Below are positions 1 through 64,000 of a stretch of DNA of 64,000 bases, piece after piece. The stretch covers positions 30,357 to 94,356 of IMG/VR virus record IMGVR_UViG_3300005529_000026; one strand, 5' to 3'. The stretch comes from a virus. Numbering within the stretch: position 1 is the stretch's first letter; every line of letters starts with the position of its first letter. A program made the translations under genes and the position numbers. Below the pieces are notes generated by a model, which did not search any database, was not told the DNA's origin, and worked only from the letters and a program-made list of their open reading frames with translations.

Positions 1-1
1 T

Positions 2-3000
2 CAGTTGCTGACGGAGTTTGCCAAGCCTACGGATGTTTTCACGCCGCAGGATACCGCTGAGGTTCCGCAGTACATTGAGCCGACTGGCGTTCTGGGCGCT
101 GCCCCGGATGATGTTCAGGCTCTAGAACTGGCTAGCTGGACTTCCACGCAACTTTCTTTCAACACCAACGTGGCTGCTCCATCTGGCGGCGGCTTCGAGG
201 TTCGTTGGACGGACGAATCGTGGGGCGCAGACGATGCTAAGAATCTGATTACGCGCACGTCTTCACAGACGTTCAACGTTCCGCGTGTCAGCCGTAATTC
301 CATTATCTTCGTCAAGGCTTATGACGTTCGCAATAATCTGCTGTGGTCAGAAGACCTGACACAGGCAGCGTGGACAAAGACCCAATGCAACGTCACGAAG
401 ACAACTGAAACAAACCCGGATGGCGATAAAGGCATAATCAGCACAGTTAACTTCAACGGCGGTAACGTTGTTGCGGTTGTGCAGCAGGCTACATCGGTTG
501 CGGCGAGCGGCAAGCAGTTTGCCTTCTCCGTAAGCATGAAAGGCGCTGCGGGCACATCTGTGACTGTCCGCGTTAGCAATGGAACGACGAACGTTGTGAA
601 CACCAGCGTCCCGATGACGGGTAACTGGATGCGCAAAACGTTTAGCGGCACATTCGGCGCGGTGTCGGGCAACATCACGGTACATCTTCAGTACCAAGGA
701 AGCCCGGCCTACAGCCTAAAAGTGACTAGGGCTTCCCTAGAGCTACGGCTAACCGAAACGGTTTACTGCAAAACCAATTCTGCGGTTTACGGCGCTAACT
801 CTCGTTTCGCAGCCGTCAGTCGCGTGCAGTTTCCGTTGCTTGCTCCCGTCGTCACTAGCGCGAGTGGCAAGATTCAGTCGCCCACGCAGGCGCTGTTTTC
901 GTTCACAATTCCCAGCACGGATTACCAAGACATTTATCGTCTCGTAATTCGTCGCCTAGACAACACCGGCACGAACGCGGTTGAAACCGTGTACGACCAG
1001 TTGTGGGATGGCTTTACGTTCAAGCAGGTGAATCTGGTTGGCGTTCCGGGCGACCCGAACGGTAACCCGTTCACACAAAATGAGTGGTTTGACATCTCTA
1101 CGGTGAACTTGCTGGGAGAGTTTGACACTCCGGTAAAGTTGCACTTGACTGTTGCAGCGCCGGTCGTAACGGCGATTGCGATTGACCAAGACAACAACCT
1201 GATTGAATGGGATTGGACGGGACAAGCTGACTCGTTTGATTTACAGATTGACTCAACCGGCACTGGCACTTTTACGACAAATGAGATTGACCTGACTGGG
1301 GCTAAAGGTCTGCTTGACCATACGCTCACGCTAGGTTCTAGACTTATTCGAGATGCGTTCGACATCCGCATTCGCGGAGTAAACGGCTTCGGAGTCGGTA
1401 ACTGGCTCTCGCTTCACAGCGATGGCGTAGTGCCACAAAATGTTCTGAGCGCTCAGGTATCACAAGAAGGTCTAAACGTAGACGGTCACTGGTACAGTGT
1501 TCTGAATTTTGTCTGGACTGTTCCAACGTCGGACACACAGTTTGCAGGTATCAACATCTACGTCCGGCAGACTGCGCCCGGCCCGAACGGTGCTGGACAG
1601 TTCACAAGTCAATGGAAGTCGTTCTTGACCAAGCGTAAGGACGTTACGCAGTGGCGTGAGCGCCTAGAAAAAACCGGAGAGACGGTTCAGTTCGCTTTCG
1701 TCAGCTATGACAATGAAGGCTTTGAAAAGCGTATTGCGGTATCGCCGCAAGTTGGTGGAATCGTTCTAGATGCTCTAGATACGCCCCCCGCTATTCCTGT
1801 GGCCCTGAACGGTCGCGGCGAGGCCAAGCGGCACTTCATTCAGTGGAACGAGAATACCGAGACTGACATCGCCGGTTATGAGTTGTGGTCAGCGCCTGAA
1901 ACTGAGGCGGCATTACCGCCCGGAGGCTCATGGACGCTCATCTACACAACGCAAGCTGCGCCTAAGACGACTTCAGGGTTGCAAACGTACATCAACTCTG
2001 CAAAGCCTGACGAAGGGAAAAAGTACGCTGTTCGTGCGTTCGATAAAGGGCAGAACTACTCCGGCTTTACGTCACCACTACTGATTCGAGCGCTGCTCGA
2101 CATCTCTGATGGCGACAACCTGCTAGCAAACGGTAATTTTCAGCAATGGGATAGAACAGATGGTTCTGTTTCCGTGGCGACGTTTTATACGTTTACCGGA
2201 ACCGGCACTGCTTCATTCCAAAGCAATGCTCACACTGGCGGCAAGTACGCACAGCAAATCGTCGCTGCGCCGGGGCAGACAGCGCGTATCACTTCATCTC
2301 TAGGAAAGATTAGCGCCGGGCAGATTTATATTGCTGGGCAGCTAATCTGGGACAGCATCGTTGACGTTACAGCCGTTTCAGAGTTTGGGTGGAACTTCTA
2401 TGATTACGCGGGAAACCTCGTAGCTACGTGTTCCACTGGCTTGAAGGGCACAGGATTCAACGGGCAAGCGCTCGGAGAGTATTACGTCTGGTTCATTGCG
2501 CCGCAAGCGAGTGATTCGGTTCTCAGCACGGCTACCGGTCAGTTCTCGATAAGCTGGTTGAGCGCCGTAACTCCTGTGTTCTGTTCGCTATATTCCGGCC
2601 TGAATAACGGCTCTGGAAGCACGTACACGCGGCAATATGGCAGGCTAGCTTTAGGGCAGGCTAAGAACGCAGCAACAAATGCTCCGTTCGGCACTCCTAT
2701 CTCATCCACGGTTATTTTCACTCCCAGCACAACCTCGGTTAGTTGGAGCAGTGGAACTGTGGTAATGGGAGGCTCTCAATCGAGCTTGCAGACATACAGC
2801 GTCAACTCTGGCTCGTTTAGCCCGCTGACACAAGCGACAACGTACATCGCGTATCTAGACTTCAAGACGTTACCAACGCCTACTGTGAAGTTCACCAGCA
2901 GCCTCAGCGGGCTGCAAGGCGATGCGAACGTTTTCCTAGGCGCGTTTACAACTGCTTTGACAACTCCTTCGGCCCCGACGTTGAACACGACGGCGCAAAC

Positions 3001-3364
3001 CAGCGCTCCGAGTGCAACGTATTCGGTGAAGGTGCAGACGTGCTATGCATTGACCCGCGATGCGGGTAGCGCATTGTCGGCTGCTGCCAGCGTTAACTGC
3101 TCTGCCGGGCAGACATTCATTGTGTCTCCTCCTTCCACAGGTGATGCTCTTTACACGCACTACGACGTGTATGTGGGTGGATTGCTGGTAACGCCTTCTC
3201 CGATTCCGAAATCAATGGCGTACACGCACAACGCTTTGCTCAGTTCGTCCAATGACGGGACAGTGGTAGCCCCGGTTGGCTCGGTTGGCGGCGGCGGCAG
3301 TACAGGGCTAGGAGACGGTACGACAAAGCAGACGGTGTTTAGAGCGCCGTCCGGTGGCATGTAA
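2..3364 (+). CDS. phage tail tip / fibre protein, 5'-truncated
   Basis: The frame is open to the window edge, so the N-terminus is missing; about 1,120 residues are visible. The protein is rich in Thr, Ser and Gly with repeated beta-sandwich segments of fibronectin III type. Around residues 115-250 a stretch beginning WSEDLTQAAWTK looks like the carbohydrate-binding modules of phage tail proteins, and a second such module starts near residue 720 (NLLANGNFQQW). The C-terminus is Gly/Ser rich. The likely role is host recognition at the tail tip. A strong terminator follows directly. Family placement is inferred from composition and motif style only. Confidence 0.7.
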   Translation, partial: QLLTEFAKPTDVFTPQDTAEVPQYIEPTGVLGAAPDDVQALELASWTSTQLSFNTNVAAPSGGGFEVRWTDESWGADDAKNLITRTSSQTFNVPRVSRNSIIFVKAYDVRNNLLWSEDLTQAAWTKTQCNVTKTTETNPDGDKGIISTVNFNGGNVVAVVQQATSVAASGKQFAFSVSMKGAAGTSVTVRVSNGTTNVVNTSVPMTGNWMRKTFSGTFGAVSGNITVHLQYQGSPAYSLKVTRASLELRLTETVYCKTNSAVYGANSRFAAVSRVQFPLLAPVVTSASGKIQSPTQALFSFTIPSTDYQDIYRLVIRRLDNTGTNAVETVYDQLWDGFTFKQVNLVGVPGDPNGNPFTQNEWFDISTVNLLGEFDTPVKLHLTVAAPVVTAIAIDQDNNLIEWDWTGQADSFDLQIDSTGTGTFTTNEIDLTGAKGLLDHTLTLGSRLIRDAFDIRIRGVNGFGVGNWLSLHSDGVVPQNVLSAQVSQEGLNVDGHWYSVLNFVWTVPTSDTQFAGINIYVRQTAPGPNGAGQFTSQWKSFLTKRKDVTQWRERLEKTGETVQFAFVSYDNEGFEKRIAVSPQVGGIVLDALDTPPAIPVALNGRGEAKRHFIQWNENTETDIAGYELWSAPETEAALPPGGSWTLIYTTQAAPKTTSGLQTYINSAKPDEGKKYAVRAFDKGQNYSGFTSPLLIRALLDISDGDNLLANGNFQQWDRTDGSVSVATFYTFTGTGTASFQSNAHTGGKYAQQIVAAPGQTARITSSLGKISAGQIYIAGQLIWDSIVDVTAVSEFGWNFYDYAGNLVATCSTGLKGTGFNGQALGEYYVWFIAPQASDSVLSTATGQFSISWLSAVTPVFCSLYSGLNNGSGSTYTRQYGRLALGQAKNAATNAPFGTPISSTVIFTPSTTSVSWSSGTVVMGGSQSSLQTYSVNSGSFSPLTQATTYIAYLDFKTLPTPTVKFTSSLSGLQGDANVFLGAFTTALTTPSAPTLNTTAQTSAPSATYSVKVQTCYALTRDAGSALSAAASVNCSAGQTFIVSPPSTGDALYTHYDVYVGGLLVTPSPIPKSMAYTHNALLSSSNDGTVVAPVGSVGGGGSTGLGDGTTKQTVFRAPSGGM

Positions 3365-3385
3365 GAGATTCTTAGAAAGGGAGAG

Positions 3386-3418
3386 AGGGCGCTTAACAAT
3401 AGCGCCCTTTTTCTTTTT
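3386..3418 (+). terminator. rho-independent terminator after the tail gene
   Basis: A perfect 8-bp stem AGGGCGCT/AGCGCCCT with a 7-nt loop is followed by TTTTCTTTTT. It lies 22 nt after the stop codon of the tail gene. Confidence 0.9.
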
Positions 3419-3423
3419 GGCCT

Positions 3424-3714
3424 ATGGCATACGAACTCGAACTGATTCAGCACACAATAGACGAAAAGACACATCATCATCACTTAATTGTGCAGCTTGT
3501 CGAGCTTGATGTGAACGGGAACGAAATAGGCCGTGGTGAGGTTTACCAGCGCAGTTTCAATCTCCCTAACGCCGAAGACGGCTTTGATTTTGACGGCGAA
3601 TTCACGGCTCTCAAGGCGCTCCTAGCTGAGCGCTACGGACGTGTCAAAAAGCATACCGACACCCTGCACAAGGCTTTCAAGAAACATTTCCGAAATAAGA
3701 AGGACAAGAATTAA
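3424..3714 (+). CDS. small protein of unknown function in the tail region
   Basis: 96 residues. The N-terminal half contains a His-rich patch (KTHHHHLIV) in a probable beta-strand region; the C-terminus is Lys-rich. The start is close to the preceding terminator, so its transcript probably reads through or starts nearby. It abuts the next structural gene. No family recognised. Confidence 0.7.
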   Translation: MAYELELIQHTIDEKTHHHHLIVQLVELDVNGNEIGRGEVYQRSFNLPNAEDGFDFDGEFTALKALLAERYGRVKKHTDTLHKAFKKHFRNKKDKN

Positions 3715-3715
3715 C

Positions 3716-4177
3716 ATGGCAAGGCTACCTTTCGTTGTAACTACCACTTCAGAAATCGCTACCGGCTCCGGCGCGGATAAGACTGTTCTACAGATTAACG
3801 CCCCGACAAATCAGCGTGTGGCGGTGAAGTCGGTTGAGATTACGTTCAAGGGCACCGACCCTAGCGCTACTCCCATTCTCGTCAAGCTCTGCCAACAGAC
3901 CGCCGCGACCGGCTCAGGTTCGTCTGCGTCGAATACCCCGGCCAAAGAAGACCCCGGCATTAGCACGAGCATCCAGACGACCGGAAAGCAGGGCTACACT
4001 TCAGAACCTACCGGCACGGTCATCGTGCGCCAATGGGAAGTTCACCCGCAGGCGGGTCTACTGTACTCGTTTCCTTTGGGAGATGAAGTTGTGGTTCCCG
4101 GCGGCGGTGCTCTGGGTATTGTTGTAAACGCTGCTGCATCAGTCAGTTGCGCTCCCTTATTCCGCTGCGAGGAGTAA
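3716..4177 (+). CDS. probable minor virion protein
   Basis: 153 residues starting at the ATG one base after the previous stop. A longer frame exists upstream but would overlap the previous gene by 75 nt, so the internal ATG is preferred. The sequence is beta-rich (ITFKGTDPS, GDEVVVPGGG) with no membrane segment. Position among tail genes suggests a virion or baseplate accessory role. No family recognised. Confidence 0.7.
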   Translation: MARLPFVVTTTSEIATGSGADKTVLQINAPTNQRVAVKSVEITFKGTDPSATPILVKLCQQTAATGSGSSASNTPAKEDPGISTSIQTTGKQGYTSEPTGTVIVRQWEVHPQAGLLYSFPLGDEVVVPGGGALGIVVNAAASVSCAPLFRCEE

Positions 4178-4184
4178 TTTCTAG

Positions 4185-5099
4185 ATGGCTAGCAGTACAA
4201 AGACGGCCTCAACAGTATCGCAAACAAATCCGTCACCGTCATTTTCATTTGTGTCGTGGACTAACCTCACGAATGGGCGCGTCATCGGGGACAGTCAATA
4301 CGCCACAGCCGCTTTGAATTCTGCTGGTGGATTAGGGCCGAATCAATCCTATTATTACAACTGGGAGTCATTCGGTTTTTCTATTCCTTCCAACGCCACT
4401 ATCCAAGGTATAGAAGCCACAATAGTAGCCAAGAGAACCGCTGGATGTACTGGTTTTTACGGCAACGTGTGGCTAGAGACCTCTCCGTTGACGGGTACAC
4501 CTAAAGGCATTTTGCTTAGTGGCGGGAACATCACGACAACTGATACGACTTCGGTATTTGGTGGTTCGGCATATCTGTGGAGCACAACATGGACGCCGGG
4601 TGAAATCGGGGTGATTGCACTTCGATGCTCGGTCAATTGCGACACCGGCTCCGGCACGTTCTCCCTAGATGGTGCTAGCCTCACAGTTTATTACACACTG
4701 CCTCGCCCCGGACAACCGCCAAAGATTTTCAAGCAGACGCGGTACGCGGGAGACATGCGCAGTGGCGCTAGGGTAATTCGCGCCCAGTATTTAACTACAA
4801 CCGGCATTGACCAGAACAGAACTCGCACGGCGACTCGCGGGCCGCAATTCCCGCGTCTTGTGAAAGCGATTGGTGGAACGGTACAGAACTTCTTCAAGCT
4901 GAATGCGGTATTTACAGCGCCTACGAAGCAAATCTATTTGAAGTCCGTGGGCATTCTTACCGGCGGTACAACGCAGGTTTATTTCAAGAAGTTTGTAGCG
5001 GGCATGACGCAAATCTTTTACCGTACGTTAGGCGCTTCGACGGCTTACACTAGCCAGAGTTTCAGGCAAGTAAGGAAGCGCGTGTACGGCGGGCGCTAA
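4185..5099 (+). CDS. probable tail/adhesin-like structural protein
   Basis: 304 residues. Residues 1-170 look like a beta-sandwich lectin or adhesin domain rich in Ser, Thr, Gly and aromatics. The C-terminal 130 residues are basic with short repeated phrases (KQIYLK, TQVYFK, TQIFYR), suggesting a repetitive beta structure. It starts 7 nt after the previous gene. Function is inferred from composition and location. Confidence 0.65.
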   Translation: MASSTKTASTVSQTNPSPSFSFVSWTNLTNGRVIGDSQYATAALNSAGGLGPNQSYYYNWESFGFSIPSNATIQGIEATIVAKRTAGCTGFYGNVWLETSPLTGTPKGILLSGGNITTTDTTSVFGGSAYLWSTTWTPGEIGVIALRCSVNCDTGSGTFSLDGASLTVYYTLPRPGQPPKIFKQTRYAGDMRSGARVIRAQYLTTTGIDQNRTRTATRGPQFPRLVKAIGGTVQNFFKLNAVFTAPTKQIYLKSVGILTGGTTQVYFKKFVAGMTQIFYRTLGASTAYTSQSFRQVRKRVYGGR

Positions 5100-5112
5100 C
5101 AAGGATTAACAC

Positions 5113-5574
5113 ATGGCACAATTTGGCTTTTATCAGGACACATCGAGTGCGCCTGATTTCACAAAACCGATTAACGTTGGCACGCCGCTCACGCAGTCTA
5201 TTGACATTGACGCTGGCGGCGTGGTCACCCAGCGCATCTGGTTCGGCAGCGACCAGTCGAGCCAGCAGGTGCAAGACAATGCTAGCCCCGGTGTGGCACA
5301 AATCACGGTTTCTATCGTGGACGCCACAGCCGGAAACACCAACCCTACAACGCGCTTCAAGCTGTTTAAGGGCAACAGCCCGCCCGCTGATTGGAATACG
5401 GTCACGGCAGGCGCGTCAATCAATCTCGGCACATCGGTAGTAGGTGGTGCCGGGAACGCTGTATCCATTTGGGTGCAGTACACTGGGCCTGCCAATGAAA
5501 ATAGCGGCAGTCCCATTACCTACACCGACTTGTCGTTCCAAACCAATACTCTGCGGCAGGTAGCTTTCCCGTAA
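5113..5574 (+). CDS. probable small virion protein
   Basis: 153 residues, beta-rich, with no predicted membrane segment. It resembles its neighbours in Thr/Gly-rich composition and follows the upstream gene by 13 nt. No family recognised; probably a decoration or tail accessory protein. Confidence 0.65.
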   Translation: MAQFGFYQDTSSAPDFTKPINVGTPLTQSIDIDAGGVVTQRIWFGSDQSSQQVQDNASPGVAQITVSIVDATAGNTNPTTRFKLFKGNSPPADWNTVTAGASINLGTSVVGGAGNAVSIWVQYTGPANENSGSPITYTDLSFQTNTLRQVAFP

Positions 5575-5593
5575 TATTTTGAAGTGAGGCAGC

Positions 5594-5923
5594 TTGCAAG
5601 TGGCTGACGCAACACCTTTTCTAGATAAAGTGACGAAGATAGGGTCGTTCGGTTCGTTCGTTCTGGCAGCCGCCCTCATGGTCAGTAGCTTCGTGGGCAA
5701 GAATGCCGTGAACGCGCAGACTGTGCAGACGAACACCCAAACGATTCAGGAATTAAGGCACCAACTTGACGTGCTGCAACAGCAAGTTTCTCAGCAGCAA
5801 GTCATTGCAAACGAGGTTAGAAACGTGAAAGAGCAGGTCGTGCAGACCAACAGCGGCTTGAACCGATTGTCTGACGAACTGCATGCGTGGCAGCGCGAGG
5901 AGCGCCGCCTGCATTCGCACTAA
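5594..5923 (+). CDS. membrane-anchored coiled-coil protein
   Basis: 109 residues from a TTG start preceded by GTGAGG; a GTG two codons later is an alternative. A single hydrophobic segment at about residues 18-35 is followed by a Gln-rich coiled coil (about 45-100). The topology fits an inner-membrane spanin-like or holin-accessory protein, but no family is recognised. It is the last gene before a new promoter. Confidence 0.6.
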   Translation: MQVADATPFLDKVTKIGSFGSFVLAAALMVSSFVGKNAVNAQTVQTNTQTIQELRHQLDVLQQQVSQQQVIANEVRNVKEQVVQTNSGLNRLSDELHAWQREERRLHSH

Positions 5924-5958
5924 TATCCTAGACATTCCTAGGATGCCAAGAATTGTGC

Positions 5959-5987
5959 TTGACATACAAGTAAGTTCGCGGTATACT
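5959..5987 (+). promoter_or_regulatory. consensus sigma70-type promoter
   Basis: TTGACA, a 17-nt spacer, then TATACT. It lies upstream of the phosphoesterase gene. An inverted repeat (ATCCTAG/CTAGGAT, around 5924-5943) just upstream could be an operator. The leader that follows contains a terminator-like hairpin. Confidence 0.85.
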
Positions 5988-6018
5988 AATCTCATAATCG
6001 AATAACGATTTGCCCTTC

Positions 6019-6061
6019 AGGGGCGTAGCCGACGTGTATATCGCTGCGCCCCTATTGTTTT
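6019..6061 (+). promoter_or_regulatory. terminator-like leader hairpin, possible attenuator
   Basis: An 11-bp RNA stem (6019-6029 with 6043-6053, one U-G wobble) with a 13-nt loop is followed by ATTGTTTT. It sits about 30 nt after the expected transcription start and just before the ribosome-binding site of the phosphoesterase, so transcription of the operon must pass it. Confidence 0.7.
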
Positions 6062-6072
6062 CGGGAGACCCT

Positions 6073-7224
6073 TTGACCAAGCGCCTTTCGCAAGAAGAAA
6101 AGACCAACCGGCTTATTGAACGCCTGAAGCTGGATAATGAACAGCTTCGTGCTCTCAATAAGAAGCTCAGTCGCAACCGTGGGATGGCATTTGAACAGGT
6201 CGTTGACCAGTTTAAGGAAGTCCTTTCGGGAGACGGGTTTAAGAACTTCACGGTTAGGCCAGTTTACCTCCCCAAGCACAAGCCTCTTTCCAAGTCGGTG
6301 TTTGACGCCGACCACTCGGAAATTGCAACGCTCCTTTTGAGCGACCTGCATTTCGGTGAGGACATCCGGCCTGAAGAATCAAACGGCATCAACAAATACA
6401 ACTCTATCATCGGGGCAAACCGCCTCTGGCACGTTATAAGCAAATTCAAGCGTATCGTTCGTGGGCACCAGTCAATGTACCGCGTCGAGAAGATTTGGGT
6501 TCCTATCCTAGGTGACCTAATTAGCGGTTCACATATTCCTGAACTAGCGCTTACGAATGACTTGCTTGACGCTCCCAGCGCAGTGCTGGCTGCTCGTCTC
6601 CTCATCATCGCCATCATTGAGCTAAAGACATTAGGACTGCCCATCGAGATTGACTGCATTGTGGGCAACCACGGTCGCATGCTTCTGAAGATGCCTGCCA
6701 AGCGGCAGGCAGAGCAGAGCTTCGATTGGATGGTGTACTGCATGCTTGAGCAAGAGTTTGCGAACGATTCACAAGTGAAAGTCCGAATCCACACCGGCCA
6801 GTTTGGAGTCGTGGAGCAATTCGGTCATCGCATTGTCATCGAGCACGGCATCGCAGTAGCAAGCGGAAAAGAGCGCGAGCTTGAAAGCGCCATTCGAGAC
6901 ATCTTCGATAGCCCGATATATCGCAAGGCAACGAAGATGGAAGGAACATCCGTTGATTACGTCATCATTGGCAACATGCACCAAGCCAAGGATGGCGAGC
7001 GGTATATGGTCAATGGTTGTCTGCCCGGCTCGAACGAGTACGGCCTGTCCCTTCGACTAGACCCTATCGGCGCAATCCAGCAGATGTTCGGCATTAGCCG
7101 TAAGCGAATTCCTAGCTGGCATTACCCGCTCGATGTTTCGGATGTTCTTGACGGGGACGATGAAAACTCGATGGTGGAATTTGCAAAGCAGTTTATGGCG
7201 GTTCACGGTAGAGGCCGCCTCTAA
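6073..7224 (+). CDS. calcineurin-like metallophosphoesterase
   Basis: 383 residues from a TTG preceded by GGGAG (6063-6067); a longer frame upstream would run through the leader hairpin and lacks a binding site. Metal-binding motifs appear in the family order: SDLHFG (about residue 90), LGDLISG (about 147), GNHGR (about 200) and GNMHQ (about 300). The N-terminus carries a coiled-coil region. Metal-dependent phosphoesterases of this kind include DNA repair nucleases and phosphatases; the substrate here is unknown. First gene after the promoter, apparently co-transcribed with the genes to 10.3 kb. Confidence 0.8.
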   Translation: MTKRLSQEEKTNRLIERLKLDNEQLRALNKKLSRNRGMAFEQVVDQFKEVLSGDGFKNFTVRPVYLPKHKPLSKSVFDADHSEIATLLLSDLHFGEDIRPEESNGINKYNSIIGANRLWHVISKFKRIVRGHQSMYRVEKIWVPILGDLISGSHIPELALTNDLLDAPSAVLAARLLIIAIIELKTLGLPIEIDCIVGNHGRMLLKMPAKRQAEQSFDWMVYCMLEQEFANDSQVKVRIHTGQFGVVEQFGHRIVIEHGIAVASGKERELESAIRDIFDSPIYRKATKMEGTSVDYVIIGNMHQAKDGERYMVNGCLPGSNEYGLSLRLDPIGAIQQMFGISRKRIPSWHYPLDVSDVLDGDDENSMVEFAKQFMAVHGRGRL

Positions 7225-7248
7225 GTCGTAGACAAGCAATGGAGTGGC

Positions 7249-7923
7249 ATGAGTAATTTAGACCAGACAATCATCGTTGGCTTTGGCTACAAGGCACGGC
7301 GTGGCAAGGACACAGCTACGCAGGCGATTGTGGAGCGATTCAAAGGTGAATACGACGTTCGCCGGTACGCCTTCGCAGATGAGCTAAAGCGAGAAGTCAA
7401 CCAAGCGGCGGAAGCAGCCGGGGGTATGTGGCAACTGTACTGGAAGATGCGCGAAAGCGGTCAGCTTCCTAGCAGCGTTGCGTTTGATACCAATCCCGAC
7501 ATGACCGACCCGCTCTGCCCGTTGGGAAAGCAGAGACAGCTTTTGCAGTGGTGGGGAACGGAGTATCGCCGCGCCCAGTACAAGGACTACTGGGTATACC
7601 GCCTAGAACAGCGCCTAGAACTGGAACAGCCCAAGTTTGCCCTAATTTCGGACTTGCGCTTTCCTAACGAGTGGGCGTGGATAAAGAAAAACCTAGGTAA
7701 AACCGTTCGCCTCGACCGCGTTGGTTTCGATGACGCCGCGCACGGAACGAATGCAGGCCACATCTCTGAACACGCACTGGATGGCTTTGAGTTTGACTAC
7801 GCCCTCGCTGTGCCGGATGGAGATGTTGAAGAACTGAAGCGCCGTGCAATTACCACGTTTGAGGAAATTGTGGCGTGTTACCAGATGCCAACTTTCGAGT
7901 TGGAATTTGAAGTACAGGGCTAA
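7249..7923 (+). CDS. deoxynucleoside monophosphate kinase (T4 gp1-like)
   Basis: 224 residues, ATG with GGAG upstream. The N-terminal ATP-binding loop GYKARRGKDT, the FADELK segment and the ISDLRFPNEW segment match phage dNMP kinases, which phosphorylate dNMPs to dNDPs using ATP. It fits with ThyX and the ribonucleotide reductase encoded elsewhere in the window as part of dNTP supply. Confidence 0.8.
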   Translation: MSNLDQTIIVGFGYKARRGKDTATQAIVERFKGEYDVRRYAFADELKREVNQAAEAAGGMWQLYWKMRESGQLPSSVAFDTNPDMTDPLCPLGKQRQLLQWWGTEYRRAQYKDYWVYRLEQRLELEQPKFALISDLRFPNEWAWIKKNLGKTVRLDRVGFDDAAHGTNAGHISEHALDGFEFDYALAVPDGDVEELKRRAITTFEEIVACYQMPTFELEFEVQG

Positions 7924-7929
7924 AGCAAC

Positions 7930-8112
7930 ATGGCAAAGCAGAAACCTCTTGCGGTTTATCACAGCGGCTCTTTTAAGCAGGACATGCGGGCATACGGATG
8001 CGACCGCATGAGCCGCGACCCAATTTATCGGGATGCAGTTCACCAAGCAATCAACGAGCGCCGGGCGGCTGAGCGAGCGGCAAGGGAGGCTGCGAAAGTT
8101 GCAGACCAGTAA
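7930..8112 (+). CDS. small basic protein, unknown
   Basis: 60 residues ending in an Ala/Arg-rich helix. It lies 6 nt after the kinase gene and its stop directly abuts the next ATG, so it is part of the operon. No family recognised. Confidence 0.6.
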   Translation: MAKQKPLAVYHSGSFKQDMRAYGCDRMSRDPIYRDAVHQAINERRAAERAAREAAKVADQ

Positions 8113-8739
8113 ATGCTACGCAGTCTGGGCCTCTTAGTAAGTCTTGCATTTTTAGCATCGGTGTTGCTGGTAGCGGCCACTAAGCCGTTACCAGCATTCA
8201 TCAAGGCAACACACAAATTAACTTTTCAAGATGGAGGAGTCTGCTCTGGCACGGCTGTAGGGCCACACGCAATTCTTACAGCCACTCACTGCGAGGTTAG
8301 TACAGGACAATCGCTGCTAATCGGCTCGACACGAGTGCAGATTGTTGGCGTCATGCGCGACGGTAGCGACCATACGCTCCTTCTTATCAAAGGAGCTAGC
8401 CTAACGGACGTAGTGACCGTTGAGCAAAGAACTCTGGCTGTTGGAGAGTCTATTCGCATGGTGGGAAACCCCGGAGGATTGGAACAGATGTTCCGCAGAG
8501 GGTACATCATGGGCGGGACAACCGACAGCGAGGGCGAGCGCTTGATAGTGCTAGACATTAACGGTTTCCCCGGCGACTCAGGCGCGGGCCTTATTGACGC
8601 GGCTGGGCATGTGGTGGGAGTCATAAGTCTAATTCACACTGAATGGCGAGATGACCCCTGCTCCTGCATGATGAAGACAATGGCAGCGTTCCCGCTAGCA
8701 TTCAGCCAGCAGCAGATTCAGAAGGCGAGAGTATTTTGA
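8113..8739 (+). CDS. exported trypsin-like serine protease
   Basis: 208 residues with an N-terminal hydrophobic signal segment (about 3-22). The catalytic triad can be placed as His59 (TATHC), Asp86 (GSDHTLL) and Ser156 (GDSGAG) in the chymotrypsin-fold order. Cys44 and Cys60 could form the disulphide next to the histidine. Its start follows the previous stop without a gap. The protein should act outside the cytoplasm or on the cell envelope; the target is unknown. Confidence 0.8.
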   Translation: MLRSLGLLVSLAFLASVLLVAATKPLPAFIKATHKLTFQDGGVCSGTAVGPHAILTATHCEVSTGQSLLIGSTRVQIVGVMRDGSDHTLLLIKGASLTDVVTVEQRTLAVGESIRMVGNPGGLEQMFRRGYIMGGTTDSEGERLIVLDINGFPGDSGAGLIDAAGHVVGVISLIHTEWRDDPCSCMMKTMAAFPLAFSQQQIQKARVF

Positions 8740-9134
8740 GCAGCGTACCAAAAGTGGTATGTGTAGATTTTGACGGCACTCTTTGCGAGTTTGCTTACCC
8801 CGGTATCGGAGACCCGAAGCCCGGAGCTAAAGAAGCTCTACAGGCGTTCAGGGATATGGGATATCACGTCATCATCTACTCGTGCCGCACATGCAAGTGG
8901 TATCCAGAATTGTTTGCCGCCCCCGGCGAAGTGCTGGATATGAACCGGAAATGCATAACGGACATGATTGCGTGGCTGAAGAAGCACGATATTCCTTATG
9001 ACGAGATTGATGATGGCAGCAAAGGAAAGCCTATGGGAGACTATTACATAGACGACAAAGGCGTTCGCTTTGACAACAATTGGCCGGACATCCAGCGGTT
9101 TGTAGAAGAACGGAATAGACTTTATGGACGCTAG
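8736..9134 (+). CDS. HAD-superfamily hydrolase
   Basis: 132 residues from a TTG that overlaps the protease stop by 4 nt. The motif DFDGTLCEF near residue 12 is the HAD nucleophile motif; IIYSCR and a later DDK segment follow. Such small phage HAD proteins are probably nucleotidases or phosphatases; the substrate is unknown. Confidence 0.75.
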   Translation: MSSVPKVVCVDFDGTLCEFAYPGIGDPKPGAKEALQAFRDMGYHVIIYSCRTCKWYPELFAAPGEVLDMNRKCITDMIAWLKKHDIPYDEIDDGSKGKPMGDYYIDDKGVRFDNNWPDIQRFVEERNRLYGR

Positions 9135-9840
9135 CGACATCAAGAAAGACATCTCTGACGCGCTATCTGAAGGGCTTAGCAAGGCCCGCACGCAGACAGT
9201 GACGGTCAATTACCTGACCATTTTCGTGCTGTTCATTGCTATGGCGGCATCAATGGCCCTTACGCTGCACACTATGCACCGTATGGATGCCGCTGTAGCA
9301 AGGCAGCAGGCGCAGTTCGAGAAGTACAGCAGCGACCTGAAACAGATGCAAGAGCAGTGGCTTGCCCATGAGAAAGAGCGTGACGCCCTCTCTGCACAGC
9401 AAGCAGCCAAGGTTGAAATCATACACGTACGTGACAAGCAAACAGACAGCAAGATTGCTCAGGTCACCAGCCCTGACCGGCCCAGCCAGCAGGTCGTAGC
9501 TGATTTGAAAGAAGCGTACGGTTTTGACCCGCAAACGGTGGATGCTGCGGGGGCCACTTTTGCGTTCCCTCAGTTGCAAACATTCACTGCAACGAAGATT
9601 GACCGCGACAGGTTGTGGGCTGATTTAAGAAACACACAAGATGTACTAACACTTGAGACTCAGAAGGAGACTTCTTGCGAACAAGACCTAGCCGATTCTA
9701 AGAAGAAGCTAGAAGAAGGAAAAAAGGTCATGTCTGACCAGCAGAAGCTCTTGAAGAAATCTCGTTGGAAGAAGTTTGGGGAAGGCGCTTTAAAGGTGGG
9801 AATCTTTGTCGGCGGGGTTTTAGTCGGTAGAGGACTATGA
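9124..9840 (+). CDS. membrane-anchored coiled-coil protein, candidate inner-membrane spanin
   Basis: 238 residues overlapping the previous gene by 11 nt. One transmembrane segment (about 29-48) is followed by long charged coiled coils (50-110 and 165-215) and a short hydrophobic C-terminus. N-in, C-out topology with a periplasmic coiled coil is the pattern of i-spanins, and the neighbouring holin-like gene supports a lysis role. This is inference; no outer-membrane partner was found. Confidence 0.5.
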   Translation: MDASDIKKDISDALSEGLSKARTQTVTVNYLTIFVLFIAMAASMALTLHTMHRMDAAVARQQAQFEKYSSDLKQMQEQWLAHEKERDALSAQQAAKVEIIHVRDKQTDSKIAQVTSPDRPSQQVVADLKEAYGFDPQTVDAAGATFAFPQLQTFTATKIDRDRLWADLRNTQDVLTLETQKETSCEQDLADSKKKLEEGKKVMSDQQKLLKKSRWKKFGEGALKVGIFVGGVLVGRGL

Positions 9841-10049
9841 TGGGGCGTCTGTACTCCCGGCTGCGAAATGCTCGTAGTTCTGCACGTTTAGCGAGAGAGT
9901 TGGGTAGAGGACGGCTATTCTCGCTCTACGTTTTCGGCAGGTTTGCTTTTAGTGGGCGCTCCGGGCGTTTCAGGATTTTCAACTACCTTGGGAGGACGAG
10001 TGAAGCAACATGTAAAACGGTTCCTTCGCTACCTGCTAGAAACGCCTGA
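9837..10049 (+). CDS. possible small Arg-rich protein
   Basis: 70 residues. The ATG overlaps the previous stop (ATGA) and has AGAGGA upstream, which supports translation, but the sequence is unusually Arg-rich and overlaps the better-supported next gene by 50 nt. It may only be a translated leader. Confidence 0.3.
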   Translation: MMGRLYSRLRNARSSARLARELGRGRLFSLYVFGRFAFSGRSGRFRIFNYLGRTSEATCKTVPSLPARNA

Positions 10050-10326
10050 CGTAAATTCCCGGTTCGTGTTCCTGATGCACAGCGCGGCGTTGTGCCTTTG
10101 CACAATCGCGCTGTGCATTGCTTTTATTGCGGCTAAGAACAAAGAACCGTATCCTACAATGGTGCTCGCGCTTAGCGGCGGCGGCACAGCGGCGGCTGCT
10201 CTGGGGCGCGGTATTACCAAAGCAGGCAACTGGATGAGCACGAATTCACAACCAGAGCCGCCCGTTGTAGATGCTCCCCCTGTTGATGGCGGTGTCACTA
10301 GCGAAGCGAAAGACAAGAAGATATAA
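10000..10326 (+). CDS. small two-segment membrane protein, candidate holin
   Basis: 108 residues from a GTG with GGAGG 5 nt upstream; an upstream frame extension has no binding site. Basic N-terminus, transmembrane segments at about 24-46 and 55-72, charged C-terminal tail. This is the class II holin layout, and it is the last gene before the strand switch and terminator. Confidence 0.5.
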   Translation: MKQHVKRFLRYLLETPDVNSRFVFLMHSAALCLCTIALCIAFIAAKNKEPYPTMVLALSGGGTAAAALGRGITKAGNWMSTNSQPEPPVVDAPPVDGGVTSEAKDKKI

Positions 10327-10344
10327 TCACGCGCTTGAAAAAAC

Positions 10345-10382
10345 GAGGCCGGGCATTGAGAACAGCACCGGCCTCAGCTTTT
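10345..10382. terminator. bidirectional terminator at the strand switch
   Basis: Stem GAGGCCGG (10345-10352) with CCGGCCTC (10368-10375). It is followed by AGCTTTTG on the + strand and by GTTTTTTC on the - strand, so it can stop transcription arriving from both sides. Confidence 0.8.
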
Positions 10383-10401
10383 GCTCGGAGCAGAGCAAAA
10401 A

Positions 10402-10629
10402 TCAATTAGAGACGTAAATGTTCAGTAAGCGACCGGCAAGGCGCACGGCCTGCGGCTGAACATCAATTGCTTTGCTGACTTTACGTGCGTCCGGCCCGTA
10501 TTCCTGAATGGCAGCCCGGAGGTAAGCGAGTCGGCATTTTTCAAGAAAGTTGCCCGCGCTTATGCTCATACGGGCGTGCGAACGGGCGCTAGCTTCGAGC
10601 CAATCTGTCGGTGCCGTCGTTGGAGCCAT
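10402..10629 (-). CDS. small Fis-type helix-turn-helix protein
   Basis: 75 residues from the ATG at 10629; a longer frame would run into the divergent regulator. The C-terminal 45 residues (LAYLRAAIQEYG, then ARKVSKAIDVQPQAV) resemble the Fis-family HTH that binds DNA. It is divergent from the GbsR-like gene and could share its regulatory region. Confidence 0.6.
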   Translation of the reverse strand: MAPTTAPTDWLEASARSHARMSISAGNFLEKCRLAYLRAAIQEYGPDARKVSKAIDVQPQAVRLAGRLLNIYVSN

Positions 10630-10797
10630 GATGTTTTCGATGTCCTCGATATTGACGAAGTTGCCGATACTTTCGGCACAAACAGAATACGCCTTCTCTG
10701 GATTTGCGAGTCGTAAAGGGAACACCTGATTTTCACCGAGATTTTTACTTAGTACGAAATTTGATAGAGAACGACGCTGGTATATTGACGACCCTTT

Positions 10798-11340
10798 ATG
10801 TCTCTTTCCTCGCAAGCTGCGCAGAGATACTTGGCTGTTTGGGGTGAAATGTTCACCCGCCTAGCGTTCAGCAAGAACGCTGGTAAAATTTACGCCCTGC
10901 TTTATTTGCATGGCAAACCGATGTCAGCCGACGATATCGTTAAAAATCTTCAAATAGCTCGCTCAACTTTTTCCATAGCCATTAAAGAGTTGGACGGGGC
11001 TGGCTTCCTGAAAAAGACAAGCGAGTTAGGCGTACGGCATGACCTGTTTCATGTTCCTAACGACCCTTGGGAGTTTATTCGCAGCGTTCTGATTCTGAGG
11101 AAACGACGGGATATTGACCCCTTTATCCTAGAGGCTAGGGAAATCCTAGACGATTGCGGTGACAAAGCGTTGCTTGAGAAAATAACAGGGATGTTGGAGG
11201 TTCAGGAGAGCATCAGCGATTTTTATGCGGAGATTCTCAAGCTCAGCAAAGACCGGGGTAAACACCTTTCCAAGCTGTCCGTCGAGGAACTTGAGCACTC
11301 GATAGACCGGCACCTTAAGCGAAATTCTAAAACCAAATAA
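10798..11340 (+). CDS. GbsR/MarR-like winged-helix regulator
   Basis: 180 residues. The segment GKIYALLYLHGKPMS, followed by DIVKNLQIARST and a basic wing, is typical of GbsR-type MarR relatives, with a helical C-terminal dimerisation region. The first ATG is favoured because family members have the preceding helix, although no clear ribosome-binding site is visible. The only + strand gene between the late block and the early block, so it is a candidate for the lysis-lysogeny or early-late switch. Confidence 0.7.
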   Translation: MSLSSQAAQRYLAVWGEMFTRLAFSKNAGKIYALLYLHGKPMSADDIVKNLQIARSTFSIAIKELDGAGFLKKTSELGVRHDLFHVPNDPWEFIRSVLILRKRRDIDPFILEAREILDDCGDKALLEKITGMLEVQESISDFYAEILKLSKDRGKHLSKLSVEELEHSIDRHLKRNSKTK

Positions 11341-11346
11341 AAAAGC

Positions 11347-11374
11347 CGGAGCCAGCTTTCGCTGACCCCGGCTC
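11347..11374. terminator. possible bidirectional terminator
   Basis: GGAGCC and GGCTCC pair around an inner AGC/GCT stem between two convergent genes; AAAAAAG lies on the left and TGTTTCC on the right. The stem is imperfect. Confidence 0.4.
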
Positions 11375-11389
11375 CTGTTTCCCTGTCCC

Positions 11390-11644
11390 TTAAGCTGCCG
11401 TTTGACGGTCGGACGACCCGCCAGCAGACTTCCGGCGCTTCCACGCCTCTTTCATTGCCTGAGAACGGCGCTTACGCTCCGCTGCGCTGAGCGGTTTGCG
11501 TTTTCCTGCCGGTCTCCCTACTCTACGCGGCCCAGAAGGAGGAGTATTGAGTGGCAAGCCTTCCACAGCGTCCATCGCGTTAAGAATGCGATTGATGCGG
11601 TCACGCTCGGCAATCAACTCCGATTTCATGCGTGCAATGTCCAT
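11390..11644 (-). CDS. small basic protein with AT-hook-like motif
   Basis: 84 residues with GGAG upstream of the ATG. The N-terminus is a coiled-coil-like helix; the middle contains RVGRPAGKRK, resembling an AT-hook, and the C-terminus is very basic (AERKRRSQAMKEAWKRRK). It is probably a nucleic-acid-binding protein. A palindrome lies about 30 nt upstream. Confidence 0.65.
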   Translation of the reverse strand: MDIARMKSELIAERDRINRILNAMDAVEGLPLNTPPSGPRRVGRPAGKRKPLSAAERKRRSQAMKEAWKRRKSAGGSSDRQTAA

Positions 11645-11675
11645 CGCTACAAACTCCTTTCCGATAACGCTACGA

Positions 11676-11698
11676 CGAACACCTTAACAGAGTGTTCG
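11676..11698. promoter_or_regulatory. candidate operator palindrome
   Basis: CGAACAC, 9 nt, GTGTTCG: a perfect interrupted inverted repeat in the gap upstream of the AT-hook-like gene. Size and symmetry fit a dimeric repressor site; the binder is unknown. Confidence 0.4.
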
Positions 11699-11716
11699 CA
11701 TAGTGTGCAAGGATTT

Positions 11717-12234
11717 TTAGTAACGACCTACAAAATTCCTTCCCTTTAGAGGCTCGATGTTCTCGCTAGGAGCGTCGTAGCACCAGCAAATCCCGTTCAC
11801 ATAATGCTTCCACCAGCACCATCCGCCCTCGGTATGAAACCCCCAGCTACGCTTTTTGCGGCTAGTAAACACTAGCGTCCAAGCCGTTTTTCCTACAGGA
11901 AGACGAAGTTTATGGGCCACTCGTGCGTCTCTATTACGGATGATAGTGCCCGGCCCATGCCACGTTTCAAACTGAGAATTGATGCTCTGCCCCTAGTCTC
12001 GAAGTACCCGCCCTTCAATATGATAGACGAGTAGTCCCAAGGATGGTCGTGCAAATGCCTGTCCTTGTCTGAGCGCAGAATGTGATGCAGGTAGATGCGC
12101 GGTTTGTATTCTCCCGGCGTCAGTTTTCCATTCCAAAGAAAGAACCGGCGAAGATAGACCTCTCCGGTCTCGTCATCCGTAATCTCTTGATACGGAATGA
12201 CTTTCATTAAGAATCTTTCAAACAAGCCAATCAA
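11717..12234 (-). pseudogene. cupin-like protein split by a -1 frameshift
   Basis: Two overlapping frames make one protein. The upstream part (12234 to about 11981) contains HLHDHPWDYSS and LKGGYFETRG, a metal-binding cupin-like segment. The continuation, 1 base out of frame after the run AGGGGC at about 11990-11995, reads through AHKLRLP, TAWTLVF and SWGFHTEGGW, as expected for the C-terminal half of phage cupin-like proteins. Without a shift the first frame ends in unrelated sequence. One missing G in the run would explain it; programmed slippage is less likely. Confidence 0.65.
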
Positions 12235-12602
12235 AACCTCATCCTCCCACGCTTAGCAGCGACTAGAGCCTGAGCGCAGCGCTCGATAAACAACTCCAAC
12301 GCTATGTGCTCCGGCGAGTCTTCTTTCTGCTTGAAGCCACTGTCAAAGCCGCTGGCTGGCAGATGAAGAAGCTCGTGAACGAGAGTCACTTCTAAGTCGG
12401 TCACTCCCAGCCAGTTAGAGGGAATGTCATCTGAATTGCGCAGCAAAATGCGGGCTACTCGATTACTGCTGCTAGCTGAAATGTCTGCAAAGCCCTCAAC
12501 CTTATCGGTCATTCGTGCAAAACGAGCGGACACGTCCCAATCCTCTAGACGAAGACGCTGCTGCCATTCCCGGCACAAATCCTGAAGCTCTTGGTCGTTC
12601 AT
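12231..12602 (-). CDS. HExxH-motif protein, possible small metallopeptidase
   Basis: 123 residues; its start overlaps the thyX stop (ATGA). TLVHELLHL at about residues 74-82 is a zinc-protease-type HExxH motif, with downstream acidic residues that could be the third ligand. Proteolytic activity is not established; SprT-like or minimal metallopeptidase folds are options. Confidence 0.6.
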   Translation of the reverse strand: MNDQELQDLCREWQQRLRLEDWDVSARFARMTDKVEGFADISASSSNRVARILLRNSDDIPSNWLGVTDLEVTLVHELLHLPASGFDSGFKQKEDSPEHIALELFIERCAQALVAAKRGRMRF

Positions 12603-13474
12603 CGCCCTAGTTTCTCCATCAGCTTGTCAAAATTGGGCCGTTCAGCGTCATTCACGTCAATGTCACAGGTTTTGAGAAAATTTAGCAGCCACATGGCTTC
12701 GCTGTTGCTCAGCTTTTTGGCCTTCAGAATGTGCTCCTCGAATGCGCCCCAGACCTTCGGGTAGCATCGCTGCACAATTTCCCCGATGATGTTTGCGTAC
12801 TCACGAATCTCCCACTGAGCGTTAGGAGCCATACGTAGACGCATGAAGTGCATGAGGTTGTGCAAGTCCATTTGCCACACCATCTTTGAGTAGGTGCTTA
12901 GCGGCAGGTCAATCCGTGCGACTTCTTTTGCGATACCGTTGTCAAGAGAGCGCTGGTATTCCTCAAACACGCCGTTGACGTTGCACTCGTGCATGTGAAG
13001 AAAAATGTCCTTGTGAAGCTCAGCCACTTCCCCAGAACTGCCCTGCTTGTTAACCTTATCCTGCCCCTTAATGCGCTCTCGTGTGGGCGTGTAGACCTCA
13101 TTCGGAAGCTGTGTGTAGCGTCCTGACATCTCGTTCAGCTTGGCTGTACGGTGCCGGTGCCACTCACGGAACACGAAGATGGGAGCCTTGACCTCAAACA
13201 CCAGCGCAATCTGCTCGAAAGGTGATGTGTGCCCGTTTTCCATTAAGAAATTGATGAGCCGCTCATTACGCTCTGGCTCATCGAACGCAAAGCCCTTGTC
13301 GAAACTAGTCCGGGCCGCAGCTACAACCGTTTCATCAACGCCCATGTAATCCACGAGCGCTACGAAACCCTTATCTAGAACGGGCTGCTCTACTCCTAGG
13401 AGGCGTTCTGCTCCTTTGTTCACGATTCTGTTGGTGAATCGGAATCTGTTGGTGCTGCGAGTTTTCAATACCAT
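12599..13474 (-). CDS. thyX: flavin-dependent thymidylate synthase ThyX
   Basis: 291 residues. ThyX makes dTMP from dUMP using methylene-tetrahydrofolate, FAD and NADPH. The signature RHRTAKLNEMSGRYTQL begins at residue 107, and the flanking GHTSPFEQ and later FMRLRMAPNAQWEIR segments also match the family. Length is near normal for phage and bacterial ThyX. It is translationally coupled to the downstream HExxH gene. Confidence 0.92.
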   Translation of the reverse strand: MVLKTRSTNRFRFTNRIVNKGAERLLGVEQPVLDKGFVALVDYMGVDETVVAAARTSFDKGFAFDEPERNERLINFLMENGHTSPFEQIALVFEVKAPIFVFREWHRHRTAKLNEMSGRYTQLPNEVYTPTRERIKGQDKVNKQGSSGEVAELHKDIFLHMHECNVNGVFEEYQRSLDNGIAKEVARIDLPLSTYSKMVWQMDLHNLMHFMRLRMAPNAQWEIREYANIIGEIVQRCYPKVWGAFEEHILKAKKLSNSEAMWLLNFLKTCDIDVNDAERPNFDKLMEKLGR

Positions 13475-13478
13475 TTCT

Positions 13479-13862
13479 TTACATAATCCTCGGCGGGGTC
13501 TGTTCCTCTGCGCTCACTGTCATCAGCAGTGTTCCATCCATCTCTTGACGTATATTGAACTGCCGACGAACGGAGTACGCCTCCGCAAGTGCGTTCGGGT
13601 AAATCGCAAGCTGCCCTCCGCAATGGATGGTCACGGCAATCAACGCGACCAGCAGCCTGTCCAGCAAAGATTCGGGTGTGTCCAGTTTTGGTGTGGGGTT
13701 AGTTGGTGATTTTTCCGGTGCCGCCGCACTTCCAGCAGTCGGTGTAGACGGGGAAGCATCCGGGGTTTTTCTTTGTGCCGTTGAGTTGTGTGCGGCCTGA
13801 GCCTTCGCACACCCAGCAGGAGCGTTCTTCTTGCGTCGTGACTTCTTTGGTTTCTGTGTCAT
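13479..13862 (-). CDS. protein of unknown function with low-complexity N-terminus
   Basis: 127 residues; the first 60 are a basic, Pro/Ser/Ala-rich tail and the rest has a helix (LLDRLLVALIAVTIHCGG) of moderate hydrophobicity. Start overlaps the upstream gene stop. No family recognised. Confidence 0.55.
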   Translation of the reverse strand: MTQKPKKSRRKKNAPAGCAKAQAAHNSTAQRKTPDASPSTPTAGSAAAPEKSPTNPTPKLDTPESLLDRLLVALIAVTIHCGGQLAIYPNALAEAYSVRRQFNIRQEMDGTLLMTVSAEEQTPPRIM

Positions 13863-14215
13863 TCATTTTTTGGTGTTACTTCTACCCATCCCCAACCCAA
13901 GCGTTTCGTTATGCCAATGGCCCTTGCAGCGCCTTCGCTAAGGTCTAGCTGAAACTTGTCGTTCCACGGCCCACGGTCGTTGATGAGCACGATTACCGAC
14001 TTCCCGGTACGGAGACACTTCACCAGCAGCCGCGTGCCTAGGGGATACTTGCGGCTTGCTGCCGTCATTTTTTCGGGGTCGAAAATCGAGCCGTCAGCCG
14101 TTCGTCGGCCTGCGAATTTGCTGCCGTAGAAACTTGCCCGAACTCGCTCTGCTGCTGCATGTAGAGGGGCTGCAACGAGCAGAGCGAGAAGGAGCAGGAT
14201 TCTAGCCAACCGCAC
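13859..14215 (-). CDS. RlpA-like double-psi beta-barrel protein, exported
   Basis: 118 residues from a GTG; the longer frame overlaps the zinc-ribbon gene completely and has no binding site. A signal peptide (ILLLLALLVAAPLHAAA) precedes a compact RlpA/expansin-like domain with ASFYGSKFAGRRTADG and the characteristic VLINDRGPW segment containing the catalytic-type Asp. RlpA proteins are lytic transglycosylases acting on peptidoglycan, so an envelope role is likely. Confidence 0.75.
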   Translation of the reverse strand: MRLARILLLLALLVAAPLHAAAERVRASFYGSKFAGRRTADGSIFDPEKMTAASRKYPLGTRLLVKCLRTGKSVIVLINDRGPWNDKFQLDLSEGAARAIGITKRLGWGWVEVTPKNE

Positions 14216-14462
14216 TCGAATTGCCTTCGAGTTGAGAGACGAGCTTGGTGCTATAACGCTTGGTTGGGCTGGGTTTGTAATAGCCTTCGGGATTGCCGTA
14301 CAGATGAGCCGGGCACGGAGTTGAGAACTCCTGATACGCGGCCTGTTCCCCGCACTGCTCACACGTCACAGGCTGCTCTCGTTCTTCCTCAGCCTGCCGG
14401 AACGTTGGGAAAAATCGCTCCGTGATGTGCCCCTTGAGGCATTTGTATTCGTGGATTGGCAC
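14202..14462 (-). CDS. FmdB-like zinc-ribbon protein
   Basis: 86 residues beginning MPIHEYKCLKGH, with a second pair CEQCG at about residue 34. This is the pattern of FmdB/CxxC small zinc ribbons. Its 3' end overlaps the RlpA-like gene by 14 nt. Confidence 0.65.
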   Translation of the reverse strand: MPIHEYKCLKGHITERFFPTFRQAEEEREQPVTCEQCGEQAAYQEFSTPCPAHLYGNPEGYYKPSPTKRYSTKLVSQLEGNSSAVG

Positions 14463-14465
14463 GGT

Positions 14466-14774
14466 TTAAGCTCCGTCGTGCTCGTGGTCGTTGTTGTCTT
14501 GCGGCCCCGGCTCTGGGGGAGCAGGCGGTACAGCAGCCTGCTGGTTGCCGCTGGGAGGATGGGGTGCGGGAACAAATGCGCCGCCATCCGGGGTGAAAAC
14601 GAAATCTCGGTCGGTAGGCAGCCCAACGTCCCTCTTAACGTACTGAAGAAAATCGTGGAATGCAGCGTTGGCTCGCTGAAACTCAGCAAAGGCAGCGTTG
14701 TTAGCGTCTGCTAGCTCTTTTAGTTTCTCCCGCGCTGCGGGCCTTATTTCGTATCGTTCTGTGGTGTTATCCAT
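14466..14774 (-). CDS. protein of unknown function
   Basis: 102 residues from the ATG at 14774, overlapping the upstream glycosyltransferase end by 31 nt. Helical charged N-terminus, then a Pro/Gly/Asp-rich disordered tail. No family recognised. Confidence 0.55.
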   Translation of the reverse strand: MDNTTERYEIRPAAREKLKELADANNAAFAEFQRANAAFHDFLQYVKRDVGLPTDRDFVFTPDGGAFVPAPHPPSGNQQAAVPPAPPEPGPQDNNDHEHDGA

Positions 14775-15484
14775 ATCTGGTCGCTTCTCTCGTTGCTGAT
14801 TTTTAATGACTGCTGTCGTCGCCTTTCTTCCTCGGCAATCCAAGATGAACTTGTGTTTGTACCGTGGATGACGTAGCAACAGGTGGGCTTGCAGCCATAG
14901 CGCTTCACCCGGAACTTACGCATCGTTTCGGCCATCACTTCGTCATCAGGCCAACCCGTTGCAGCAGCCTTCATGTCCTTGATGTACTGTTCGGCAAACA
15001 CGCGGTTGAACAGGATGGCGTCGGACATCGCTAGCGTCGGGTTCTGATTCATCTCCGTCATTCGAGCTTGATATTGAGCATCTTGCGGGATAATCAGAGC
15101 CTCGAAATATTTCTGCGCTACAACGTCAACATCGTCCGTCATCTCCTTCTCCAAGGACTCGATGTGTTCCTCGTAGAAGAAATCGTCGTGGTCGAACTTG
15201 GTGAACAGTTCACACCCCTGCTCGAACAGGATTTCTAGCGGGGGCAGGTGGAAGTCTGGGTGTTGAATCGGGCCGGGCGACAGTTTGCCAATCACGACCG
15301 TGCCCCGCTCGCGCAACTTAGGGATGATGTCTCTCACAGCCCATGTGCTGCTGTTCGGCTGGTTGTTCATGTGAATTGCTAAAACATCCGGTTTCCGGGT
15401 CTGGTTCGCTATCTGAAGCAAACACATGCGCAAAAACATTGGATTGTTGTGATTAGCAACGTACACGCCTAGCTTCTTCATCAT
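14744..15484 (-). CDS. family 2-like glycosyltransferase
   Basis: 246 residues. The start GVYVANHNNPMFLRMCL and the acidic metal/nucleotide-binding segment KFDHDDFFYEEH near residue 95 indicate a GT-A fold transferase. It overlaps a second glycosyltransferase by 4 nt, and an epimerase lies next in the same operon, suggesting a pathway that modifies host surface glycans or a phage component. Confidence 0.65.
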   Translation of the reverse strand: MMKKLGVYVANHNNPMFLRMCLLQIANQTRKPDVLAIHMNNQPNSSTWAVRDIIPKLRERGTVVIGKLSPGPIQHPDFHLPPLEILFEQGCELFTKFDHDDFFYEEHIESLEKEMTDDVDVVAQKYFEALIIPQDAQYQARMTEMNQNPTLAMSDAILFNRVFAEQYIKDMKAAATGWPDDEVMAETMRKFRVKRYGCKPTCCYVIHGTNTSSSWIAEEERRRQQSLKISNERSDQIWITPQNDTK

Positions 15485-16197
15485 CTTCCTGCTTCACGGC
15501 TGCGCAACACGCGCAGCGCCTTGGCTGTGAACTCGTCTCTCATACCTAAGTAATTCGGGATGGAGCCGAACATTGAAACGCCGTTCTCCTTCAAATCAAT
15601 CGGCAGTTCTTCCCCGCGTAATGGATAAATGATGGGGTGGTTGCACAGCCCAATCAGGATGTCCTCGCCGTCGTAGATATACTTCTTGTCGTCTAGACGA
15701 ACTGCCGGTTCGACCGCCAGCATGTTGACGATGCTTTGGAATGACAGAAACTGCATGCGCCCTATGAACGCATCAACAGGGGTAGGGCGTTCGACAACGT
15801 GCGGCCACACATCCGTGCCGCGAGAGAATGAATCTTCCCGCAGGTTAACCCCACGAAAAGCGGTACACATGCTAGGTGTGGCGTATCGTTCTAAGGCTTC
15901 CAATGTTTTCGGCCCCACGGTGATATCGTCATCGCAGAGCAGGTAATAATCAGCAGGCTCTAGCATGGCCGCGCCATATTTTGCACGCGACGTGAAATTG
16001 GTGTTGCTGTCCACCACGGACACATCTGGGTAATCTCTTAACATCCCGACCGTGAGAACGGCAGGGTTGTTGTTGAAGACGATAATCTTGTCCGGCTTGC
16101 GGCTCCCTGCCAGCAGGTCACTGACGATGCGACGAACGTTACCAGAACGCTCCGGGTAGTAGTGGATAACGACCGCAACAATCTTATTTCCCTGCAT
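15481..16197 (-). CDS. family 2-like glycosyltransferase
   Basis: 238 residues from the ATG at 16197, which overlaps the epimerase stop by 14 nt; upstream extension runs inside the epimerase gene. GT-A features are VVIHYYPER at the start and YYLLCDDDITVGPKTLE (DDD metal motif) near residue 90. Donor and acceptor sugars are unknown. Confidence 0.7.
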   Translation of the reverse strand: MQGNKIVAVVIHYYPERSGNVRRIVSDLLAGSRKPDKIIVFNNNPAVLTVGMLRDYPDVSVVDSNTNFTSRAKYGAAMLEPADYYLLCDDDITVGPKTLEALERYATPSMCTAFRGVNLREDSFSRGTDVWPHVVERPTPVDAFIGRMQFLSFQSIVNMLAVEPAVRLDDKKYIYDGEDILIGLCNHPIIYPLRGEELPIDLKENGVSMFGSIPNYLGMRDEFTAKALRVLRSREAGR

Positions 16198-17026
16198 AGT
16201 ATGCAATCGTCTCCGCGATGCCTTTTTCCAGCGGAATAAACTTGAACTCGCCCAGCGGTGCCAGTGTTCTAGGGTCACCTAGGACTGTGGATTTAGGAGG
16301 CTCTCCTTGGCGCATCGGAACGTGCTTGATGCGGCCTTTGCCAACCTGACGGATAACTTCTTCGGCAATCTGCTGCACGGTAGTGACGCGCCCGGTGCCA
16401 GCCTCGAACACGCGGTGATAAATGCCGTGCTCTGTTAGCAGCGCACGAGTCAAAACCTCAGCAACATCACGGACGTGAATCATGTCCATAACCTGTGAAC
16501 CATCTCCGTAGATGGTGATTTCTTCGTTGCGCAGAGCCGGAAGAATGAGATTCGGCATAATCTTGCGAACCGGCTCTGACTTCTGCCCCGGCCCGTAGGC
16601 GTTCAGCGCACGCACGACAGCAATTTTGGTGCCGCGCTCGCGGTTGAACATGAACGCGAACCGCTCAGCCGTGGTCTTGGTAATGCTGTAGGTATTGTTC
16701 ATCCAATGGTTGCCCACTGCGATGTATACGGCTTTCTTGCCGTAATGCTCAACCGCCTTGAAAACATTCAGCCCACCAAGAATGTTTGTCTCGACAGCAG
16801 GCTGCGGCTCCTTGATGGTCTCGGAGGTTCCTAGAACCCCGGCTAGATGAATCACGCCTTCCGTGATGGCGACCGCTTCAGAAACTGCCGTGTAGTCCCG
16901 CGTGTCGCCTAGAAAGTCTGTGGGCATCCGATGGTCGAACGAAATCGGAATGTGGCCCTGTTGCCGGAGGTTTGCCATGACGTGCTGACCAATAAAGCCA
17001 GCGCCGCCCGTTACTAAAATTCTCAT
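16184..17026 (-). CDS. NAD-dependent sugar epimerase/dehydratase (extended SDR)
   Basis: 280 residues. The N-terminal GGAGFIG nucleotide-binding motif, HLAGVLG, and the catalytic YSITK motif mark the GalE-like extended SDR family acting on nucleotide sugars. Probably makes the donor for the two adjacent glycosyltransferases. Confidence 0.82.
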   Translation of the reverse strand: MRILVTGGAGFIGQHVMANLRQQGHIPISFDHRMPTDFLGDTRDYTAVSEAVAITEGVIHLAGVLGTSETIKEPQPAVETNILGGLNVFKAVEHYGKKAVYIAVGNHWMNNTYSITKTTAERFAFMFNRERGTKIAVVRALNAYGPGQKSEPVRKIMPNLILPALRNEEITIYGDGSQVMDMIHVRDVAEVLTRALLTEHGIYHRVFEAGTGRVTTVQQIAEEVIRQVGKGRIKHVPMRQGEPPKSTVLGDPRTLAPLGEFKFIPLEKGIAETIAYYAGK

Positions 17027-17310
17027 TCAGTAGTTTCCTGTTGCTCGGCTAACTCTTGCTCGTAGAAATCGAGATTGACTAGCTCTCTTGCGCTGTAAGA
17101 CGTTTTCAAGGCTTCGAGAGCACTCTTTAACAAACCTGCCGCATACCAGTTACGGGTTTTTGTGGCTAGCGTTAAAGAGCGCTCCCAACCGTTCATTAGT
17201 TCCATGAAGAACTCAGCGCGAGTAAGTCTTTCTTGCGGGTCGTGCAGTTGAAACAGCGGCTCACGGTTAGCCTCTCGCTCGGCTTTCGCAATGCGTTCTT
17301 CGTTGGTCAT
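17023..17310 (-). CDS. helical protein of unknown function
   Basis: 95 residues, charged and almost fully helical. Overlaps the epimerase start by 4 nt, so translation is coupled. No family recognised. Confidence 0.6.
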   Translation of the reverse strand: MTNEERIAKAEREANREPLFQLHDPQERLTRAEFFMELMNGWERSLTLATKTRNWYAAGLLKSALEALKTSYSARELVNLDFYEQELAEQQETTE

Positions 17311-17510
17311 TGCACCTTCATAACGGCGTTGACCTTTGCGACTGCCACGGCCTTGGGGTTGTCTTTCAGGTGCATGCGAACAAAGCGCGTGCCGACCGCC
17401 ATTACGATGTAAAGCAGGCCATCATCTAGACACTTAACTGTGTCTCCCGGCGCTGGCTTCAGTGCATGACGGTCTGCGTTTTGCTCAATAACTCTGACTC
17501 GAAAAGACAT
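17307..17510 (-). CDS. small beta-rich protein, unknown
   Basis: 67 residues from the ATG at 17510; the longer frame runs inside the muramidase-like gene. Contains GDTVKCLDDGLLYIV, an SH3/KOW-like segment. Overlaps both neighbours slightly. Confidence 0.55.
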   Translation of the reverse strand: MSFRVRVIEQNADRHALKPAPGDTVKCLDDGLLYIVMAVGTRFVRMHLKDNPKAVAVAKVNAVMKVQ

Positions 17511-17952
17511 TGCCGTGTGCCCTGTAAATTTGCAGTACCTTCTCGGCTCGCTGCGGGTCTGTTGACCAATGCTTCGAGACTTCACGCACGAATTCCTCGC
17601 CCGATGTGGCGACGAGGGCTTCACCGTAGATGCTCGGAAGACGATTGAGCGTGTTCATGCGCTCACGAAAAGCTGTAAGCCAGTCGGGGTACTTCGGCCA
17701 CAGCGCGTTCTGCGTCACCCACTGACCATGCAGATATTCCTTGGTTGGCATGTTGATGAGCGGATACGGATTAGGCCCGCGTGTTGCCGCTTTCAACCCG
17801 AACAGGTTGTTGCAAAGAACGGCTAGCTTGGACGTTCCCCACGCCGATTCGAGGGCGGCTTCGCACGCCGCGTGAGCAGGGAAGATGTGCCCCGATGCTT
17901 GCGCTGCGGAAAAGGCTTTATTCAGAAAAGCATCTAGCTCTTGTCTGCTCAT
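17485..17952 (-). CDS. GH73-like peptidoglycan hydrolase, probable endolysin
   Basis: 155 residues from the ATG overlapping the upstream stop (TAATG). HAACEAALESAWGTS with the catalytic-type Glu and NNLFGLKA is the pattern of glucosaminidases of the FlgJ/GH73 family, which cleave the glycan backbone. The protein is a bare catalytic domain with no signal peptide, as expected for a holin-dependent endolysin. It is far from the candidate holin at 10 kb. Confidence 0.75.
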   Translation of the reverse strand: MSRQELDAFLNKAFSAAQASGHIFPAHAACEAALESAWGTSKLAVLCNNLFGLKAATRGPNPYPLINMPTKEYLHGQWVTQNALWPKYPDWLTAFRERMNTLNRLPSIYGEALVATSGEEFVREVSKHWSTDPQRAEKVLQIYRAHGNVFSSQSY

Positions 17953-18218
17953 TAGAAGTTGTAGGCTTCCCCGTTTTTGCCCTTCCACTCAAGGTGGTTC
18001 CAGCCAGCCGGAATGTAGTGACTGACGCCGTTCGCATCAATGATGCGGTGCGAATCTCCGTTAAGTTTGCGTTTTACGTTCAGCTTTAAGGGGTCGTAAA
18101 TCGTGACCGCGCTACCGTCGGGGAAGTGATAAGTGCGGTAAGATTCGTTGGAGATGTCGGCAAACTCCAACGCGATTGGATTGCCTTTATTGGTGGAAAC
18201 TTCTTTAGTTACGTCCAT
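17952..18218 (-). CDS. protein of unknown function
   Basis: 88 residues, beta-rich (YHFPDGSAVTIYDPLKL). Stop overlaps the hydrolase start. No family recognised. Confidence 0.55.
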   Translation of the reverse strand: MDVTKEVSTNKGNPIALEFADISNESYRTYHFPDGSAVTIYDPLKLNVKRKLNGDSHRIIDANGVSHYIPAGWNHLEWKGKNGEAYNF

Positions 18219-18227
18219 GTTCCTTCC

Positions 18228-18596
18228 TTACTTTTTCTGATTTTCTCTGTCCCTGCACACTGTGCAGAGATAACGCCGGTACAGAGGGTCAGGTTCAAAC
18301 GTCTCAATGTGTTCAGCAGCACGAGTGCATTTCCAATCGCACCCGGACTGGCACAGCAGTGATTCCCCAGCGCTGCTTAGCTTCGTTTTGTCCTCACCAG
18401 ACAAAGGCTCAATCACGAACTCTGCTTTTCGTGCCTTGATGCTCAGGAGCCGAACTTGAAACGCCAGCAGGCGTTCGTGCAGCGTGAGTCGGCGCTTCCT
18501 TAGCTCTGGCGTCTTCGTCTCGGCCACAGGCTGCGCAGCGGCTAGGTCTGTGGGCATAGAGTTGAGTGTTTCGTTGACGGCTGAAGTGATGTCCAT
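18228..18596 (-). CDS. helical protein with Cys-rich C-terminus
   Basis: 122 residues. A long basic helix in the middle is followed by CQSGCDWKC and CTVC near the end, which could bind one zinc. The CTVC codons contain the 15-bp palindrome discussed separately. No family recognised. Confidence 0.55.
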   Translation of the reverse strand: MDITSAVNETLNSMPTDLAAAQPVAETKTPELRKRRLTLHERLLAFQVRLLSIKARKAEFVIEPLSGEDKTKLSSAGESLLCQSGCDWKCTRAAEHIETFEPDPLYRRYLCTVCRDRENQKK

Positions 18597-18841
18597 TAAA
18601 TCCTCATGCCCTGCCCCGGCATCGGGGGTGGCATTTCTCTGAGGTTGATTTTCGGCAGGTCTACAGGCCGATATCGCATGGTCTGAAGTTGTTCAGATGT
18701 TGCCCCGCCTAGAAGCTCGTCATCGCCGTAGGGAGATGGGGCACTCAGCGAGTACCCCATTTCCTCAAACGTAGGACGCTGCCCTAGATACCGCGCAGCG
18801 AAAGCGATGACAGCGGCGAGTAGCAGTACCGCTATCAGCAT
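18596..18841 (-). CDS. small N-terminally anchored membrane protein
   Basis: 81 residues, AAGGAG before the ATG. One transmembrane helix at residues 2-18, then a Pro-rich soluble tail. Unknown function. Confidence 0.6.
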   Translation of the reverse strand: MLIAVLLLAAVIAFAARYLGQRPTFEEMGYSLSAPSPYGDDELLGGATSEQLQTMRYRPVDLPKINLREMPPPMPGQGMRI

Positions 18842-18850
18842 TTGTTCTCC

Positions 18851-19006
18851 TTAGCGGCCAGCCAGCGCGAGGAACACGAGCATCAGCACTGCTCCGATGG
18901 CGAGGCCGATGTACGTCCACTTGCTGCTTTTCTTGCCGCTGAAACGAACCGTGGGTTCGCTCTTTTCCTGTTCGCCCGTTACGGGCGGATTAGTATTCAC
19001 TTCCAT
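18851..19006 (-). CDS. small tail-anchored membrane protein
   Basis: 51 residues from the ATG at 19006 with AGGAGA 9 nt upstream. Soluble N-terminus and a C-terminal transmembrane helix (WTYIGLAIGAVLMLVFLAL). Possibly functions with the neighbouring membrane protein. Confidence 0.6.
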   Translation of the reverse strand: MEVNTNPPVTGEQEKSEPTVRFSGKKSSKWTYIGLAIGAVLMLVFLALAGR

Positions 19007-19029
19007 ACAATTTGTTCTCCTGTCTACAG

Positions 19030-20895
19030 CTATCGAATCGGGCAGACGCCGCCAGCGCACTCAGTGTCTTCTAGCATTTCGCCGTCACCGATTTCGTCCA
19101 TGTTGATGGGTTTGACCTTGGCCGACAATTTTTCGTATTGCTCGGCTGTGATGGCTTCTTTCGGAGCCTGCTTGAAACCGTGCTCGCTATGACACAAGAA
19201 GCTAATCGTCTTGATGTGCTGAAGATTATCCTCAAGCCACTCTTTCAGCTTGGCGATGTCTTCTTTCTTGTAGTACACCGTGACGCTCACGGACTGGTCT
19301 GCCCAATATCGCTGCGCCATTTTCAAAACGTCTAGCTGCTTCCAAGTGTCCCAATCTTCATCCGCGACCGGATAACCTTCAGGAGCCTTCACGTAGAAAT
19401 CAACGACAAGCGTTTGCGGGTCAATTGAGCCGTCGAATTTCAGAACCGGCTCGATGTGATGTCCGGCAGCCTTCAACAAAGGAATGAGCGGGTCGTTTGA
19501 TGCGAACCGCACACGCTGGATGAAGTGGCGGCTGTACGCGGCATGAATGCCCTCGTACCCGTCGCAGTCCAGCACCTTCGACATCGTGCCTGAAGGCTTC
19601 ACGACCGTAGTGCGAACGCTCCTAGGAACGCCTAGCTCTTTCGAGTACCTCTCATCCTCGTCCTGAATTGCTGCATACGCCTTGTCGAGCGACACAGGAT
19701 TGAAAAGGGGAGACGCTAGACAGCCTGTGATTCCCACACCAACACGCCGGTTGCGCTTAATGACCTCATCACTGACCTCGTGGTGATATTTCTCCATCGT
19801 CACACGCTTGCCATAACGAAACCATAGACGCGAGGATTCAATGAATTCAGCCTCGCTCTCCATGTTGCACAGAGCTTGTTCGAGAAGGTTGCACGGCTCG
19901 CCGTTTTCTAGTGTTGCCTCGGCACAAGGGTTCACACCGATGGCCGTATCCTTCTTGATTTCTCCCATGCGCCCGAACTTCTGGATGTTTGTGAGATTGA
20001 CGATGCCGAACGGCTCGCCCTGCTCGTACGTTTTCCAGAACAGCGGATGCAGGTCTTCCACGTCATCGCAGACGACGCTGTAATTAGCGCAGCTACGATG
20101 TGTCGGGATTGTGTCCAAATCCCAGCGCTTAGCTTTCAGGTATTCCTTGTCCCAGCAGTCACCAATGATGATGATGGCGCTGCGGCGGACGTTTCCAGCC
20201 ACAACCATTTCTCCTGTGGCTGTCAGAATGTCGGCTGCGTCAATCGGGCGTAATTGCTTTCCCGCTCGTGCTCCTAGAATTTTGCTAAGGTTCTCGATGA
20301 ACCGGATGAGCGGCAGCGGCCCTGAAGCCACACCGCCGAATCCCTTGATTGGCTCGCCGTAACCGCGCAAGCAAATCGTTGAGTAGCTGAAAGATTTGCC
20401 AGTGACAAAATAAGATTCCAACACTCGGCGGGTAAGTTCGCACCAACCCTCACGACTGTCAGGAACGATGAAGTCGGCATCCTTGGTCGCTTTGTGAACG
20501 ACCGTAACACCCTTCTTTACTCGCGGCAGTTGTCTGACGAACTCATGCTGCACACTCAAGCCAACGCCGCCGCCCAGCATCAGCAAATCCTGTGCAATTA
20601 CGAAGTGCTCCCACTCGGCAGCAGTCAAAAACCAACAGTTGCACAGAGCAGCGCCTCCGATTCGCTCATGCGCTGGTGCCCCGCTGAACCAGAAACCACG
20701 CCCAGCCGGGCCGGATTTGCGCTCTTTGGCGAACTTTAGAAGCGCCTTGACTTCTGCTTCGGGTACACTGTGGCCGCGCACGTTACCCCTCACGGCCCGT
20801 TCGACGGTAGCGTTCCAGTCTTCTAGAGCGCCTGTGTCTTTCCTTGCGTATGTTCGTCTGTGAATAATTGCAGCCAGATTAGACCAAGGTTTCAC
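19030..20895 (-). CDS. nrdJ: adenosylcobalamin-dependent (class II) ribonucleotide reductase
   Basis: 621 residues. Reduces ribonucleotides using a B12-derived radical, without oxygen. The active-site loop NPCAEATLENGEPCNL holds the radical-transfer Cys; VKPSGTMSKVLDC matches the PSGT phosphate-binding motif; the C-terminal CAGGVC is the redox pair that is re-reduced by thioredoxin. Size fits monomeric NrdJ. The GTAGACA motif lies 2 nt after the stop. Confidence 0.88.
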   Translation of the reverse strand: MKPWSNLAAIIHRRTYARKDTGALEDWNATVERAVRGNVRGHSVPEAEVKALLKFAKERKSGPAGRGFWFSGAPAHERIGGAALCNCWFLTAAEWEHFVIAQDLLMLGGGVGLSVQHEFVRQLPRVKKGVTVVHKATKDADFIVPDSREGWCELTRRVLESYFVTGKSFSYSTICLRGYGEPIKGFGGVASGPLPLIRFIENLSKILGARAGKQLRPIDAADILTATGEMVVAGNVRRSAIIIIGDCWDKEYLKAKRWDLDTIPTHRSCANYSVVCDDVEDLHPLFWKTYEQGEPFGIVNLTNIQKFGRMGEIKKDTAIGVNPCAEATLENGEPCNLLEQALCNMESEAEFIESSRLWFRYGKRVTMEKYHHEVSDEVIKRNRRVGVGITGCLASPLFNPVSLDKAYAAIQDEDERYSKELGVPRSVRTTVVKPSGTMSKVLDCDGYEGIHAAYSRHFIQRVRFASNDPLIPLLKAAGHHIEPVLKFDGSIDPQTLVVDFYVKAPEGYPVADEDWDTWKQLDVLKMAQRYWADQSVSVTVYYKKEDIAKLKEWLEDNLQHIKTISFLCHSEHGFKQAPKEAITAEQYEKLSAKVKPINMDEIGDGEMLEDTECAGGVCPIR

Positions 20896-21089
20896 TAGAA
20901 TCTAACCGGCTCCGGCTTATGGACTTTCTTGATGTTCTTCATTTCTGTGACTAGGCCGCAACCGGGGTCGGGAAGGATAAGTGTCATGTCCTTCGTTTTC
21001 CTGCTCACGATGCCATAGCCTGTGTTGCCTTTTTGGTCGGTGAACGAAACGCGGTCACCTTCCTTCAAAACTTCTAGCTGCTCAGCCAC
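20895..21089 (-). CDS. small SH3/KOW-like protein
   Basis: 64 residues; [19 protein letters not shown] is typical of a small SH3-like barrel. It overlaps both recA and the reductase start, so it is tightly coupled. Function unknown. Confidence 0.6.
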
Positions 21090-22092
21090 GCTTTGCCAGT
21101 ACCTCTTTCAGAATTTTCTGATAGAGAGCGGCATCCTCCAATGCTGCTGCTGCGTTAAGCCTGCCCTGCCCTAGGCGTTCGCCTTTGTAGCTGAACCAAG
21201 CGCCCGACTTCTCGACAATCTCATACTTCACTGCGTTGTCAATCAAGTCAGCCTTCGGCTCGAAGCCAAGACCAAACATCAGGTCAATCTCTGCTTCTTG
21301 AAACGGTGGGGAGACTTTGTTCTTCGCGCCCTTAACCTTCACGCGATTGCCCACAATCAGGTCGCCTTCCTTGACCTGCGCGATGCGGCGCACATCTAGA
21401 CGTACGCTGGAATAGAACCGCAGCGCTCGTCCCCCTGTGGTGGTTTCAGGGCTGCCAAACATTACGCCGATTTTTTCTCGAATCTGGTTGATGAAGATGA
21501 GACAGGTGTTGCTTTTCGCCACTACACCAGTCAGCTTGCGCATGGCCTGCGACATCAAGCGGGCTTGCAAGCCCACGTTGCTGTCGCCCATCTCACCCTC
21601 TAGCTCTGCTCTAGGCACCAGTGCGGCCACGGAGTCCACTACCAGCAACCCCACTGAACCGGAGCGCACGAGGATTTCAGCAATTTCAAGCGCCTGCTCG
21701 CCGCAGTCGGGCTGCGACACGAGGAGCTTGTTCATGTCTACGCCCAGTTTTGTGGCGTAGTTCGGGTCTAGCGCATGCTCCGCGTCAATGAACGCGGCCT
21801 GCTCGCCCGCAGACTGTGCAGAGGCGATGGTTTGTAGCGCCATCGTCGTCTTGCCGCCTGCCTCCGGCCCGTAGATTTCGTTGATGCGCCCCTTCGGAAA
21901 GCCGCCGATGCCCAGCACGTCATAATCAACGCTAAACACGCCGGTAGGGATGTGTGGCATCTGCACGCCGACACGCTTTCCCATGTTGAAGATGGCACCC
22001 TTGCCAAAGTCCTTGTCAATCTGCGCTAGGGCCATATCTAGCGCTTTTTCCTTGTCCTTCGGAAACGAAGGCGCTTCCTGCTCAATTGCCAT
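21082..22092 (-). CDS. recA: RecA recombinase, cellular type
   Basis: 336 residues, nearly the length of bacterial RecA. Walker A GPEAGGKT at residues 75-82, the Walker B-type [20 protein letters not shown] and [17 protein letters not shown] all match bacterial RecA closely, more than phage UvsX or Sak4. It pairs homologous DNA for repair and recombination. The C-terminal acidic tail of bacterial RecA is short or missing here. Confidence 0.93.
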
Positions 22093-22336
22093 TTACTTGT
22101 TCGTAGGTCTGCTCGAAAATGTCGGGCTTGCAGGGATAGAAATGCTTTCCGTCCGGCTCACCGATTACCCAATCTCCATCTGCTAGATAAGACCTCTGCT
22201 CGTGGATTGTGGTGACATACGGCCTCTCCGCCTCATCAAAGCGAATAGCGTACAGAAGCCACGGCGAACAGAAGCCATTCACGCGATATTGCTCAGCCGT
22301 TACGACAACCGGCTTCTTGCGGAACTGCCTAGCCAT
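22082..22336 (-). CDS. conserved phage protein of unknown function
   Basis: 84 residues from the ATG at 22336. The start [17 protein letters not shown] and the end [16 protein letters not shown] followed by a [10 protein letters not shown] segment match a small protein seen in many phages of unknown role. Confidence 0.65.
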
Positions 22337-22580
22337 TCTGAGCCTGCTCAACGGGCGTCAGGTCAATGTAGAAGAACTGGCCCTTCTTCAGCGTCTCAAT
22401 GACGGCGGGGTTATCCACGAACATCTTGAACTCGCCGCTCGGAGTGAACTGCGCGAAGCGCTGGTCTTCTGGAATGTTGGTGTCGTACATCGGACGGAGC
22501 ACGATGGTGCGCCCGGTCGGGTGCCAGCTATGCTCGGTGATTTCCTGAACCTGAAACTTTGCTCGTACCGTGTTAACCAC
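22329..22580 (-). CDS. protein of unknown function
   Basis: 83 residues from a GTG with GAGGGAG 7 nt upstream. Beta-rich. Overlaps genes on both sides. No family recognised. Confidence 0.55.
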   Translation of the reverse strand: MVNTVRAKFQVQEITEHSWHPTGRTIVLRPMYDTNIPEDQRFAQFTPSGEFKMFVDNPAVIETLKKGQFFYIDLTPVEQAQNG

Positions 22581-23004
22581 GAAGTGCTCCCTCGTTGTCT
22601 GCAATCATCATTGCGTAGTTGCCTGCGTCTGCGCACAGGTCGCGGATTAGCTCGGCTGACATACCGGCCTCTAGCGCGTTGACAATCATTGCTGCCTTCT
22701 GCGTCAGCTTGCCAGCCAGAAAGAACTTGCCATCATGCTTCCAGCCATTCTTTCCGGGCTGTCCGTCTACCTCATCGAGCCTCGATTGCATTTCTAGCGC
22801 AAAAGCGAACACCGACTCATCAACTTCTTCGCTTTTATCTGCCTGTTCGTCGTTAACATTCACGTTGATATCCACCTGAACGCGCTGAGGCTGCGGCGGA
22901 AATATTGTGAAGCTATTAGCGAATCCACCCACCACATTCGTATTGGGGTCTGAGATTGGCGGCAAAGGAGGAATCAAGCCACTTTGGGTGTTGCTGTCTG
23001 ACAT
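22573..23004 (-). CDS. protein of unknown function
   Basis: 143 residues: a Pro-rich N-terminus with VDINVNVND, then a helical domain. No family recognised. Confidence 0.55.
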   Translation of the reverse strand: MSDSNTQSGLIPPLPPISDPNTNVVGGFANSFTIFPPQPQRVQVDINVNVNDEQADKSEEVDESVFAFALEMQSRLDEVDGQPGKNGWKHDGKFFLAGKLTQKAAMIVNALEAGMSAELIRDLCADAGNYAMMIADNEGALRG

Positions 23005-23216
23005 TCCTGCTCCTTGATGTAAAGTTCTAGAAACTTGAGGTATTTACTGCCTTGAACTTTGCTCACGACTTCTCTCCCCATCGTTTCTAGGGCCGCTCTC
23101 GCGGTCGTGTAGCGTGCAACTTGCACCGTGAAGAACTTGAACCAGCACGCTTTGCAATTGCACTTCGGAACTCTCAACGCCTGATAACGGCTATACGAAC
23201 CGCACTGTTCTTGCAT
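22974..23216 (-). CDS. small Cys-containing protein
   Basis: 80 residues with CNCKAC near residue 19 and two other Cys, possibly binding zinc; the rest is helical. Overlaps the next gene by 31 nt. Confidence 0.5.
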   Translation of the reverse strand: MQEQCGSYSRYQALRVPKCNCKACWFKFFTVQVARYTTARAALETMGREVVSKVQGSKYLKFLELYIKEQECQTATPKVA

Positions 23217-23404
23217 TACCGATAAACTCCGGTTAACGCGAACTCCATGTCGGCTACTTCACCGACAGGTGTTACGAAATCATCAGCCGCCATGCCCTTG
23301 GCTTTCTCGTAGGCATCTTCGATGGACTTTGCCATCATCTCGACGTAAATCGTTGCCTTTACTTCTGCTTGGATAAAGAACCTTTTCTGCTCTTGCTTTG
23401 CCAT
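23216..23404 (-). CDS. small protein of unknown function
   Basis: 62 residues; FFIQAEVKATIYVEMMAKSIEDAYEKA is an alpha/beta pattern. Coupled to neighbours by 1-nt spacing. Confidence 0.55.
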   Translation of the reverse strand: MAKQEQKRFFIQAEVKATIYVEMMAKSIEDAYEKAKGMAADDFVTPVGEVADMEFALTGVYR

Positions 23405-23800
23405 TTATCGCGTGTCCTTCGCTTTCATGTACCGTGCAAACGGGTAAACGTGACGCTGAATGAGCAGACGGCCCATCTTCTCTCGCACCCGGTTATACAA
23501 GTCCACGAACTTGTCGTCTTTCAGTTCCTCTTGCGTGGGGTTGCGCCCGGTTGCAATGTCTGCAAAAAACGCGAACTCCGTTCCATTCAGCGCGACTTTC
23601 GCGCACACTTCCACATCCGCAAGGAAATCAACTAAAGTGGGTTTCACCACGCCAATTGCGTGACTTCCCCCTGTTCCTTCTAGCGCCCTCTCGTAGTTGA
23701 TGGCTTGGTGACTTCCCGCTGTCCAGCGAGCTTCAACATACGTTGCCATCACTTCATCGAAAACTGAGCGCCAATAGAAGCGCTTACTGCCCTTAAGCAT
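23405..23800 (-). CDS. protein of unknown function
   Basis: 131 residues, alpha/beta with no recognised motif. Abuts its downstream neighbour. Confidence 0.55.
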   Translation of the reverse strand: MLKGSKRFYWRSVFDEVMATYVEARWTAGSHQAINYERALEGTGGSHAIGVVKPTLVDFLADVEVCAKVALNGTEFAFFADIATGRNPTQEELKDDKFVDLYNRVREKMGRLLIQRHVYPFARYMKAKDTR

Positions 23801-24215
23801 TACGTGTTACTTTCGTTTCCCGTTTTTGAGGCTGCTTGGTGCCGTGTGGCCCATATCGCCTGTTTTTTGCTTTCCGTGTTACTCGTCCAACAACCCCGTA
23901 AACGTTCTCTCCCAAAGCCGCTGTCACCGTAGGATTTTCTAGGTAATCAGCCGCCCGTCGTAGCAACGCGGGGTTGTCTTTGAACGCTTCGAGCGCTCGG
24001 TTAATCTTCCAGTCAATGAAGCCGCGCACTAGCCCGGTCGCATGGTCATGGTCAACGACCAATCGCTTTGAGGGCTTTCCAGTTATGGCGCACACGCCTT
24101 TTTGGAACTTTAGAACTGCGTCATATTCCTCTGCTGTGATGTTGAACAGGAGCTTTAGACGCTGTGACCGCTTTCGCTCCGCTGCACTCTGCGAAGCCTT
24201 AGCCACTTTTGTCAA
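23793..24215 (-). CDS. endonuclease VII-like recombination nuclease lacking zinc cysteines
   Basis: 140 residues. VVDHDHATGLVRGFIDWKIN, followed by LEAFKDNPALLRRAADYL, matches the His-Me core of T4 gp49-type endonuclease VII, which resolves branched DNA. The usual two CxxC zinc pairs are reduced to a single Cys (GVCAITG, and FIDWKIN where CxxCN is expected). The C-terminus is basic. Confidence 0.72.
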   Translation of the reverse strand: MTKVAKASQSAAERKRSQRLKLLFNITAEEYDAVLKFQKGVCAITGKPSKRLVVDHDHATGLVRGFIDWKINRALEAFKDNPALLRRAADYLENPTVTAALGENVYGVVGRVTRKAKNRRYGPHGTKQPQKRETKVTRNA

Positions 24216-24454
24216 CGATGAATGTCCACTACACGCCCTTGGTCGTCCAAGCGTAGGCCGTGCTTCGCTGCAAATTCTTCATCTGGTGCCCATCGCGCCA
24301 CACTGCCGTCCGCATAAATAGTGACTAGAATGGTTTTCTTACCAGCCGTGTCCTTAGCAACGACATGAACGCCTTCTGGTGTGTGGGTGTTCCTTTCCAG
24401 ATAAAGAAGAACTTCGTCAGTGTCCGGCAATACATCAACAAATCTCATGCTCAT
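24212..24454 (-). CDS. protein of unknown function
   Basis: 80 residues, alpha/beta. Overlaps neighbours by 4 nt on both sides. Confidence 0.55.
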   Translation of the reverse strand: MSMRFVDVLPDTDEVLLYLERNTHTPEGVHVVAKDTAGKKTILVTIYADGSVARWAPDEEFAAKHGLRLDDQGRVVDIHR

Positions 24455-24714
24455 TCCGGTTCAACCTCTTTCAGAAAACCATCCACAACGAACACGGCGT
24501 ACTTGATTACACCGCCGTGCCATACTCCGAAAAGAACCGCAGGTACGCGCTTAGAGCGATAGTTCTTCTGCATGAACTCACGTAGCTCCTCAATGCCTTG
24601 CCGATGTTGTTCCCACACCGTTGCGCGGTTCTTCTCGCAAATTTCTACTCCGTCAATCACTTCTCCGAAGACACCTGTACGGATGCCTTGTTGGTCGGCC
24701 CATGATTTGCGCAC
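24451..24714 (-). CDS. protein of unknown function
   Basis: 87 residues from a GTG at 24714 with AAGGGA upstream; a TTG at 24741 is possible. First gene of the transcript from the promoter at 24844-24872. No family recognised. Confidence 0.55.
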   Translation of the reverse strand: MRKSWADQQGIRTGVFGEVIDGVEICEKNRATVWEQHRQGIEELREFMQKNYRSKRVPAVLFGVWHGGVIKYAVFVVDGFLKEVEPE

Positions 24715-24753
24715 ACTTGTCCCTTGAAGGCCCGTCAGCAATGAGGGCGATTT

Positions 24754-24787
24754 GAAAGAAGGGGCGCTTCCGCCAAGAAAGCGCCCC
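24754..24787 (-). terminator. terminator or attenuator in the leader
   Basis: Perfect 9-bp stem GGGGCGCTT/AAGCGCCCC with a 9-nt loop, then TTCTTTC on the - strand. It lies about 50-75 nt downstream of a consensus promoter, so it may attenuate that promoter as well as end the primase-helicase transcript. Confidence 0.75.
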
Positions 24788-24843
24788 GTTTTGGCAGGGG
24801 ACTACTGATGTCCCGCACTCATAGTCAGTTCAATCGTATCTTT

Positions 24844-24872
24844 ATAATACCAAAGAACTAACTGCTTGTCAA
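24844..24872 (-). promoter_or_regulatory. consensus promoter with extended -10
   Basis: TTGACA, 17 nt, TATTAT, with TGG before the -10. AAAAGCGTAGACA lies 10 nt upstream of the -35 box, exactly as at the 36.4 kb promoter. Reads into the gene at 24451-24714 and the downstream genes. Confidence 0.85.
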
Positions 24873-24893
24873 GCACCGAGTCTGTCTACGCTT

Positions 24894-26807
24894 TTATACT
24901 TCTACAGTTTCGTTGCTTATGGCTGTGGTCGGCGGAATGGCTTTCTTGAGGGAAGCCAAGTCCTCCGGTGTGATTTCTCGTACTGTGCTGATGTTACCTT
25001 CCATCAACAACGTGCAGACGCCCCCCGGCGCGTATCTAGAAAGGTCTACGCGAACGAGCATCTGAGGTTCAAACGAGATTTCCTCGTCCATGAAGCCGTC
25101 GAAGTCGTTTTCTCGAATGTGTGCTTTGCGTTTTCTGTGCAAGCACACCATCGCATCGCAGTCTTTCTCAATCTGGCTGGCACCATCTGCATTGTGTGCA
25201 TCAACAATCTCGCCGTCACGAACCCGATTGGGCTGGACGATGCGGATGATGACGATTCCTAGCTCTACAGCTAGGGCTTTGAGCTTTTTGGAAATCTGCG
25301 ACAAGTGAACCGTGCGGTTGTGCTGGCTTCGCAGGGTCATGTCGGCCAAAAGCTGTAAGTTGTCGAACACTACGAACTTTACGCCGTACCGACGGACGGC
25401 CTGCCGGATGGTGTCGTAAACATCATCCGGGGTTTGAACACGAGTGAAGGCGAACAGCAGGTCAGCAGGTCGTGTGCGGGCAATTTCCTTGGCCTTGGCT
25501 ACGGCTGCCTTCATCTCGGCCAGCTTGCGAACCGCTTCTTCCGGGTCTTTGGCTGGCGAGTCGTCCGTCTTGGTCACGTAACTGGCCCATTTGCGGGCTA
25601 GACGTGCCGCCGTCATTTCTAGGCAGAACACCAGTGCAGGGTCTTGGTACTTGTCTACGATGTAGTCGGCCCAATTCAGCGCTAGCGTGGTTTTGCCGAT
25701 TTTGGCCTGAGCGATGATGTCAATGACATCGCCCGGCTCGGCCCCACCCAGCTTGCGGTTGAGAGCCGCCCACGGCGTGTCGTACTTTGGCTTCAACGAC
25801 TCCATGCCGTTCAACTCACGCTCAACCTCATCGAGCGCAGCAGGGGCGTTCATCACACCCTTAACGTCAAACGGCTTGGCCTGAGCCTTTAGGGTCTCGA
25901 ATTCTTCCCTCGTGTGACCGGCCTTGAACCACTCGTTGATGTCCTTGCCCGGCTTGCCGTCAGCCGTTGTGAATTCCGGTAACAGGATGTTGCGGGCTTT
26001 CTCGATGCCGATGCGGGAGGCCATCTCACGCGCCGCTTCCTGCCCAACCTTGTCACGGTCGTAGAGCAGGAAGATTTCTTTGGGCTGAGCGTTATCGAGC
26101 TTGTCAATCCACTCGGCTTTCTTATTGTTAGCGCCGGGGATGCCGCAGACGTTCTCGTAGCCGTAGCTAGCCAGTGTGAGGGCATCAATCTCACCCTCGG
26201 TGAAGATGATTTCATCCATGCCGGACGTGATGACCGCATCGTTGAATAGCGGCTGCTCACGCCCTGAGACGTTGCGAAATTCCTTCTTCGCTGGCGGGAT
26301 GGTACGGAACTTGGCGTAGATGAGGTTCCCGGCCCGGTTGTAGTAGGGGATGACAACCCACTTCTTGCCGCCGAATTCCTCTGAACCTAGCTTGAACTTT
26401 TCAATGACAGCCATTGACAGGCCGCGCTCGGCTACTAAGTAGTCTAGCGCTTCGCCATCGTCCATCAGCCTGCGATGGCATGCGTTCACGTCAGGTAGTG
26501 GCCCCGGTTGCTGGCCGTTTCCGGCCCAGCCCTGAACCGACATCACCGCTTCGGGCTTGTTATCGCCCAGCGCTTCCTTCAACTGCCACAGATTGCCGCT
26601 ACGTCCCTGCCCCTGATTGCAGATGAAGCAATGCCACAGCCCGTCTTCTTCGCCAGCGCCAACGTTGATGTAGAACTTGCCGCGCTCATCGCCGCATAGC
26701 GGGCACTTCTTCAGTACCGCCTTGTCTTTTCCACTCGGCTGAAATTCCCATGTCTTGAGCATGACATATTCCAGCGCTCTAGATGGCGACTGTTCTGTTT
26801 CTATCAA
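24894..26807 (-). CDS. bifunctional primase-helicase (T7 gp4-like)
   Basis: 637 residues from a TTG with AAGGGAG upstream. Zinc finger Cys35/Cys38 and Cys60/Cys63 (CPLC and CFIC), a TOPRIM domain around 190-270 (FTEGEIDALTLA, LLYDRDK), then a DnaB-type RecA core from about 340 with Walker A QAKIGKTT and VVFDNLQLL. It primes and unwinds DNA at the fork. No DNA polymerase is encoded in this window. Confidence 0.9.
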   Translation of the reverse strand: MIETEQSPSRALEYVMLKTWEFQPSGKDKAVLKKCPLCGDERGKFYINVGAGEEDGLWHCFICNQGQGRSGNLWQLKEALGDNKPEAVMSVQGWAGNGQQPGPLPDVNACHRRLMDDGEALDYLVAERGLSMAVIEKFKLGSEEFGGKKWVVIPYYNRAGNLIYAKFRTIPPAKKEFRNVSGREQPLFNDAVITSGMDEIIFTEGEIDALTLASYGYENVCGIPGANNKKAEWIDKLDNAQPKEIFLLYDRDKVGQEAAREMASRIGIEKARNILLPEFTTADGKPGKDINEWFKAGHTREEFETLKAQAKPFDVKGVMNAPAALDEVERELNGMESLKPKYDTPWAALNRKLGGAEPGDVIDIIAQAKIGKTTLALNWADYIVDKYQDPALVFCLEMTAARLARKWASYVTKTDDSPAKDPEEAVRKLAEMKAAVAKAKEIARTRPADLLFAFTRVQTPDDVYDTIRQAVRRYGVKFVVFDNLQLLADMTLRSQHNRTVHLSQISKKLKALAVELGIVIIRIVQPNRVRDGEIVDAHNADGASQIEKDCDAMVCLHRKRKAHIRENDFDGFMDEEISFEPQMLVRVDLSRYAPGGVCTLLMEGNISTVREITPEDLASLKKAIPPTTAISNETVEV

Positions 26808-26826
26808 TCAAACCACTCCCTTGCCT

Positions 26827-26997
26827 TCATCGCCCCGATACGGAACGGACGCGAAATGTTAGTGTAGGATTAGCTCGACGCAAATTGTCGGCGTCTCTGT
26901 GTGCCTGAGCCTTGGTCATCAACTGTATCGGCTTCAGTACGACCCACTTGTTCTCGCCCTTGCGCGAGGCATAGACCGTGTAACTACGCTTGCTCAC
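26827..26997 (-). CDS. small basic protein, unknown
   Basis: 56 residues from a GTG with GAAGGG 7 nt upstream; the longer frame overlaps a better-supported miniprotein. Contains WVVLKPIQLMTKAQAHRDA, a possible DNA/RNA-binding helix. Unknown. Confidence 0.5.
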   Translation of the reverse strand: MSKRSYTVYASRKGENKWVVLKPIQLMTKAQAHRDADNLRRANPTLTFRVRSVSGR

Positions 26998-27002
26998 GCT
27001 TT

Positions 27003-27083
27003 TCACCCTTCTCTTTTGGGCTTGCGGCGGTCGGGTGGGCCGGTGTTTAGGTCGCGTTCGCATTCTCTGCACTCAATGCTCAT
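27003..27083 (-). CDS. 26-residue CxxC miniprotein
   Basis: ATG preceded by a strong GGAGGAGG, then MSIECRECERDLNTG and a basic tail. One CxxC pair only, so it may bind zinc as a dimer. It fills the gap between two coupled genes. Confidence 0.5.
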   Translation of the reverse strand: MSIECRECERDLNTGPPDRRKPKREG

Positions 27084-27101
27084 ATGGCCTCCTCCAAATT
27101 T

Positions 27102-27254
27102 TCAGCCGATGAACAAGCAGCGTTGGCACTGCTCGGTGTGGCTCCAAAACAGAGCCACGGTTTCCATTCTGTGCCCAACAAACGGGCAGACGAGTGTGCC
27201 ACAAACTACTGCTGCTAGTCGCTTCCACAAAGAGACATCCACAGGTAAACTCAC
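27102..27254 (-). CDS. 50-residue Cys-rich miniprotein
   Basis: The GTG overlaps the upstream stop (GTGA) and has GAGG 4 nt before it. Cys pairs VCGTLVC and CQRC could form a zinc ribbon. Part of the coupled gene string. Confidence 0.5.
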   Translation of the reverse strand: MSLPVDVSLWKRLAAVVCGTLVCPFVGHRMETVALFWSHTEQCQRCLFIG

Positions 27255-27649
27255 GCGACCTCTGTAAGCTCAAACTGCCCGAATGGAATGGCGACGGCTC
27301 CATACAAAGCGTCCTTCATCGCTGCCGCACCATCTGCATTCCACGAATGAATAACAACGTTTTCTCCGAGATAACGGCGTCCCGCCAAATACTTAGCCAC
27401 TTGAAAACCAGTTCCTTGAGGGCACGTCCCATCAGCATGAAGAACTCCTAGGTCGTGGTCTAGGAATACGATGTCAAACGGTTGAGGGGAACGTGCAATG
27501 ACCTCAATCGCTTCGTCGGCTGTTTGAACGAGTGTGAGATTGCTGACACGCTGCTTAAACCACGCAATGCGGTTGTCGCTGTCTTCCAGCAGGAGCACAC
27601 GAGCGCCGCGTGGAATTTTTATCTGCACGTTCAATTTCTTTCTCGACAT
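27251..27649 (-). CDS. cyclic-phosphate processing receiver-like protein
   Basis: 132 residues. RVLLLEDSDNRIAWF at the start and DIVFLDHDLG in the middle follow the receiver-like fold of the cPPR family, proposed to act on cyclic phosphates at nucleic acid ends. That fits the RNA-repair genes elsewhere here. The assignment is from motif resemblance only. Confidence 0.6.
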   Translation of the reverse strand: MSRKKLNVQIKIPRGARVLLLEDSDNRIAWFKQRVSNLTLVQTADEAIEVIARSPQPFDIVFLDHDLGVLHADGTCPQGTGFQVAKYLAGRRYLGENVVIHSWNADGAAAMKDALYGAVAIPFGQFELTEVA

Positions 27650-28008
27650 TACTCCTCCATTAGTGGCTTATGATTTGCGGTCGCGTCGTCCTTCTCTTTA
27701 CCGCACACTGTGCAGCGAACAAATGTTCGGTCATCAACGTTCTCTGCCCATTGCGGTTCGTGACACTCTTTGAAGTAGAGGAGGCCGCGAATGCGTAGCG
27801 CCGCTGCTTCTAGGCGTTCGGCGTCAGACAAAGTGAAGCGCTGCAAGTCATCTTCTGAAGGCTTGTACTCCTTCGCAATAACCGCTCGAACCATTCCTTC
27901 ACTACCGGCCCGCACAAGCTCCGGCTGATAGAACGTTGTCATCTTCTCGATGGCTTGCAGCGCGTCGTACCAATGAATCTTTGCGTCTACGTTTGCACTG
28001 CGCGACAC
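27649..28008 (-). CDS. protein with C-terminal CxxC
   Basis: 119 residues, helical, with FVRCTVCGKEK near residue 98 and an upstream Cys and His (CHEPQW). Possibly one zinc site. Unknown role. Confidence 0.5.
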   Translation of the reverse strand: MSRSANVDAKIHWYDALQAIEKMTTFYQPELVRAGSEGMVRAVIAKEYKPSEDDLQRFTLSDAERLEAAALRIRGLLYFKECHEPQWAENVDDRTFVRCTVCGKEKDDATANHKPLMEE

Positions 28009-29703
28009 TTACGCTCTCCTTCGGTTTGGTTGCTGCGCGAAGAAGCGATTCAACCGCGCAGTTACGTCGCCCTTCGACGCTCCGGGCGGGACGTTAATCT
28101 TCAGCCGCTTGCACAGGTTTAGCTGCGCTCTGCTAGGCACATCGTCTCGCCACGCCGCATCTCGGTTCGTCAGGTTGGCGTAGAACTTTCCGCCTAGCTG
28201 TCTCACCATTGCATCAGCGTTCGCAAACGCACTCTCTAGGTCATCTGCAATCAGATGAACCTGCGCACCACGCACCGTGCCGATGATGTGATACTTGTTC
28301 AGCAGGTCTTTGGTGATGACGAGTGTTTCGCCGCCGTGCATGTAGAGCACGTACCCCTCGTTATCTAGGGTAGGCACCCAACCGTTACTCGAATGCTTGA
28401 CGACCTCTGGCGAGTAGGTAACCCGGAATAGGTCAATTTCCTGCGCAAAAGTCTTGAGCTTCGTGATGTCGGTGAGTTGGTTGAAATCCGCATTCGGGTG
28501 CTGTTGCTGAGCCGCTTTTATTTCTTCTAAAGCAGCAACCGCAGACTTGCCCTTCAAGTCGAGCTTGGGGTTCATCCCCAGCAAGCCCGGCAGGGACACG
28601 AGGCTGTGCTTCATCGTGACATCCGCCACGTCGAGCACAATGCAATCCGTCTTAGCTAGAGGAACGCCTTTCTTTCTAGCTTCAACCAGATTGTCAATGC
28701 CTTCTGGAATGCGAGTGCCGCGCCCAATCTGCTGCGCGAACATCAACGGGCTTTTCGTCGGGCGAGCGGTGACAATGCAGGCAAGCTGCCAGTCATCGTA
28801 GCCTTCAGTGAGCACGTTGCAATTGCAGAGCACACGCAGCGTCTTCGCCTTGTGTGCCTTCAGCTTTTCCTCGCGGCTTGGGTCATCGCCCCAAACCGCC
28901 TGCGACGGAATACCGGCCCGCATAAACTCATCTGCTAAGTCCTTGGCGTGCTGAACATCCACGCAGAACACGACCGTTTGCCGGTCTTGCGCGTACTTCT
29001 GCCAGCCCTCAACAATCAGCCGATTGCGAGCAGGAGTATTGACCGTGCGGCCAAGGTCACCCGTCTCGAAGTCGCCAGCGCGGGTCTTAACACTGTCTAG
29101 GCTGGTATCCGTCGTGATGCGAATACCGCGTAGGTCAGAGAGCCAGCCCTGCTTAATCGCATCTAGAATGGACATCTGGTAAACGATTTCGTCGTAAACC
29201 AGATTAAGCCCAACTCCGTCACCACGATTCGGCGTTGCCGTGACACCAACAAGCAACTTCTTGTTGTTGTCGGCCAGCAGACCGAAGTGGTTGAAGATGC
29301 GGATGTAGCTGTCAGCCGTAGAATGGTGCGCTTCGTCGCAGATGATTGCGTCGAATTCTTCAGGCTTAAAGCGCTTGAGGCGCTCACTGCCCTCGCGTCC
29401 TAGAGTCGCAACGGACGCAACGATGACATTCGCGTTGGTGCTGGTCCACTGCTCGGCCTTCTCGATGTCAACATTGTAGCTTGGATTCCACTTGCGAATT
29501 TTGTCTACCGCTTGATTGACAAGCTCCTCGGTGTGAACCAGCACCATGATGCGCCCACGGAGACCGTGGTGATTCGGTAGGTTTGCGAACACGACCGTCT
29601 TTCCAGTGCCGGTCGGGAGAACGATAAGCTGCCTAGTGACACCTAGGGCATACTTGTTGTAGCTCTCCTTCAGCGCGGCGTTCTGATACGGTCGGTTAAG
29701 CAT
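28009..29703 (-). CDS. superfamily 2 DNA helicase (UvsW/RAD25-like)
   Basis: 564 residues. Walker A VLPTGTGKT (about 28-36), DEAH box IICDEAHHS (about 120), VTATPNRGD (motif III), and helicase motif V/VI segments FAQQIGRGTRIPEG. Such helicases remodel branched DNA and restart forks. It lies between recombination-type genes. Confidence 0.85.
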   Translation of the reverse strand: MLNRPYQNAALKESYNKYALGVTRQLIVLPTGTGKTVVFANLPNHHGLRGRIMVLVHTEELVNQAVDKIRKWNPSYNVDIEKAEQWTSTNANVIVASVATLGREGSERLKRFKPEEFDAIICDEAHHSTADSYIRIFNHFGLLADNNKKLLVGVTATPNRGDGVGLNLVYDEIVYQMSILDAIKQGWLSDLRGIRITTDTSLDSVKTRAGDFETGDLGRTVNTPARNRLIVEGWQKYAQDRQTVVFCVDVQHAKDLADEFMRAGIPSQAVWGDDPSREEKLKAHKAKTLRVLCNCNVLTEGYDDWQLACIVTARPTKSPLMFAQQIGRGTRIPEGIDNLVEARKKGVPLAKTDCIVLDVADVTMKHSLVSLPGLLGMNPKLDLKGKSAVAALEEIKAAQQQHPNADFNQLTDITKLKTFAQEIDLFRVTYSPEVVKHSSNGWVPTLDNEGYVLYMHGGETLVITKDLLNKYHIIGTVRGAQVHLIADDLESAFANADAMVRQLGGKFYANLTNRDAAWRDDVPSRAQLNLCKRLKINVPPGASKGDVTARLNRFFAQQPNRRRA

Positions 29704-29707
29704 TTAG

Positions 29708-30025
29708 CTATCCTTGGAAGATGTTCGAGCGCCACACGCGGATAGGGCTTCGCGTGCGTGAGCCTTGGCCCAGACCGTCGCCGGTCGTGAACGACTCGGT
29801 AGCAGTAATCAAGCCTTCGCGGGCAATGCTATTAAGCACTGGGCCTACGGCGTGGTTATTCCTTGCTGTTGGGTGTGACCCGGAATCGAATTCTTGCCAC
29901 ACATCAATCGCGCTGAACATATTCTTCCGACGCGCAACTCGAAGCACGGCGTCACGGAATGCCGCCTTCCATTCAGGGTCAGCCGCCGCTTCTACGGCGT
30001 TCAAAATTGCTGCGGTAGTGCTCAT
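29708..30025 (-). CDS. small winged-helix-like protein
   Basis: 105 residues; FSAIDVWQEFDSG followed by VGPVLNSIAREGLI is consistent with a winged-helix DNA-binding fold. Unknown role. Confidence 0.55.
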   Translation of the reverse strand: MSTTAAILNAVEAAADPEWKAAFRDAVLRVARRKNMFSAIDVWQEFDSGSHPTARNNHAVGPVLNSIAREGLITATESFTTGDGLGQGSRTRSPIRVWRSNIFQG

Positions 30026-30273
30026 ACTGTCTTCCCCACGGCCCAGTAGACCGAATCCCCAGACGGCATTGAGCGGTTGAGAATGCGAACCGGGCTAGAT
30101 GGGTCTAGATTGATTTCGCTCACTCGTGTTCTAAAGGCACTTCCGAATGTCGCGTGCAGATTGTTGCTTGAGAATTCCTGCCCGATGTGCTCCTTGAACA
30201 ATTCAAGGATTCGAGCTTTCTTCGTGAGCCTTACTGCCGTCTGTTGGGAAACCAGCCGTTGACAAATTCCCAT
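30022..30273 (-). CDS. small winged-helix-like protein
   Basis: 83 residues from the ATG at 30273 with GGAG 4 nt upstream; overlaps the HNH gene by 43 nt. ARILELFKEHIGQEFSSNNL and FRTRVSEINLD look like a helix-turn-helix. May pair with the adjacent winged-helix protein. Confidence 0.5.
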   Translation of the reverse strand: MGICQRLVSQQTAVRLTKKARILELFKEHIGQEFSSNNLHATFGSAFRTRVSEINLDPSSPVRILNRSMPSGDSVYWAVGKTV

Positions 30274-30554
30274 TTCACTCCCTCGTCGGCGTTGATTTCT
30301 TGCCCGTCTCGTAACGGGCGAATGATGATGTAGCGGTCGTGCAGCGCTTGATGGCAGCGCTTGCACATCGTTATCATGTTGTAGCTGGCGTCATCCCCGC
30401 CTTGTGAGCGGAAGGTGATGTGATGAGCATTAAGCTGTTCGCGGGCTTTGCACCACGGCACTTTGCAGCGCCACCCATCCCGTTGATGAACCCTGTCACA
30501 CAGCTTCTTGTATTCTTTTTTCGGCAGCACTAAGCGGCTGCGCTTGGCCCTCAC
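30231..30554 (-). CDS. HNH endonuclease
   Basis: 107 residues. CKVPWCK, then NAHHITFRSQGG and MCKRCHQALHD give the zinc-stabilised HNH nuclease fold. Could be a free-standing homing endonuclease or a recombination nuclease. Confidence 0.8.
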   Translation of the reverse strand: MRAKRSRLVLPKKEYKKLCDRVHQRDGWRCKVPWCKAREQLNAHHITFRSQGGDDASYNMITMCKRCHQALHDRYIIIRPLRDGQEINADEGVKWEFVNGWFPNRRQ

Positions 30555-30556
30555 TG

Positions 30557-31222
30557 CTACTCCTTACCCTGATTCTCCGGGTAGTTGTTCGGGTCTTGCA
30601 GGTAAGCCACGCAGATTAGCTCGATGCACTTCGCATCGTTGATATCCATTAACTCTCCGGTCTCAGCATCGCGGGTGTTGCCGTACATGCGCCGGACTAG
30701 CTCAAACGCCGGGTCAACGGTTTCATCCTTTACTGAGCGCGGAATGCGCAAGTTCAGATACGTGAACGGCTCCATGCCGTCCTGCGCTCTAACTTCCTGC
30801 ACCTTGTTTTTAATGGTTTCTAGAGAATCACCTTGAATGGCCCCGGCGACTAACTGCTTCATCTGTTCGCCATGCTGTTCAGGGTTGAGCGTGAAGATTT
30901 CCTTCAGTTTGGAAATCTTTGTACCTTTCAAGTCGCCGCGTGACAGACCGAGCGTCCTAGCCTTCTTAGCAATGTTCGCTAGGTAGTAAGCCTGTCGAGC
31001 GCTCATGTCCAAGCCGCTCTGTTCTTCAACCCACGCGCCAAAGTCATAGCCCCAATTGCGGGCGTAGTCTTTCTCCTGCACTTCAAGAAGCAGGTCGCAC
31101 AAGTCGAAGAAGTTGTCTTCTAGCTGGCCCTTGATTTGGGTGATGCGTTCTTTTACGAACTGCGCTCGCGCCGCGACTTCAGGCGTGAACGATGTGACTT
31201 TCACTTCGATTTCAGTTGTCAT
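30557..31222 (-). CDS. helical protein of unknown function
   Basis: 221 residues, with a coiled-coil N-terminus (VKERITQIKGQLEDN) and a helical middle that could bind DNA (SARQAYYLANIAKKA). Its ATG lies 13 nt after a tRNA-like element and lacks a clear ribosome-binding site, which may matter for its translation. Confidence 0.6.
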   Translation of the reverse strand: MTTEIEVKVTSFTPEVAARAQFVKERITQIKGQLEDNFFDLCDLLLEVQEKDYARNWGYDFGAWVEEQSGLDMSARQAYYLANIAKKARTLGLSRGDLKGTKISKLKEIFTLNPEQHGEQMKQLVAGAIQGDSLETIKNKVQEVRAQDGMEPFTYLNLRIPRSVKDETVDPAFELVRRMYGNTRDAETGELMDINDAKCIELICVAYLQDPNNYPENQGKE

Positions 31223-31234
31223 CTAGGATTTTCT

Positions 31235-31301
31235 TGGGGTGACGGATGGGACTCGAACCCACTACTGGCTGAAGCCAAGTGTCTTCCATACTTCCGTCAC
31301 C
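31235..31301 (-). tRNA. truncated tRNA-like element, amino acid unclear
   Basis: Perfect acceptor stem GTGACGG/CCGTCAC, a normal T arm (GTGGG, TTCGAGT, CCCAT) and an encoded CCA are present, but the whole is only about 66 nt. The D arm is shortened to about 11 nt, the variable region to 1 nt, and the anticodon arm folds as a stem around TTCA rather than a 7-nt loop. It follows tRNA-Tyr by 5 nt. Confidence 0.45.
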
Positions 31302-31306
31302 GTACT

Positions 31307-31396
31307 TGGTGGGGGCGGGAGGAATCGAACCTCCATTCCCCGTAGGGGAGGCGGTTTTACAGACCGCTGGACTTAGCCAGTTCGTCCATCACCCCC
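31307..31396 (-). tRNA. tRNA-Tyr (GUA)
   Basis: Cloverleaf with a 7-bp acceptor stem (one G-U), anticodon loop CTGTAAA giving GUA, a long class II variable arm, a normal T arm and an encoded CCA. Confidence 0.9.
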
Positions 31397-31405
31397 GGAA
31401 GGCAA

Positions 31406-31699
31406 TTACTCCGCGACCGGAGCTTCTTCTTGGTTGGCAGTTGCCTCTTTGAAGGCGTCGTAAAGCGTCTTCAAGAAGTTGTCGGCAGCCGCGAGCATGG
31501 GCTTGAATTGCTCAGCCGACATCGTGCTCACCGCGATGGCGACAAAGTTGATAGCGATGAGTTCGCGCATCTCACCAGACGAATACTGGTCAAGCACTTT
31601 CGTCAGTGCTTCGCTGTTCTGATTGCGCACATCTTCCGGCTGAATACCCAAGCCGGTAATTTCTTTTTCCAAGCCTTTTAAAGCGGTTTCAAATGACAC
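31406..31699 (-). CDS. helical protein of unknown function
   Basis: 97 residues from a GTG with AGAGG 9 nt upstream; the upstream extension is the frameshifted zinc-ribbon gene. Helical and acidic at the end. No family recognised. Confidence 0.6.
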   Translation of the reverse strand: MSFETALKGLEKEITGLGIQPEDVRNQNSEALTKVLDQYSSGEMRELIAINFVAIAVSTMSAEQFKPMLAAADNFLKTLYDAFKEATANQEEAPVAE

Positions 31700-31701
31700 A
31701 A

Positions 31702-31901
31702 TTATTTTCCTCTCTGAGAATTGTCCGTGACTTTCTTGCGAATGACCTTTACCGCTCGCTTGCACACTGTGCAGCGCCAGCCTCCTAGACCGCCAAATTC
31801 GGTGACCTGTGCTGTCTTCCAATCTTTACGCGCTTCTAGCGGTTTCTTTTTGCAGGCCCGCCGCAATCGGCGCAGTGATACGTAAACTTCGGTGACGCCA
31901 T
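31702..31901 (-). pseudogene. zinc-ribbon protein interrupted by a -1 shift
   Basis: The ATG at 31901 gives CADCGG, then stops after 21 codons. Re-reading one base in the run GCAAAAAG restores a frame with KKPLEARKDW and RCTVCKRAVK, ending just before the next start. CxxC plus CxxC then form a full ribbon. One missing A would explain it. Confidence 0.5.
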
Positions 31902-31909
31902 TTCTTGCT

Positions 31910-32299
31910 TCACTCCAAGTAGCACGCGGACATGCCGTGCTCGTTTAGAAGAACTCCTCGTGCGCCCTTGACCGGCTCGCCGTCTAGAGTCCTAAATGTG
32001 CTCCCCTCGTAAGGGTTGTATTTGAGCTTCACTGGGAAGCCCTTCTTGTCGTTGTGGTCGGTGCCGAACGCACCTTTGCTTCCGGCTAGAAAACCTACGG
32101 CGAAAGCGTGTACGTTCTTACGCCGCTCGCGTAGAACTCGTTGCCGACCGGCCTCTCTAACGATGAACTGCACACCTGTCAGCAAGACGCGATGACGCCG
32201 GGCCATGACCCGTCCGTTGCGCATGATTGAGTACAGCGGGCGGGCTTTCTTGCCATGCTTGAGATTGCGGTAGACCCACACTCGCTTCGGTCTTGACAT
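31910..32299 (-). CDS. basic protein of unknown function
   Basis: 129 residues, Arg/Lys-rich, beta pattern (RVWVYRNLKHGKKA, LYSIMRNGRVM). Possibly nucleic-acid binding. No family recognised. Confidence 0.6.
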   Translation of the reverse strand: MSRPKRVWVYRNLKHGKKARPLYSIMRNGRVMARRHRVLLTGVQFIVREAGRQRVLRERRKNVHAFAVGFLAGSKGAFGTDHNDKKGFPVKLKYNPYEGSTFRTLDGEPVKGARGVLLNEHGMSACYLE

Positions 32300-32306
32300 C
32301 GCCGCT

Positions 32307-32444
32307 CTACCAAAACTTGCGAATGAAATGCACAGCCGTGTAAATCACCCCGGCCCAGAATGTCAGCCAGAGAAGAACCGGCGTCAGCATCACGCCTAGT
32401 GCGAACAAGCCGCCTATAATGCTTCCTCGATTGTTGTTGCGCAT
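32307..32444 (-). CDS. 45-residue membrane protein
   Basis: ATG with GGAGG 4 nt upstream. Two hydrophobic stretches (IIGGLFALGVMLTPVLLWL and FWAGVIYTAV) suggest a membrane miniprotein. Overlaps the HNH-like gene end by 31 nt. Confidence 0.55.
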   Translation of the reverse strand: MRNNNRGSIIGGLFALGVMLTPVLLWLTFWAGVIYTAVHFIRKFW

Positions 32445-32893
32445 AACTCCTCCATTGATTTGATGTACTGATACTTGCGCTTGTTAAACTGCTTTTGTGT
32501 TCGTCGTTCGTGACAGTTTGCGCAGCGTACTTCACATTTTGCTATCTCTGCTGTTATTGCCTCTAAGCCGCAAGCAGTCATGCCTGTAACATCGCGCTTC
32601 TTCTCGCCAGTAACGTGGTCGAACTCAAGCACCAACGGGTCAGCTTCGTCACAATCCACACATGGGTGTGTGGTCAGGTATTCCATCATGTAGGCGAATG
32701 CGCGGGAGCGGCGTTCTACGCTTTTAGCGCTGCGGTATTTCTTGCGGTCAATTTCCGGGTCTGCCTTTTTCCTAGAGGCGTGAATACCTTTGAAGCACTG
32801 CCTGCACTTTGACTGACGCCGCCCTTTCTCCCTGTTCTGGAAGGCAAAGTCATCATCAGGCTTGTTATGATTACAGCCGTTGCAGATTTTCAA
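32414..32893 (-). CDS. zinc-finger HNH-type endonuclease
   Basis: About 159 residues if the TTG at 32893 is used; the frame extends to 32926 but that part is the tmRNA terminator hairpin. CNGCNHNK with CRQC, then CVDCDEAD, LEFDHVTGEK and CANCHERRT give an HNH nuclease with extra zinc ligands. Start is uncertain because no binding site is seen. Confidence 0.7.
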   Translation of the reverse strand: MKICNGCNHNKPDDDFAFQNREKGRRQSKCRQCFKGIHASRKKADPEIDRKKYRSAKSVERRSRAFAYMMEYLTTHPCVDCDEADPLVLEFDHVTGEKKRDVTGMTACGLEAITAEIAKCEVRCANCHERRTQKQFNKRKYQYIKSMEELCATTIEEAL

Positions 32894-32926
32894 AGAAATA
32901 GTTTGGCGGGCATTGCACCCCGCCAA
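32887..32926 (-). terminator. terminator after the tmRNA
   Basis: Perfect 8-bp stem TTGGCGGG/CCCGCCAA with an 8-nt loop, followed by a weak ACTATTTCTTT tract on the - strand. Confidence 0.65.
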
Positions 32927-32931
32927 GGGCG

Positions 32932-33262
32932 TTGAGGAACTGAGTCGCCGTCACTCAGTGCGTTAGCTGCTGATTAAGCAGCCGCCGCAGCCATAGCCAA
33001 AGGCTTGGCAGTTGTTTTTGTCCGCTGATTACGTCAGTCGGCTCACGGATTCGTCCATAGCACCTTCAACCAACCCGTCGAAACTTGGCACGCCCATCAA
33101 AGCCGCTCAGCCCATCTATCGCATGATGGCAGTCCCTAGAAGCACAGGTGCGCTTAACTGTCCGGGTCTGTTGTTCTGAGCGGCTATGGTGGACGTGGCG
33201 GGCATCGCAGCCCGCGTCCGAATCGGTAAAGCACTACTTCATACGAATCAATCTTGGTTGGT
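32932..33262 (-). ncRNA. ssrA: circularly permuted (two-piece) tmRNA
   Basis: Transcript order is the acceptor piece first (33262-33187), ending TTCGGACGCGGG, then CCCGCCACGTCC and ACCA, nearly identical to bacterial tmRNA 3' ends apart from an unusual T-loop. A 91-nt intervening segment follows, closed by a 10-bp helix (33101-33110 with 33176-33185). Then the coding piece starts with GGGCGTG, which pairs with CACGTCC, followed by TTTCGACGGG and a tag frame ending MAAAAA-stop inside hairpin GCTGCT-TAATC-AGCAGC. An ACTGAGT/ACTCAGT hairpin ends it. tmRNA rescues stalled ribosomes with SmpB. Confidence 0.85.
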
Positions 33263-33454
33263 CTAGGTGTTGGCGTACATGATACCGCCGACGACCAACG
33301 TGATGACCGTGAACACGACAAGCCCAAAAACTCCGTCTGCATGCGGTCTCCAAGTACGTTTGAACGTCGCTAGGAGAGTAGCAATGAGAATGTTCACGAC
33401 ACCTACGACACCGAAAAACAGAAATGAATCCGCTAACATTCGCGGAATTGACAT
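33263..33454 (-). CDS. small two-helix membrane protein
   Basis: 63 residues, AGGAAG before the ATG. Two transmembrane helices (about 9-29 and 43-61) separated by a basic loop. Its stop directly abuts the tmRNA acceptor piece. Holin-like topology but role unknown. Confidence 0.6.
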   Translation of the reverse strand: MSIPRMLADSFLFFGVVGVVNILIATLLATFKRTWRPHADGVFGLVVFTVITLVVGGIMYANT

Positions 33455-33470
33455 AAGACTTCCTCCGACT

Positions 33471-33537
33471 AAAAAGGCGCGGCTTGGCTCAACCGAGACT
33501 TGCTATCGCTCTTTCGAGAACCAAGCCGTACTGCGCC
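33471..33537 (-). terminator. branched structured terminator
   Basis: GGCGC and GGCTTGG (33476-33487) pair with CCAAGCC and GCGCC (33521-33537, 5-nt bulge). Inside are two small hairpins, CTC-GAAA-GAG and CTC-GGTT-GAG, making a miniature cloverleaf. TTTTT follows on the - strand. It would end the upstream tRNA transcript. Confidence 0.55.
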
Positions 33538-33594
33538 TAGATTGGCTCTCGGCCCTGCACCTTCCGCGCTGTGATTTGCAGTGAACCCTCTAAG

Positions 33595-33665
33595 CGGTCA
33601 CTCAGGGAATCGAACCCTGTTCCACGTTTTCCGTGAAGTGTGTCTTACCAATAGACGAAGTAGTA
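33595..33665 (-). tRNA. degenerate tRNA-like sequence (Glu-like)
   Basis: Normal length (71 nt), a good D arm (GTC/GAC) and T arm (CAGGG, TTCGATT, CCCTG), but the outer acceptor stem does not pair, no CCA is encoded and the anticodon arm forms a 6-bp stem with loop GAAAA. Probably a non-functional or repurposed tRNA. Confidence 0.35.
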
Positions 33666-33677
33666 GAAGGTTGTTGT

Positions 33678-33756
33678 TGGTAGGCGAGGAAGGAGTTGAA
33701 CCTTCGACCTAGCGATTATCAATCGCTTGCTCTAAACCGGGCTGAGCTACTCGCCT
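33678..33756 (-). tRNA. tRNA-Ile (GAU)
   Basis: Acceptor AGGCGAG/CTCGCCT, anticodon arm AGCGA-TTGATAA-TCGCT giving GAU, normal T arm, encoded CCA. Confidence 0.92.
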
Positions 33757-33850
33757 AAAAACTTGCGGGATTAACCAGCTTCAGGCCAATGCGCTAACGA
33801 CGCCTTGCACCAGTTGTTCCCGCGTCGGCCTGTGGGTGTTCCAAAACCAG

Positions 33851-34015
33851 TTAGCGCTCCGGCTCGGCGTATTCAGGCATATTCAGCCGCACCCTAACGT
33901 GGTCAAAACATTCAACAATCTCGACTCTTTCGTTTGGGTGCATTACCGTCTTGGGAACGATAAGCACCCCGTTATCGCCATACTGCTCAACGATTTGCGC
34001 CAAAATCTCGTTCAT
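33851..34015 (-). CDS. 54-residue protein of unknown function
   Basis: ATG with GAGG 6 nt upstream; acidic, alpha/beta (ILAQIVEQYGDNGVLIVP). Lies within the tRNA cluster. Codon pattern looks like its neighbours. Confidence 0.5.
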   Translation of the reverse strand: MNEILAQIVEQYGDNGVLIVPKTVMHPNERVEIVECFDHVRVRLNMPEYAEPER

Positions 34016-34104
34016 AGCCTGCCTCGCTGGTTTCGCTTTTCGTTCGCTAAGGCTATTCTGGCGCTCAGGTAGGTGTCAAGCACAAGATGTTGGGGGTATT
34101 TCTT

Positions 34105-34359
34105 CTAGCTATTTTCCCGACCGTCGGGGTATAGCTTGCGTTCGTCGCACTGCTCCAACAAGTTGGCGAGACTTATCATAGCTACTCGCGCTATGAAGTC
34201 GTTCGGATTAGCAAGCAGATTGCGAAGAAAGTAAGCGAACATAAAAGCGTCATCTCCGCGCACAAACGTGCCTGTCCAGTCAGTACCGAACCTCACTGGC
34301 CCGGTCTCGACACGCGGCGACTGCTCAGCCAACATGCGAACTTCAATTGGGTCGCTCAT
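34105..34359 (-). CDS. protein of unknown function
   Basis: 84 residues from the ATG at 34359 with GGAGAG 9 nt upstream; the longer frame runs through tRNA-Leu. Helical C-terminus. No family recognised. Confidence 0.6.
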   Translation of the reverse strand: MSDPIEVRMLAEQSPRVETGPVRFGTDWTGTFVRGDDAFMFAYFLRNLLANPNDFIARVAMISLANLLEQCDERKLYPDGRENS

Positions 34360-34379
34360 TGTCCGCTTCTCTCCTAGTT

Positions 34380-34464
34380 TGGTGCCGGATGAGGGACTCG
34401 AACCCCCACGCCTTGCGGCGGCAGATTCTAAGTCTGCTGTGTCTACCAATTTCACCAATCCGGC
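34380..34464 (-). tRNA. tRNA-Leu (UAG)
   Basis: Acceptor GCCGGAT/ATCCGGC, anticodon arm CAGA-CTTAGAA-TCTG giving UAG, class II variable arm, normal T arm and encoded CCA. Decodes CUA, a codon this phage uses freely. Confidence 0.92.
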
Positions 34465-34739
34465 TAAATGTCTGCGCGTTTTGGGTTGACCGATTTCGCG
34501 CCCCACGGAATATGCTCGCCCCTTACGGACGGCTACCCCTTTCATGTTTTGCCCTAGGGTTGAATCACAACCCCCGCCTACTTACAGCTTATGCTCCGGG
34601 GCGTTTCATCCCGACCTTATAGCGCTGAAAGATTCACTGCTTTCGACTTTGCAGCTTACTTGGTTTCTCGTCTGCACATTCCTAGACGACTTTTTGCGGC
34701 TAGTCGCCCAACCGTTGCGTTGATTTTTTAGGGCAAACT

Positions 34740-34817
34740 TGGTTGCGGGCACCGGAGTCGAACCGGCTATCTTTGCGTTATGAGCGCAACATGGTTATCC
34801 GTGTCCACTCGCCCGCA
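34740..34817 (-). tRNA. tRNA with CAU anticodon (Met or Ile2)
   Basis: Acceptor TGCGGGC/GCCCGCA, anticodon arm TTGCG-CTCATAA-CGCAA, normal T arm, encoded CCA. The paired T1-A72 argues against an initiator tRNA. Elongator Met and lysidine-modified Ile cannot be told apart here. Confidence 0.88.
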
Positions 34818-34821
34818 GCAC

Positions 34822-35376
34822 TTAAAAGAATATATTTTTACGAAAGCACGTATGTAGGATAGGCGTGTTACTGACGCCTCGTTTTAAGTCTGCGCCGCAC
34901 AGTGTGCGGAGCCTTCTGGATTGCTGCCCTTGGTGGGAGTCGAACCCACATTTCAGGCTGAGCAGGGTACAGGTGCTAATCCGCTTCAGGCGGGGATAGT
35001 CTGTAAAGCCCGCGACAGCCAGCGTCCTGCCAATTAGACGACAACGGCGTAGCGGACAACTAGCGAACCAACCCAGTTCTCCTACATCAGATTTGCCTAC
35101 CGTTCGTGTAGACCGTCGTGCGTCAACCGCGTCCTGACTCTCGTGGACTTCAGCGGCAATCTTCTCCGCTTCGTCAATCGCGGCGTGCAGAACCTGATTG
35201 GCAGTGCGTAGGGCCATCGCGGTGCCCTTCGCCCGCAGAACTTCTTCCTCGTGCAGCGCATGACGTGCGGCGGCAGAACCCTTAGCTTCGAGATTGGACA
35301 GCGTGCGCGGGAAATACTTCTTCATCACAAAAAACGCGATGACCGCGATAACTCCAAGTGCTAAAATCGTTGACAT
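34822..35376 (-). CDS. membrane-anchored coiled-coil protein, 3' end uncertain
   Basis: ATG at 35376 with AGGAGA upstream. One N-terminal transmembrane helix (ILALGVIAVIAFFVM), then a helical region to about residue 100. The last 80 codons run through the tRNA-like gene at 34925-35048 on the same strand, so the natural end is probably near 35050 and the rest may be read-through after an indel. Confidence 0.5.
   Translation of the reverse strand: MSTILALGVIAVIAFFVMKKYFPRTLSNLEAKGSAAARHALHEEEVLRAKGTAMALRTANQVLHAAIDEAEKIAAEVHESQDAVDARRSTRTVGKSDVGELGWFASCPLRRCRLIGRTLAVAGFTDYPRLKRISTCTLLSLKCGFDSHQGQQSRRLRTLCGADLKRGVSNTPILHTCFRKNIFF
34925..35048 (-). tRNA. tRNA-like gene with an enlarged anticodon loop
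   Basis: Acceptor GCCGTTG/CAAGGGC (6 of 7 pairs), D arm GTC/GAC, T arm GTGGG-TTCGACT-CCCAC, but the anticodon stem GGCTG/CAGCC encloses 55 nt instead of 7. The extra sequence folds into smaller hairpins. GCA stands where CCA is expected. It could be an intron-bearing tRNA or a rearranged relic. Confidence 0.45.
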
Positions 35377-35401
35377 CCTCAATGTCTCCTAGAAAAGTTT
35401 A

Positions 35402-35456
35402 GGAGCCGGTAAGCCTCAGCCCGGCTCCCTTGATTTTTCGGGGGCGTTGCGGCCCC
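35402..35456 (-). terminator. tandem terminators
   Basis: On the - strand, GGGGC/GCCCC hairpin followed by CGAAAAAT, then GGAGCCGG/CCGGCTCC followed by TAAACTTTTC. They end the transcript of the following zinc-containing protein; the second also works on the + strand (CTTGATTTTT). Confidence 0.75.
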
Positions 35457-35487
35457 TCCACCAGAGGCTTGTGTGTGTGTCTACTTC

Positions 35488-36354
35488 TTAGACCTGCACA
35501 ACCGGGTCGGTTTCGCTTTGCGAGTTGCCGCTGCCGAATTGCGCTTCCATCTCCTGCTCCATCTGCTGCTCGTAGCGCCGCGCTTCGACACTGAGCACGT
35601 ACTGCTGATAAAGCGGGCCGAACTCTCCGGGGTTGGCGACACGCTTCACGCTGGGGAACGTGAGAACGTGGTAGCTGAAGCCGCCATTGCCTTGCGGCAC
35701 AAAGACCGGCTTGATGGTGAAGCTGTAATCCCAGAGATTGAGAACCTTGTGCTTGCTCTCCTCTGGCTTCTTGCCCTGCTGAATGTCCTGCATCAGCAGA
35801 GTCTTCTCCATCTGCATGTCCTCAGCCATCTGCGTCCACAGAGCTTTCAGGGGCGAGATGCTGGTGCCGCTAATGTTCATCATGCGAGGTAACATCGTCT
35901 CGCGCTGAATGAACATCAGGTTCCACTTGTCGGAACACTCCGGCTTCTGCTTGCCGTTCCACTTGGAGTAGAGACACTCCGCGCAGGTCTTTGCCTTCGG
36001 AAACTCAACGAAGGGGCTAGGAACGATGCCATCGTTCGAGCGACATTCGGGCTTCGCCTTCAAGCCCGCACCTTTGATGAACTTCGCCCGGCCTTTGCGC
36101 AAGCGCAGAGGAACGACACGGATTTCGCTGTAGATGCGCCCACTGCGCACATCGTACAGGTCACCGACCTTCAGTTCCCGGTCAACACCCTTCTCGACAT
36201 CAAAACCGCTGGCAACGCCGAGGCGGGTGCTGCTCTTGTGAATCAGTTCGATGAAGCTGGGCTTGATGAGGGTATCTTCAAACCCAACCCCGCCCTCGTT
36301 CACAGCGCGGGCAAGGGCTTGATTCGGGTCAATGCGAACCAAATCAGTGCTCAT
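35488..36354 (-). CDS. abundant-looking protein with Cys4 site, unknown
   Basis: 288 residues with GGGAGG before the ATG, its own strong promoter and its own terminators, so probably highly expressed. Cys residues in CRSNDG, CAECLYSKWN and ECSDKW could bind one zinc; the C-terminus is Gln/Glu-rich and acidic, as in phage single-stranded DNA-binding proteins. That role is only a suggestion. GTAGACA lies 3 nt after the stop. Confidence 0.6.
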   Translation of the reverse strand: MSTDLVRIDPNQALARAVNEGGVGFEDTLIKPSFIELIHKSSTRLGVASGFDVEKGVDRELKVGDLYDVRSGRIYSEIRVVPLRLRKGRAKFIKGAGLKAKPECRSNDGIVPSPFVEFPKAKTCAECLYSKWNGKQKPECSDKWNLMFIQRETMLPRMMNISGTSISPLKALWTQMAEDMQMEKTLLMQDIQQGKKPEESKHKVLNLWDYSFTIKPVFVPQGNGGFSYHVLTFPSVKRVANPGEFGPLYQQYVLSVEARRYEQQMEQEMEAQFGSGNSQSETDPVVQV

Positions 36355-36429
36355 GGTTAAACCTCCCTGCCCATGCTTTTGGGCAAAAACACTTCTCTCA
36401 TTCTCACCTTCATTTATGAGGGTACATAC

Positions 36430-36458
36430 ATCATACCACTCACCTTTTGGTGTGTCAA
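36430..36458 (-). promoter_or_regulatory. consensus promoter with extended -10
   Basis: TTGACA, 17 nt, TATGAT with TGG before the -10. The spacer contains CACC-AAAA-GGTG, an inverted repeat that could be an operator. AAAAGCGTAGACA lies 10 nt upstream. The leader holds a small GCCC/GGGC hairpin before the ribosome-binding site. Confidence 0.85.
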
Positions 36459-36479
36459 GCGTTTTCTTTGTCTACGCTT

Positions 36480-37619
36480 TTACTGGTATTCGGTGACTTC
36501 TTTGCCGTCCTTGGCCTTGCGGAGCAGGTAGGCTTCGCTGACCGACTTCAGGATGACGCGGCCCAGCTTGGGGTCTTCCCTCTCGAACAGGGGTTTCACT
36601 ACAACCCCTTCCCGCAGGTTGACTCCACACCCAGATACCGTTTCTACGCCGTTTGTAGCCGTTTCTAGCGCCTCGCGGGTGAACTGGCCTAGGTAGACCT
36701 CTGGAACCAGTTCGAGGCCCGCAAATCGGCTCCAAAGCTGAAGTGGCCCGTAGCTGAGGAAGTGACCCTGCCCCGGCTTGCCAACGTAGATGTCAAACAC
36801 TCGGAAACCAAGGTCGGTCGCGTAGCCCAAGTCCTGAATACCGTTTCCGTAGACCTCACCGACCACGAAGATTGCCTCGATTGGAGCACTACCTTCTCCG
36901 TTGAACTCCTGCATTTTCGTGCAGAGCTTGCGGAGCTTGGATTCCAAATCGTGCTTTTTGGCAGCCCGGATGTAGGTATTCCCGGCGTTGGCCTCGTTGT
37001 TTTCGATGATGAACCCGCGTGCCCCTAGTCCCTTGCTAGAAACAGCAAACTGGTCAGTTGCAGGCCAGTACACCGCCTGCATGAGCGTGCCGTGAATCTT
37101 CTCGGTCATCACGACCGGCTCGCCTTCTTGGAAGACGCGCTTGTACGCCTTGATGTTCTCAATGTCGTACCGCAGCAGGTTGAAGTCGCCGCGAGGCCGC
37201 TGAATCTGTCCTGCAAAGTGTGCAGGGATGGGCGGCTCGTACTTCGTGACGCCCAAAACTGTTGCACAGTCTGCGCCTTCGCACAGACACAGAGTTGTGG
37301 CCCCGGCGCTTTCTCCTATCCGAGCAAGCACCTTGCTGTACGGGTAGAGCAAGCCCTGCGAAAGCGTCTTGCGCAGCTTGATGGCCTTGACGCGATTCTT
37401 GGCCGGGCCAGCCAGCTTGCCGGTCAGTCCCAGTTCTTCGAGGATGTCTACCGGCACGATAGAGCCTTCGGGGATGTAGATGGCCAAATCCCCGGAGTTG
37501 AAACTGCCTTTCTGGATGACGCACTTGTAATCCGCGACGTTCGCGGCTACGATAAAGTCTGCTCCTTCAATAGGTTGCACGTCATCCACGCGCACAACTG
37601 GGCATGCAAAATCAGCCAT
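36480..37619 (-). CDS. RNA ligase, Rnl5/DraRnl-like
   Basis: 379 residues from the ATG at 37619 with GGAGG upstream. An N-terminal OB-like domain (to about 150) precedes the nucleotidyltransferase domain with the AMP-accepting lysine in TEKIHGT (Lys174) and later VVGEVYG and GVVVKP motifs. This matches the Deinococcus RnlA type, which seals nicks with a 3'-OH RNA end. A second, T4-type ligase lies at 39.2-40.4 kb. Confidence 0.8.
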   Translation of the reverse strand: MADFACPVVRVDDVQPIEGADFIVAANVADYKCVIQKGSFNSGDLAIYIPEGSIVPVDILEELGLTGKLAGPAKNRVKAIKLRKTLSQGLLYPYSKVLARIGESAGATTLCLCEGADCATVLGVTKYEPPIPAHFAGQIQRPRGDFNLLRYDIENIKAYKRVFQEGEPVVMTEKIHGTLMQAVYWPATDQFAVSSKGLGARGFIIENNEANAGNTYIRAAKKHDLESKLRKLCTKMQEFNGEGSAPIEAIFVVGEVYGNGIQDLGYATDLGFRVFDIYVGKPGQGHFLSYGPLQLWSRFAGLELVPEVYLGQFTREALETATNGVETVSGCGVNLREGVVVKPLFEREDPKLGRVILKSVSEAYLLRKAKDGKEVTEYQ

Positions 37620-37644
37620 TCTAACCTCCATGCAATTTTTCTTC

Positions 37645-37673
37645 TTGACAGTTAAGCGTTTTCATGGTAAACT
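37645..37673 (+). promoter_or_regulatory. consensus promoter on the opposite strand
   Basis: TTGACA, 17 nt, TAAACT with TGG before the -10. It points right, against the local genes, and would make RNA antisense to the acidic miniprotein and phosphoesterase unless it stops in the GTTTGT/ACAAAC element near 37707-37732. Confidence 0.6.
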
Positions 37674-37725
37674 AACACCGCTTGGCTGTCGGGCGAAGAC
37701 TTATAGTTTGTTTTGTGGTGGTTTT

Positions 37726-37881
37726 TTACAAACAGAGACGGTTCAGGAATGACAGAGTGGATAGCTGCTCTGCATCTTCGTAGATGATTTCTGTTTCTTC
37801 ATCTTCTTCAGGATACGGCAGTGATTCGTCTTCTTCGTCGTACAGCACATCGTCTTCAGGAAACGCTCCACTAACTGACAT
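37726..37881 (-). CDS. 51-residue acidic protein
   Basis: Starts immediately after the phosphoesterase stop (GAGGGCTAGATG). Extremely acidic (EEDESLPYPEEDEETEI), the composition of DNA-mimic inhibitors, but no specific match is claimed. Confidence 0.6.
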   Translation of the reverse strand: MSVSGAFPEDDVLYDEEDESLPYPEEDEETEIIYEDAEQLSTLSFLNRLCL

Positions 37882-38697
37882 CTAGCCCTCCGTAGGAATT
37901 GGTCGTTGGTTGATGGTGAACAGGTCGCCTATATTCTCGTCGTACTGCACAATCTCGATAGAAGTTGCAGGGTCGTAGTTGAAAGCATTGAGCGCCACAA
38001 CCCTAGGGCCGGACAATTGCACCACCCGGTGTTTGTGGTAGTGGCCGAAGAAATGGAACCGAGGCTCGCCGCTGCGGTGCAGGTAATTGAAGCCGGGGCA
38101 ACCGCTGGCTTCTTCGTCGGGGTCGAGTCCTAGAATCTTCTTTATTTTCTCTGGGCAGTCACCTTGCTTGGGTAATGGCTGCATGCCGAATGGAGCCTCA
38201 TGGGTAATGAGCACGTCGAACTTGCCCGCGTCCGCTAGTTTGTCAACAGCAGATTTACGCACATGCAGTGCGGCAGCATTAGCCCCCATCCGCTGCCCAC
38301 CATGATTCAGCAGACTCATACGGGCCATCAGAATGCGCCCCTTGTTTTCATAGCTCTTGGGGCTGTAGTTTCCCCAAACTGAGCCGACCTTGATTCCTAG
38401 AACATCTGTGATGCCCCCGTCAGGCAGAAGCGTCATGTTGATGACACGCTGCGGGTCTTGCATCCAAGCATCTAGAAGCCGGTAGCTTTCGTGGTTGCCG
38501 GGGTTAACGTACGTCGTAATAGGTGCTGGCAGATGGCGTGTCCAAAACAGATTGAATTGCCTGCTTCCCACTCCGAGGTCACCGACATGAAGCACGGCGT
38601 CGAATTTCATTCCTAGCCGGTCTTCTAGGTTGATGAGGTACTCGTACATGCTGAGAATCTCTCCGTGCGTGTCGCCAACCACAGCGATGTTTTTCAT
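37882..38697 (-). CDS. calcineurin-like metallophosphoesterase
   Basis: 271 residues with the full motif set: VVGDTHG (start), HVGDLGVG, NPGNHES, ITHEAPFG and FGHYHKH. A two-metal phosphatase, diesterase or nuclease. It is different from the phosphoesterase at 6-7 kb in length and motif spacing. Confidence 0.82.
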   Translation of the reverse strand: MKNIAVVGDTHGEILSMYEYLINLEDRLGMKFDAVLHVGDLGVGSRQFNLFWTRHLPAPITTYVNPGNHESYRLLDAWMQDPQRVINMTLLPDGGITDVLGIKVGSVWGNYSPKSYENKGRILMARMSLLNHGGQRMGANAAALHVRKSAVDKLADAGKFDVLITHEAPFGMQPLPKQGDCPEKIKKILGLDPDEEASGCPGFNYLHRSGEPRFHFFGHYHKHRVVQLSGPRVVALNAFNYDPATSIEIVQYDENIGDLFTINQRPIPTEG

Positions 38698-38957
38698 TGA
38701 GAAACTCCCATGTTGCGCTTGTAAATGTCCCGGTAAGCATCACGCGCCTTTCGCACCACTTCCGCGTATTCGCGTGAAGCTCGCTCTTGCTGTTCACGTT
38801 CGTCTTGAATGCACAGCATGCAACGGTATGTCGGGCTTCCAGCGAGTTGCGCAATGGATTCTTGCCAGTCCATTTCGCAGTCATGCACGGCACACCAGCC
38901 CATCTTTGCTAGCCGCCGCCTAGCCATGCCTGCGATAAGACGCTTAATTGAGTTCAT
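38694..38957 (-). CDS. small zinc-binding protein
   Basis: 87 residues from the ATG overlapping the upstream stop (ATGA). CAVHDCE and CMLC pairs around residues 20-45 could bind zinc; the rest is a charged helix. Confidence 0.55.
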   Translation of the reverse strand: MNSIKRLIAGMARRRLAKMGWCAVHDCEMDWQESIAQLAGSPTYRCMLCIQDEREQQERASREYAEVVRKARDAYRDIYKRNMGVSQ

Positions 38958-39220
38958 TTGCCGAGAATCTCCTTCATATCCATACCTGTTCCATTGCACG
39001 GCTGGCAGACAGCCGTACTCCACAGCAGCACGAGCGGGTTAATGTCTAGAAACCAGATGCGGCCCTGTTTATCTACGGCGTTAGGATTGGGCCTAACCCA
39101 AGTCGGGTGCCCGCCCGTTGCGCCGTACTCGTCCGTCTCTCCGGTTTTGACAAAGCCGCCTGTGATTCCAGCCTCAACCTCGCCGCGCCCTTTGCACACA
39201 GGACAAATCGGCAACATCAT
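38954..39220 (-). CDS. DnaJ-type zinc-finger protein
   Basis: 88 residues with CPVCKGRGEV at the start and CQPCNGTGM near the end: two CxxCxGxG repeats as in DnaJ. No J domain, so it is not a DnaJ protein itself. Confidence 0.6.
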   Translation of the reverse strand: MMLPICPVCKGRGEVEAGITGGFVKTGETDEYGATGGHPTWVRPNPNAVDKQGRIWFLDINPLVLLWSTAVCQPCNGTGMDMKEILGK

Positions 39221-40356
39221 TCGCCGTCTCTCCTGAAGGACTCGTCTTTTGTGCAGTTCGGTCTAATCATCTTCCAGATGGTCGCTGTGGGGTCGCCGCC
39301 GTCTAGCATTTGAAAGCAAATCGAGGCGTACTGCCGACTCTCTGGCTGGTTGAAGTGAAACGCACACGCCTTGCGGTGCAGCCGGGTGTCTCCGTTGTGT
39401 ACGGGTCGGTTGATGTAAACTTCGTGTGCCGTTTCTAGAATCCGGTGGTATTCGTGGTCGAGCTTGTCACGCCACTCCGTGAGCCAAGCACGGAAATGCT
39501 CTGGCATGGTCTCATCGTTAATCCAAACGCGAATCTGGTCGTCTTTGCCTTCGGACATCAACTCCCAAACCGCTCTAGGATTCACGCCCGTCACGATGCG
39601 GTGTAGTCGAACATAGTCCTCGAATTTCACCTTAACCTTGACGGGCGGGCATGACGAGCCACGCGAGTAGGTCAGCACATATCCTTCGCGCCCGGCTTCA
39701 TTTTCAGTGGCAACCTCAGACAATGATTTCGAGTAACGCTGAACGACACGGACACCATTTGCTTTGGCCCACTTCCACAGTTCTTCGTAACCCATTTCCG
39801 CCCCGGTTCGGATGTTCACCATTCCGGTCAGAATGCACGTCTCGAAGTCGTACTTGCACACGATGCGGTTTTCGTCGTAGATAATCTCGAACAGAGGCGT
39901 CCAGCCTTCAGGCCACACCATGAACGAAAATGGGATAGGTTCGCGCTTCGCACGCAGCCAGTTAGTCGCCCACTTCGCCTGCGGGGAAGTGAACGAGCCG
40001 CGAGTGGCTATGCCGACGTACTCGCCGTACTGGTAAAGAATTCCTAACGAGCCGTCTAGCTTTTCTAGAACCAAAGGCTGAACGTTAGGTAGATTCGCTT
40101 CCATCGTTTCGGGAATAGAAGCGGTGTTGAGGTTGTGGAATTTCTTGTACGGGCGTGCAATGACGTTCCCTTGCTTGTCTACAATTAGTCCACGGCAATA
40201 ATCAATTGTGCCGTCACCCCAAGTCCCATAAATCTGGGCGTAGGGCGTGTAGTTGTAGATTTCAAGAGGAAGTTCAGGATGCTGCTGAACGGAAATTAGC
40301 CCGTTATCAATGTGCTGCTTGAGAAGGTTAACATCGAGCAGTTGAGAGATGAGCAT
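39217..40356 (-). CDS. rnlA: RNA ligase 1 (T4 Rnl1-like)
   Basis: 379 residues from the ATG at 40356; the much longer open frame upstream covers other genes. The motif LEKLDGSLG places the adenylated lysine at residue 99, the same position as in T4 Rnl1. YCRGLIVD, FEIIYDENRIV and GYVLTY also fit. Together with the Pnkp gene 0.9 kb upstream it forms the T4-type tRNA repair pair. Confidence 0.88.
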   Translation of the reverse strand: MLISQLLDVNLLKQHIDNGLISVQQHPELPLEIYNYTPYAQIYGTWGDGTIDYCRGLIVDKQGNVIARPYKKFHNLNTASIPETMEANLPNVQPLVLEKLDGSLGILYQYGEYVGIATRGSFTSPQAKWATNWLRAKREPIPFSFMVWPEGWTPLFEIIYDENRIVCKYDFETCILTGMVNIRTGAEMGYEELWKWAKANGVRVVQRYSKSLSEVATENEAGREGYVLTYSRGSSCPPVKVKVKFEDYVRLHRIVTGVNPRAVWELMSEGKDDQIRVWINDETMPEHFRAWLTEWRDKLDHEYHRILETAHEVYINRPVHNGDTRLHRKACAFHFNQPESRQYASICFQMLDGGDPTATIWKMIRPNCTKDESFRRDGE

Positions 40357-40727
40357 TTTGACCAATTCTCCGGCGCGGGCAGGGTCTTCTTGAGTTGAAG
40401 ACCTTCTTCCTTGGCACTGTCCATGTGCGCAATTTCTCTGACGGTATATTCCCGCCAGCACAGCGGGTGTCCGGTACGTGCAGGGCTTACAACTGAATCG
40501 AATTGCTTTGTCGTAAGGATGGTTTTCGCAACGAACGCAGCGGAGCCGTCTGACTGCGGGAATACTTCTCCCATTACTACGCCGTCGCGGTTGTGCCATG
40601 CCCAGCCACGCTCGCCGCAGTAGAGCAGGCGCATCGTCTCGCCCCCAACCGGGAAGCGGAATGCACGAGTACGCTGCTCTAGGCGTTTGTTCATGTGATT
40701 CGTGACGATGAACCTGATAAGTTGCAT
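40296..40727 (-). CDS. protein of unknown function
   Basis: 143 residues with AGGGGG before the ATG; the last 20 codons overlap the ligase start. Beta-rich core. No family recognised. Confidence 0.55.
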   Translation of the reverse strand: MQLIRFIVTNHMNKRLEQRTRAFRFPVGGETMRLLYCGERGWAWHNRDGVVMGEVFPQSDGSAAFVAKTILTTKQFDSVVSPARTGHPLCWREYTVREIAHMDSAKEEGLQLKKTLPAPENWSKCSSLNCSMLTFSSSTLITG

Positions 40728-40736
40728 TTTGGCCCC

Positions 40737-40916
40737 CTAGCTCTGCCCAAATCCTTCCGCAGTCCACACCCAATGTAAAAGCTGGCGCGGTGTGCAGTTC
40801 AACGCTAAGCTATTGTCCACGGCAAGCGCCATGACGAAGCCGACAGGTAGAAGCACGGCTGCGATAGCGCGAAAGGGAAGACCGAGATAGCGACCGATGA
40901 TTTTGAGCACCTTCAT
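40737..40916 (-). CDS. small membrane protein
   Basis: 59 residues from the ATG overlapping the upstream stop. One transmembrane segment (about 14-34). Unknown. Confidence 0.55.
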   Translation of the reverse strand: MKVLKIIGRYLGLPFRAIAAVLLPVGFVMALAVDNSLALNCTPRQLLHWVWTAEGFGQS

Positions 40917-41209
40917 TTCAGTTCCTCCAAGATGTGCCACACGAGACCATTTGCATCTTGCAATGTGGCAATGCAGTCGTAGGTTTTAGAGCTATCTCCG
41001 AACGGGACGCCGGTAAAGGCAACGATAATCACCCTAGGAACCGTTGGCTTGGCGTCGAAATCGTCTGGGTGAATCTCCCAAAGAATGAGATTGCCGCGCT
41101 GGATTTGAACGTCCAGCACGGCAGCCTTCGGGTGTAGTGGGAGAAGGTACGTTCCGACTTGAAACGGCAACTTGTGCTTGTGGATGACATTCTCAACGAT
41201 GCGCGACAT
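40913..41209 (-). CDS. protein of unknown function
   Basis: 98 residues from the ATG just after the Pnkp stop, with GAAGGG upstream. Beta-rich (LPFQVGTYLLPLHPKAAVLD). A small family of phage proteins with this look is known but has no assigned role. Confidence 0.6.
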   Translation of the reverse strand: MSRIVENVIHKHKLPFQVGTYLLPLHPKAAVLDVQIQRGNLILWEIHPDDFDAKPTVPRVIIVAFTGVPFGDSSKTYDCIATLQDANGLVWHILEELK

Positions 41210-41210
41210 T

Positions 41211-42161
41211 TTAGAAATTCCCTTCTGCAACTTGGTAGACCTTGACTCCATTTGCTCGCCACATATCAACAACACGTTGGCGGTCATCAATCACGAAGGC
41301 GATGCGCTCCTTCGGGAGTCGGTTTAGAATTTCTTGTTTCACCACGGTGTCGTCTCGCTTGTCGCCGCCCTTGCGCATGAAGATGTGGCGATATTTGACG
41401 CCGTACTTTTCTAGCCAAGTAGTTGTTTTGAACCCGGCCTTGTCCATCGGTCGTCCTGACACGATGACGACTTCGTATTCCTTGGACTCGCTTAGAGCTT
41501 TCACCCACTTCAGAACGGCTTCAATCGGTTCATCTTCGTTGCAGTGCTCGAAGAAAGCGTTCCAGTCTTTTTTTGCTCTGCCGGTGCCCCTGCAAGTAGG
41601 GCAGCGAGAATCTTGAGTGCCGCCGTTTCCGTTGCACGCTGTGCAAGGGCGTGACTCTACAAACTGTCTACGCGCCCGCACATCGGACAGGGTGCCATCC
41701 ATGTCCACCAAGACCAGTTGCTTGTCTACGGGAAAATGAAGCAGCCCATTGTCCAGCGCCATGCGCTCGATGACATGACGGCCCACCCGCGCTTTGCCTT
41801 CACGTTGCGCGTCCCGGCGAATCAGTTCCTCGATGCGAATATCTAGAAATGACGAGTCCATCACAAGAGGAACGCCGACACTCTGCGCTAGCTGATGCCA
41901 GCGCTCGCGGGTTCTGTGGTTCAGGTTGGTGTTGTCCACGACAACGCTCTTGCCAGCAGCTAGGGCTGACAATGCCCGGTCTTCAGCGATGCGGCGCACT
42001 TGCTTTTCGGTCTCGTGACTGAAACGATATTCAGGATTGAGTTCTAGCCGAATGTCGTCCCAATTGACGCGAACCCAACCCTCAGCTTCTAGATTCTTGG
42101 CTTCTGTTGATTTCCCTGATGCAGGAAGGCCGACAAGCAGCAACAGCACTTGCTTATTCAT
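41211..42161 (-). CDS. pseT: polynucleotide 5'-kinase / 3'-phosphatase (T4 PseT-like)
   Basis: 316 residues. P-loop GLPASGKST (11-19) heads the kinase half; DMDGTLSDV near residue 155 starts the HAD phosphatase half. Within the phosphatase, about 20-40 residues after that motif, is an inserted DnaJ-type zinc finger (CTACNGNGG, CPTCRGTGR), unusual for this family. It prepares broken RNA ends (5'-phosphate, 3'-OH) for the ligases. Confidence 0.88.
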   Translation of the reverse strand: MNKQVLLLLVGLPASGKSTEAKNLEAEGWVRVNWDDIRLELNPEYRFSHETEKQVRRIAEDRALSALAAGKSVVVDNTNLNHRTRERWHQLAQSVGVPLVMDSSFLDIRIEELIRRDAQREGKARVGRHVIERMALDNGLLHFPVDKQLVLVDMDGTLSDVRARRQFVESRPCTACNGNGGTQDSRCPTCRGTGRAKKDWNAFFEHCNEDEPIEAVLKWVKALSESKEYEVVIVSGRPMDKAGFKTTTWLEKYGVKYRHIFMRKGGDKRDDTVVKQEILNRLPKERIAFVIDDRQRVVDMWRANGVKVYQVAEGNF

Positions 42162-42345
42162 TGTTGAAAGACTCCGCGAATGCCTGTGCGCGTTCCTTCA
42201 GATTAGGCGACTCGGCAAGGAACACAAGCTCGATTAACCATTCAAGACGTGCGGACAATTTCGGGTTACTCGGTCGCTCATAATCCGCCGACCGCCGTAG
42301 TCGCTGCATCACCTTAGCCAGTGCGGTGTTTGTGCTTTTCAACAC
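42154..42345 (-). CDS. small helical protein
   Basis: 63 residues, basic and helical, overlapping the Pnkp start by 8 nt. No family recognised. Confidence 0.55.
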   Translation of the reverse strand: MLKSTNTALAKVMQRLRRSADYERPSNPKLSARLEWLIELVFLAESPNLKERAQAFAESFNNE

Positions 42346-42346
42346 G

Positions 42347-42571
42347 TTAGCCTCCTTGTTCTATTTGTTCTATTTGCTGTAGCCGCTGAATTGCCTCCGT
42401 CACCACGCGGCTATCTTCGTGCTGTCCCACAGAGCGGCATGTCATTTCAACTTTGAAAACCGCTTTGCATGACGAGTTATGGCACTCGGCCTGTGCGACT
42501 AGAGTGCCGATGGCACCTTCTCTCCAAGGTGCTCCTAGAACTAGGTCTTCGTTGCAGAACCAGCACTTCAA
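42347..42571 (-). CDS. small zinc-binding protein
   Basis: 74 residues from a TTG with AGGAG 9 nt upstream. CWFC near the start and CHNSSC in the middle suggest one zinc site; C-terminus is a Gln/Glu-rich helix. Confidence 0.5.
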   Translation of the reverse strand: MKCWFCNEDLVLGAPWREGAIGTLVAQAECHNSSCKAVFKVEMTCRSVGQHEDSRVVTEAIQRLQQIEQIEQGG

Positions 42572-42591
42572 TTTCTCGTCTCCTAGAAGGG

Positions 42592-42996
42592 TCAGTCGAG
42601 CAGAGTGATTGGGTAGTCGAGCTTGTACTTCATCGCAACGGCAAGCAATTCTTTCTTCCAATCCTCAACGGCGTACAGGTCATGCACACATTGAAGATTG
42701 TCTAAGAAACACCGCAGCGAATACTGTTCATCCAGCGTAAGATTGCTGCCATCCAGCCCTACGGCTTCCCATCCGAATCTCTGAATCAGTGCCGGAGCGG
42801 TGCATCCTTCCATATCGGGTTGATACTTGTCATCGGGGATAAGCGCACCGATGGCGCATTTCAGACCGCTATCGCTGCGATAGCGGCACTGCCCATCGGG
42901 GAGATTGGTGGTAACAGTCATTGACTTTTTCTGCTGCGAAAGCAGATGGTCGGTCACGCGATTAAACACTTGCTGTCGCAAATCGTAGAGAGTCAA
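42592..42996 (-). CDS. protein of unknown function
   Basis: 134 residues from a TTG 6 nt after GGAGG. Helical, with a few Cys. No family recognised. Confidence 0.55.
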   Translation of the reverse strand: MTLYDLRQQVFNRVTDHLLSQQKKSMTVTTNLPDGQCRYRSDSGLKCAIGALIPDDKYQPDMEGCTAPALIQRFGWEAVGLDGSNLTLDEQYSLRCFLDNLQCVHDLYAVEDWKKELLAVAMKYKLDYPITLLD

Positions 42997-43006
42997 AAAA
43001 GTCCTC

Positions 43007-44023
43007 CTAGGCTTCAACGGGAATCGGCGTGTAGCCGGTAGTGGGGATAATGACCTTCGGAACACGCGGTTTGTGCGGCTTTTTGCCGGATGCTTCTTCG
43101 GCTTTCAACTTAGCGGCCTTCTCAGCATCCTTCGCCGCCTTCTTTTCGAGTGTCAACTGCTTCATCCAGTTGAACGTCGCTAGAGCGCCTAGAAAGCCGG
43201 TGAAGTCAGCCTCAAACTCCTCGTGAGGCATGAACATCGTGTTGAACTTGCCGTCTTCCTTACCCATCTGAAGCAAGAGCCTCCCGTCATACTTCAGTTC
43301 GGGAAATTCCTCGCTCCGGGCATGTTGATACGCTGCAAGCTGTGCGCGGTATTCGTCATAAAGCGCCTTGCTAGATTTGAAGTCGCCCACGACAAACACG
43401 CGCTGCGTTCCAATGAACCAGCAGCTAGAGCACTCCGGGTCTCCGCAGCCGGTAAACCAGCCGTCCCAATCCATCGTTCCCGCGTAGTCATACATGCGGG
43501 AATAAACTTTGATTTCCGATGTCTTGGCGGTGAATTGATGCTTTTCCATCCAATCGAGCGCCGAGTTGATGCAGTTGACGGCCTTCTCGTTGTCAGGCAG
43601 CGCCGCCGTGAAGTGTTCGCCGCGAATTTGCGCGTGCAAACGGTCTTCTAGCCAACGATGCGCCATGTGTCCGATGTCTGTCGCTGTTTTGGAAATCTTG
43701 CGAAAGTTGAAGCGTGCTTCGTTGAACAGCGCTTCAAGCTGCTCTGCCGTGTAGGTTTCACCCGGCAGAATCTTCGTCCGCAGAAGGTTGCACGCCTCGT
43801 TCGCAGCCCACTGAGTCAACGGCCCGGATTTGTCAATCGTGGCCGTCACTGTGGTCGCGCCGGGGATAAGGATTCGGCCCTCTTTCGGGTCAACCCTGTA
43901 GTAGGCGTGCAACCTGTGGTCGTAATACAGAGTGACGGTGCCTTTGTAGAACGTCAGCACTTCGGCTTCGGAGTTGTCACCCTTCAGTAATTCGTCAAGG
44001 TCTAGAATTTCAGCCATGTCCAT
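43007..44023 (-). CDS. PD-(D/E)XK exonuclease (RecB/Cas4-like)
   Basis: 338 residues. The nuclease core motifs are HRWLED, then YDYAGTMDWDGWF (catalytic Asp), VVGDFKSSKAL (DxK) and QLAAYQHA (QxxxY). A CxxC pair lies inside (CGDPECSSC). The Lys-rich C-terminus may bind DNA. Probably processes DNA ends for the phage RecA. Confidence 0.78.
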   Translation of the reverse strand: MDMAEILDLDELLKGDNSEAEVLTFYKGTVTLYYDHRLHAYYRVDPKEGRILIPGATTVTATIDKSGPLTQWAANEACNLLRTKILPGETYTAEQLEALFNEARFNFRKISKTATDIGHMAHRWLEDRLHAQIRGEHFTAALPDNEKAVNCINSALDWMEKHQFTAKTSEIKVYSRMYDYAGTMDWDGWFTGCGDPECSSCWFIGTQRVFVVGDFKSSKALYDEYRAQLAAYQHARSEEFPELKYDGRLLLQMGKEDGKFNTMFMPHEEFEADFTGFLGALATFNWMKQLTLEKKAAKDAEKAAKLKAEEASGKKPHKPRVPKVIIPTTGYTPIPVEA

Positions 44024-44282
44024 GTCCCCACTTCAGGGAGCGGTTAGTAATGCAGTCTGTGCAGCCGCAATTTTCGGGATGGCTGCAATTGGCTAGGTGC
44101 CTGTAGGCGAGGCGTGCGTGGCGCATCGCGTCTGAAAGACGCAGTTCGTCTTCGTCCAGCGCTTTCAAGAACGCTTCGCTATTTCCGCCGCTTTCCTCCA
44201 TGCGGTTGATGTCCTTGCGTAATTGCTCCCGCAGGGTAGTCAGGTCACCGATGACAAGCGCTAGCTTTTCTAGGTTTGTCAC
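44010..44282 (-). CDS. helical protein with C-terminal Cys cluster
   Basis: 90 residues from a GTG overlapping the upstream stop (GTGA). Helical, ending in CSHPENCGCTDC, possibly zinc-binding. Confidence 0.55.
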   Translation of the reverse strand: MTNLEKLALVIGDLTTLREQLRKDINRMEESGGNSEAFLKALDEDELRLSDAMRHARLAYRHLANCSHPENCGCTDCITNRSLKWGHGHG

Positions 44283-44446
44283 GCGGCTGCCGCCATTTGC
44301 ACGCAGTACGCGCTGCGTTGCAGGTGTTTGTGATGGCAGCCGTTGGAGAGGCAGTGATTGCGCCCGCAAAAGACGCAGAAGATGGTTTCTTCAACGTCAT
44401 AGCCACAGTTGTCACAGAGGTTGACTTCTACGCCTTGTTCCACCAT
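44279..44446 (-). CDS. 55-residue zinc-ribbon protein
   Basis: ATG with GAGAGG upstream, inside the end of the AAA+ gene. CDNCG and CVFCG knuckles plus C/H residues (CLSNGCHHKH) form a likely double zinc site. Confidence 0.55.
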   Translation of the reverse strand: MVEQGVEVNLCDNCGYDVEETIFCVFCGRNHCLSNGCHHKHLQRSAYCVQMAAAA

Positions 44447-45531
44447 TTTCCTCTCTCCTTTGCGGATGTTGGTTGCAGCGGAATTTCCGCTAATCTCTCG
44501 AAAACCGCCGATACTTCCGGCTTGATAAGCTCGCGTGTGAACCTGTATTCGCCTTTCTTGTAAGTCACCGCAACGATTTCGTTTGGCCCGGCTTGACCAG
44601 AAGAAGCTAGGCGAGCTAGAGGCTGAACAATCTTTCTCTCGATGACACGGTTCAGTTCTCGTCCGCCATATTCTGCGTTGTAACCCTCGTCCAGCAGGGC
44701 TTTCTTGGCTTCCTTCGAGAATGTGACAAGGAACCCTTTGCCAGATTTCAAAATCCGTTCCTGAACTTTCGCTAGTTCTAGTTCAAGGATTTGCTCGATA
44801 TCAGTCTTCGTCAGCGTGCGGAACACCACCATCTTGTCAATGCGATTCATAAACTCCGGCGAGAACTTGCGCTTCGCCGCAGCGATGGCGGTGCTTTCTA
44901 CTTGTGAGTGGTGGGCGTCGTCCGCAGCGAATGACTGCGTGCCGAAGCCAAACTGTGAGCCTTGCAGTTTCGCAATGTCACCAGCGCCGACATTGGAAGT
45001 CATAAAGATGAAGGTGCGGGAGAAGTCCACGCGACGGTTATCACCCATCGTGAGAGTGGCCTTGTCCATGATTCCCAACATCAACTTCCAAAGCGCATCG
45101 CTTGCTTTTTCGATTTCATCAAACAGCAGCAGAGAAACCTTCAAAGAATCGGTGTGCCAGCGGTCAAGCAGGTCTTGAGCTAACGCGGGGTGAGTCTCGC
45201 GGTGCCCTAGATAACCGGGCGGTGAGCCAATGAGCTTGCAGATTTCGTGGCTGTGCTGGAATTCTGAGCAATCAATTTTGAGCACTGCGCCGGGGTCGCC
45301 GTAGAAAGATTCCGCAACTGCTTCCACGAGGCGCGTCTTGCCGGTGCCGGTCGGCCCTAGGAACATCAAAGTTCCCAGCGGTCGGTTTGGCTTGTTCATC
45401 CCTGCCAAGTAGGTCTCGTACATCTCAACCATGCGAGTAACGGCTTCGTCTTGGCCGATAACCCGCGCATGCAGGTCGGCTTCTAGCTTCAGGGCTGACT
45501 CGCTGCGAATGTTGGGATTAAGAATTTCCAT
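44428..45531 (-). CDS. Clp-type AAA+ ATPase (single-module, ClpB D2-like)
   Basis: 367 residues. Walker A GPTGTGKT (59-66), Walker B LLLFDEIEKA, sensor MTSNVGAG and the small C-terminal domain with YGGRELNRVIERKI match the second AAA+ module of ClpA/ClpB. The N-domain and first module are absent, so it is not a complete disaggregase. Possible chaperone or unfoldase for phage or host proteins. Confidence 0.82.
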   Translation of the reverse strand: MEILNPNIRSESALKLEADLHARVIGQDEAVTRMVEMYETYLAGMNKPNRPLGTLMFLGPTGTGKTRLVEAVAESFYGDPGAVLKIDCSEFQHSHEICKLIGSPPGYLGHRETHPALAQDLLDRWHTDSLKVSLLLFDEIEKASDALWKLMLGIMDKATLTMGDNRRVDFSRTFIFMTSNVGAGDIAKLQGSQFGFGTQSFAADDAHHSQVESTAIAAAKRKFSPEFMNRIDKMVVFRTLTKTDIEQILELELAKVQERILKSGKGFLVTFSKEAKKALLDEGYNAEYGGRELNRVIERKIVQPLARLASSGQAGPNEIVAVTYKKGEYRFTRELIKPEVSAVFERLAEIPLQPTSAKERGKWWNKA

Positions 45532-45789
45532 GAGTCCGGGGTCTTTATCCTTTTGAAAAGAAATTGGGGGCGTGCTGTTACGCCAAAGTTCATCTCATGT
45601 AGAGAGGCGCTTCTTACTCGCCAGCGAATACGGTCAAGCCTTCCGCCACATCGGGACACCGATGCAGATATACGGTTGTAGCTGCGGCCTTGCGCGTGTT
45701 GGCTCCTCGTTCGCCTTATAGACCGTTCGCGGAACACTCATTAAAGATGGCTGCTTCTAAGCCCACTGCCCCCGTTTTTGCTGTTAGTG

Positions 45790-46197
45790 CTAGTGCTTCT
45801 TGGAGCGAGCCGCTGCACGCATAGCCTTCGCTTTGACGGTGCGCGTGCGCTTCGTCACGGCTGTTGCCCAGCGGCGAATGATGCGCGTGTAGTACCGGCT
45901 GAATTCCTGACAGCCGATGCTGAGCCTTCCTCTTTCCATGTAGCTGAAGTGACCTGTTTCCATGTAGCTGAAGTGACCGTACGTCTGAGGACGGATGCGG
46001 CTGTATACATACGTCACAGTCGCGTCTGCTCCGTTGGTGCGGAAGTTCTTGTTGTTGAGTAGCTTGCGAACGGCAGTACGAGTGATGTAGCGACGAGCAG
46101 AAGCGTCGTTTTTGCTGTACTGCATATCCGTGAGGCGGTTCTTGCTCAGAGCGAACTCGTCGCCGTTGGTGTTCTTGATTGTGGTTGACGATGCCAT
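45790..46197 (-). CDS. basic repeat-containing protein, member of a local family
   Basis: 135 residues, start MASSTTIKNTNGDEFALSK and a very basic C-terminus (MRAAARSKKH). It contains an in-frame 24-bp duplication (GHFSYMET, GHFSYMER). Related to the fragment at 46.2-46.4 kb and to the N-terminus of the next gene. Confidence 0.6.
   Translation of the reverse strand: MASSTTIKNTNGDEFALSKNRLTDMQYSKNDASARRYITRTAVRKLLNNKNFRTNGADATVTYVYSRIRPQTYGHFSYMETGHFSYMERGRLSIGCQEFSRYYTRIIRRWATAVTKRTRTVKAKAMRAAARSKKH
45933..45978 (-). repeat. tandem 24-bp duplication inside a gene
   Basis: Two near-identical copies of a 24-bp unit (46 bp visible), adding eight residues to the protein in frame. Confidence 0.85.
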
Positions 46198-46243
46198 CGT
46201 CTTTGTTGTCTACCTCTTTTCTAGATTTGACTTTCGTTGGCCC

Positions 46244-46444
46244 CTAGTGCTTTTTGGTGCGAGCCGCTGCACGCATCACTTTTGTTTTGCGGCGTGTAAC
46301 TGTCTCTTTCTTCACGGCCTTCTTCATGGCCCACTTGCAAATAATTTCAGTGGTTGCCGGAGTAAACTGCTTGCACCCGATGTGGAGCTTCCTTCGCCAG
46401 ATGTAGCCACGGAACGTTGCTGCTCCGTTTGTGTGAACGGTGAC
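46244..46444 (-). pseudogene. fragment of a paralogous basic protein
   Basis: The frame ending VMRAAARTKKH and containing TNGAATFRG and LHIGCKQFT aligns with the C-terminal half of the neighbouring gene, but no start codon or N-terminal module is present. Most likely a decayed tandem duplicate. Confidence 0.5.
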
Positions 46445-46612
46445 TAGGATTACGGCTCCGTCTTGGCTTCTCGCTGGGCAAGCTCATTCAGCGAGCGATA
46501 GAGGATGAAGAAATGACTGGCGAAGCAGCGCAGCAGCTTGCCTCGCCAGTCGTGGCGTGATGTCGGTTGTCAACGAGCGGTCTTGCTGGCCGCCTGAGCA
46601 GCCGAAAAACAT

Positions 46613-47092
46613 TTATTTGCGGCGTCCATCAACTGCTAGGACGTGCTCGAAAGCTGAGATGAATTCGGCATCCGGTCGCGCAATGCGCAAGCAGATGCGG
46701 AGAACCTGAGACTGGGAAGCAAAGTGGCCGCGAGCCGCTAGCGCCCGGCGTAGTCTGTCGAGACGCTGCAAGTCCTCATCGTGCAGCCAGCAGTTGATTG
46801 GCTTACCGCGCTTCGGCGTCTTGTCGGATGTCCGTTTCGCCTTCACTGAATTGCCTCCTGCACAGTCTGCGCAGACTGACTGTAACGGAGAATGCGGCCC
46901 ACAGTTGCCGGATACCAGCGCGGCCCTTGCCGGGGCTTGCGCCCCTTGGCGCTTGCGGTCGAAGATTCGCCTGACTTCGGAGCGAGTGATGTACCGATGA
47001 AAGATGCCTCCTATGTCAGTCAAGCGATGCTTGCTGAGACGATACTTGGCTCCCCATTGGTCTTTGATTGTGATGAGTGACGAACGTGCCAT
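46613..47092 (-). CDS. two-part protein: paralogous N-terminal module plus helical C-terminus
   Basis: 159 residues. The first 50 (ITIKDQWGAKYRLSKHRLTD, then RYITRSEVRRI) match the N-terminus of the 45.8 kb gene. The C-terminal part (NCWLHDEDLQRLDRLRRAL, SQVLRICLRI) resembles a ribbon-helix-helix or helical regulator. Domain shuffling within the family is likely. Confidence 0.6.
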   Translation of the reverse strand: MARSSLITIKDQWGAKYRLSKHRLTDIGGIFHRYITRSEVRRIFDRKRQGAQAPARAALVSGNCGPHSPLQSVCADCAGGNSVKAKRTSDKTPKRGKPINCWLHDEDLQRLDRLRRALAARGHFASQSQVLRICLRIARPDAEFISAFEHVLAVDGRRK

Positions 47093-47109
47093 TTTTCGTT
47101 GCCTTCCTT

Positions 47110-47793
47110 CTAAGCTGTGGTTTGCGTTTCTTGGCCCACTTGCTCCGCGATGATGGTGCTAGTAGTAGGCACTTCATCTTTCTGCTCGCGGTACTGCGCC
47201 CATCGCTGTTTCTGCGCTTCGCTGATTGCTCGATGGCCTTCTTCTGACATCTCATGTGCGGCTAGTGCGTCGTCAACTTCGTCTTCAAACGCCTCGGACA
47301 GGTGAAAACCAAGGTCGCTGCTGCGCTCGTCGCGCTCTAGCTGACTGCTCTCTCCGGCTGCCAATTCATACGCTTCATTTGGAGCGGCCAACTGATTCAA
47401 CCGGGCAACGGCCCGTTCCATTTCGCGGTCGCCATCTAGGTATGAAATTTCGATGATGCCTTCTTTCGTCGCTTGGTCGAAGCGTCGTATGCGCGGAACG
47501 TCGCCAGCAGCTTCTAGGCACGGCACACATTCGGTCGCGCTTGGCATTGCTTGAAGTCGTTTTTCAGGGATTTGCTTTCCGCAGATTGTGCAGAGTTTAT
47601 GGGGTGTGCTACCGGCGTTATTTCCACCGGCAGCACTCCCGGTTGAGTCGCCTCGTGAAGCTAACAAGTTACGTCTCGCTGATTTGGATTGAACACCAAG
47701 GCTGCCTGTGTGGTGGTTCCCACAGCCGTGTTCCCGGCAACCTACCCGAAACACAACCGTGCCCCCGCGTTCGTCCGAACTACTTATTCCCAA
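47110..47793 (-). CDS. TraR/DksA-type zinc-finger protein, start uncertain
   Basis: The zinc finger LCTICGKQIPEKRLQAMPSA plus CVPC is the TraR/DksA C4 type; a long acidic C-terminus follows with EEGHRAISEAQKQRWAQYR. The 5' part of the frame is low-complexity and lacks a binding site; the true start may be near 47667. DksA-like proteins adjust RNA polymerase. Confidence 0.55.
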   Translation of the reverse strand: MGISSSDERGGTVVFRVGCREHGCGNHHTGSLGVQSKSARRNLLASRGDSTGSAAGGNNAGSTPHKLCTICGKQIPEKRLQAMPSATECVPCLEAAGDVPRIRRFDQATKEGIIEISYLDGDREMERAVARLNQLAAPNEAYELAAGESSQLERDERSSDLGFHLSEAFEDEVDDALAAHEMSEEGHRAISEAQKQRWAQYREQKDEVPTTSTIIAEQVGQETQTTA

Positions 47794-48017
47794 CGCAGCA
47801 AAACGCTAGAAACACCGGGTTGGGACTAACTGATGAGGCAGTTAACCTATGCAGATGCAGGTGCGAATGGCTGGTGAATGTCATGCAGGCTTATCCTCAG
47901 TTTTCGGAGGAAGAAAATTTCGGCCCGCCTCTATCCCATAATGCAGAGGGTGTTACAGGAGTCTCTCACTGAGCGGTGTTCTCCATCATCATGCTCAGTA
48001 ATGAGCTTACAGTGAAG

Positions 48018-48047
48018 ACAATACAATTACCCGGCATCGCGTGTCAA
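48018..48047 (-). promoter_or_regulatory. promoter upstream of the TraR-like gene
   Basis: TTGACA, 18 nt, TATTGT. The following 200 nt to the gene have no clear reading frame, so the leader is long. Confidence 0.65.
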
Positions 48048-48076
48048 GCAATTTTATTGCTTGTGTTCTGAGGAGG

Positions 48077-48343
48077 TTACGAGGGTTTTTGCTGGCGTTT
48101 GGCTTTTTTCTTGGATTGGTATTTCAGGAACTCGTACGGAGCGCCAGCGAGGAAACTAGGCACGTTAGAAGGAGTCTGCAAAGAGCCGGTGACTTGCACC
48201 CAACTCGCTTGCATGGAAATCTTGGTGCCTTTTACGTACATGCGGATTCCTTCGGCGCTGAATTCTGCGATGACCGGCGCATCTACGCCGTACACGCGAA
48301 TCTCTCGCTTCAGGACTTGGTTCTCTTTGAACTTAGTCGCCAT
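48077..48343 (-). CDS. protein of unknown function
   Basis: 88 residues from the ATG at 48343 with AAGGT upstream. Beta-rich, with a basic Lys/Gln C-terminus. No family recognised. Confidence 0.55.
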   Translation of the reverse strand: MATKFKENQVLKREIRVYGVDAPVIAEFSAEGIRMYVKGTKISMQASWVQVTGSLQTPSNVPSFLAGAPYEFLKYQSKKKAKRQQKPS

Positions 48344-48494
48344 TTTCAACCTTTTCAAAAAACAGGCCAGAGAATTCTTGATGCCCTTCTTGTGTCATCA
48401 CCACTACCCATTGCGGATGCCCAGTTGAAGCTAGGTGGTCATATTGATTTTCGTTGTGAACTTGGGAAACACAGTTTTGTGCGACACAAAACAC
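48333..48494 (-). CDS. 53-residue protein of unknown function
   Basis: GTG start shortly after the upstream gene; alpha/beta (WVVVMTQEGHQEFSGLFFE). Overlaps the next start by 11 nt, consistent with translational coupling. The binding site is weak. Confidence 0.45.
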   Translation of the reverse strand: MFCVAQNCVSQVHNENQYDHLASTGHPQWVVVMTQEGHQEFSGLFFEKVENGD

Positions 48495-48500
48495 CCCGTC

Positions 48501-48683
48501 TTAGATATTTCTCTCCAACTCACTTTCGAGCCGCTGAACCTGTGCGGTCACCGGGAGAAGGACTTCGTTCGCTAGAATGCTGAGCACCTTGCCGACAGCG
48601 CTTAATGGTGCTGTAAGAATTTGCAGCAGTGCTGCGCCCAGAATGGCAAGGATGCGCAGCCCGATTGAGACAGGCTTAATCAT
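48501..48683 (-). CDS. small amphipathic membrane protein
   Basis: 60 residues, GAGGAAAA before the ATG. Hydrophobic helix (about 8-28) and a charged C-terminus. Holin- or pore-like topology; role unknown. Confidence 0.55.
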   Translation of the reverse strand: MIKPVSIGLRILAILGAALLQILTAPLSAVGKVLSILANEVLLPVTAQVQRLESELERNI

Positions 48684-48714
48684 GTGAATTTTCCTCGGTT
48701 GTAAAAGTTGAGAA

Positions 48715-48894
48715 TTACTGCGGCTGGTAGTCTTGGTACAGTGCTAAGTGGTCAGCACACAAGGCATTGCCGGAATAAATGGTGATGGAGTCCGGTGCTT
48801 TCTCAAAAGCTAGCTCCCAAGTATTCGCGTCAACATAGCCCATGCGCCGCTTGGCTTCACGTAGCGTTTTTTGTAGGCAGAATGCGCACTTCAT
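48715..48894 (-). CDS. small CxxC protein
   Basis: 59 residues from the ATG overlapping the upstream stop. CAFC at the start and CADH near residue 46 could form one zinc site. Confidence 0.55.
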   Translation of the reverse strand: MKCAFCLQKTLREAKRRMGYVDANTWELAFEKAPDSITIYSGNALCADHLALYQDYQPQ

Positions 48895-49316
48895 CGGTCT
48901 CCTCGCATAAACACAATGAACAGGTCGGCTAACCCACACTGCGCCTTAGGATGCAAATAGGTTTCGGGAAAGCGCACGTAAGGGCGCTTGTTCATCGTGG
49001 CGGCTTTCGCCAGCATGATTATCATGCCGACGATATGCCGGTAACCCAGCCCTTCGCCCTTCAGCGTGGCCGGAGGTTGGATGTCGGGAAACACGCAATT
49101 CCACGCTTTTTGAAAGACCGGAATTGTCTTGAGCAGCGCCCATTCCGGCTCGCTCAGATTATCGGCAGTCGCTACGGTCTCCGTGGGAGTGATTTCTAGA
49201 ACGTCTTCAGAGAGTGGCTTGAGGTTTACGTCGCCGGAATGACAGATGACGGTGATAGGTTTGGTTTCAACCTCGTGCTCGGTTTCGTTTGCCTTGATGC
49301 GCAGTGTGTTCGGCAT
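48891..49316 (-). CDS. protein of unknown function
   Basis: 141 residues, beta N-terminus and helical rest. Overlaps the next upstream gene by 50 nt. No family recognised. Confidence 0.55.
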   Translation of the reverse strand: MPNTLRIKANETEHEVETKPITVICHSGDVNLKPLSEDVLEITPTETVATADNLSEPEWALLKTIPVFQKAWNCVFPDIQPPATLKGEGLGYRHIVGMIIMLAKAATMNKRPYVRFPETYLHPKAQCGLADLFIVFMRGDR

Positions 49317-50058
49317 TGGAGTTTCCTTTCAGAATCGTGACACCCCGGTGTTCTTCCAACATCACTTTTAGGTCTGCAACGGAATCATCGGGGTACATCT
49401 CCGGGCGAAACGGGTGCATGTACTCGGCTAGCGTGATGTCTTCGCCCATCATCCAACGGGTCACCGCTTTGTAGCCGTCAGAACAAATTTTGTAGTTGAT
49501 TGGCGTAATGCTAGGGTCAATCAGCTTCATGCCGATGTCCCGCGCCTTCTCCCAGTCAAAGATTGATGCCCGCGTGATTGCGCTAGGCGGAATGAGGCCG
49601 TAGTGACAGCACGTTCCCATGTGGTTCACGGAATGCTGCCACAGGTCGCCGCCGAACCACCAGATGTGCTCGCGGAACCAGATGGTGCGCTCTTTCATCA
49701 GGTTCCCCTTGCCTTTGAGCTTCTTTTCGATGGCAGCTAGGGGTCGCTGAATTCTGGGGTTGTCCCAGTGCTGACCTCGGCTAACCTGCTCTAGAAAGTC
49801 TTCATCAGGAAGCAACAACTGCTGGTCGAGCAGGTCAGTGTCAATTTCCAAGACTCCTAGCTCAGTGCTGTTGTCGTCTTTCGTCGCACAGTGTGCGAAG
49901 TAACCGGCGTAGCAACTGGTTAGATACACGCAATTTGGGTTGCTTTCGACGGTGTGTTTCCAATTGCCATTCTTGTTGGTCAGCCCGGCTCGCGGTTTCA
50001 GCCCTTCTTTCAAAGCTAGGCGGGCCACTTCAGCGCTCGTGCCGTGGTAGAGCTTCAT
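49267..50058 (-). CDS. ADP-ribosyltransferase-like protein (Tpt1/PARP fold)
   Basis: 263 residues. YHGTSAEVARLALKEGLKPR at the start supplies the H-type NAD motif, and CVYLTSCYAGYFAHCA resembles the second motif of RNA 2'-phosphotransferase (KptA/Tpt1) and PARP-fold enzymes. Tpt1 removes a splice-junction 2'-phosphate from RNA, which would fit the RNA-repair set, but a protein- or DNA-modifying role is equally possible. Confidence 0.55.
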   Translation of the reverse strand: MKLYHGTSAEVARLALKEGLKPRAGLTNKNGNWKHTVESNPNCVYLTSCYAGYFAHCATKDDNSTELGVLEIDTDLLDQQLLLPDEDFLEQVSRGQHWDNPRIQRPLAAIEKKLKGKGNLMKERTIWFREHIWWFGGDLWQHSVNHMGTCCHYGLIPPSAITRASIFDWEKARDIGMKLIDPSITPINYKICSDGYKAVTRWMMGEDITLAEYMHPFRPEMYPDDSVADLKVMLEEHRGVTILKGNSNAEHTAHQGKRNRARG

Positions 50059-50270
50059 GGAGTGTGTAATTCTCCCTTCTGAGGCTCGCTAGCCTCTCGC
50101 TTTAGTGCTGCGCGTAACTGCCGTGTGAGATAGCGCACAGTGGAGGCGGGAACGCGGCCTTGGTGCATCCCGGCGGCTCCCAACATCTCAAACTCCCGAA
50201 CAATGCGCTCAACTGAGCCGGTGGGCGCTGCTTCGACATATTCCTTCGCCGCTTGTTTTCGAGAATTCAT
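50055..50270 (-). CDS. small basic helical protein
   Basis: 71 residues; VRYLTRQLRAALKRE suggests a nucleic-acid-binding helix. Overlaps the ART-like gene by 4 nt. Confidence 0.55.
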   Translation of the reverse strand: MNSRKQAAKEYVEAAPTGSVERIVREFEMLGAAGMHQGRVPASTVRYLTRQLRAALKREASEPQKGELHTP

Positions 50271-50273
50271 TTT

Positions 50274-50588
50274 CTAGGAAACCTCCTTCCCCGGTCGGCA
50301 AATAATGACATCACCTACGATTACATCGTATTGGCGATGCAAGTACAGCTTGGTCGCTGTTTCATTGAACGGAAGACGCTTGCGCTTGCCGTCTTCGTTG
50401 ACGAACATCACATCTCCGGGTTGGATGTCATCATCTCCACCTAGATGTGCGAATCTGCCGGGCTGAATCGCATACACGGCCTCGATGTACTCGCCCACGA
50501 ACCCCTGCAATTCTTCTAGCGTGAACTCCATACCGTTCTTAGGAGTCACGCGCTGCACATCACCGTTTGTTTTGATGAGCACGGCCAT
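50274..50588 (-). CDS. DUF3846-like phage protein
   Basis: 104 residues. PKNGMEFTLEELQGFVGEY, MFVNEDGKRKRLPFNETAT and YDVIVGDVIICR match this small family, common in phages and mobile elements, of unknown function. Confidence 0.7.
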   Translation of the reverse strand: MAVLIKTNGDVQRVTPKNGMEFTLEELQGFVGEYIEAVYAIQPGRFAHLGGDDDIQPGDVMFVNEDGKRKRLPFNETATKLYLHRQYDVIVGDVIICRPGKEVS

Positions 50589-51024
50589 TTGTGAAATCCT
50601 CCACGGAAGTATAGCGCCAGTTATGGAAAGGCGTGCGCCACATACTCTCTGGCAACTGCTGTAGACGTGTCATTTGCCCGTTCTCGTAAAATGGTTCAAA
50701 CACCGTGATGTGGAAGTGGCCTTCATAGCAACGTACAGCGTAGATGAAGACAACTTCCTGCTCTAGCGGCGTAGAAGCATCCTCGATGAATGCTGTAAAC
50801 ATCGAAGACGAAGTTTTACCGTATTTTGCGACGTACCGTGTTGCCACAGCAGTCGTCTGCCTAGTGGGAGCCATGTTCTTTAGGCGCTCAGCCACACCTA
50901 ATCTCGTAGCGGCGCTTGTCGGAAAGCCGTTATGTGAGCAGTATACCCGCGCCGTTGGGATGTCGTCATCCGCCTCATAAAATTCTATGTAGGCGTTTGT
51001 TGGGAAGCGCTCGCGGTTTGCCAT
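50560..51024 (-). CDS. protein of unknown function
   Basis: 154 residues, alpha/beta, with aromatic-rich C-terminus (WRTPFHNWRY). The 5' leader contains a direct repeat ATAAGCCGGA before the start. No family recognised. Confidence 0.6.
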   Translation of the reverse strand: MANRERFPTNAYIEFYEADDDIPTARVYCSHNGFPTSAATRLGVAERLKNMAPTRQTTAVATRYVAKYGKTSSSMFTAFIEDASTPLEQEVVFIYAVRCYEGHFHITVFEPFYENGQMTRLQQLPESMWRTPFHNWRYTSVEDFTNGRAHQNKR

Positions 51025-51072
51025 ATCGTTTCTCTCCGGCTTATATCCGGCTTATAGGAGTGTGCGAATGCC

Positions 51073-51122
51073 CAGCCTTAGAGCACACGTCTCTAGGGCT
51101 GAGGAACCGCACACGCGGTTCC
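51073..51122 (-). other. tandem hairpins in an intergenic leader
   Basis: GGAACCGC/GCGGTTCC with a GTGT loop, next to a longer CAGCC-TAGAG hairpin. No T-run follows, so this is a structured leader or processing site rather than a terminator. Confidence 0.45.
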
Positions 51123-51130
51123 GTCTAGCT

Positions 51131-51595
51131 TTACGCCTGTCCCGGCGTCGGGCGCTGGAGCTTCATAATCCGCTCCAACTCCTCGATGTCCTTTCGGTCG
51201 CCTTCGCTGAGATTCTCGCCTTCGCTCAGCGCTGGCATGGCTTCCTGCTCCATCTTCGCCGCGACCGCATCCACCTGCTGCTGAAGCTGCTCGTACGGGA
51301 TACCCATGACTTCAGCAATGACTCTCAGCTTCTTCTCGCGTTCGGCCTTCCGGCGCGACTCCGGGTAAAACGTTGCCACCTGACCAACGTTGTAGCTGCC
51401 GATGAACTTGAACTCTTTGAAGCCCTTCGACATCTCCGCGAATTCAACGGCACACTCGGTCTCATCGTCCGGGCAAACCGTCACAAGCGCGACTTCTCCG
51501 TTGGACAGCGTTGCCAGATAGAGGTTGTGTTTGTGGTTGTCGTCCTGCTGCGAAGCGCCATTGCTCGCGCCGGGGTTGTTGTTCGGCTCTGACAT
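51131..51595 (-). CDS. protein of unknown function
   Basis: 154 residues; Asn/Gln-rich start, then helical with a coiled coil at 80-110 (RRKAEREKKLRVIAEVM). No family recognised. Confidence 0.6.
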   Translation of the reverse strand: MSEPNNNPGASNGASQQDDNHKHNLYLATLSNGEVALVTVCPDDETECAVEFAEMSKGFKEFKFIGSYNVGQVATFYPESRRKAEREKKLRVIAEVMGIPYEQLQQQVDAVAAKMEQEAMPALSEGENLSEGDRKDIEELERIMKLQRPTPGQA

Positions 51596-51655
51596 AGAAC
51601 TCTCTCCTAGATGTTTGTTTTTGGGATTTGTGGAACTGGCGGGAAATTGGCGGGC

Positions 51656-51769
51656 CTAGAAGCTCAGGGTGCGGACGCGAATCGTGCGCCAGCGGTTCAT
51701 GCGGTGCGACCAAACGAGGTATTCACGGACTGCCTCATTCGAGATAGTGGGAATGACGGGCATGGTCAT
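51656..51769 (-). CDS. 37-residue basic protein
   Basis: ATG overlaps the upstream stop (ATGA). Contains REYLVWSHRMNRWRTIRVR, basic and aromatic. Reading frame is short, so support is mainly the coupling. Confidence 0.4.
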   Translation of the reverse strand: MTMPVIPTISNEAVREYLVWSHRMNRWRTIRVRTLSF

Positions 51770-52008
51770 GCGGCTACGCATTCTTTGTCTCCCTTCTCTG
51801 GGTCTAGAATCGGATTGACGTTCTCGCGGGTCAGCACAATGGTGAAACTCGTGTCATCAGGAAACCGGGCTTGAATCTTGGTGCGAGCCTCGGCTTCGCT
51901 AGAGGCGCGTACGAAGTACATGGGTGTGCGCTCCTCGTGTGGGACTTCAGTGTTTGGACGGCCTTGCGTCCAACGGTTGTCGCGGGTGCAGCCATATTCG
52001 TTCAGCAT
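51766..52008 (-). CDS. protein of unknown function
   Basis: 80 residues, GGAGG 7 nt before the ATG at 52008. The C-terminal half (YFVRASSEAEARTKIQARF) is alpha/beta. No family recognised. Confidence 0.55.
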   Translation of the reverse strand: MLNEYGCTRDNRWTQGRPNTEVPHEERTPMYFVRASSEAEARTKIQARFPDDTSFTIVLTRENVNPILDPEKGDKECVAA

Positions 52009-52018
52009 CTAGAGCCTC

Positions 52019-52195
52019 CTAGTTAACGCTCCTCACCATCAGGATGGCGTTGATGACTTGCTCATCAGACATTTCAAGGTTGGACAGCATTGAGTGTCCG
52101 TCATACTCGTAGCGCCAGAACCCGTTATGGAATCGGCGCGTGACGGTCTCTTTTTGTGGAAACAGGCGGTGCAGTAGCGCTCTAAAGAAGTGCAT
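52019..52195 (-). CDS. small protein of unknown function
   Basis: 58 residues from the ATG overlapping the upstream stop. Basic, alpha/beta. No family recognised. Confidence 0.5.
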   Translation of the reverse strand: MHFFRALLHRLFPQKETVTRRFHNGFWRYEYDGHSMLSNLEMSDEQVINAILMVRSVN

Positions 52196-52410
52196 CACGC
52201 TCTCCCATAGAGTCTGCGGTTGACGCCCGATGTAGGCTTTCCCGACACCACAGCCCACTGCGTTGGGTGCTGCTTCATCCAATGCAGCAGTGAGTGCAGG
52301 TCTGCATGCTGTGCAACCAGCGCTTCCATTTGGTTAGCGTCGAGGACGGCAATCTTGCTGCCGCTGCGTGCCTCGAACTGGTTATCTAGCCGTTCGCGTA
52401 TTTCCAGCAT
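52195..52410 (-). CDS. small helical protein
   Basis: 71 residues with a strong GGAGGAG before the ATG. Helical. No family recognised. Confidence 0.55.
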   Translation of the reverse strand: MLEIRERLDNQFEARSGSKIAVLDANQMEALVAQHADLHSLLHWMKQHPTQWAVVSGKPTSGVNRRLYGRA

Positions 52411-52451
52411 AGCTCCTCCCACTTATGGATTTACTTGCCTGTCTACGGCTT

Positions 52452-52778
52452 TTAAGCAGTTGCTCCAATGCCTTGCGGTTTCAGTCCGTACTTGCGCATG
52501 ATGCGCTCGATGAGGAACCACGTTGAACGCAAACCTAGCGAGCTAGAGCCGAACGCTTTCACCTGTGCAAGCTCTTTCCGATAGGATTCGTACATGGCTT
52601 CCAAGTCATAGCCTTCTGTGCGGGCGTACTCGATGGCTTCATCGTACAGACCAAACTGAATTGCTTTGTGAACACTCAGCAACACTTTGGCTGCATGCTT
52701 ATGTCCGGGTGCAGGCGAGCCGTCTTCTTGCAAGTGCGCTTTGCGAATGTTGCGGACGAACGAGGTTGTGACTCTCAT
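52452..52778 (-). CDS. helical protein of unknown function
   Basis: 108 residues, all helical. GTAGACA lies 5 nt after the stop. Overlaps the upstream gene by 4 nt. Confidence 0.55.
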   Translation of the reverse strand: MRVTTSFVRNIRKAHLQEDGSPAPGHKHAAKVLLSVHKAIQFGLYDEAIEYARTEGYDLEAMYESYRKELAQVKAFGSSSLGLRSTWFLIERIMRKYGLKPQGIGATA

Positions 52779-53689
52779 ACTGCCGCTCCTTCAGAGATTG
52801 GGACGCCTTGCTCCGTGAGTTGCTTCAGTATCCACGCCTTTGCGCTTTCGGGTGTGTCCCACTGCGATTGTCCCCACATTGCCCCGGCTAGGTAAATGTC
52901 CCCTTGCTCGTGCTCCTCAATTTCCTCAACGGAGCCGTAGCCGGGCGTGAACGGCATCACTTCCTTGATGCCTTCCTGCACCGAGAACATCAGCCGACGC
53001 AGCATGGACGGGTGCGCCATACCGAAGATGACGCGGCCCAAGTCTAGAGGTTGGTCGGCATTCTTGACGCGGATGTGAGCTTCGTAGATGTAACGCTTCT
53101 TCTGTTTGTGAAACCCAGAAGTATCTACGATGTCGAGAATCACGGCGCGGCCAGCGGCCTCAAACAAATCCACCAGCGCTGCCACTGCTGCGCCGCGATT
53201 GATGAGCACTCCGCTAGACACGCCACCCGAAGCACTGACATTGAAAACGATGTGGATGAACTTCTTCCCGCCGGAGCCTTCTTCTTCGTGCGTCTCCGTA
53301 TACATCCAGCACTCTGGTACACCTTGATTCACCAGAGCGATATCGTAATCGTTGCCAGTAACGTCAAACAGCACTTCAGGTTTTTCGATTACCTGACTCA
53401 GACGGTTGTAGAGAGAGGCAGTGAAGTTCTTAGCTTTGTCTAGACCTTCCTGCCAGCCTTCAGTTGCGAGCTTCACGGCTTCTTCAAATGTTTTGGTCTC
53501 CGCGAACTTTTCGGCTTCTCTGCCAGTAGCACGGCTCTGCGCCTGTTGATGGTAATAGTTGTCGTAATTGATGCGCTCTGTGCGGTTGATTGCGAAGTTG
53601 AGAAACTCGCCCCAGTGTTCAAACTTGATTTTGAGGCGGGTGTTTTCGTTTTCGTCTACGTTCTCTAACAGGTTGTATTCGGCTGCCAC
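52775..53689 (-). CDS. phage-type protein of unknown function, paralogue 1
   Basis: 304 residues. The core around VLFDVTGNDYDIALVNQGVP and SASGGVSSGVL is shared with the protein at 56.2-57.1 kb, with which it aligns over most of its length. A phage family whose role I do not know; length and conserved Asp/Asn suggest an enzyme or structural scaffold. Confidence 0.65.
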   Translation of the reverse strand: MAAEYNLLENVDENENTRLKIKFEHWGEFLNFAINRTERINYDNYYHQQAQSRATGREAEKFAETKTFEEAVKLATEGWQEGLDKAKNFTASLYNRLSQVIEKPEVLFDVTGNDYDIALVNQGVPECWMYTETHEEEGSGGKKFIHIVFNVSASGGVSSGVLINRGAAVAALVDLFEAAGRAVILDIVDTSGFHKQKKRYIYEAHIRVKNADQPLDLGRVIFGMAHPSMLRRLMFSVQEGIKEVMPFTPGYGSVEEIEEHEQGDIYLAGAMWGQSQWDTPESAKAWILKQLTEQGVPISEGAAV

Positions 53690-53712
53690 GTCACACCCCC
53701 CATTTATGGGAA

Positions 53713-54222
53713 TTACATGCTGTCAACCAAATCCTTTGCTTCCTTGAGTCCCAGCGATGTCACTTCGCGGATGCGCTTGATTGCTTCTAGCTTGCGTCCG
53801 TGGTAGACCAGTTCTTTTGCTTCTGCATACACAAGCGGAGGCAGACTAGTTGCCGCATGTCCGGTGCGATGAATTGCACGCTTTGCAATTTCGTCTACTA
53901 CCGCCTTTGACTCTGCGAGTCCCAGACCAGCAGTGTCGCGCACTTGCTTGATGCATTGAATTCGGACGCCAACCTGAGCGTTGGCTTCGTCATCACTCAG
54001 AGTGCCGTAGATGGTGTCATACAGCGAGCGCGGTATGCGCCAGCCCGCTACGGTCACCACTGCGGCGTGCTCATGCTGAAAGCCACCAATGAGCGCAGCG
54101 TTAATCTGCTCGCCTAATTCAGCTAGCTCGGAGCGACTCATGTTCGCAGCTACGTTGATGCCTTCCTGCTCACCAATGTGCAGGATGAATGACTCACCAC
54201 TTTTCACAATGAGAGATTGCAT
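53713..54222 (-). CDS. protein with two L7/L12 C-terminal-like modules
   Basis: 169 residues from the ATG at 54222 with GGAG upstream. Two repeats, IQCIKQVRDTAGLGLAESKA near residue 90 and LEAIKRIREVTSLGLKEAKD near the end, follow the ribosomal L7/L12 C-terminal domain pattern (KVxxIKxxRxxTGLGLKEAKDLV). The N-terminal half is unlike L7/L12. It may bind translation factors, or the fold may be reused for something else. Confidence 0.65.
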   Translation of the reverse strand: MQSLIVKSGESFILHIGEQEGINVAANMSRSELAELGEQINAALIGGFQHEHAAVVTVAGWRIPRSLYDTIYGTLSDDEANAQVGVRIQCIKQVRDTAGLGLAESKAVVDEIAKRAIHRTGHAATSLPPLVYAEAKELVYHGRKLEAIKRIREVTSLGLKEAKDLVDSM

Positions 54223-54310
54223 AACGGTGTCTCCAACTATGGTGTCAAACCGTCCCATTCGCCTCTCTCACGCGCACTCCCGTCCTAGCTTGCTACACGG
54301 TTTCACGAGT

Positions 54311-54340
54311 GAAAAAGGCGAACGCGCCGGTTAGCGCGTT
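54311..54340 (-). terminator. rho-independent terminator
   Basis: AACGCG/CGCGTT stem with an 8-nt loop, then CGCCTTTTTC on the - strand, downstream of the CxxC gene. Confidence 0.75.
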
Positions 54341-54344
54341 AGAC

Positions 54345-54359
54345 CTGCACAGTGTGCAG
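54345..54359. promoter_or_regulatory. 15-bp palindrome CTGCACAGTGTGCAG
   Basis: Perfect palindrome around a central G/C just after a stop codon. The same 15-mer is present in another non-coding gap (59561) and inside CTVC codons at 18253. May be an operator, or a by-product of codon use. Confidence 0.35.
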
Positions 54360-54369
54360 TTCTAGAGTT

Positions 54370-54666
54370 CTAGGCGATTGCTGCTGTGGTCTGCTCGGCG
54401 GGCGTTTCTTCCACTGCGGGTTTCGGATTATCCCACAGTTCTGCGGCCAGTGCCTTCCAGCCGGGCACGGCATTCAAGCGCTGCATTGCGTCTTTCGCAT
54501 CTTTCCCCTTGACGCAGACATACGTGCGGCCAGCACCAGTGTGCTGAGCGCTCACCCGGAAGAATGGAAGCGCGTTGCACGGTTCGCAGAAAAGCATCTG
54601 CTCGTTCACTTTCGCGGTTGCCGGAGCGTTGCCGCACAGAATGCACATTTCTTTTTCGAGCGCCAT
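54370..54666 (-). CDS. small zinc-ribbon protein
   Basis: 98 residues with CILCGNAP and CEPCNALP in the first 30 residues (one zinc site) and an acidic, Thr-rich tail. No family recognised. Confidence 0.6.
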   Translation of the reverse strand: MALEKEMCILCGNAPATAKVNEQMLFCEPCNALPFFRVSAQHTGAGRTYVCVKGKDAKDAMQRLNAVPGWKALAAELWDNPKPAVEETPAEQTTAAIA

Positions 54667-54667
54667 G

Positions 54668-55021
54668 TTACTTGCTCCCTTCTGTTTTGGAATTTGCAGC
54701 AGAGTCCAAGCCTTGCTCGCCCATTGCTTGAATGAACGTCAAAGCCGCGTAGAGAAAAAATCCGTTCCACGCGAGAAACAGCATGCCTGCGATGTCCGTA
54801 CCCAGACGGAAAGCCGCTGGTACAGGATGGTTGGCGAAACACTTCTGTTTCTTTTCGAGGGAGGAAAACTGCGCGAGCATGGTGCAGATGAATAGGAACC
54901 ATGCGAGAAACTTGAAAAGATTCAGAGCGCCCGCGTTGTGTCCGTGAATCCCTGCCCACGCAGCGAACCAGTAACCCCCGGTGCAGATTGCCCAGCCTAG
55001 TGCGCGATTGAATTGCTTCAT
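54668..55021 (-). CDS. multi-helix membrane protein
   Basis: 117 residues with about three hydrophobic segments (9-25, 35-53, 78-98). No signal motif. Unknown; could be a superinfection-immunity or holin-type protein. Confidence 0.55.
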   Translation of the reverse strand: MKQFNRALGWAICTGGYWFAAWAGIHGHNAGALNLFKFLAWFLFICTMLAQFSSLEKKQKCFANHPVPAAFRLGTDIAGMLFLAWNGFFLYAALTFIQAMGEQGLDSAANSKTEGSK

Positions 55022-55027
55022 AGCTCT

Positions 55028-55693
55028 CTAGTTGCTCCCTTCTCCGCTAGACGCAGCGGAAGACTTCTTCAGCAGTTGCAGCACAGCTTCGGCGGTATCC
55101 GCATCCACGCTGGACAATTTGATTTCCACGGAGTTGCCGCTTGTCACAAGGACATCGCAGTAGCAGGTAAAGCCATCACTGCGCGGATAGGCGCGTATCT
55201 CGCCGCGCCCCTTCTCCGGCGCTTGCACGCCTAGGATACGCGCTAGACGTTCGGCGGTGTGATGCTGCTGTATTTCGTGTTCTTCGTTGCGGGCGTGCCT
55301 TTCACGCGCTACCGCCAGCAGTTCCAAATAGCTGGGGAGAAAGCGCCGCGTGATTTCCTTTGCGATGGTTTCGCCGCCGCGCTCATGGGCAATCGTGATT
55401 TCCGGTCGAGTCGCGCCATATGGTAGATTGGAGTATCCGCCCGGATAATTCCCGCTGATGCTCACGCGAGTGCGGTCATTCCAGCAGAAGGTAATGTCAA
55501 TCGAGGCATCACCTTTGAAAATGACACGCCCGGTAGAGTTTGGGTGCTGGCGCGGTGCTACTTGCCAGCCGTCACCTAGCGCTTTTGCGATTGCTGGCGC
55601 TAGCTTGTCCATTGTTACGCGCTTCCAGTCTTCCTGCTCCTGAGAGCGCATCGAATTCCATTGCATAGTGTCCATTGTGGCTAAGCCTCCCAA
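55028..55693 (-). CDS. protein of unknown function
   Basis: 221 residues, alpha/beta, with a charged helix in the middle (VARERHARNEEHEIQQHH). No family recognised. Start may be at an internal Met (residue 7). Confidence 0.55.
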   Translation of the reverse strand: MGGLATMDTMQWNSMRSQEQEDWKRVTMDKLAPAIAKALGDGWQVAPRQHPNSTGRVIFKGDASIDITFCWNDRTRVSISGNYPGGYSNLPYGATRPEITIAHERGGETIAKEITRRFLPSYLELLAVARERHARNEEHEIQQHHTAERLARILGVQAPEKGRGEIRAYPRSDGFTCYCDVLVTSGNSVEIKLSSVDADTAEAVLQLLKKSSAASSGEGSN

Positions 55694-55810
55694 TGATGGT
55701 TTGATGGTTTTCTAGAAAACTGTCCCGTTTTCCCCTCGCCTCTCCGGGCTGCTACCACGGCAGCATTCGGAGCGGGTGGTAGAGGGGAAGACGCGGCCTT
55801 TTTCTAGGTT

Positions 55811-55846
55811 GGAAAAATCCGGCCCTAGGTGAGCGCCTAGAGCCGG
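55811..55846 (-). terminator. strong rho-independent terminator
   Basis: 11-bp stem (55819-55829 with 55836-55846, one G-U) with a 6-nt loop, followed by ATTTTTCC on the - strand. Confidence 0.85.
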
Positions 55847-55866
55847 GCTTCGAGGAGCGCCGATTT

Positions 55867-56067
55867 TTACTCGGCAGTGAACCCTATTGCGCGGGGTTTC
55901 GGCAGCATGAGAACATCAACCCCGCGCTCCGCGAGTTCCATTGCTTCGCGTTTCGGGATTGGCTGCGAGCCGAAAATGTCCGGTGCGATGAATTGCACGC
56001 GATTGCCCAGCACTTCGGAAAACATGGCGATACCTTCCGGTGTCAACGAACGCGCAAACTGCGGCAT
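55867..56067 (-). CDS. small protein of unknown function
   Basis: 66 residues. Has its own terminator downstream, so it is a transcription unit end. No family recognised. Confidence 0.55.
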   Translation of the reverse strand: MPQFARSLTPEGIAMFSEVLGNRVQFIAPDIFGSQPIPKREAMELAERGVDVLMLPKPRAIGFTAE

Positions 56068-56130
56068 AGAACACTCTCCTGTTATGGTTTTGTGTTTCTA
56101 GGGCTTGCTTGCTGGCGAATTGCGGGAGGA

Positions 56131-56161
56131 AAAAATAGGCCGGGCGATATTCTGCCCGGCC
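56131..56161 (-). terminator. strong rho-independent terminator
   Basis: 8-bp stem GGCCGGGC/GCCCGGCC with an 8-nt loop, then TATTTTTTCC on the - strand. Confidence 0.85.
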
Positions 56162-56177
56162 TTCGGTTTGGCGAGTA

Positions 56178-57056
56178 TTACTCGCTAATTTTTACGCCTT
56201 GGGCCTTGAGTTGGTCAATGACCCAGCGCTGCGCCGCTTCCTCAGAAGCCCACTGCGGTTCCGAGTAGAGAGACCCGGCGATGTAGATGTCGCCCTGCAT
56301 TGACTTGGGGACTTCCATTACACGCCCGTAGCTCGAGCTATGTTGCTTCATAAAAGCGTCGTATTCCTCGAAAAGCGAGAAGTGAAGACGGCGGAAGCTA
56401 GCGGGGTGAGCTAGCGCGAACATCAGACGGTCAATATCAAGAGGTTGGTCAGCCGTCTTGATTGTGGTCTGCCAGAGCCAATGCGCGTTAGCGCACGCTA
56501 GGATTACTTCGACGTGATGCCCCGCCAGTTCCAGCAGTTCCACGACAGCGCCGACCGCCGCGCCCTTGCGGGCCATCACGTTCGCAGAGACGCCGCCCGA
56601 TGTGCAGTTATTGAATACGAGCCGGATGAACTTTCCCGGCCCATCTTCCAGTTTTTCCTCAGAGTAGTACCAGCATTCTGGTACACCCTGATTGACTAGG
56701 CCGATGTCGTAATCCTGCCCGGTCACATCAAACTGAATCTCAGCTTTCGCCATGATGCTGCCGATTTTCTCGCGCACCACAGCGGACAGCTTCGCGGCTG
56801 CGCTGCTACCTTCCGGCCATCCTTCGCGGGCCATGCGCAGCGCATCTTCCCAGCTAGCTTTTCCGTACCAGCCGCCGCTTTCGTTTTTGCGGCTTGATAG
56901 CTGGGTTGCGAAGCTGGATTGTGGACGATTAGCAGCGCGTTCCACCATTTCGCCCCAGCTATCAAACTTGATAACTTTCCAGCCGTCTGCCGTTTCGTGA
57001 ATCTCGTTCTTCAGCTTGCGGCATTCTTCGATGGTGCTGCCGTATTTGCGTGCCAT
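56178..57056 (-). CDS. phage-type protein of unknown function, paralogue 2
   Basis: 292 residues, related to the 52.8 kb gene: both contain FDVTGxDYD, LVNQGVPECW, SGGV and an ADQPLDI/L segment before AHP. Independent transcription (own terminator). Two paralogues in one phage suggest an important but unrecognised role. Confidence 0.65.
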   Translation of the reverse strand: MARKYGSTIEECRKLKNEIHETADGWKVIKFDSWGEMVERAANRPQSSFATQLSSRKNESGGWYGKASWEDALRMAREGWPEGSSAAAKLSAVVREKIGSIMAKAEIQFDVTGQDYDIGLVNQGVPECWYYSEEKLEDGPGKFIRLVFNNCTSGGVSANVMARKGAAVGAVVELLELAGHHVEVILACANAHWLWQTTIKTADQPLDIDRLMFALAHPASFRRLHFSLFEEYDAFMKQHSSSYGRVMEVPKSMQGDIYIAGSLYSEPQWASEEAAQRWVIDQLKAQGVKISE

Positions 57057-57150
57057 TTGATTGCCTCGCTTTTTCCAGTTACGGGGTTAGCGTTTCTTGC
57101 TGCCCAACTAGGCGGCTGCTGCTCTTTGAGCAGCCGACTAGCAGAGCAGC

Positions 57151-57180
57151 AAACGGGTTGCGCTACATTGCAACCCGTTT
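57151..57180 (-). terminator. long perfect hairpin after the AAA+ gene
   Basis: 11-bp stem AAACGGGTTGC/GCAACCCGTTT with an 8-nt loop, 3 nt after the GTAGACA motif. No T-run follows, so its role as a terminator is uncertain. Confidence 0.5.
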
Positions 57181-57193
57181 GCGTGTCTACTAC

Positions 57194-58528
57194 TTAGGCG
57201 GCTTGCGTTTCAGCCGCTTCCGTCTTGGGCTGCGGCTTGGGTTTCTGCACGGTCTGCACCTTGGGCATCGGGTTGCCCGCGAGGATTTTCGCCTTTGTAT
57301 CAGCGTCAATCCCTTTGAACAGAACCATGTCGGCCACTTTCGACGGCGTAAACTTGCCATCGCGCAGCAGCCGCGCACCTTGGATGCTGGAACGCGGGGA
57401 AGCTACAACCTTGAGATCGAGCCGCTTCACCGTTTCCCGCACAGTCTGCACCCAGTTAATCCAAGGTGCAGCATTGGGGTTTTCCGCCAGAGCCGCCGCC
57501 CGTTCCAATTCCGCATCGTACTCCCACTCGATGAAAACGAAACGTTCGCGGGCTGCGAAGTCTGCACGGTTCCGGCTGCTGTATTGGTCGGATGCACCCA
57601 GCATCGCGGTATTGCCTGCCGCGACACAGATTGCATCTTTGTGGCGCGGGAAGATGCCATGCGGGAAGCTGCACGAACCATTCGTCAGCGCGGTGTTGAG
57701 AGAGGTTTGAAAATTCCCATTCGCGTTATCGTACTCATCGAACAGGAAAACCCCGCCTTGTGTGTACCACTTGAAGAAATCAGTTTCGACGTACTCGCCC
57801 GCCGCGTTCCTGTAGCCCATTACCAGCGAGGGTTGAGACTGATTGTTGAGGGAGATGTGGTAAAATGGCATCTCACGGTTGAGTGCCTTGCTGAGGAGCT
57901 TTGCAAGCTGCGCACAGGCAAACGTTTTGCCGCCGCCTGCACTCCCCATCAAGTAGGGGTTGATTTCCGGGTGAGACTCGCGCAACCCGGCGCGTACGGT
58001 CTCAAAAAGTTCCTCAAGCTGGCGGTGTGTCAATTCCGCCAGTTCTTCTCGTTCGCCCGTTTCGCGGCTTTCCAAAACAATCGTTTTGGTGTGGTCGCGC
58101 AGCGCGGCTTTAACCGCGTCTTCAATGTCTCCCTTGACATTGGACAAATCCACTTTCGCGGAAATCATCCGTTCGATGTGAGGAGCAAGCGCTTGCGCCA
58201 TTACCGCGAACGCATCGCCGCCGTTCTGCTGCTGGGTTGTCGGCTGCTGCTGGGATTCAGACAGAATGCCGCCGCCGCTGCTCTGCTGCTGCGCGGATTC
58301 AGTAGGAATCTGCTGCTGCCCGCTACTGCCGTTCGCATCGGGTGAGCCGTTCCAAACCCGCCCGCTGTGGTAGCTGGCATTCGGGTACTTGTCCGGCTGC
58401 CCGTAGCACTCAAAATGCCGCGAGCTTCCCTTGATTGACGGTGCCCACTTTGTTTTATGGACGCCAGCGAGAATGACTTTCCCGCAAACCTTGCATGCTG
58501 AGTTATACCGTGCCAAACCGTCTGCCAT
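57194..58528 (-). CDS. MoxR/CobS-type AAA+ ATPase
   Basis: 444 residues from the ATG at 58528 with GGAG upstream. N-terminal zinc finger (CKVCGKV, HFEC), Gln-rich linker, Walker A GSAGGGKT (195-202), Walker B GGVFLFDEYDNAN, sensor and arginine finger segments. CobS/MoxR proteins remodel partners, and phages often carry a copy of unknown target. Confidence 0.8.
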   Translation of the reverse strand: MADGLARYNSACKVCGKVILAGVHKTKWAPSIKGSSRHFECYGQPDKYPNASYHSGRVWNGSPDANGSSGQQQIPTESAQQQSSGGGILSESQQQPTTQQQNGGDAFAVMAQALAPHIERMISAKVDLSNVKGDIEDAVKAALRDHTKTIVLESRETGEREELAELTHRQLEELFETVRAGLRESHPEINPYLMGSAGGGKTFACAQLAKLLSKALNREMPFYHISLNNQSQPSLVMGYRNAAGEYVETDFFKWYTQGGVFLFDEYDNANGNFQTSLNTALTNGSCSFPHGIFPRHKDAICVAAGNTAMLGASDQYSSRNRADFAARERFVFIEWEYDAELERAAALAENPNAAPWINWVQTVRETVKRLDLKVVASPRSSIQGARLLRDGKFTPSKVADMVLFKGIDADTKAKILAGNPMPKVQTVQKPKPQPKTEAAETQAA

Positions 58529-58549
58529 TGTCTTATTCTCCATTGTCAA

Positions 58550-59440
58550 AGTAAGTGGCTTACTTGTCTACCACTTCCGCGTGCTACACAAACCCGCGTT
58601 TGTGCGGCATGCGCAAGCGGTAAGAATGGGGTTGGCTGCACAGTATGCGAACCAACCCCACCCCAAAACTGTATGATTGCTGATAGGTCATTTATTCTCT
58701 GCTGTAGCTTCGCGGCTTTACGCAAACCCCGGAGCAGCACATTCCCCGGAACCATAGTCGCATGCAACGTTTATTGTTTCGGGTTGCTCATCTTCCCGCG
58801 TATACTTGCGACCGTTTCAAGCCTCAGCTACTATCTGCACGGTTTTCGGATGGCGTGCCGCCTTTTAAGGCAGGCAATCGGGCGATGGCGTTTTCTCTCG
58901 CCATGCCTTGCGCGAATCCATACTTCCCGCGTTTTAGCAGAACGTCCGGCGCTACCTGTTAGCGCCGCGCTCTAGGGCACACTCACTAAAGCGATTCTCA
59001 GCGGGTTGGACAACCCCGCGACTAGCAGCAGTAAAACTTTGCCCGCATCGTTCTCCCTGCCGTTTCGTTTGCCCGGCTTTACTGGCTGCTCCAAGGTGCC
59101 AACCCCTGAAGTCTCACGCCTATAGGGATACCGCGCCATTCTTGCGCCTAGGTTTGGGACTCGCACACCGCGATTAAGCGGCTGCTCTGCTGTTAGGCTT
59201 TTCCGTTTCGGCAGCCCATACCATCTGCCGTTTCCAACTAGTGCCATGCGCCATGTCGCATGCCAGCGGGGTTGAGAATGGTAGTTTGCGCGTTTCGCGC
59301 CAGCACCTAAAGACTCAAGGTGTCCATTCGCCGCACTAGAGATTGTTAAGTTACTGCCCGCGTCCCGGTAGGATGTCCGGCTATTGCCGTGTTGCCCTGC
59401 CGTCGTTTTCGTTCAATCGCTTGCGCGATGGTGGAAAGAT
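58550..59440 (-). other. hairpin-dense non-coding region, candidate large structured RNA
   Basis: About 890 bp with no convincing reading frame. Reads as many small hairpins on the - strand, including GNRA-like ATCGC-GCAA-GCGAT, ATGGCG/CGCCAT, CATGCG/CGCATG, GGCGCTA/TAGCGCC, CCGC/GCGG and GGGGTTGG/CCAACCCC. This density is seen in large phage ncRNAs and in replication origins. No promoter could be fixed. Confidence 0.35.
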
Positions 59441-59560
59441 ACAGGTGAGCGACTTGCATTGCAAGCAAAAAGTTTGATGTGTATGAAAACAAAGAAAATA
59501 TAGTTGTTTTTATGTATCAAGTAGTAAACAGAAATCCAAAACTGTGGAAAACTCCAACCC

Positions 59561-59575
59561 CTGCACAGTGTGCAG
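59561..59575. promoter_or_regulatory. 15-bp palindrome CTGCACAGTGTGCAG
   Basis: Second non-coding copy of the palindrome at 54345, in the AT-rich part of the 1.7 kb non-coding region. Confidence 0.35.
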
Positions 59576-59778
59576 CCCACCCCAACCCCTGTCACATATA
59601 GGTTAGGTGCGCTGCTCTGGTAGGGTTGTAGGCTCTGGATTGACTGCTCTGCTGCTGGCCTAGCTTGCTGGGCTGCTCGCCATGCATCGGTCGGCTGCTG
59701 GGCTTTGCTCCGGCTCTGCTCTGCTCGCCACCCCTCACGCCAATAACTCAGCTACAGCATTGCCCATGCATGGCAAAC

Positions 59779-59802
59779 GCTAGGCTAGAAGCTAGGCTAG
59801 AA
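59779..59802. repeat. tandem 12-bp direct repeat
   Basis: GCTAGGCTAGAA repeated twice back to back, with more CTAGC/CTAGG words nearby (59803-59830). Iteron-like. Confidence 0.6.
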
Positions 59803-60277
59803 CCTAGCTAAACGCCTGATTCGGCTAGGCTTAGCTGGGTTTGTACGGGGTTGGAATGATGGTAGGGGACAAAGCTAGGGGTGGGTCTCGCGTCGGTTGC
59901 GTGGAAGTTTTCTGCCTAATTTGAAACGTGTCTACGAATTATGTGTAGACCACGTAACTAATTGCATTACAGGTATATATGTTGTGTTGTTCAAGCAAGG
60001 CATACACGTAATTGTGGTGGGAATACTGGGAGGAAGTATTGTCCTTACCGGCTATATCCCTAGGAACAGGGGTTTAGATACACTTAGAAGCAGTAATTGG
60101 GTGGGTAGGGGGATTTCTAGAAAATGCTAAAAGGCTTGTTTTTATATATTTTTGGGTGTTGGCGGGGGTTTGTCTACGAATTTGGGAGGGTCGCGTAAAG
60201 GCGGATGGTGGGGAGGTTACCGGGAGGGCTTCCGTTGCGTATTCAGGAAGAAAAACGTAGTTCCGGGGAAATGGGGT

Positions 60278-60448
60278 CTAGTAGACCAGCAGAAGGAGCA
60301 GACCGAATCCCAGCAGAGAGATGAAAACGAGGGTGAACACGACCAGAAAGGCCCACAAAGGGTCTATGGGAGAGGTTCTCTGCACAGTGGGCAGGTCTTT
60401 GGTATCTGCGTATGCGGTCGCGGCAGCCAGCCAGCTTAAGTCGTCCAT
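60278..60448 (-). CDS. 56-residue membrane protein
   Basis: ATG with AGGAG upstream. A transmembrane helix in the C-terminal half (LWAFLVVFTLVFISLLGF). Unknown. Confidence 0.55.
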   Translation of the reverse strand: MDDLSWLAAATAYADTKDLPTVQRTSPIDPLWAFLVVFTLVFISLLGFGLLLLLVY

Positions 60449-60454
60449 TGCACA

Positions 60455-60601
60455 CTACTCCTCAAGCGCGTTGATTTGGTCTTCGGTCAGTCGTTTTCTT
60501 AGCCGGAGCCAGCCGGAGAACGTGAGTAGAGGGTCATCAGGGGTCGGCTTGTGGGCCAGCCCGTAGGCGTCATACTCCGCGTAGAGCGCCTCAAGAGTCA
60601 A
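60455..60601 (-). CDS. 48-residue protein of unknown function
   Basis: TTG start; acidic and helical (LTFSGWLRLRKRLTEDQINAL). Adjacent to the membrane miniprotein with 6-nt spacing. Confidence 0.5.
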   Translation of the reverse strand: MTLEALYAEYDAYGLAHKPTPDDPLLTFSGWLRLRKRLTEDQINALEE

Positions 60602-60626
60602 TTTAGGCTTGCGATTCCACCCTGCT

Positions 60627-60785
60627 TCACATCTCCGTCATAACAGTATACTGCCTCATCCCGTTCGGCGGTTCTAGGATGCATTTGCACGTTCGGCAGA
60701 TGAAAGTCACAAGGCCGTACTGGGTGTGCGAATGAACCTCTGTAGTGAAGTTCTTGCACTTGGGGCAAACAATGCCGACAATCAT
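60627..60785 (-). CDS. 52-residue zinc-ribbon protein
   Basis: From the ATG at 60785 with GAGGAG upstream. CPKCKNF and CRTCKCIL knuckles bracket a beta-hairpin, a classic zinc ribbon. Confidence 0.6.
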   Translation of the reverse strand: MIVGIVCPKCKNFTTEVHSHTQYGLVTFICRTCKCILEPPNGMRQYTVMTEM

Positions 60786-61075
60786 GTTCCCGTACACTCC
60801 TCGTGGTGGTCTTTCCAGCATTGCGAGCACAGCTTAGAAATGCAGGCGTAGCAGGTGCGATAGCCGCGTTTGTCGTATTCATCTCCGGTAGAGCACTCAT
60901 CTGGCCTAATAAGTTCCTTTTTGCACACTCTGCACTCGAACCGGGCTTTCGTGTCGTCTTCGTACCAGAAATAGCTGTGCGGACATGAAGCGTAACAGCA
61001 GCGTATACGGCCATCCGGCTGCTTTTCTTGAACAACCTTCAGTTCGACAAAATCTTCCAACCCTCTAGGTTTCAT
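60782..61075 (-). CDS. multi-zinc-finger protein
   Basis: 97 residues from the ATG at 61075. Cys pairs CRVCKKE, CYACIS and CSQCWKDHHEEC suggest two zinc sites. Overlaps both neighbours. Unknown. Confidence 0.6.
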   Translation of the reverse strand: MKPRGLEDFVELKVVQEKQPDGRIRCCYASCPHSYFWYEDDTKARFECRVCKKELIRPDECSTGDEYDKRGYRTCYACISKLCSQCWKDHHEECTGT

Positions 61076-61223
61076 TGGTAGTTGTTTTGTGCCCACATCG
61101 CAGACACGTCAGGTACTCGACGGTGCGCGTGTTGCCCTCCGCGTCCCACTCCCATTTAAGCTGATAGAGCATGTAGCCACGGTCACATTCAGGGCAACGA
61201 CGGACAAGGTTATTCGGGGTCAT
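61065..61223 (-). CDS. 52-residue zinc-ribbon protein
   Basis: ATG overlapping the upstream stop. CPECDRG and CLRCGHK knuckles. Third consecutive zinc ribbon in this cluster. Confidence 0.6.
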   Translation of the reverse strand: MTPNNLVRRCPECDRGYMLYQLKWEWDAEGNTRTVEYLTCLRCGHKTTTNET

Positions 61224-61467
61224 AAAACATGACTTTTCTCCCGTCTCTCATCTCAAGGCCGATATAAAAAGGGGTTTTGAATTTACCTCTGCCAAAAGTA
61301 CGGGTAGGATGGGGCACCAGCTTCACCGCCTTTGATTTACAAGGCACGCACACTTTGTGGTCAGCTACCCACGAGCCTTTCATGGCCTCTGTCTCCCTGA
61401 AACAAACGCGGCACAGAACCTTTAACCACAGGTTATTCCACTCCGGCGAACCCGCAATTCTAGACAT
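61210..61467 (-). CDS. zinc-ribbon protein
   Basis: 85 residues with CRVCF and CVPC knuckles around residues 19-44, then a beta-rich C-terminus. Confidence 0.6.
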   Translation of the reverse strand: MSRIAGSPEWNNLWLKVLCRVCFRETEAMKGSWVADHKVCVPCKSKAVKLVPHPTRTFGRGKFKTPFYIGLEMRDGRKVMFYDPE

Positions 61468-61484
61468 TCAGACCTCTCTCCGGC

Positions 61485-61709
61485 TCATTGCGGTACGTAG
61501 CGCGTGACTTTCAGCTTTTTCCAATTGAATGTCTGCACGAGCAGATTGTCGTTAAACAGCTTGGTCTGCTTTAATCGTCTCATACCGTTTACAAAGCAAT
61601 TGGAACACACCTGCCATGCATCGCAGGCAGAGCCGACCGATACGACGCTTGCCTTGTCGCAGAAAAAACAAAACAATTTGTACGAACTTCCTATTTTTTT
61701 GGTCGCCAT
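61485..61709 (-). CDS. zinc-ribbon protein
   Basis: 74 residues with CFFCDKA and CSNCF knuckles, the second preceded by an extra Cys (CDAWQVC). Starts 4 nt downstream of tRNA-Thr. Confidence 0.6.
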   Translation of the reverse strand: MATKKIGSSYKLFCFFCDKASVVSVGSACDAWQVCSNCFVNGMRRLKQTKLFNDNLLVQTFNWKKLKVTRYVPQ

Positions 61710-61712
61710 ATA

Positions 61713-61787
61713 TGGAGCCGCTGAAGGGATTTGAACCCCTAACCTGTCGCTTACAAGGCGACTGCTCTACCGTTGAGCTACAGCGGC
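61713..61787 (-). tRNA. tRNA-Thr (UGU)
   Basis: Acceptor GCCGCTG/CAGCGGC, anticodon arm GTCGC-CTTGTAA-GCGAC, normal D and T arms, encoded CCA. Confidence 0.92.
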
Positions 61788-61822
61788 CTCTCTTTCCGGG
61801 GCATATAACCTTTTTTTTTCGT

Positions 61823-61996
61823 TCACAAATCCCATTCTCGCAGCGCGTGCCAGCGAGCTTGCACCGCGCACCGCGTACGTAGGAACTCCGCTAGGAAATA
61901 ATCGGTGTACTCGTTTTCAAGCCCAAATTCCTTAGCTCGCTCTAGGCCCACCAAGAACACAGAGGCATCGTTGTCAATGTCCGACGGTGCCATCAT
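61823..61996 (-). CDS. small helical protein
   Basis: 57 residues from the ATG overlapping the upstream stop. Acidic, helical. Unknown. Confidence 0.5.
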   Translation of the reverse strand: MMAPSDIDNDASVFLVGLERAKEFGLENEYTDYFLAEFLRTRCAVQARWHALREWDL

Positions 61997-62406
61997 CCGT
62001 TCTTCCTTTTCTGCATCGCAATTACGCCTAGGCAATCGGTGTCGTGATATTCCGGGTTCCATTCATCGCCGTGTGCATCCATTGGCCGGTCGCGTCGGCA
62101 CCACAAACAAGAATCGTCGCCCTGCACGGTGTGAGAAAACGGGTTGATGCTAGAAAGAGCGAACCGCAAAGCATTGGCTTCGCTATTCCTCTGCTCCCCG
62201 GCGTCCAGACACGCCTTTATCGCTTTGAACGCTATCTCGGTTGTAGTAATCTCTACCGCTTCATCAGGGTCTCCGGTCAGCCACACAGCAGCGTCACGGC
62301 CCATGCGAAGAACCTGTTGCTCAAGAGATTCATCTTTCGGCTGATTAGCGATGTTCGTAGCAGCCCCAGAGAAGCGCCCACTGCCACATCCGAACTTGTC
62401 TACCAT
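61993..62406 (-). CDS. protein of unknown function with Cys-rich C-terminus
   Basis: 137 residues from the ATG at 62406. Helical middle; the C-terminal CLWCRRD, HGDEW and HDTDC segments look like a zinc-binding or HNH-like tail. Confidence 0.55.
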   Translation of the reverse strand: MVDKFGCGSGRFSGAATNIANQPKDESLEQQVLRMGRDAAVWLTGDPDEAVEITTTEIAFKAIKACLDAGEQRNSEANALRFALSSINPFSHTVQGDDSCLWCRRDRPMDAHGDEWNPEYHDTDCLGVIAMQKRKNG

Positions 62407-62434
62407 TTTGTTAGCTCGCGGGAAACCCCTCACG

Positions 62435-62665
62435 TCAGTACGGCGCTTCCACGCTGACAATAATTTCGTTAGTAGTCGGGTCTTCAATTACGGTCACCGA
62501 CATTTTCTTACTTTCAGTCGTCAGAGGAGGCCGCTTGATGCGCAGCACAAGGTGCGATTGCTGCTTGTTCAATTCTCCTTTTTGCAGAACTACCTCTGCC
62601 AGAAGCTCTAGCAATGCCAAATACTGCATGCTCTGAAAATAGTCGCCGCAATCCTGCCAACCCAT
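62435..62665 (-). CDS. protein of unknown function
   Basis: 76 residues, first gene after the 62.7 kb promoter. Helical N-terminus, beta C-terminus (SVTVIEDPTTNEIIVSVE). No family recognised. Confidence 0.55.
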   Translation of the reverse strand: MGWQDCGDYFQSMQYLALLELLAEVVLQKGELNKQQSHLVLRIKRPPLTTESKKMSVTVIEDPTTNEIIVSVEAPY

Positions 62666-62697
62666 CGTTACCCCGCCACACTCACCATTACAAAATC

Positions 62698-62726
62698 ACT
62701 ATACAACAGGTTGGCTTGCATGTCAA
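62698..62726 (-). promoter_or_regulatory. consensus promoter
   Basis: TTGACA, 17 nt, TATAGT. Drives the leftward genes from 62.7 kb. It begins directly beyond the integrase terminator. Confidence 0.85.
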
Positions 62727-62727
62727 G

Positions 62728-62758
62728 ACAAAAATGTAGGGCTAGCACCGGCTAGCCC
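62728..62758. terminator. terminator after the integrase
   Basis: 8-bp stem GGGCTAGC/GCTAGCCC with a 4-nt loop, then TACATTTTT on the - strand; the + strand side is CTGTTTTT, so it may work both ways. Confidence 0.85.
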
Positions 62759-62764
62759 CTGTTT

Positions 62765-63682
62765 TTAGAGATTTTTCAGCGGGCTGACACGCTCCAACTC
62801 CTCCTGTTGGTATTTGGTGCTGATATGCAGATAACCCTTCAACACATCGAGAGATTTGTGGCCGGTCATGGATTGCAGCTTACCGATGTCGCCGCCGTTT
62901 TCTAGGTAGAGAGTGCAGCAAGCGTGACGCAGAGTGTGCGGGCTGAGAGTTTTGATGCCGAGACGACGGCGCACAGCCGCGAACGCATGGTCGAACATGA
63001 ATACTGTGGCTGGTTCGCCGGACTGGTTGACGAAAACACGGTCACTCTTGGCGAAATGCTCTCGCCTACGTAGCCAGCCTTTCATAAGGCGCACCATGTC
63101 CTTTGTGATTCCCACAAGACGCATGTTCGTTTTTCCCTCCTCCGGCACGATGATGGTCTGTTCATCGAGCTTTAGGTGTTCCAACTTCAAATGACAAAGC
63201 TCTCCGACACGCATTCCGGTTTCAAGCATGAGAGAAAACGCAACATAATTGCGGTAACCGGAGCGCTTGTTCACGTTGAAAGCAGCTTTGAAAGCCTTCA
63301 TGTCCTTGCGCTCAGGAATCACCTTCCGACTGGGGGTTTTAGGTATAGGCGGGAGCAGCTTGTACCACGGCTTCAGTCCATCCTCTTGGCAGTCTTCACT
63401 TTTTTCAACCCAGCGAAAAAGCGCCCGCACCGACCGAAGGATTTTGTAGCGCGTGGCGTCACTGATGTTCTTGTTGTCCTGAATCGAATCTAGGAAATCG
63501 AGCACGTCAGGACGCTTCATGGCTTCGTACGTGATGATTCCGCGCTCGCGCATGAACTCGAAGAACCACTTCAAGTCCCAGCGGTAGCTCTCAAGCGTGC
63601 GCGGGCGTGCGAACTTTCTTGCCCCTTCCCGGCCCCTCTCCCGCGACCTCAGAAACAGCCTTTCAAGCTCCTCGAAGCTCAT
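62765..63682 (-). CDS. int: tyrosine recombinase (integrase)
   Basis: 305 residues, XerC/D-like. N-terminal SAM-like domain (5-90); catalytic residues Arg158 (TGMRVGE), His249/Arg252 (PHTLRHA), His275 (GHKS) and Tyr284. Catalyses site-specific recombination between phage and host attachment sites. Beside a tRNA-Lys half at 63.9 kb, a likely attachment site. Confidence 0.9.
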   Translation of the reverse strand: MSFEELERLFLRSRERGREGARKFARPRTLESYRWDLKWFFEFMRERGIITYEAMKRPDVLDFLDSIQDNKNISDATRYKILRSVRALFRWVEKSEDCQEDGLKPWYKLLPPIPKTPSRKVIPERKDMKAFKAAFNVNKRSGYRNYVAFSLMLETGMRVGELCHLKLEHLKLDEQTIIVPEEGKTNMRLVGITKDMVRLMKGWLRRREHFAKSDRVFVNQSGEPATVFMFDHAFAAVRRRLGIKTLSPHTLRHACCTLYLENGGDIGKLQSMTGHKSLDVLKGYLHISTKYQQEELERVSPLKNL

Positions 63683-63879
63683 TTTTTGCCTCCCGAATCA
63701 ACTGACTTTGACCTTTTTTCTGCTAAATCATTGCATCTACAAGCATTATACTTGCACTACAAGTCATTCAATGCGGCAGGCTAACTGCTTGACCGTATTG
63801 AATAAACCCTTCGTATCCTACAAATTGCAATGTTTTTGCAGAGTATCACAAGCAATCGCGTTGCGTCAATCGCAAGCAA
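63683..63879. other. AT-rich gap between integrase and tRNA half
   Basis: About 200 bp, AT-rich, no gene; contains short repeats such as CAATCGC and GCAAGCAATTG (63852-63883). Probably the arm-site region of the integrase and the attachment site. Confidence 0.45.
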
Positions 63880-63921
63880 TTGATTAAGAGTCAGTTGCTC
63901 TGCCAGTTGAGCTACGCGCCC
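63880..63921 (-). other. 5' half of tRNA-Lys (CUU), candidate attachment site
   Basis: GGGCGCG, TA, a normal D arm and the anticodon loop CTCTTAA (CUU), then the 3' half is missing and sequence diverges. TTATAAT lies about 50 nt upstream, so a tRNA promoter may be present. Adjacent to the integrase. It marks an att core inside a tRNA-Lys gene, either on the phage or at a prophage boundary. Confidence 0.6.
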
Positions 63922-64000
63922 ACGTTATGGGGAAGCAAATCAGGAAGGCGGAAAAATTATAACATCCGCCTCCTGCAGGCGTCATTCGGCCCGCGTCGTC

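Follow-up and report, generated by a model that had tools for sequence, protein, structure and literature searches.

The locus raises two questions, namely whether a phage genome carries a complete circularly permuted, two-piece tmRNA gene and what such a gene would do for the phage. tmRNA is the RNA that frees stuck ribosomes, and its two-piece form has been described from alphaproteobacteria, betaproteobacteria and cyanobacteria, while among phages it is mostly aquatic. The window, i.e., the whole stretch of 64,000 nucleotides analysed here, is contained in a 94,356-base IMG/VR phage record whose genes include those of a terminase, a portal, a major head protein, a DNA polymerase, a primase-helicase, a recombinase and a ribonucleotide reductase, besides an integrase at window positions 62765-63682 (minus strand). 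The claim that the element is encoded by a phage was upheld by this gene content.

The original prediction of a permuted tmRNA on the minus strand was borne out by a covariance search, in which the Rfam permuted tmRNA model RF04321 gave a full-length match (model positions 1-213) at 33249-32974 (minus strand), with 83.4 bits and E = 1.8e-14, far above the curated cut-off of 47 bits and with the tag included. The tmRNA motifs first noticed in the sequence occurred once each, on the minus strand and in the order originally given, which is that of acceptor, spacer and coding piece. Free folding of the precursor (33262-32895) yielded -157.7 kcal/mol (z = -6.65), a stability equalled by 0 of 100 shuffles, and the acceptor stem, the T-arm, the spacer helix and the long P2 all emerged from this unguided fold. 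ARAGORN did not call the window copy, possibly because of its unusual T-loop, and called permuted tmRNAs in many relatives of the window phage. These results altogether supported, at the level of sequence, that the element is a phage-borne, permuted tmRNA gene of the two-piece type.

The gene, all of whose parts lie on the minus strand, probably extends over 32903-33262, as drawn from the RF04321 match (which covers 32974-33249) and from the fold, and thereby includes a 3′ terminal hairpin. The acceptor piece (33249-33187, with a provisional 5′ end) was placed by RF04321 and motif positions, and carries the P2 5′ strand (33249-33243), the T-arm GCGGG-CTGCGATG-CCCGC (33215-33198), the acceptor 3′ strand CACGTCC (33197-33191) and an encoded ACCA (33190-33187). 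It is followed by a 91-nt intervening spacer (33186-33096), predicted to be removed, which a 10-bp helix closes (33185-33176 pairing with 33110-33101) and which gave z = -3.63 when folded alone. The coding piece (33095-32903, with a provisional outer end), placed by the same two lines of evidence, comprises the acceptor 5′ strand GGGCGTG (33095-33089), the motif TTTCGACGGG (33083-33074, including TTTCGAC at 33083-33077), the P2 3′ strand ACGAATC (33054-33048, from RF04321 and motif positions) and the tag frame with its stop (33009-32974, from the RF04321 alignment). The hairpin TTGGCGGG-GTGCAATG-CCCGCCAA (32926-32903), found by folding and followed by a T-rich tail, is likely the end of the coding piece or a terminator. 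GGGCGTG and CACGTCC form a 7-bp acceptor stem with the G3-U70 alanine identity pair, and both coordinates and fold agreed with the proposed pairing across a 91-nt piece closed by a 10-bp helix; the piece ends foreseen near 33187 and 33095 fell exactly on the final base of the encoded CCA and on the base that opens the coding piece. Directly 3′ of the tmRNA, a possible HNH-type endonuclease with paired cysteine motifs is encoded at 32414-32926 (minus strand), for which a Pfam search gave no match at 0.001.

Two features of the locus had been regarded as odd. The first, a tag frame one base off from the resume codon, was ruled out by the covariance alignment, in which GCC at 33009-33007 aligns with the resume GCA of the model and is in frame with the stop, so that translation from it gives AKPLAMAAAAA followed by TAA. 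This in-frame reading is further supported by the occurrence of similar tags elsewhere, namely AETKPLAFAAAA, from a metagenome-assembled genome (MAG) titled Bacteroidetes, and ANEETLAMEAAA, in other copies. The second, an 8-nt T-loop, is real, and loops other than 7 nt were present among the 24 distinct tmRNA genes of the comparison set (8-nt in four, 6-nt in four). The RF04321 alignment treats the extra C of CTGCGATG as an insertion, after which the key U, C, G and A residues align; alternatively, the T-arm could be read as a 6-bp stem with the loop UGCGAU. The loop differs from the TTCGAYT typical of other copies, and all 102 other viral copies listed by a pattern search have a 7-nt loop, mostly TTCGACT. 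Since ARAGORN misses the window copy and its T-loop departs from the typical sequence, this copy may be weakened; no close relative of it was found.

Conservation was assessed over the same 24 genes. Acceptor pairs were formed in 168 of 168 cases, against 134.7 expected with partners shuffled, and T-stem pairs in 120 of 120, against 82.3 expected, with 0 of 2000 shuffles as good in either case. Acceptor pairs 4-6 change on both sides, each using all four Watson-Crick pairs, and P2 also covaries (GATTCGT/ACGAATC in the window; GCACGT/ACGTGC and GGATGT/ACATCC in others), while the G3-U70 alanine signal is invariant in 24 of 24. Spacer length varies between 11 and 219 nt, and a closing helix longer than shuffling yields is found in most spacers of at least 57 nt. 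An open tag frame was found in every gene, with a resume codon that is mostly GCN and in a few cases GTN or GGC, and many of these tags were independently recovered by ARAGORN. The 102 further IMG/VR matches listed by the pattern search all showed 7/7 acceptor pairs, 5/5 T-stem pairs and G3-U70; according to such scans, IMG/VR holds at least about 100 further viral permuted tmRNAs.

The best matches of the window primase among annotated phages were Tunturi_4 (47%) and Tunturi_3 (42%), the nearest isolates, which are phages of Tunturiibacter, phylum Acidobacteriota (PMC11924767). This primase kinship suggests that the host of the window phage is linked to Acidobacteriota. RF04321 matched Tunturi_4 with 79.2 bits and Tunturi_3 with 63.3 bits, and a tmRNA is mentioned neither in their annotation nor in the paper that describes them (PMC11924767). 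Used alone as a query against IMG/VR viral contigs, the window primase gave no match; an alignment including the Tunturi proteins retrieved 80 IMG/VR loci with related primases, and 50 records, sampled by primase similarity and including some near-identical pairs, were scanned for tmRNA. Of the 21 relatives 80 kb or longer, 20 had a permuted tmRNA (18 of 19 IMG/VR records and both Tunturi isolates) and one, G007, lacked it; records below 80 kb are fragments and say little about absence. The gene lay on the strand of the primase in 25 of 25 records, in one of two position classes: in some, among them the window phage and Tunturi_4, it is ~5-10 kb upstream, and in others, such as Tunturi_3, the distance is tens of kb. 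A blastn search for the window tmRNA among annotated phages and plasmids gave no useful match, and the covariance search was needed because the gene is too diverged for blastn.

When genome contigs were scanned, only two MAGs were obtained, titled Bacteroidetes and Fibrobacteres. No permuted tmRNA scored above the cut-off in 40 genomes from the phylum of the former, and the contig bearing its own tmRNA match was taken to be a putative phage. A prophage sitting at the host ssrA in the Fibrobacteres MAG was considered and dropped, the two loci being non-overlapping. As for the Acidobacteriota themselves, a survey reports ssrA in 45 of 46 genomes, the available part of that source not stating whether in one or two pieces (PMC11633108). 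Upstream of the window integrase lies a truncated 5′ half of tRNA-Lys(CTT) (63853-63921, minus strand), likely an attachment site; a bacterial tRNA-Lys gene matching it could reveal the host.

Other RNA elements were observed in these genomes. A 124-nt tRNA in the window (34925-35048, minus strand) has a long structured insert of 58 nt replacing or interrupting the anticodon loop, and similar ones were seen at L106 1893-2058 (plus strand; 166 nt) and at L133 (G019 86900-87020, minus strand; 121 nt), the latter resembling tRNA-His with the insert just 3′ of the GTG anticodon. RNA ligase genes are present in all three phages. The inserts could be phage tRNA introns of a new type, or the tRNAs could have decayed; group I introns were rejected on the grounds that the inserts are too short. 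Four unannotated Twister-P5 ribozymes lie between genes of Tunturi_4 (L003 8349-13149, minus strand), and in two viral contigs with a permuted tmRNA a suppressor-type tRNA-Pyl (CTA) was labelled by ARAGORN (L189 6031-6106 and L190 8105-8180).

Regarding its place among known systems, the window gene shares with the RF04321 family the gene order, the tRNA-domain helices, G3-U70, the resume codon, the tag frame and the spacer. Among the named subtypes (alpha, beta and cyano; RF01849, RF01850 and RF01851), the beta model gave the window copy 53.5 bits, below its cut-off of 84, and no alpha or cyano match was reported in the Rfam scan; judged by these scores, it is a permuted tmRNA outside all three. 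The subtype matches of its relatives were scattered over weak beta, alpha and standard models. Since the primase-linked copies did not fall into one clade in a rough tree of 129 viral permuted tmRNAs, neither a single origin nor a fourth lineage was established. Mycobacteriophage tmRNA (Bxz1 and others) has the standard one-piece gene order and is not permuted. It is likewise carried by the phage (PMC4131195). The novelty originally assumed for a phage copy did not hold, given that phage-borne permuted tmRNA had already been published: Melnitz carries a two-piece ssrA, and 133 unique tmRNA structures were found in 402 phages, 53 of them two-piece, of which 50 were marine or aquatic (PMC9004378). 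The permuted gene is phage-borne in both cases; however, the present phages are soil phages tied to Acidobacteriota, and the Rfam scan of the window revealed no glutamine riboswitch, unlike in Melnitz. What looks new is the near-fixed carriage in Acidobacteriota-linked phages together with long, variable tags.

With the gene order, the helices, the alanine signal, the tag frame and the conservation all read from the sequence, the element is very probably a functional, phage-borne permuted tmRNA gene, serving ribosome rescue that depends on the host SmpB. Known tmRNA biology suggests how processing, charging and SmpB use would proceed and what benefit might follow. A single precursor would be transcribed from the minus strand and cut by host tRNA-processing enzymes at two places, the encoded CCA (33187) and the G that opens the coding piece (33095), releasing the 91-nt spacer, with the 7-bp acceptor stem and the P2 helix keeping the two pieces together. 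The host alanyl-tRNA synthetase would charge the RNA via the G3-U70 signal, and with the help of host SmpB and EF-Tu it would reach ribosomes that broken or non-stop mRNA has stalled, where translation would resume at GCC, append AKPLAMAAAAA and stop. The host SmpB would have to serve, since no SmpB gene was found in 32 phage records by a search that succeeded on 10 control bacteria. The benefit can be guessed as ribosome rescue sustained in the late stage of infection, with host genes shut off and mRNA undergoing cleavage. ArfB-type (release-factor-like) proteins were detected only in Tunturi_3, Tunturi_4, G038 and, weakly, G037, and not in the window record. In Tunturi_4, the gene of a short RF-1-domain (ArfB-like) protein (L002 43532-44293) ends ~5 bases before the tmRNA match, placing two ribosome-rescue functions side by side.

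The tags themselves invite another reading, in which long or unusual peptides would spare, redirect or mark proteins instead of sending them to degradation by the host Clp system. Over 23 genes (the alpha-type phage G001, found via its tmRNA and not its primase, was left out), tags are 11-37 aa long with a median of 26, against a commonest length of 10 aa in the tmRNA database (PMC11915505), and 13 of the 23 end without Ala-Ala (LVMA, AAAGR, LATA and others). Among the viral permuted tmRNAs of the pattern search, in contrast, short tags of the ANDxxxALAA type, roughly 10 aa, predominate. A YDxM...LV[ML]A pattern is common to three long tags, for which dN is 0.43-0.51 and dS 0.69-0.84, a modest purifying signal and thus a slight indication that the peptide is under selection, although dN/dS is weak on such short sequences. 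The tag of the window is the shortest of the group and ends in five alanines, which speaks against this reading, whereas Tunturi_3 and Tunturi_4, whose replication module is related and which each have a permuted tmRNA, carry the far longer VNKIDRSVVAVVPASRKVRVAQFATMLAA and ANTVTSTIRNVASVRTGFFRSAEPITNRYAVAA. Phage-specific tagging was considered rather unlikely, and equally doubtful is the broader proposal of a fourth, host-foreign branch of two-piece tmRNA in Acidobacteriota phages whose hosts have the one-piece form, with fast-changing long tags serving a phage-controlled marking whose outcome would differ from that of the host degradation tag. A strong match to the C-terminal part of the phage ATP-dependent protease family phrog_4871 lies ~11 kb from the tmRNA (44428-45531, minus strand), and this protein could influence what becomes of tagged proteins.

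Variable tags, often without Ala-Ala ends, would also suit a decoy, for which the tag hardly matters and which would block host trans-translation by binding SmpB, EF-Tu or alanyl-tRNA synthetase of the host. The lack of SmpB in these phages fits it too, as does the strong inhibition of tmRNA by a molecule consisting of the tRNA-like domain only and resembling the tmRNA of mycobacteriophage DS6A (PMC4131195). However, no copy has lost its tag frame, resume codon or stop, none of which a decoy would need, and this reading is improbable. Even less credence can be given to the idea that an imprecise excision out of a host ssrA left the phage with a passenger that now has no function: ssrA is a frequent integration target of mobile elements (PMC9004378, PMC11915505) and the record has an integrase, but the gene is complete, covaries over 24 diverged copies, is near-universal in large relatives with a fixed strand and two shared positions, and the attP-like piece in the window is the tRNA-Lys half and not ssrA. 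Of the suggested RNA-repair island, the genes were indeed found ~3-9 kb upstream of the tmRNA (36480-42161, minus strand: two RNA ligases, 36480-37631 and 39217-40773; metallophosphoesterase, 37882-38697; PNKP-like protein, 41211-42161), but a partnership in which, for instance, the phage ligases reseal the two pieces is the least probable reading, a permuted tmRNA needing no ligation and a PF09414 RNA-ligase match being absent from seven tmRNA-bearing relatives, Tunturi_4 included (W01, G002, G009, G010, G014, G033 and G044).

Ribosome rescue with host SmpB thus stands as the preferred reading of the window gene. With near-fixed carriage across a wide range of soil phages linked to Acidobacteriota, this two-piece tmRNA would lend itself well to the question of why phages have a tmRNA at all, as there are two plaque-forming isolates with known, culturable hosts, and their long tags may be separable from those of the host by mass spectrometry.

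Follow-up and report, generated by a model that had tools for sequence, protein, structure and literature searches.

A phage locus with a predicted RNA-repair set of an end-healing enzyme and two different RNA ligases beside a tRNA and permuted-tmRNA island

Cutting tRNAs or other RNAs of translation is a common last-line defence of bacteria, against which phages set RNA-repair enzymes, spare tRNAs and the rescue of ribosomes. In phage T4, the polynucleotide kinase-phosphatase Pnkp and RNA ligase 1 (Rnl1), along with Rnl2, provide tRNA repair against PrrC, and the repair of tRNA-Lys after PrrC is restated in PMC10264068. A wider tool-kit was described for jumbo phages by Iyer et al. 2021 (PMC7824862), in which ATP-dependent RNA ligases, PNKP-HAD proteins, cREC proteins, calcineurin-like phosphoesterases and tRNAs are combined variously, and section 3.4.9 of that paper proposes an RNA-repair role for such sets. 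Among named phages, the neighbourhood closest to the one described here is that of Streptomyces phage Yaboi and its relatives (Karimacvirus etc.), which have Rnl1, Pnkp, tRNAs, a tmRNA and, about 6 kb beyond Rnl1 and Pnkp, a related metallophosphoesterase. RNA-repair sets are already known in phages, and this locus is a further example with a few unusual parts.

Here, we analyze a 64,000-nt stretch (the window) of the virus record IMGVR_UViG_3300005529_000026, from an unclassified bacterial virus. The record is 94 kb long, under jumbo-phage size, and may be a fragment. A preliminary description of this DNA had claimed a kinase-phosphatase and two RNA ligases within 6 kb, and all three are present at 36480-42161 with their motifs intact, in the following order:

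41211-42161, minus strand: T4-type polynucleotide 5'-kinase/3'-phosphatase (Pnkp), 316 aa (profiles, motifs)
41574-41645, minus strand: Cys4 zinc-finger-like insert in Pnkp, about 24 aa (DnaJ_CXXCXGXG match)
40913-41290, minus strand: DUF7352 protein, 125 aa from the first TTG (profile match 2e-10); the true start is probably further in
40296-40727, minus strand: 143-aa ORF overlapping the start of the Rnl1-type ligase, without a match in Pfam and PHROG searches
39217-40356, minus strand: T4 Rnl1-type RNA ligase, 379 aa (profile, PDB match, motifs)
38954-39220, minus strand: 88-aa ORF with a 4-base overlap with the stop of the Rnl1-type ligase
38694-39023, minus strand: 109-aa ORF
37882-38697, minus strand: calcineurin-like metallophosphoesterase, 271 aa (PF00149, motifs)
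37726-37881, minus strand: 51-aa acidic ORF between the phosphoesterase and the Rnl5-type ligase
36480-37631, minus strand: DRB0094/Rnl5-type RNA ligase, 383 aa (profiles, PDB match, motifs)

The repair genes are packed along 5.7 kb of one strand with short gaps or overlaps between neighbours, an arrangement that suggests co-expression. Because Pnkp, both ligases, the phosphoesterase, the tRNAs and the tmRNA are all on the minus strand, the repair genes come first and the tRNA/tmRNA island follows on their downstream (3') side, the reverse of the order first proposed.

Pnkp has the domain order and catalytic motifs of its T4 counterpart, as profiles (PF25109, 1.4e-31; AAA_33, 1.9e-22; phrog_505, 2e-66) and alignment confirm: an N-terminal P-loop kinase with Walker A (GLPASGKST) and NxDDxR motifs, and a C-terminal HAD phosphatase with DxDGT (DMDGT at 153), SGR (at 235) and DDRxxVVxMWR (DDR at 292). 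RNA 5'-kinase and 3'-phosphatase activities are predicted from these motifs. Overlooked in the preliminary description was an insert in the phosphatase domain, shortly after DMDGTLSD, that consists of two DnaJ-like CxxCxGxG repeats (DnaJ_CXXCXGXG, 7.6e-5, aa 166-194). We rejected the insert as a common feature of Pnkp, as it was found in one of 86 other distinct phage Pnkps examined (viral locus L182); it is also absent from the Pnkps of four named phages with long matches.

The true coding sequence of the Rnl1-type ligase is 39217-40356, with an ATG start. Its product matches PF09511 (53.2 bits; cut-off 28.3), has T4 Rnl1 as its best PDB match (2e-17), and keeps the nucleotidyl site Lys99 in KLDGS together with E157, E224 and K240/K242 for motifs III, IV and V. 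It falls far under the cut-off of the T4 RnlA equivalog TIGR02308 (64.9 versus 242 bits), so by sequence it is Rnl1-like and not a T4 Rnl1 equivalog, and the substrate preference of the T4 enzyme cannot be assumed for it. The second ligase scores 210.9 bits against TIGR02306 (equivalog cut-off 151) and has the N-terminal OB domain (PF21189, 57.9 bits), a Naegleria RNA ligase as its best PDB match, and the residues Lys178 (in EKIHGT), E259, E341 and K362, the motif V lysine. Its motif I reads KIHG rather than KxDG, and three of four aligned phage relatives have KLHG. Both ligases thus bear out their initial assignments as Rnl1-like and Rnl5-like, and the catalytic lysines, whose loss had been named as one finding that would count against the set, are both kept.

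Between the ligases lies a phosphoesterase that the preliminary description had not picked out. It matches PF00149 (5.3e-9) and carries the metal-site motifs GDTHG, GDLG, GNHE, THEAP and GHYH. Among solved proteins, PDB sequence matches place it nearest to Dbr1, the enzyme that debranches RNA lariats: a profile of four phosphoesterases matched Entamoeba Dbr1 at 5e-9 and the next family at 4e-4. However, GDTHG aligns with the GCVHG of Dbr1, so that the metal-binding cysteine of GC.HG is missing, and no second Pfam domain, in particular no DBR1 C-terminal domain, was found in the protein; for both reasons we do not file it as Dbr1. Single-sequence structure prediction gave an unusable model (pLDDT 36).

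Two proteins outside the cluster had been proposed to process cyclic or 2'-phosphate ends, a "cPPR" protein and an ART-like protein. The first of these stands as a cREC domain protein:

27251-27649, minus strand: cREC (cyclic-phosphate-processing receiver-like) domain protein (PF20274, motif FLDHDLG)

It matches PF20274 at 1.2e-14 (51.4 bits; cut-off 27), lies 8.8 kb from the repair cluster and is a possible helper of RNA repair. For the ART-like protein (49267-50058), we rejected a KptA-like role, since KptA/Tpt1 (PF01885) had no match in the record while control genomes do match. A Pfam search with the ART-like protein gave no match, and its single-sequence AlphaFold model was likewise unusable (pLDDT 37).

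The tRNA and permuted-tmRNA island spans 31.2-35.0 kb and holds four of the five tRNAs that ARAGORN called:

34740-34817, minus strand: tRNA-Met(CAU) (ARAGORN)
34380-34464, minus strand: tRNA-Leu(UAG) (ARAGORN)
33678-33756, minus strand: tRNA-Ile(GAU) (ARAGORN)
32974-33249, minus strand: permuted (two-piece) tmRNA (RF04321, 83.4 bits, cut-off 47)
31307-31396, minus strand: tRNA-Tyr(GUA) (ARAGORN)

The RF04321 match covers the full model length with the 3' half ahead of the 5' half, confirming a permuted tmRNA. A further tRNA-like gene at 34925-35048 scores 39 bits in Rfam, and ARAGORN predicts an intron in it; shuffled sequences give none. We rejected a ligase-spliced intron here: a search found no relative of the gene that shares its insert, and with its intron option ARAGORN reports comparable introns in about 20 of 179 viral loci. 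For the same reasons the gene probably represents a tRNA that has decayed or has an unusual form.

The locus shares with T4 the domain order and motifs of Pnkp, Lys99 and K240/K242 at the same positions in Rnl1, and the combination of one end-healer with two ligases. It differs in its second ligase (Rnl2 in T4, DRB0094/Rnl5-type here), in having a phosphoesterase gene between its ligases and a Cys4 insert in its Pnkp, and in an Rnl1 well under the T4 equivalog cut-off. In Yaboi, the Pnkp/Rnl1 pair (gp206/210) sits among tRNAs and tmRNA, but the tmRNA is one-piece, the host group is another and an Rnl5-type ligase was not seen in the stretch. The Caulobacter phages CcrColossus and CcrPW have an Rnl5-type ligase 35% identical to that of the window, near tRNAs and 3.7 kb from a permuted tmRNA, whereas Pnkp and Rnl1 were not found in these records. 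The proposed role of the PMC7824862 sets is the same as here; those are from jumbo phages, unlike this 94-kb record, and its passages on such sets do not describe the Dbr1 likeness or the Pnkp insert.

Individual elements of the set recur more widely. An Rnl1 ligase lies within 10 kb in 47 of 80 Pnkp-seeded viral loci, many directly adjacent, with further pairs in Arthrobacter phage Bauer (gp70-71) and in Mimi (gp180/182, with a tRNA nucleotidyltransferase). Triples of Pnkp, Rnl1 and Rnl5 occur within 20 kb in six viral contigs (L018, L110, L114, L124, L152 and L196), with adjacent genes in L114 and L196. Only one of eight triple-set loci of a first survey had tRNAs within 10 kb, and tRNA proximity is therefore no constant trait of the triple. 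Close relatives of the locus were not found by megablast against phage records, nor close relatives of the phosphoesterase and Rnl1-type ligase by a single-sequence pattern search of viral contigs, nor integrase relatives in bacterial genomes.

Judging from homology and gene order, which also underlie the activities, substrates and anti-defence role assigned here, the locus probably protects translation, as a module whose enzymes heal and reseal RNAs that ribonucleases of the host have cut. Once anticodon nucleases or toxin-type RNases of the host had cleaved tRNA or another structured RNA, Pnkp would open or remove 2',3'-cyclic or 3' phosphates and add a 5' phosphate. The Rnl1-type ligase would then close single-stranded loops that had been broken, the anticodon loop among them, and the Rnl5-type ligase, by analogy, most likely seals 3'-OH/5'-P nicks in base-paired RNA, specificities that come from relatives studied elsewhere. 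Ends that Pnkp handles poorly would fall to the phosphoesterase, perhaps with help from the cREC protein, while phage tRNAs would stand in for lost species and the tmRNA free stalled ribosomes. It is plausible that the two ligases serve different break types, as PMC7824862 already proposes for phages with multiple ligases. The earlier interpretation is partly supported: repair against tRNA- or rRNA-cutting defences agrees with the intact catalytic motifs, with the dense packing of the genes, with the repeated occurrence of Pnkp-Rnl1 pairs in other phages, with the role proposed in PMC7824862 and with the T4 precedent in PMC10264068.

A different role is a real if tentative possibility for the phosphoesterase (and cREC), which might destroy host signalling nucleotides of CBASS, type III CRISPR or Thoeris (cyclic oligonucleotides, ADP-ribose cyclic phosphates) and merely travel with the repair genes. 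PMC7824862 gives calcineurin-like and cREC phage enzymes both roles, and the solved protein nearest to this phage family, Dbr1, is a 2'-5' phosphodiesterase. Against it, the gene is tightly packed with an RNA ligase on either side, and in another viral locus (L155) a relative directly adjoins an Rnl5-type ligase.

It is unlikely that virion assembly is the main task of the Rnl1-type ligase, through the attachment of tail fibres (which T4 gp63 also carries out), with its place near Pnkp incidental. The name of its matching family, PHROG 562, is "RNA ligase and tail fiber protein attachment catalyst", but the gene has small genes of early type around it, along with Pnkp, the phosphoesterase and the second ligase, and its relatives adjoin Pnkp in other phages. 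T4 Pnkp acts on DNA too, yet we think it very improbable that DNA or RNA-DNA hybrids are the chief substrates of Pnkp and the ligases, in the replication or repair of the phage, as one ligase passes the curated RNA-ligase cut-off of TIGR02306 and the other is closest to T4 RNA ligase 1.

Permuted tmRNAs occur in 11 of 50 Rnl5 records versus 0 of 50 Rnl1-seeded records (Fisher p 5e-4), and lie less than 6 kb from an Rnl5-type ligase in the window, CcrColossus, CcrPW and three viral loci (L115, L117 and L135). The record-level count is, however, confounded by host, because permuted tmRNA belongs to particular lineages, the alpha- and beta-proteobacteria, the cyanobacteria and their phages, and host lineage may explain the link; positional clustering gave a combined p of 0.06, which is not significant, and we rejected a functional link. 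The two-piece tmRNA of Caulobacter also functions unsealed, according to a statement in PMC9004378 citing Keiler 2000. That the Rnl5-type ligase works on phage RNA and not host tRNA, sealing the split tmRNA (or some other phage RNA in duplex form) while the Dbr1-like phosphoesterase trims the ends, is the remotest of these readings; if true, it would give two-piece tmRNA a maturation step that is not known so far.

Under the favoured reading as an RNA-repair module, the locus brings repair enzymes, tRNAs and ribosome rescue close together. What it adds is the Dbr1-like phosphoesterase encoded between its two ligases and the zinc-finger-like insert of its Pnkp. Confirmation of this reading would help to explain why phages keep two different RNA ligases.

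A T4-type 5'-kinase/3'-phosphatase (Pnkp) and two different RNA ligases, as the preliminary description proposed, lie together on one strand of a viral record of 94,356 bases (IMG/VR), of which the window is 30357-94356 and for which megablast found no similar phage. In transcription order the genes are:

41211-42161, minus: Pnkp
minus: DUF7352 protein, next after Pnkp
minus: 143-aa ORF, between the DUF7352 protein and the Rnl1-type ligase
39217-40356, minus: Rnl1-type (T4 Rnl1-like) ligase
minus: two small ORFs, between the Rnl1-type ligase and the metallophosphoesterase
37882-38697, minus: metallophosphoesterase
minus: 51-aa ORF, between the metallophosphoesterase and the Rnl5-type ligase
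36480-37631, minus: Rnl5-type (DRB0094) ligase
minus: 288-aa protein, after the Rnl5-type ligase and ahead of the tRNA/tmRNA island

Overlaps and short gaps suggest that the repair genes are expressed as one or few transcripts. Because these run from Pnkp through the Rnl5-type ligase to the island, the island is transcriptionally downstream of them, not upstream as had been described.

Pnkp has the T4 domain order, kinase then HAD phosphatase, with motifs GLPASGKST, NWDDIR, DMDGT (153), SGR (235) and DDR (292). Slightly past DxDGT, its phosphatase domain carries a CxxCxGxG-x-CxxCxGxG insert, missed in the preliminary description, which profile searches identify as DnaJ-like. We examined 86 further distinct phage Pnkps and found a comparable insert in one (viral locus L182); it is absent from four named phages with long matches.

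The Rnl1-type ligase aligns with T4 Rnl1 at Lys99 (KLDGS), E157 (FEII), E224 (EGYV) and K240/K242; it scores above the Pfam RNA_lig_T4_1 cut-off and far under the NCBIfam T4 RnlA equivalog cut-off. The second ligase matches the DRB0094 equivalog at 210.9 bits (cut-off 151), includes the N-terminal OB domain and retains Lys178, E259, E341 and K362. Motif I of this Rnl5-type enzyme reads KIHG, not KxDG, and three of four aligned phage relatives have KLHG. Both ligases thus keep the catalytic lysine (Lys99, Lys178) whose loss had been named as refuting the proposal.

The phosphoesterase between the ligases, also new here, retains all metal-site motifs. Searched as a single sequence against the whole PDB, it gave Entamoeba Dbr1 as its sole sequence matches (4e-5); a four-member phage profile again reached Entamoeba Dbr1 (5e-9; next family 4e-4). 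Dbr1 is the RNA lariat debranching enzyme. However, Asp9 stands at the position of its distinctive Cys and we found no DBR1 C-terminal domain in the protein, which rules out this identity. The protein described as 'cPPR' has a true cREC domain (PF20274, 1.2e-14; 27251-27649). KptA/Tpt1 is absent, which leaves without support the proposal that the ART-like protein removes 2'-phosphates.

Pnkp and Rnl1 are common neighbours: they occur within 10 kb of each other in 47/80 Pnkp-seeded viral loci, and also in Arthrobacter phages Bauer and Mimi. Streptomyces phage Yaboi has both genes amid tRNAs and a tmRNA, and ~6 kb further on a related phosphoesterase. Rnl1 and Rnl5-type ligases co-occur within 10 kb in 34/80 Rnl1-seeded loci, four of which also encode Pnkp. 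All three genes are found in viral loci L018, L110, L114, L124, L152 and L196 (adjoining in L114 and L196), leaving out 'Rnl5' matches scoring 25-50 because they may be Rnl2-type. Records G017 and G023 each hold Rnl5, Rnl1, PNKP phosphatase and a permuted tmRNA. With tRNAs near the triple in one of eight loci, tRNA proximity is not a constant trait. In Ruegeria phage RpAliso (L263) an RNA ligase adjoins a small, separate ORF called 'polynucleotide kinase'; a second, stand-alone phosphatase of PNKP type lies 1.2 kb away, and a proteasome-beta-like gene is also present.

The island includes a permuted tmRNA (RF04321, 83.4 bits; 32974-33249, minus) that ARAGORN did not call; its hand-read tag frame closes with an unusual poly-alanine tail (...TAKPLAMAAAAA-stop). 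Permuted tmRNAs are known in phages (53/133 distinct phage tmRNAs, mostly aquatic; PMC9004378). They score above cut-off in 11/50 records with an Rnl5-type ligase versus 0/50 Rnl1-seeded records (Fisher p 5e-4), counts confounded by host lineage, and lie <=6 kb from that ligase in 6/12 records, the window included (combined p 0.06 versus random placement); for both reasons the association is a lead rather than a result. Caulobacter phage CcrColossus (JX100810; L009 24940-25233, minus) has one of 83.8 bits, unannotated in the record, 3.7 kb from an Rnl5-type ligase, and the same holds for CcrPW (L005 14912-15206). Viral contig L155 (1449-11167) pairs a phosphoesterase with an Rnl5 ligase and also holds a tmRNA, a ROOL RNA and 18 tRNAs, among them Sec-UCA and Pyl-CUA anticodon calls. 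Also in the island, a tRNA-like gene (34925-35048, minus; Rfam 39.4 bits; ARAGORN Arg-CCU with intron) has acceptor, D and T arms and ~50 extra bases forming a long hairpin in the anticodon arm. Two tRNA-like sequences are degenerate: 31238-31301 (minus), very short, with a possible UCA anticodon and a weak tRNA-Sec match (27.9 bits, below cut-off), and ~33600-33665 (minus), whose acceptor stem does not pair.

Elsewhere, a 141-aa protein (48891-49316, minus) weakly resembles the later part of the PARIS AriA ATPase (PADLOC 7.8e-4; Pfam AAA_15 0.003, below cut-off) and is possibly a decoy fragment. A ribosomal L7/L12 C-terminal domain protein (53713-54258, minus; 1.4e-15) is flanked by DUF7192 paralogues (52775-53689, 56178-57056), and 44428-45531 (minus) encodes a 367-aa stand-alone ClpB/ClpA-type D2 AAA+ domain. 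Near the record end a tyrosine integrase (62765-63682, minus), for which we found no relatives in bacterial genomes, adjoins a weak tRNA match (63853-63921, minus), a possible attachment site; the phage may therefore be temperate.

The end chemistry of T4 Pnkp and Rnl1, together with the preference of Rnl5 relatives for nicks, informs the scheme that we consider most likely and, taken whole, probable. Host ribonucleases would cut tRNA or other RNA, Pnkp would heal the broken ends, and the Rnl1-type ligase would reseal breaks in single-stranded loops, with the Rnl5-type ligase sealing nicked, base-paired RNA. Help with cyclic or 2'-5' ends might come from the phosphoesterase and cREC protein; phage tRNAs would make good losses and tmRNA would release stalled ribosomes. 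For the phosphoesterase and cREC protein, destruction of signalling nucleotides instead is a less probable but serious alternative. The sequence itself establishes that the genes are present, in which order they lie and that their motifs are intact; all activities, substrates and the anti-defence role of the repair scheme are what we infer here. A jumbo-phage survey (Iyer et al., PMC7824862, section 3.4.9) had already reported RNA ligases, PNKP-HAD, cREC, calcineurin-like phosphatases, KptA and tRNAs in various combinations, reading these as RNA repair that counters host defence; where several ligases occur together, it suggests that their targets differ. The preliminary description identified the set correctly, and its interpretation is mostly sound. 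The RNA-repair combination is of a known kind, to which the window adds a few uncommon parts.
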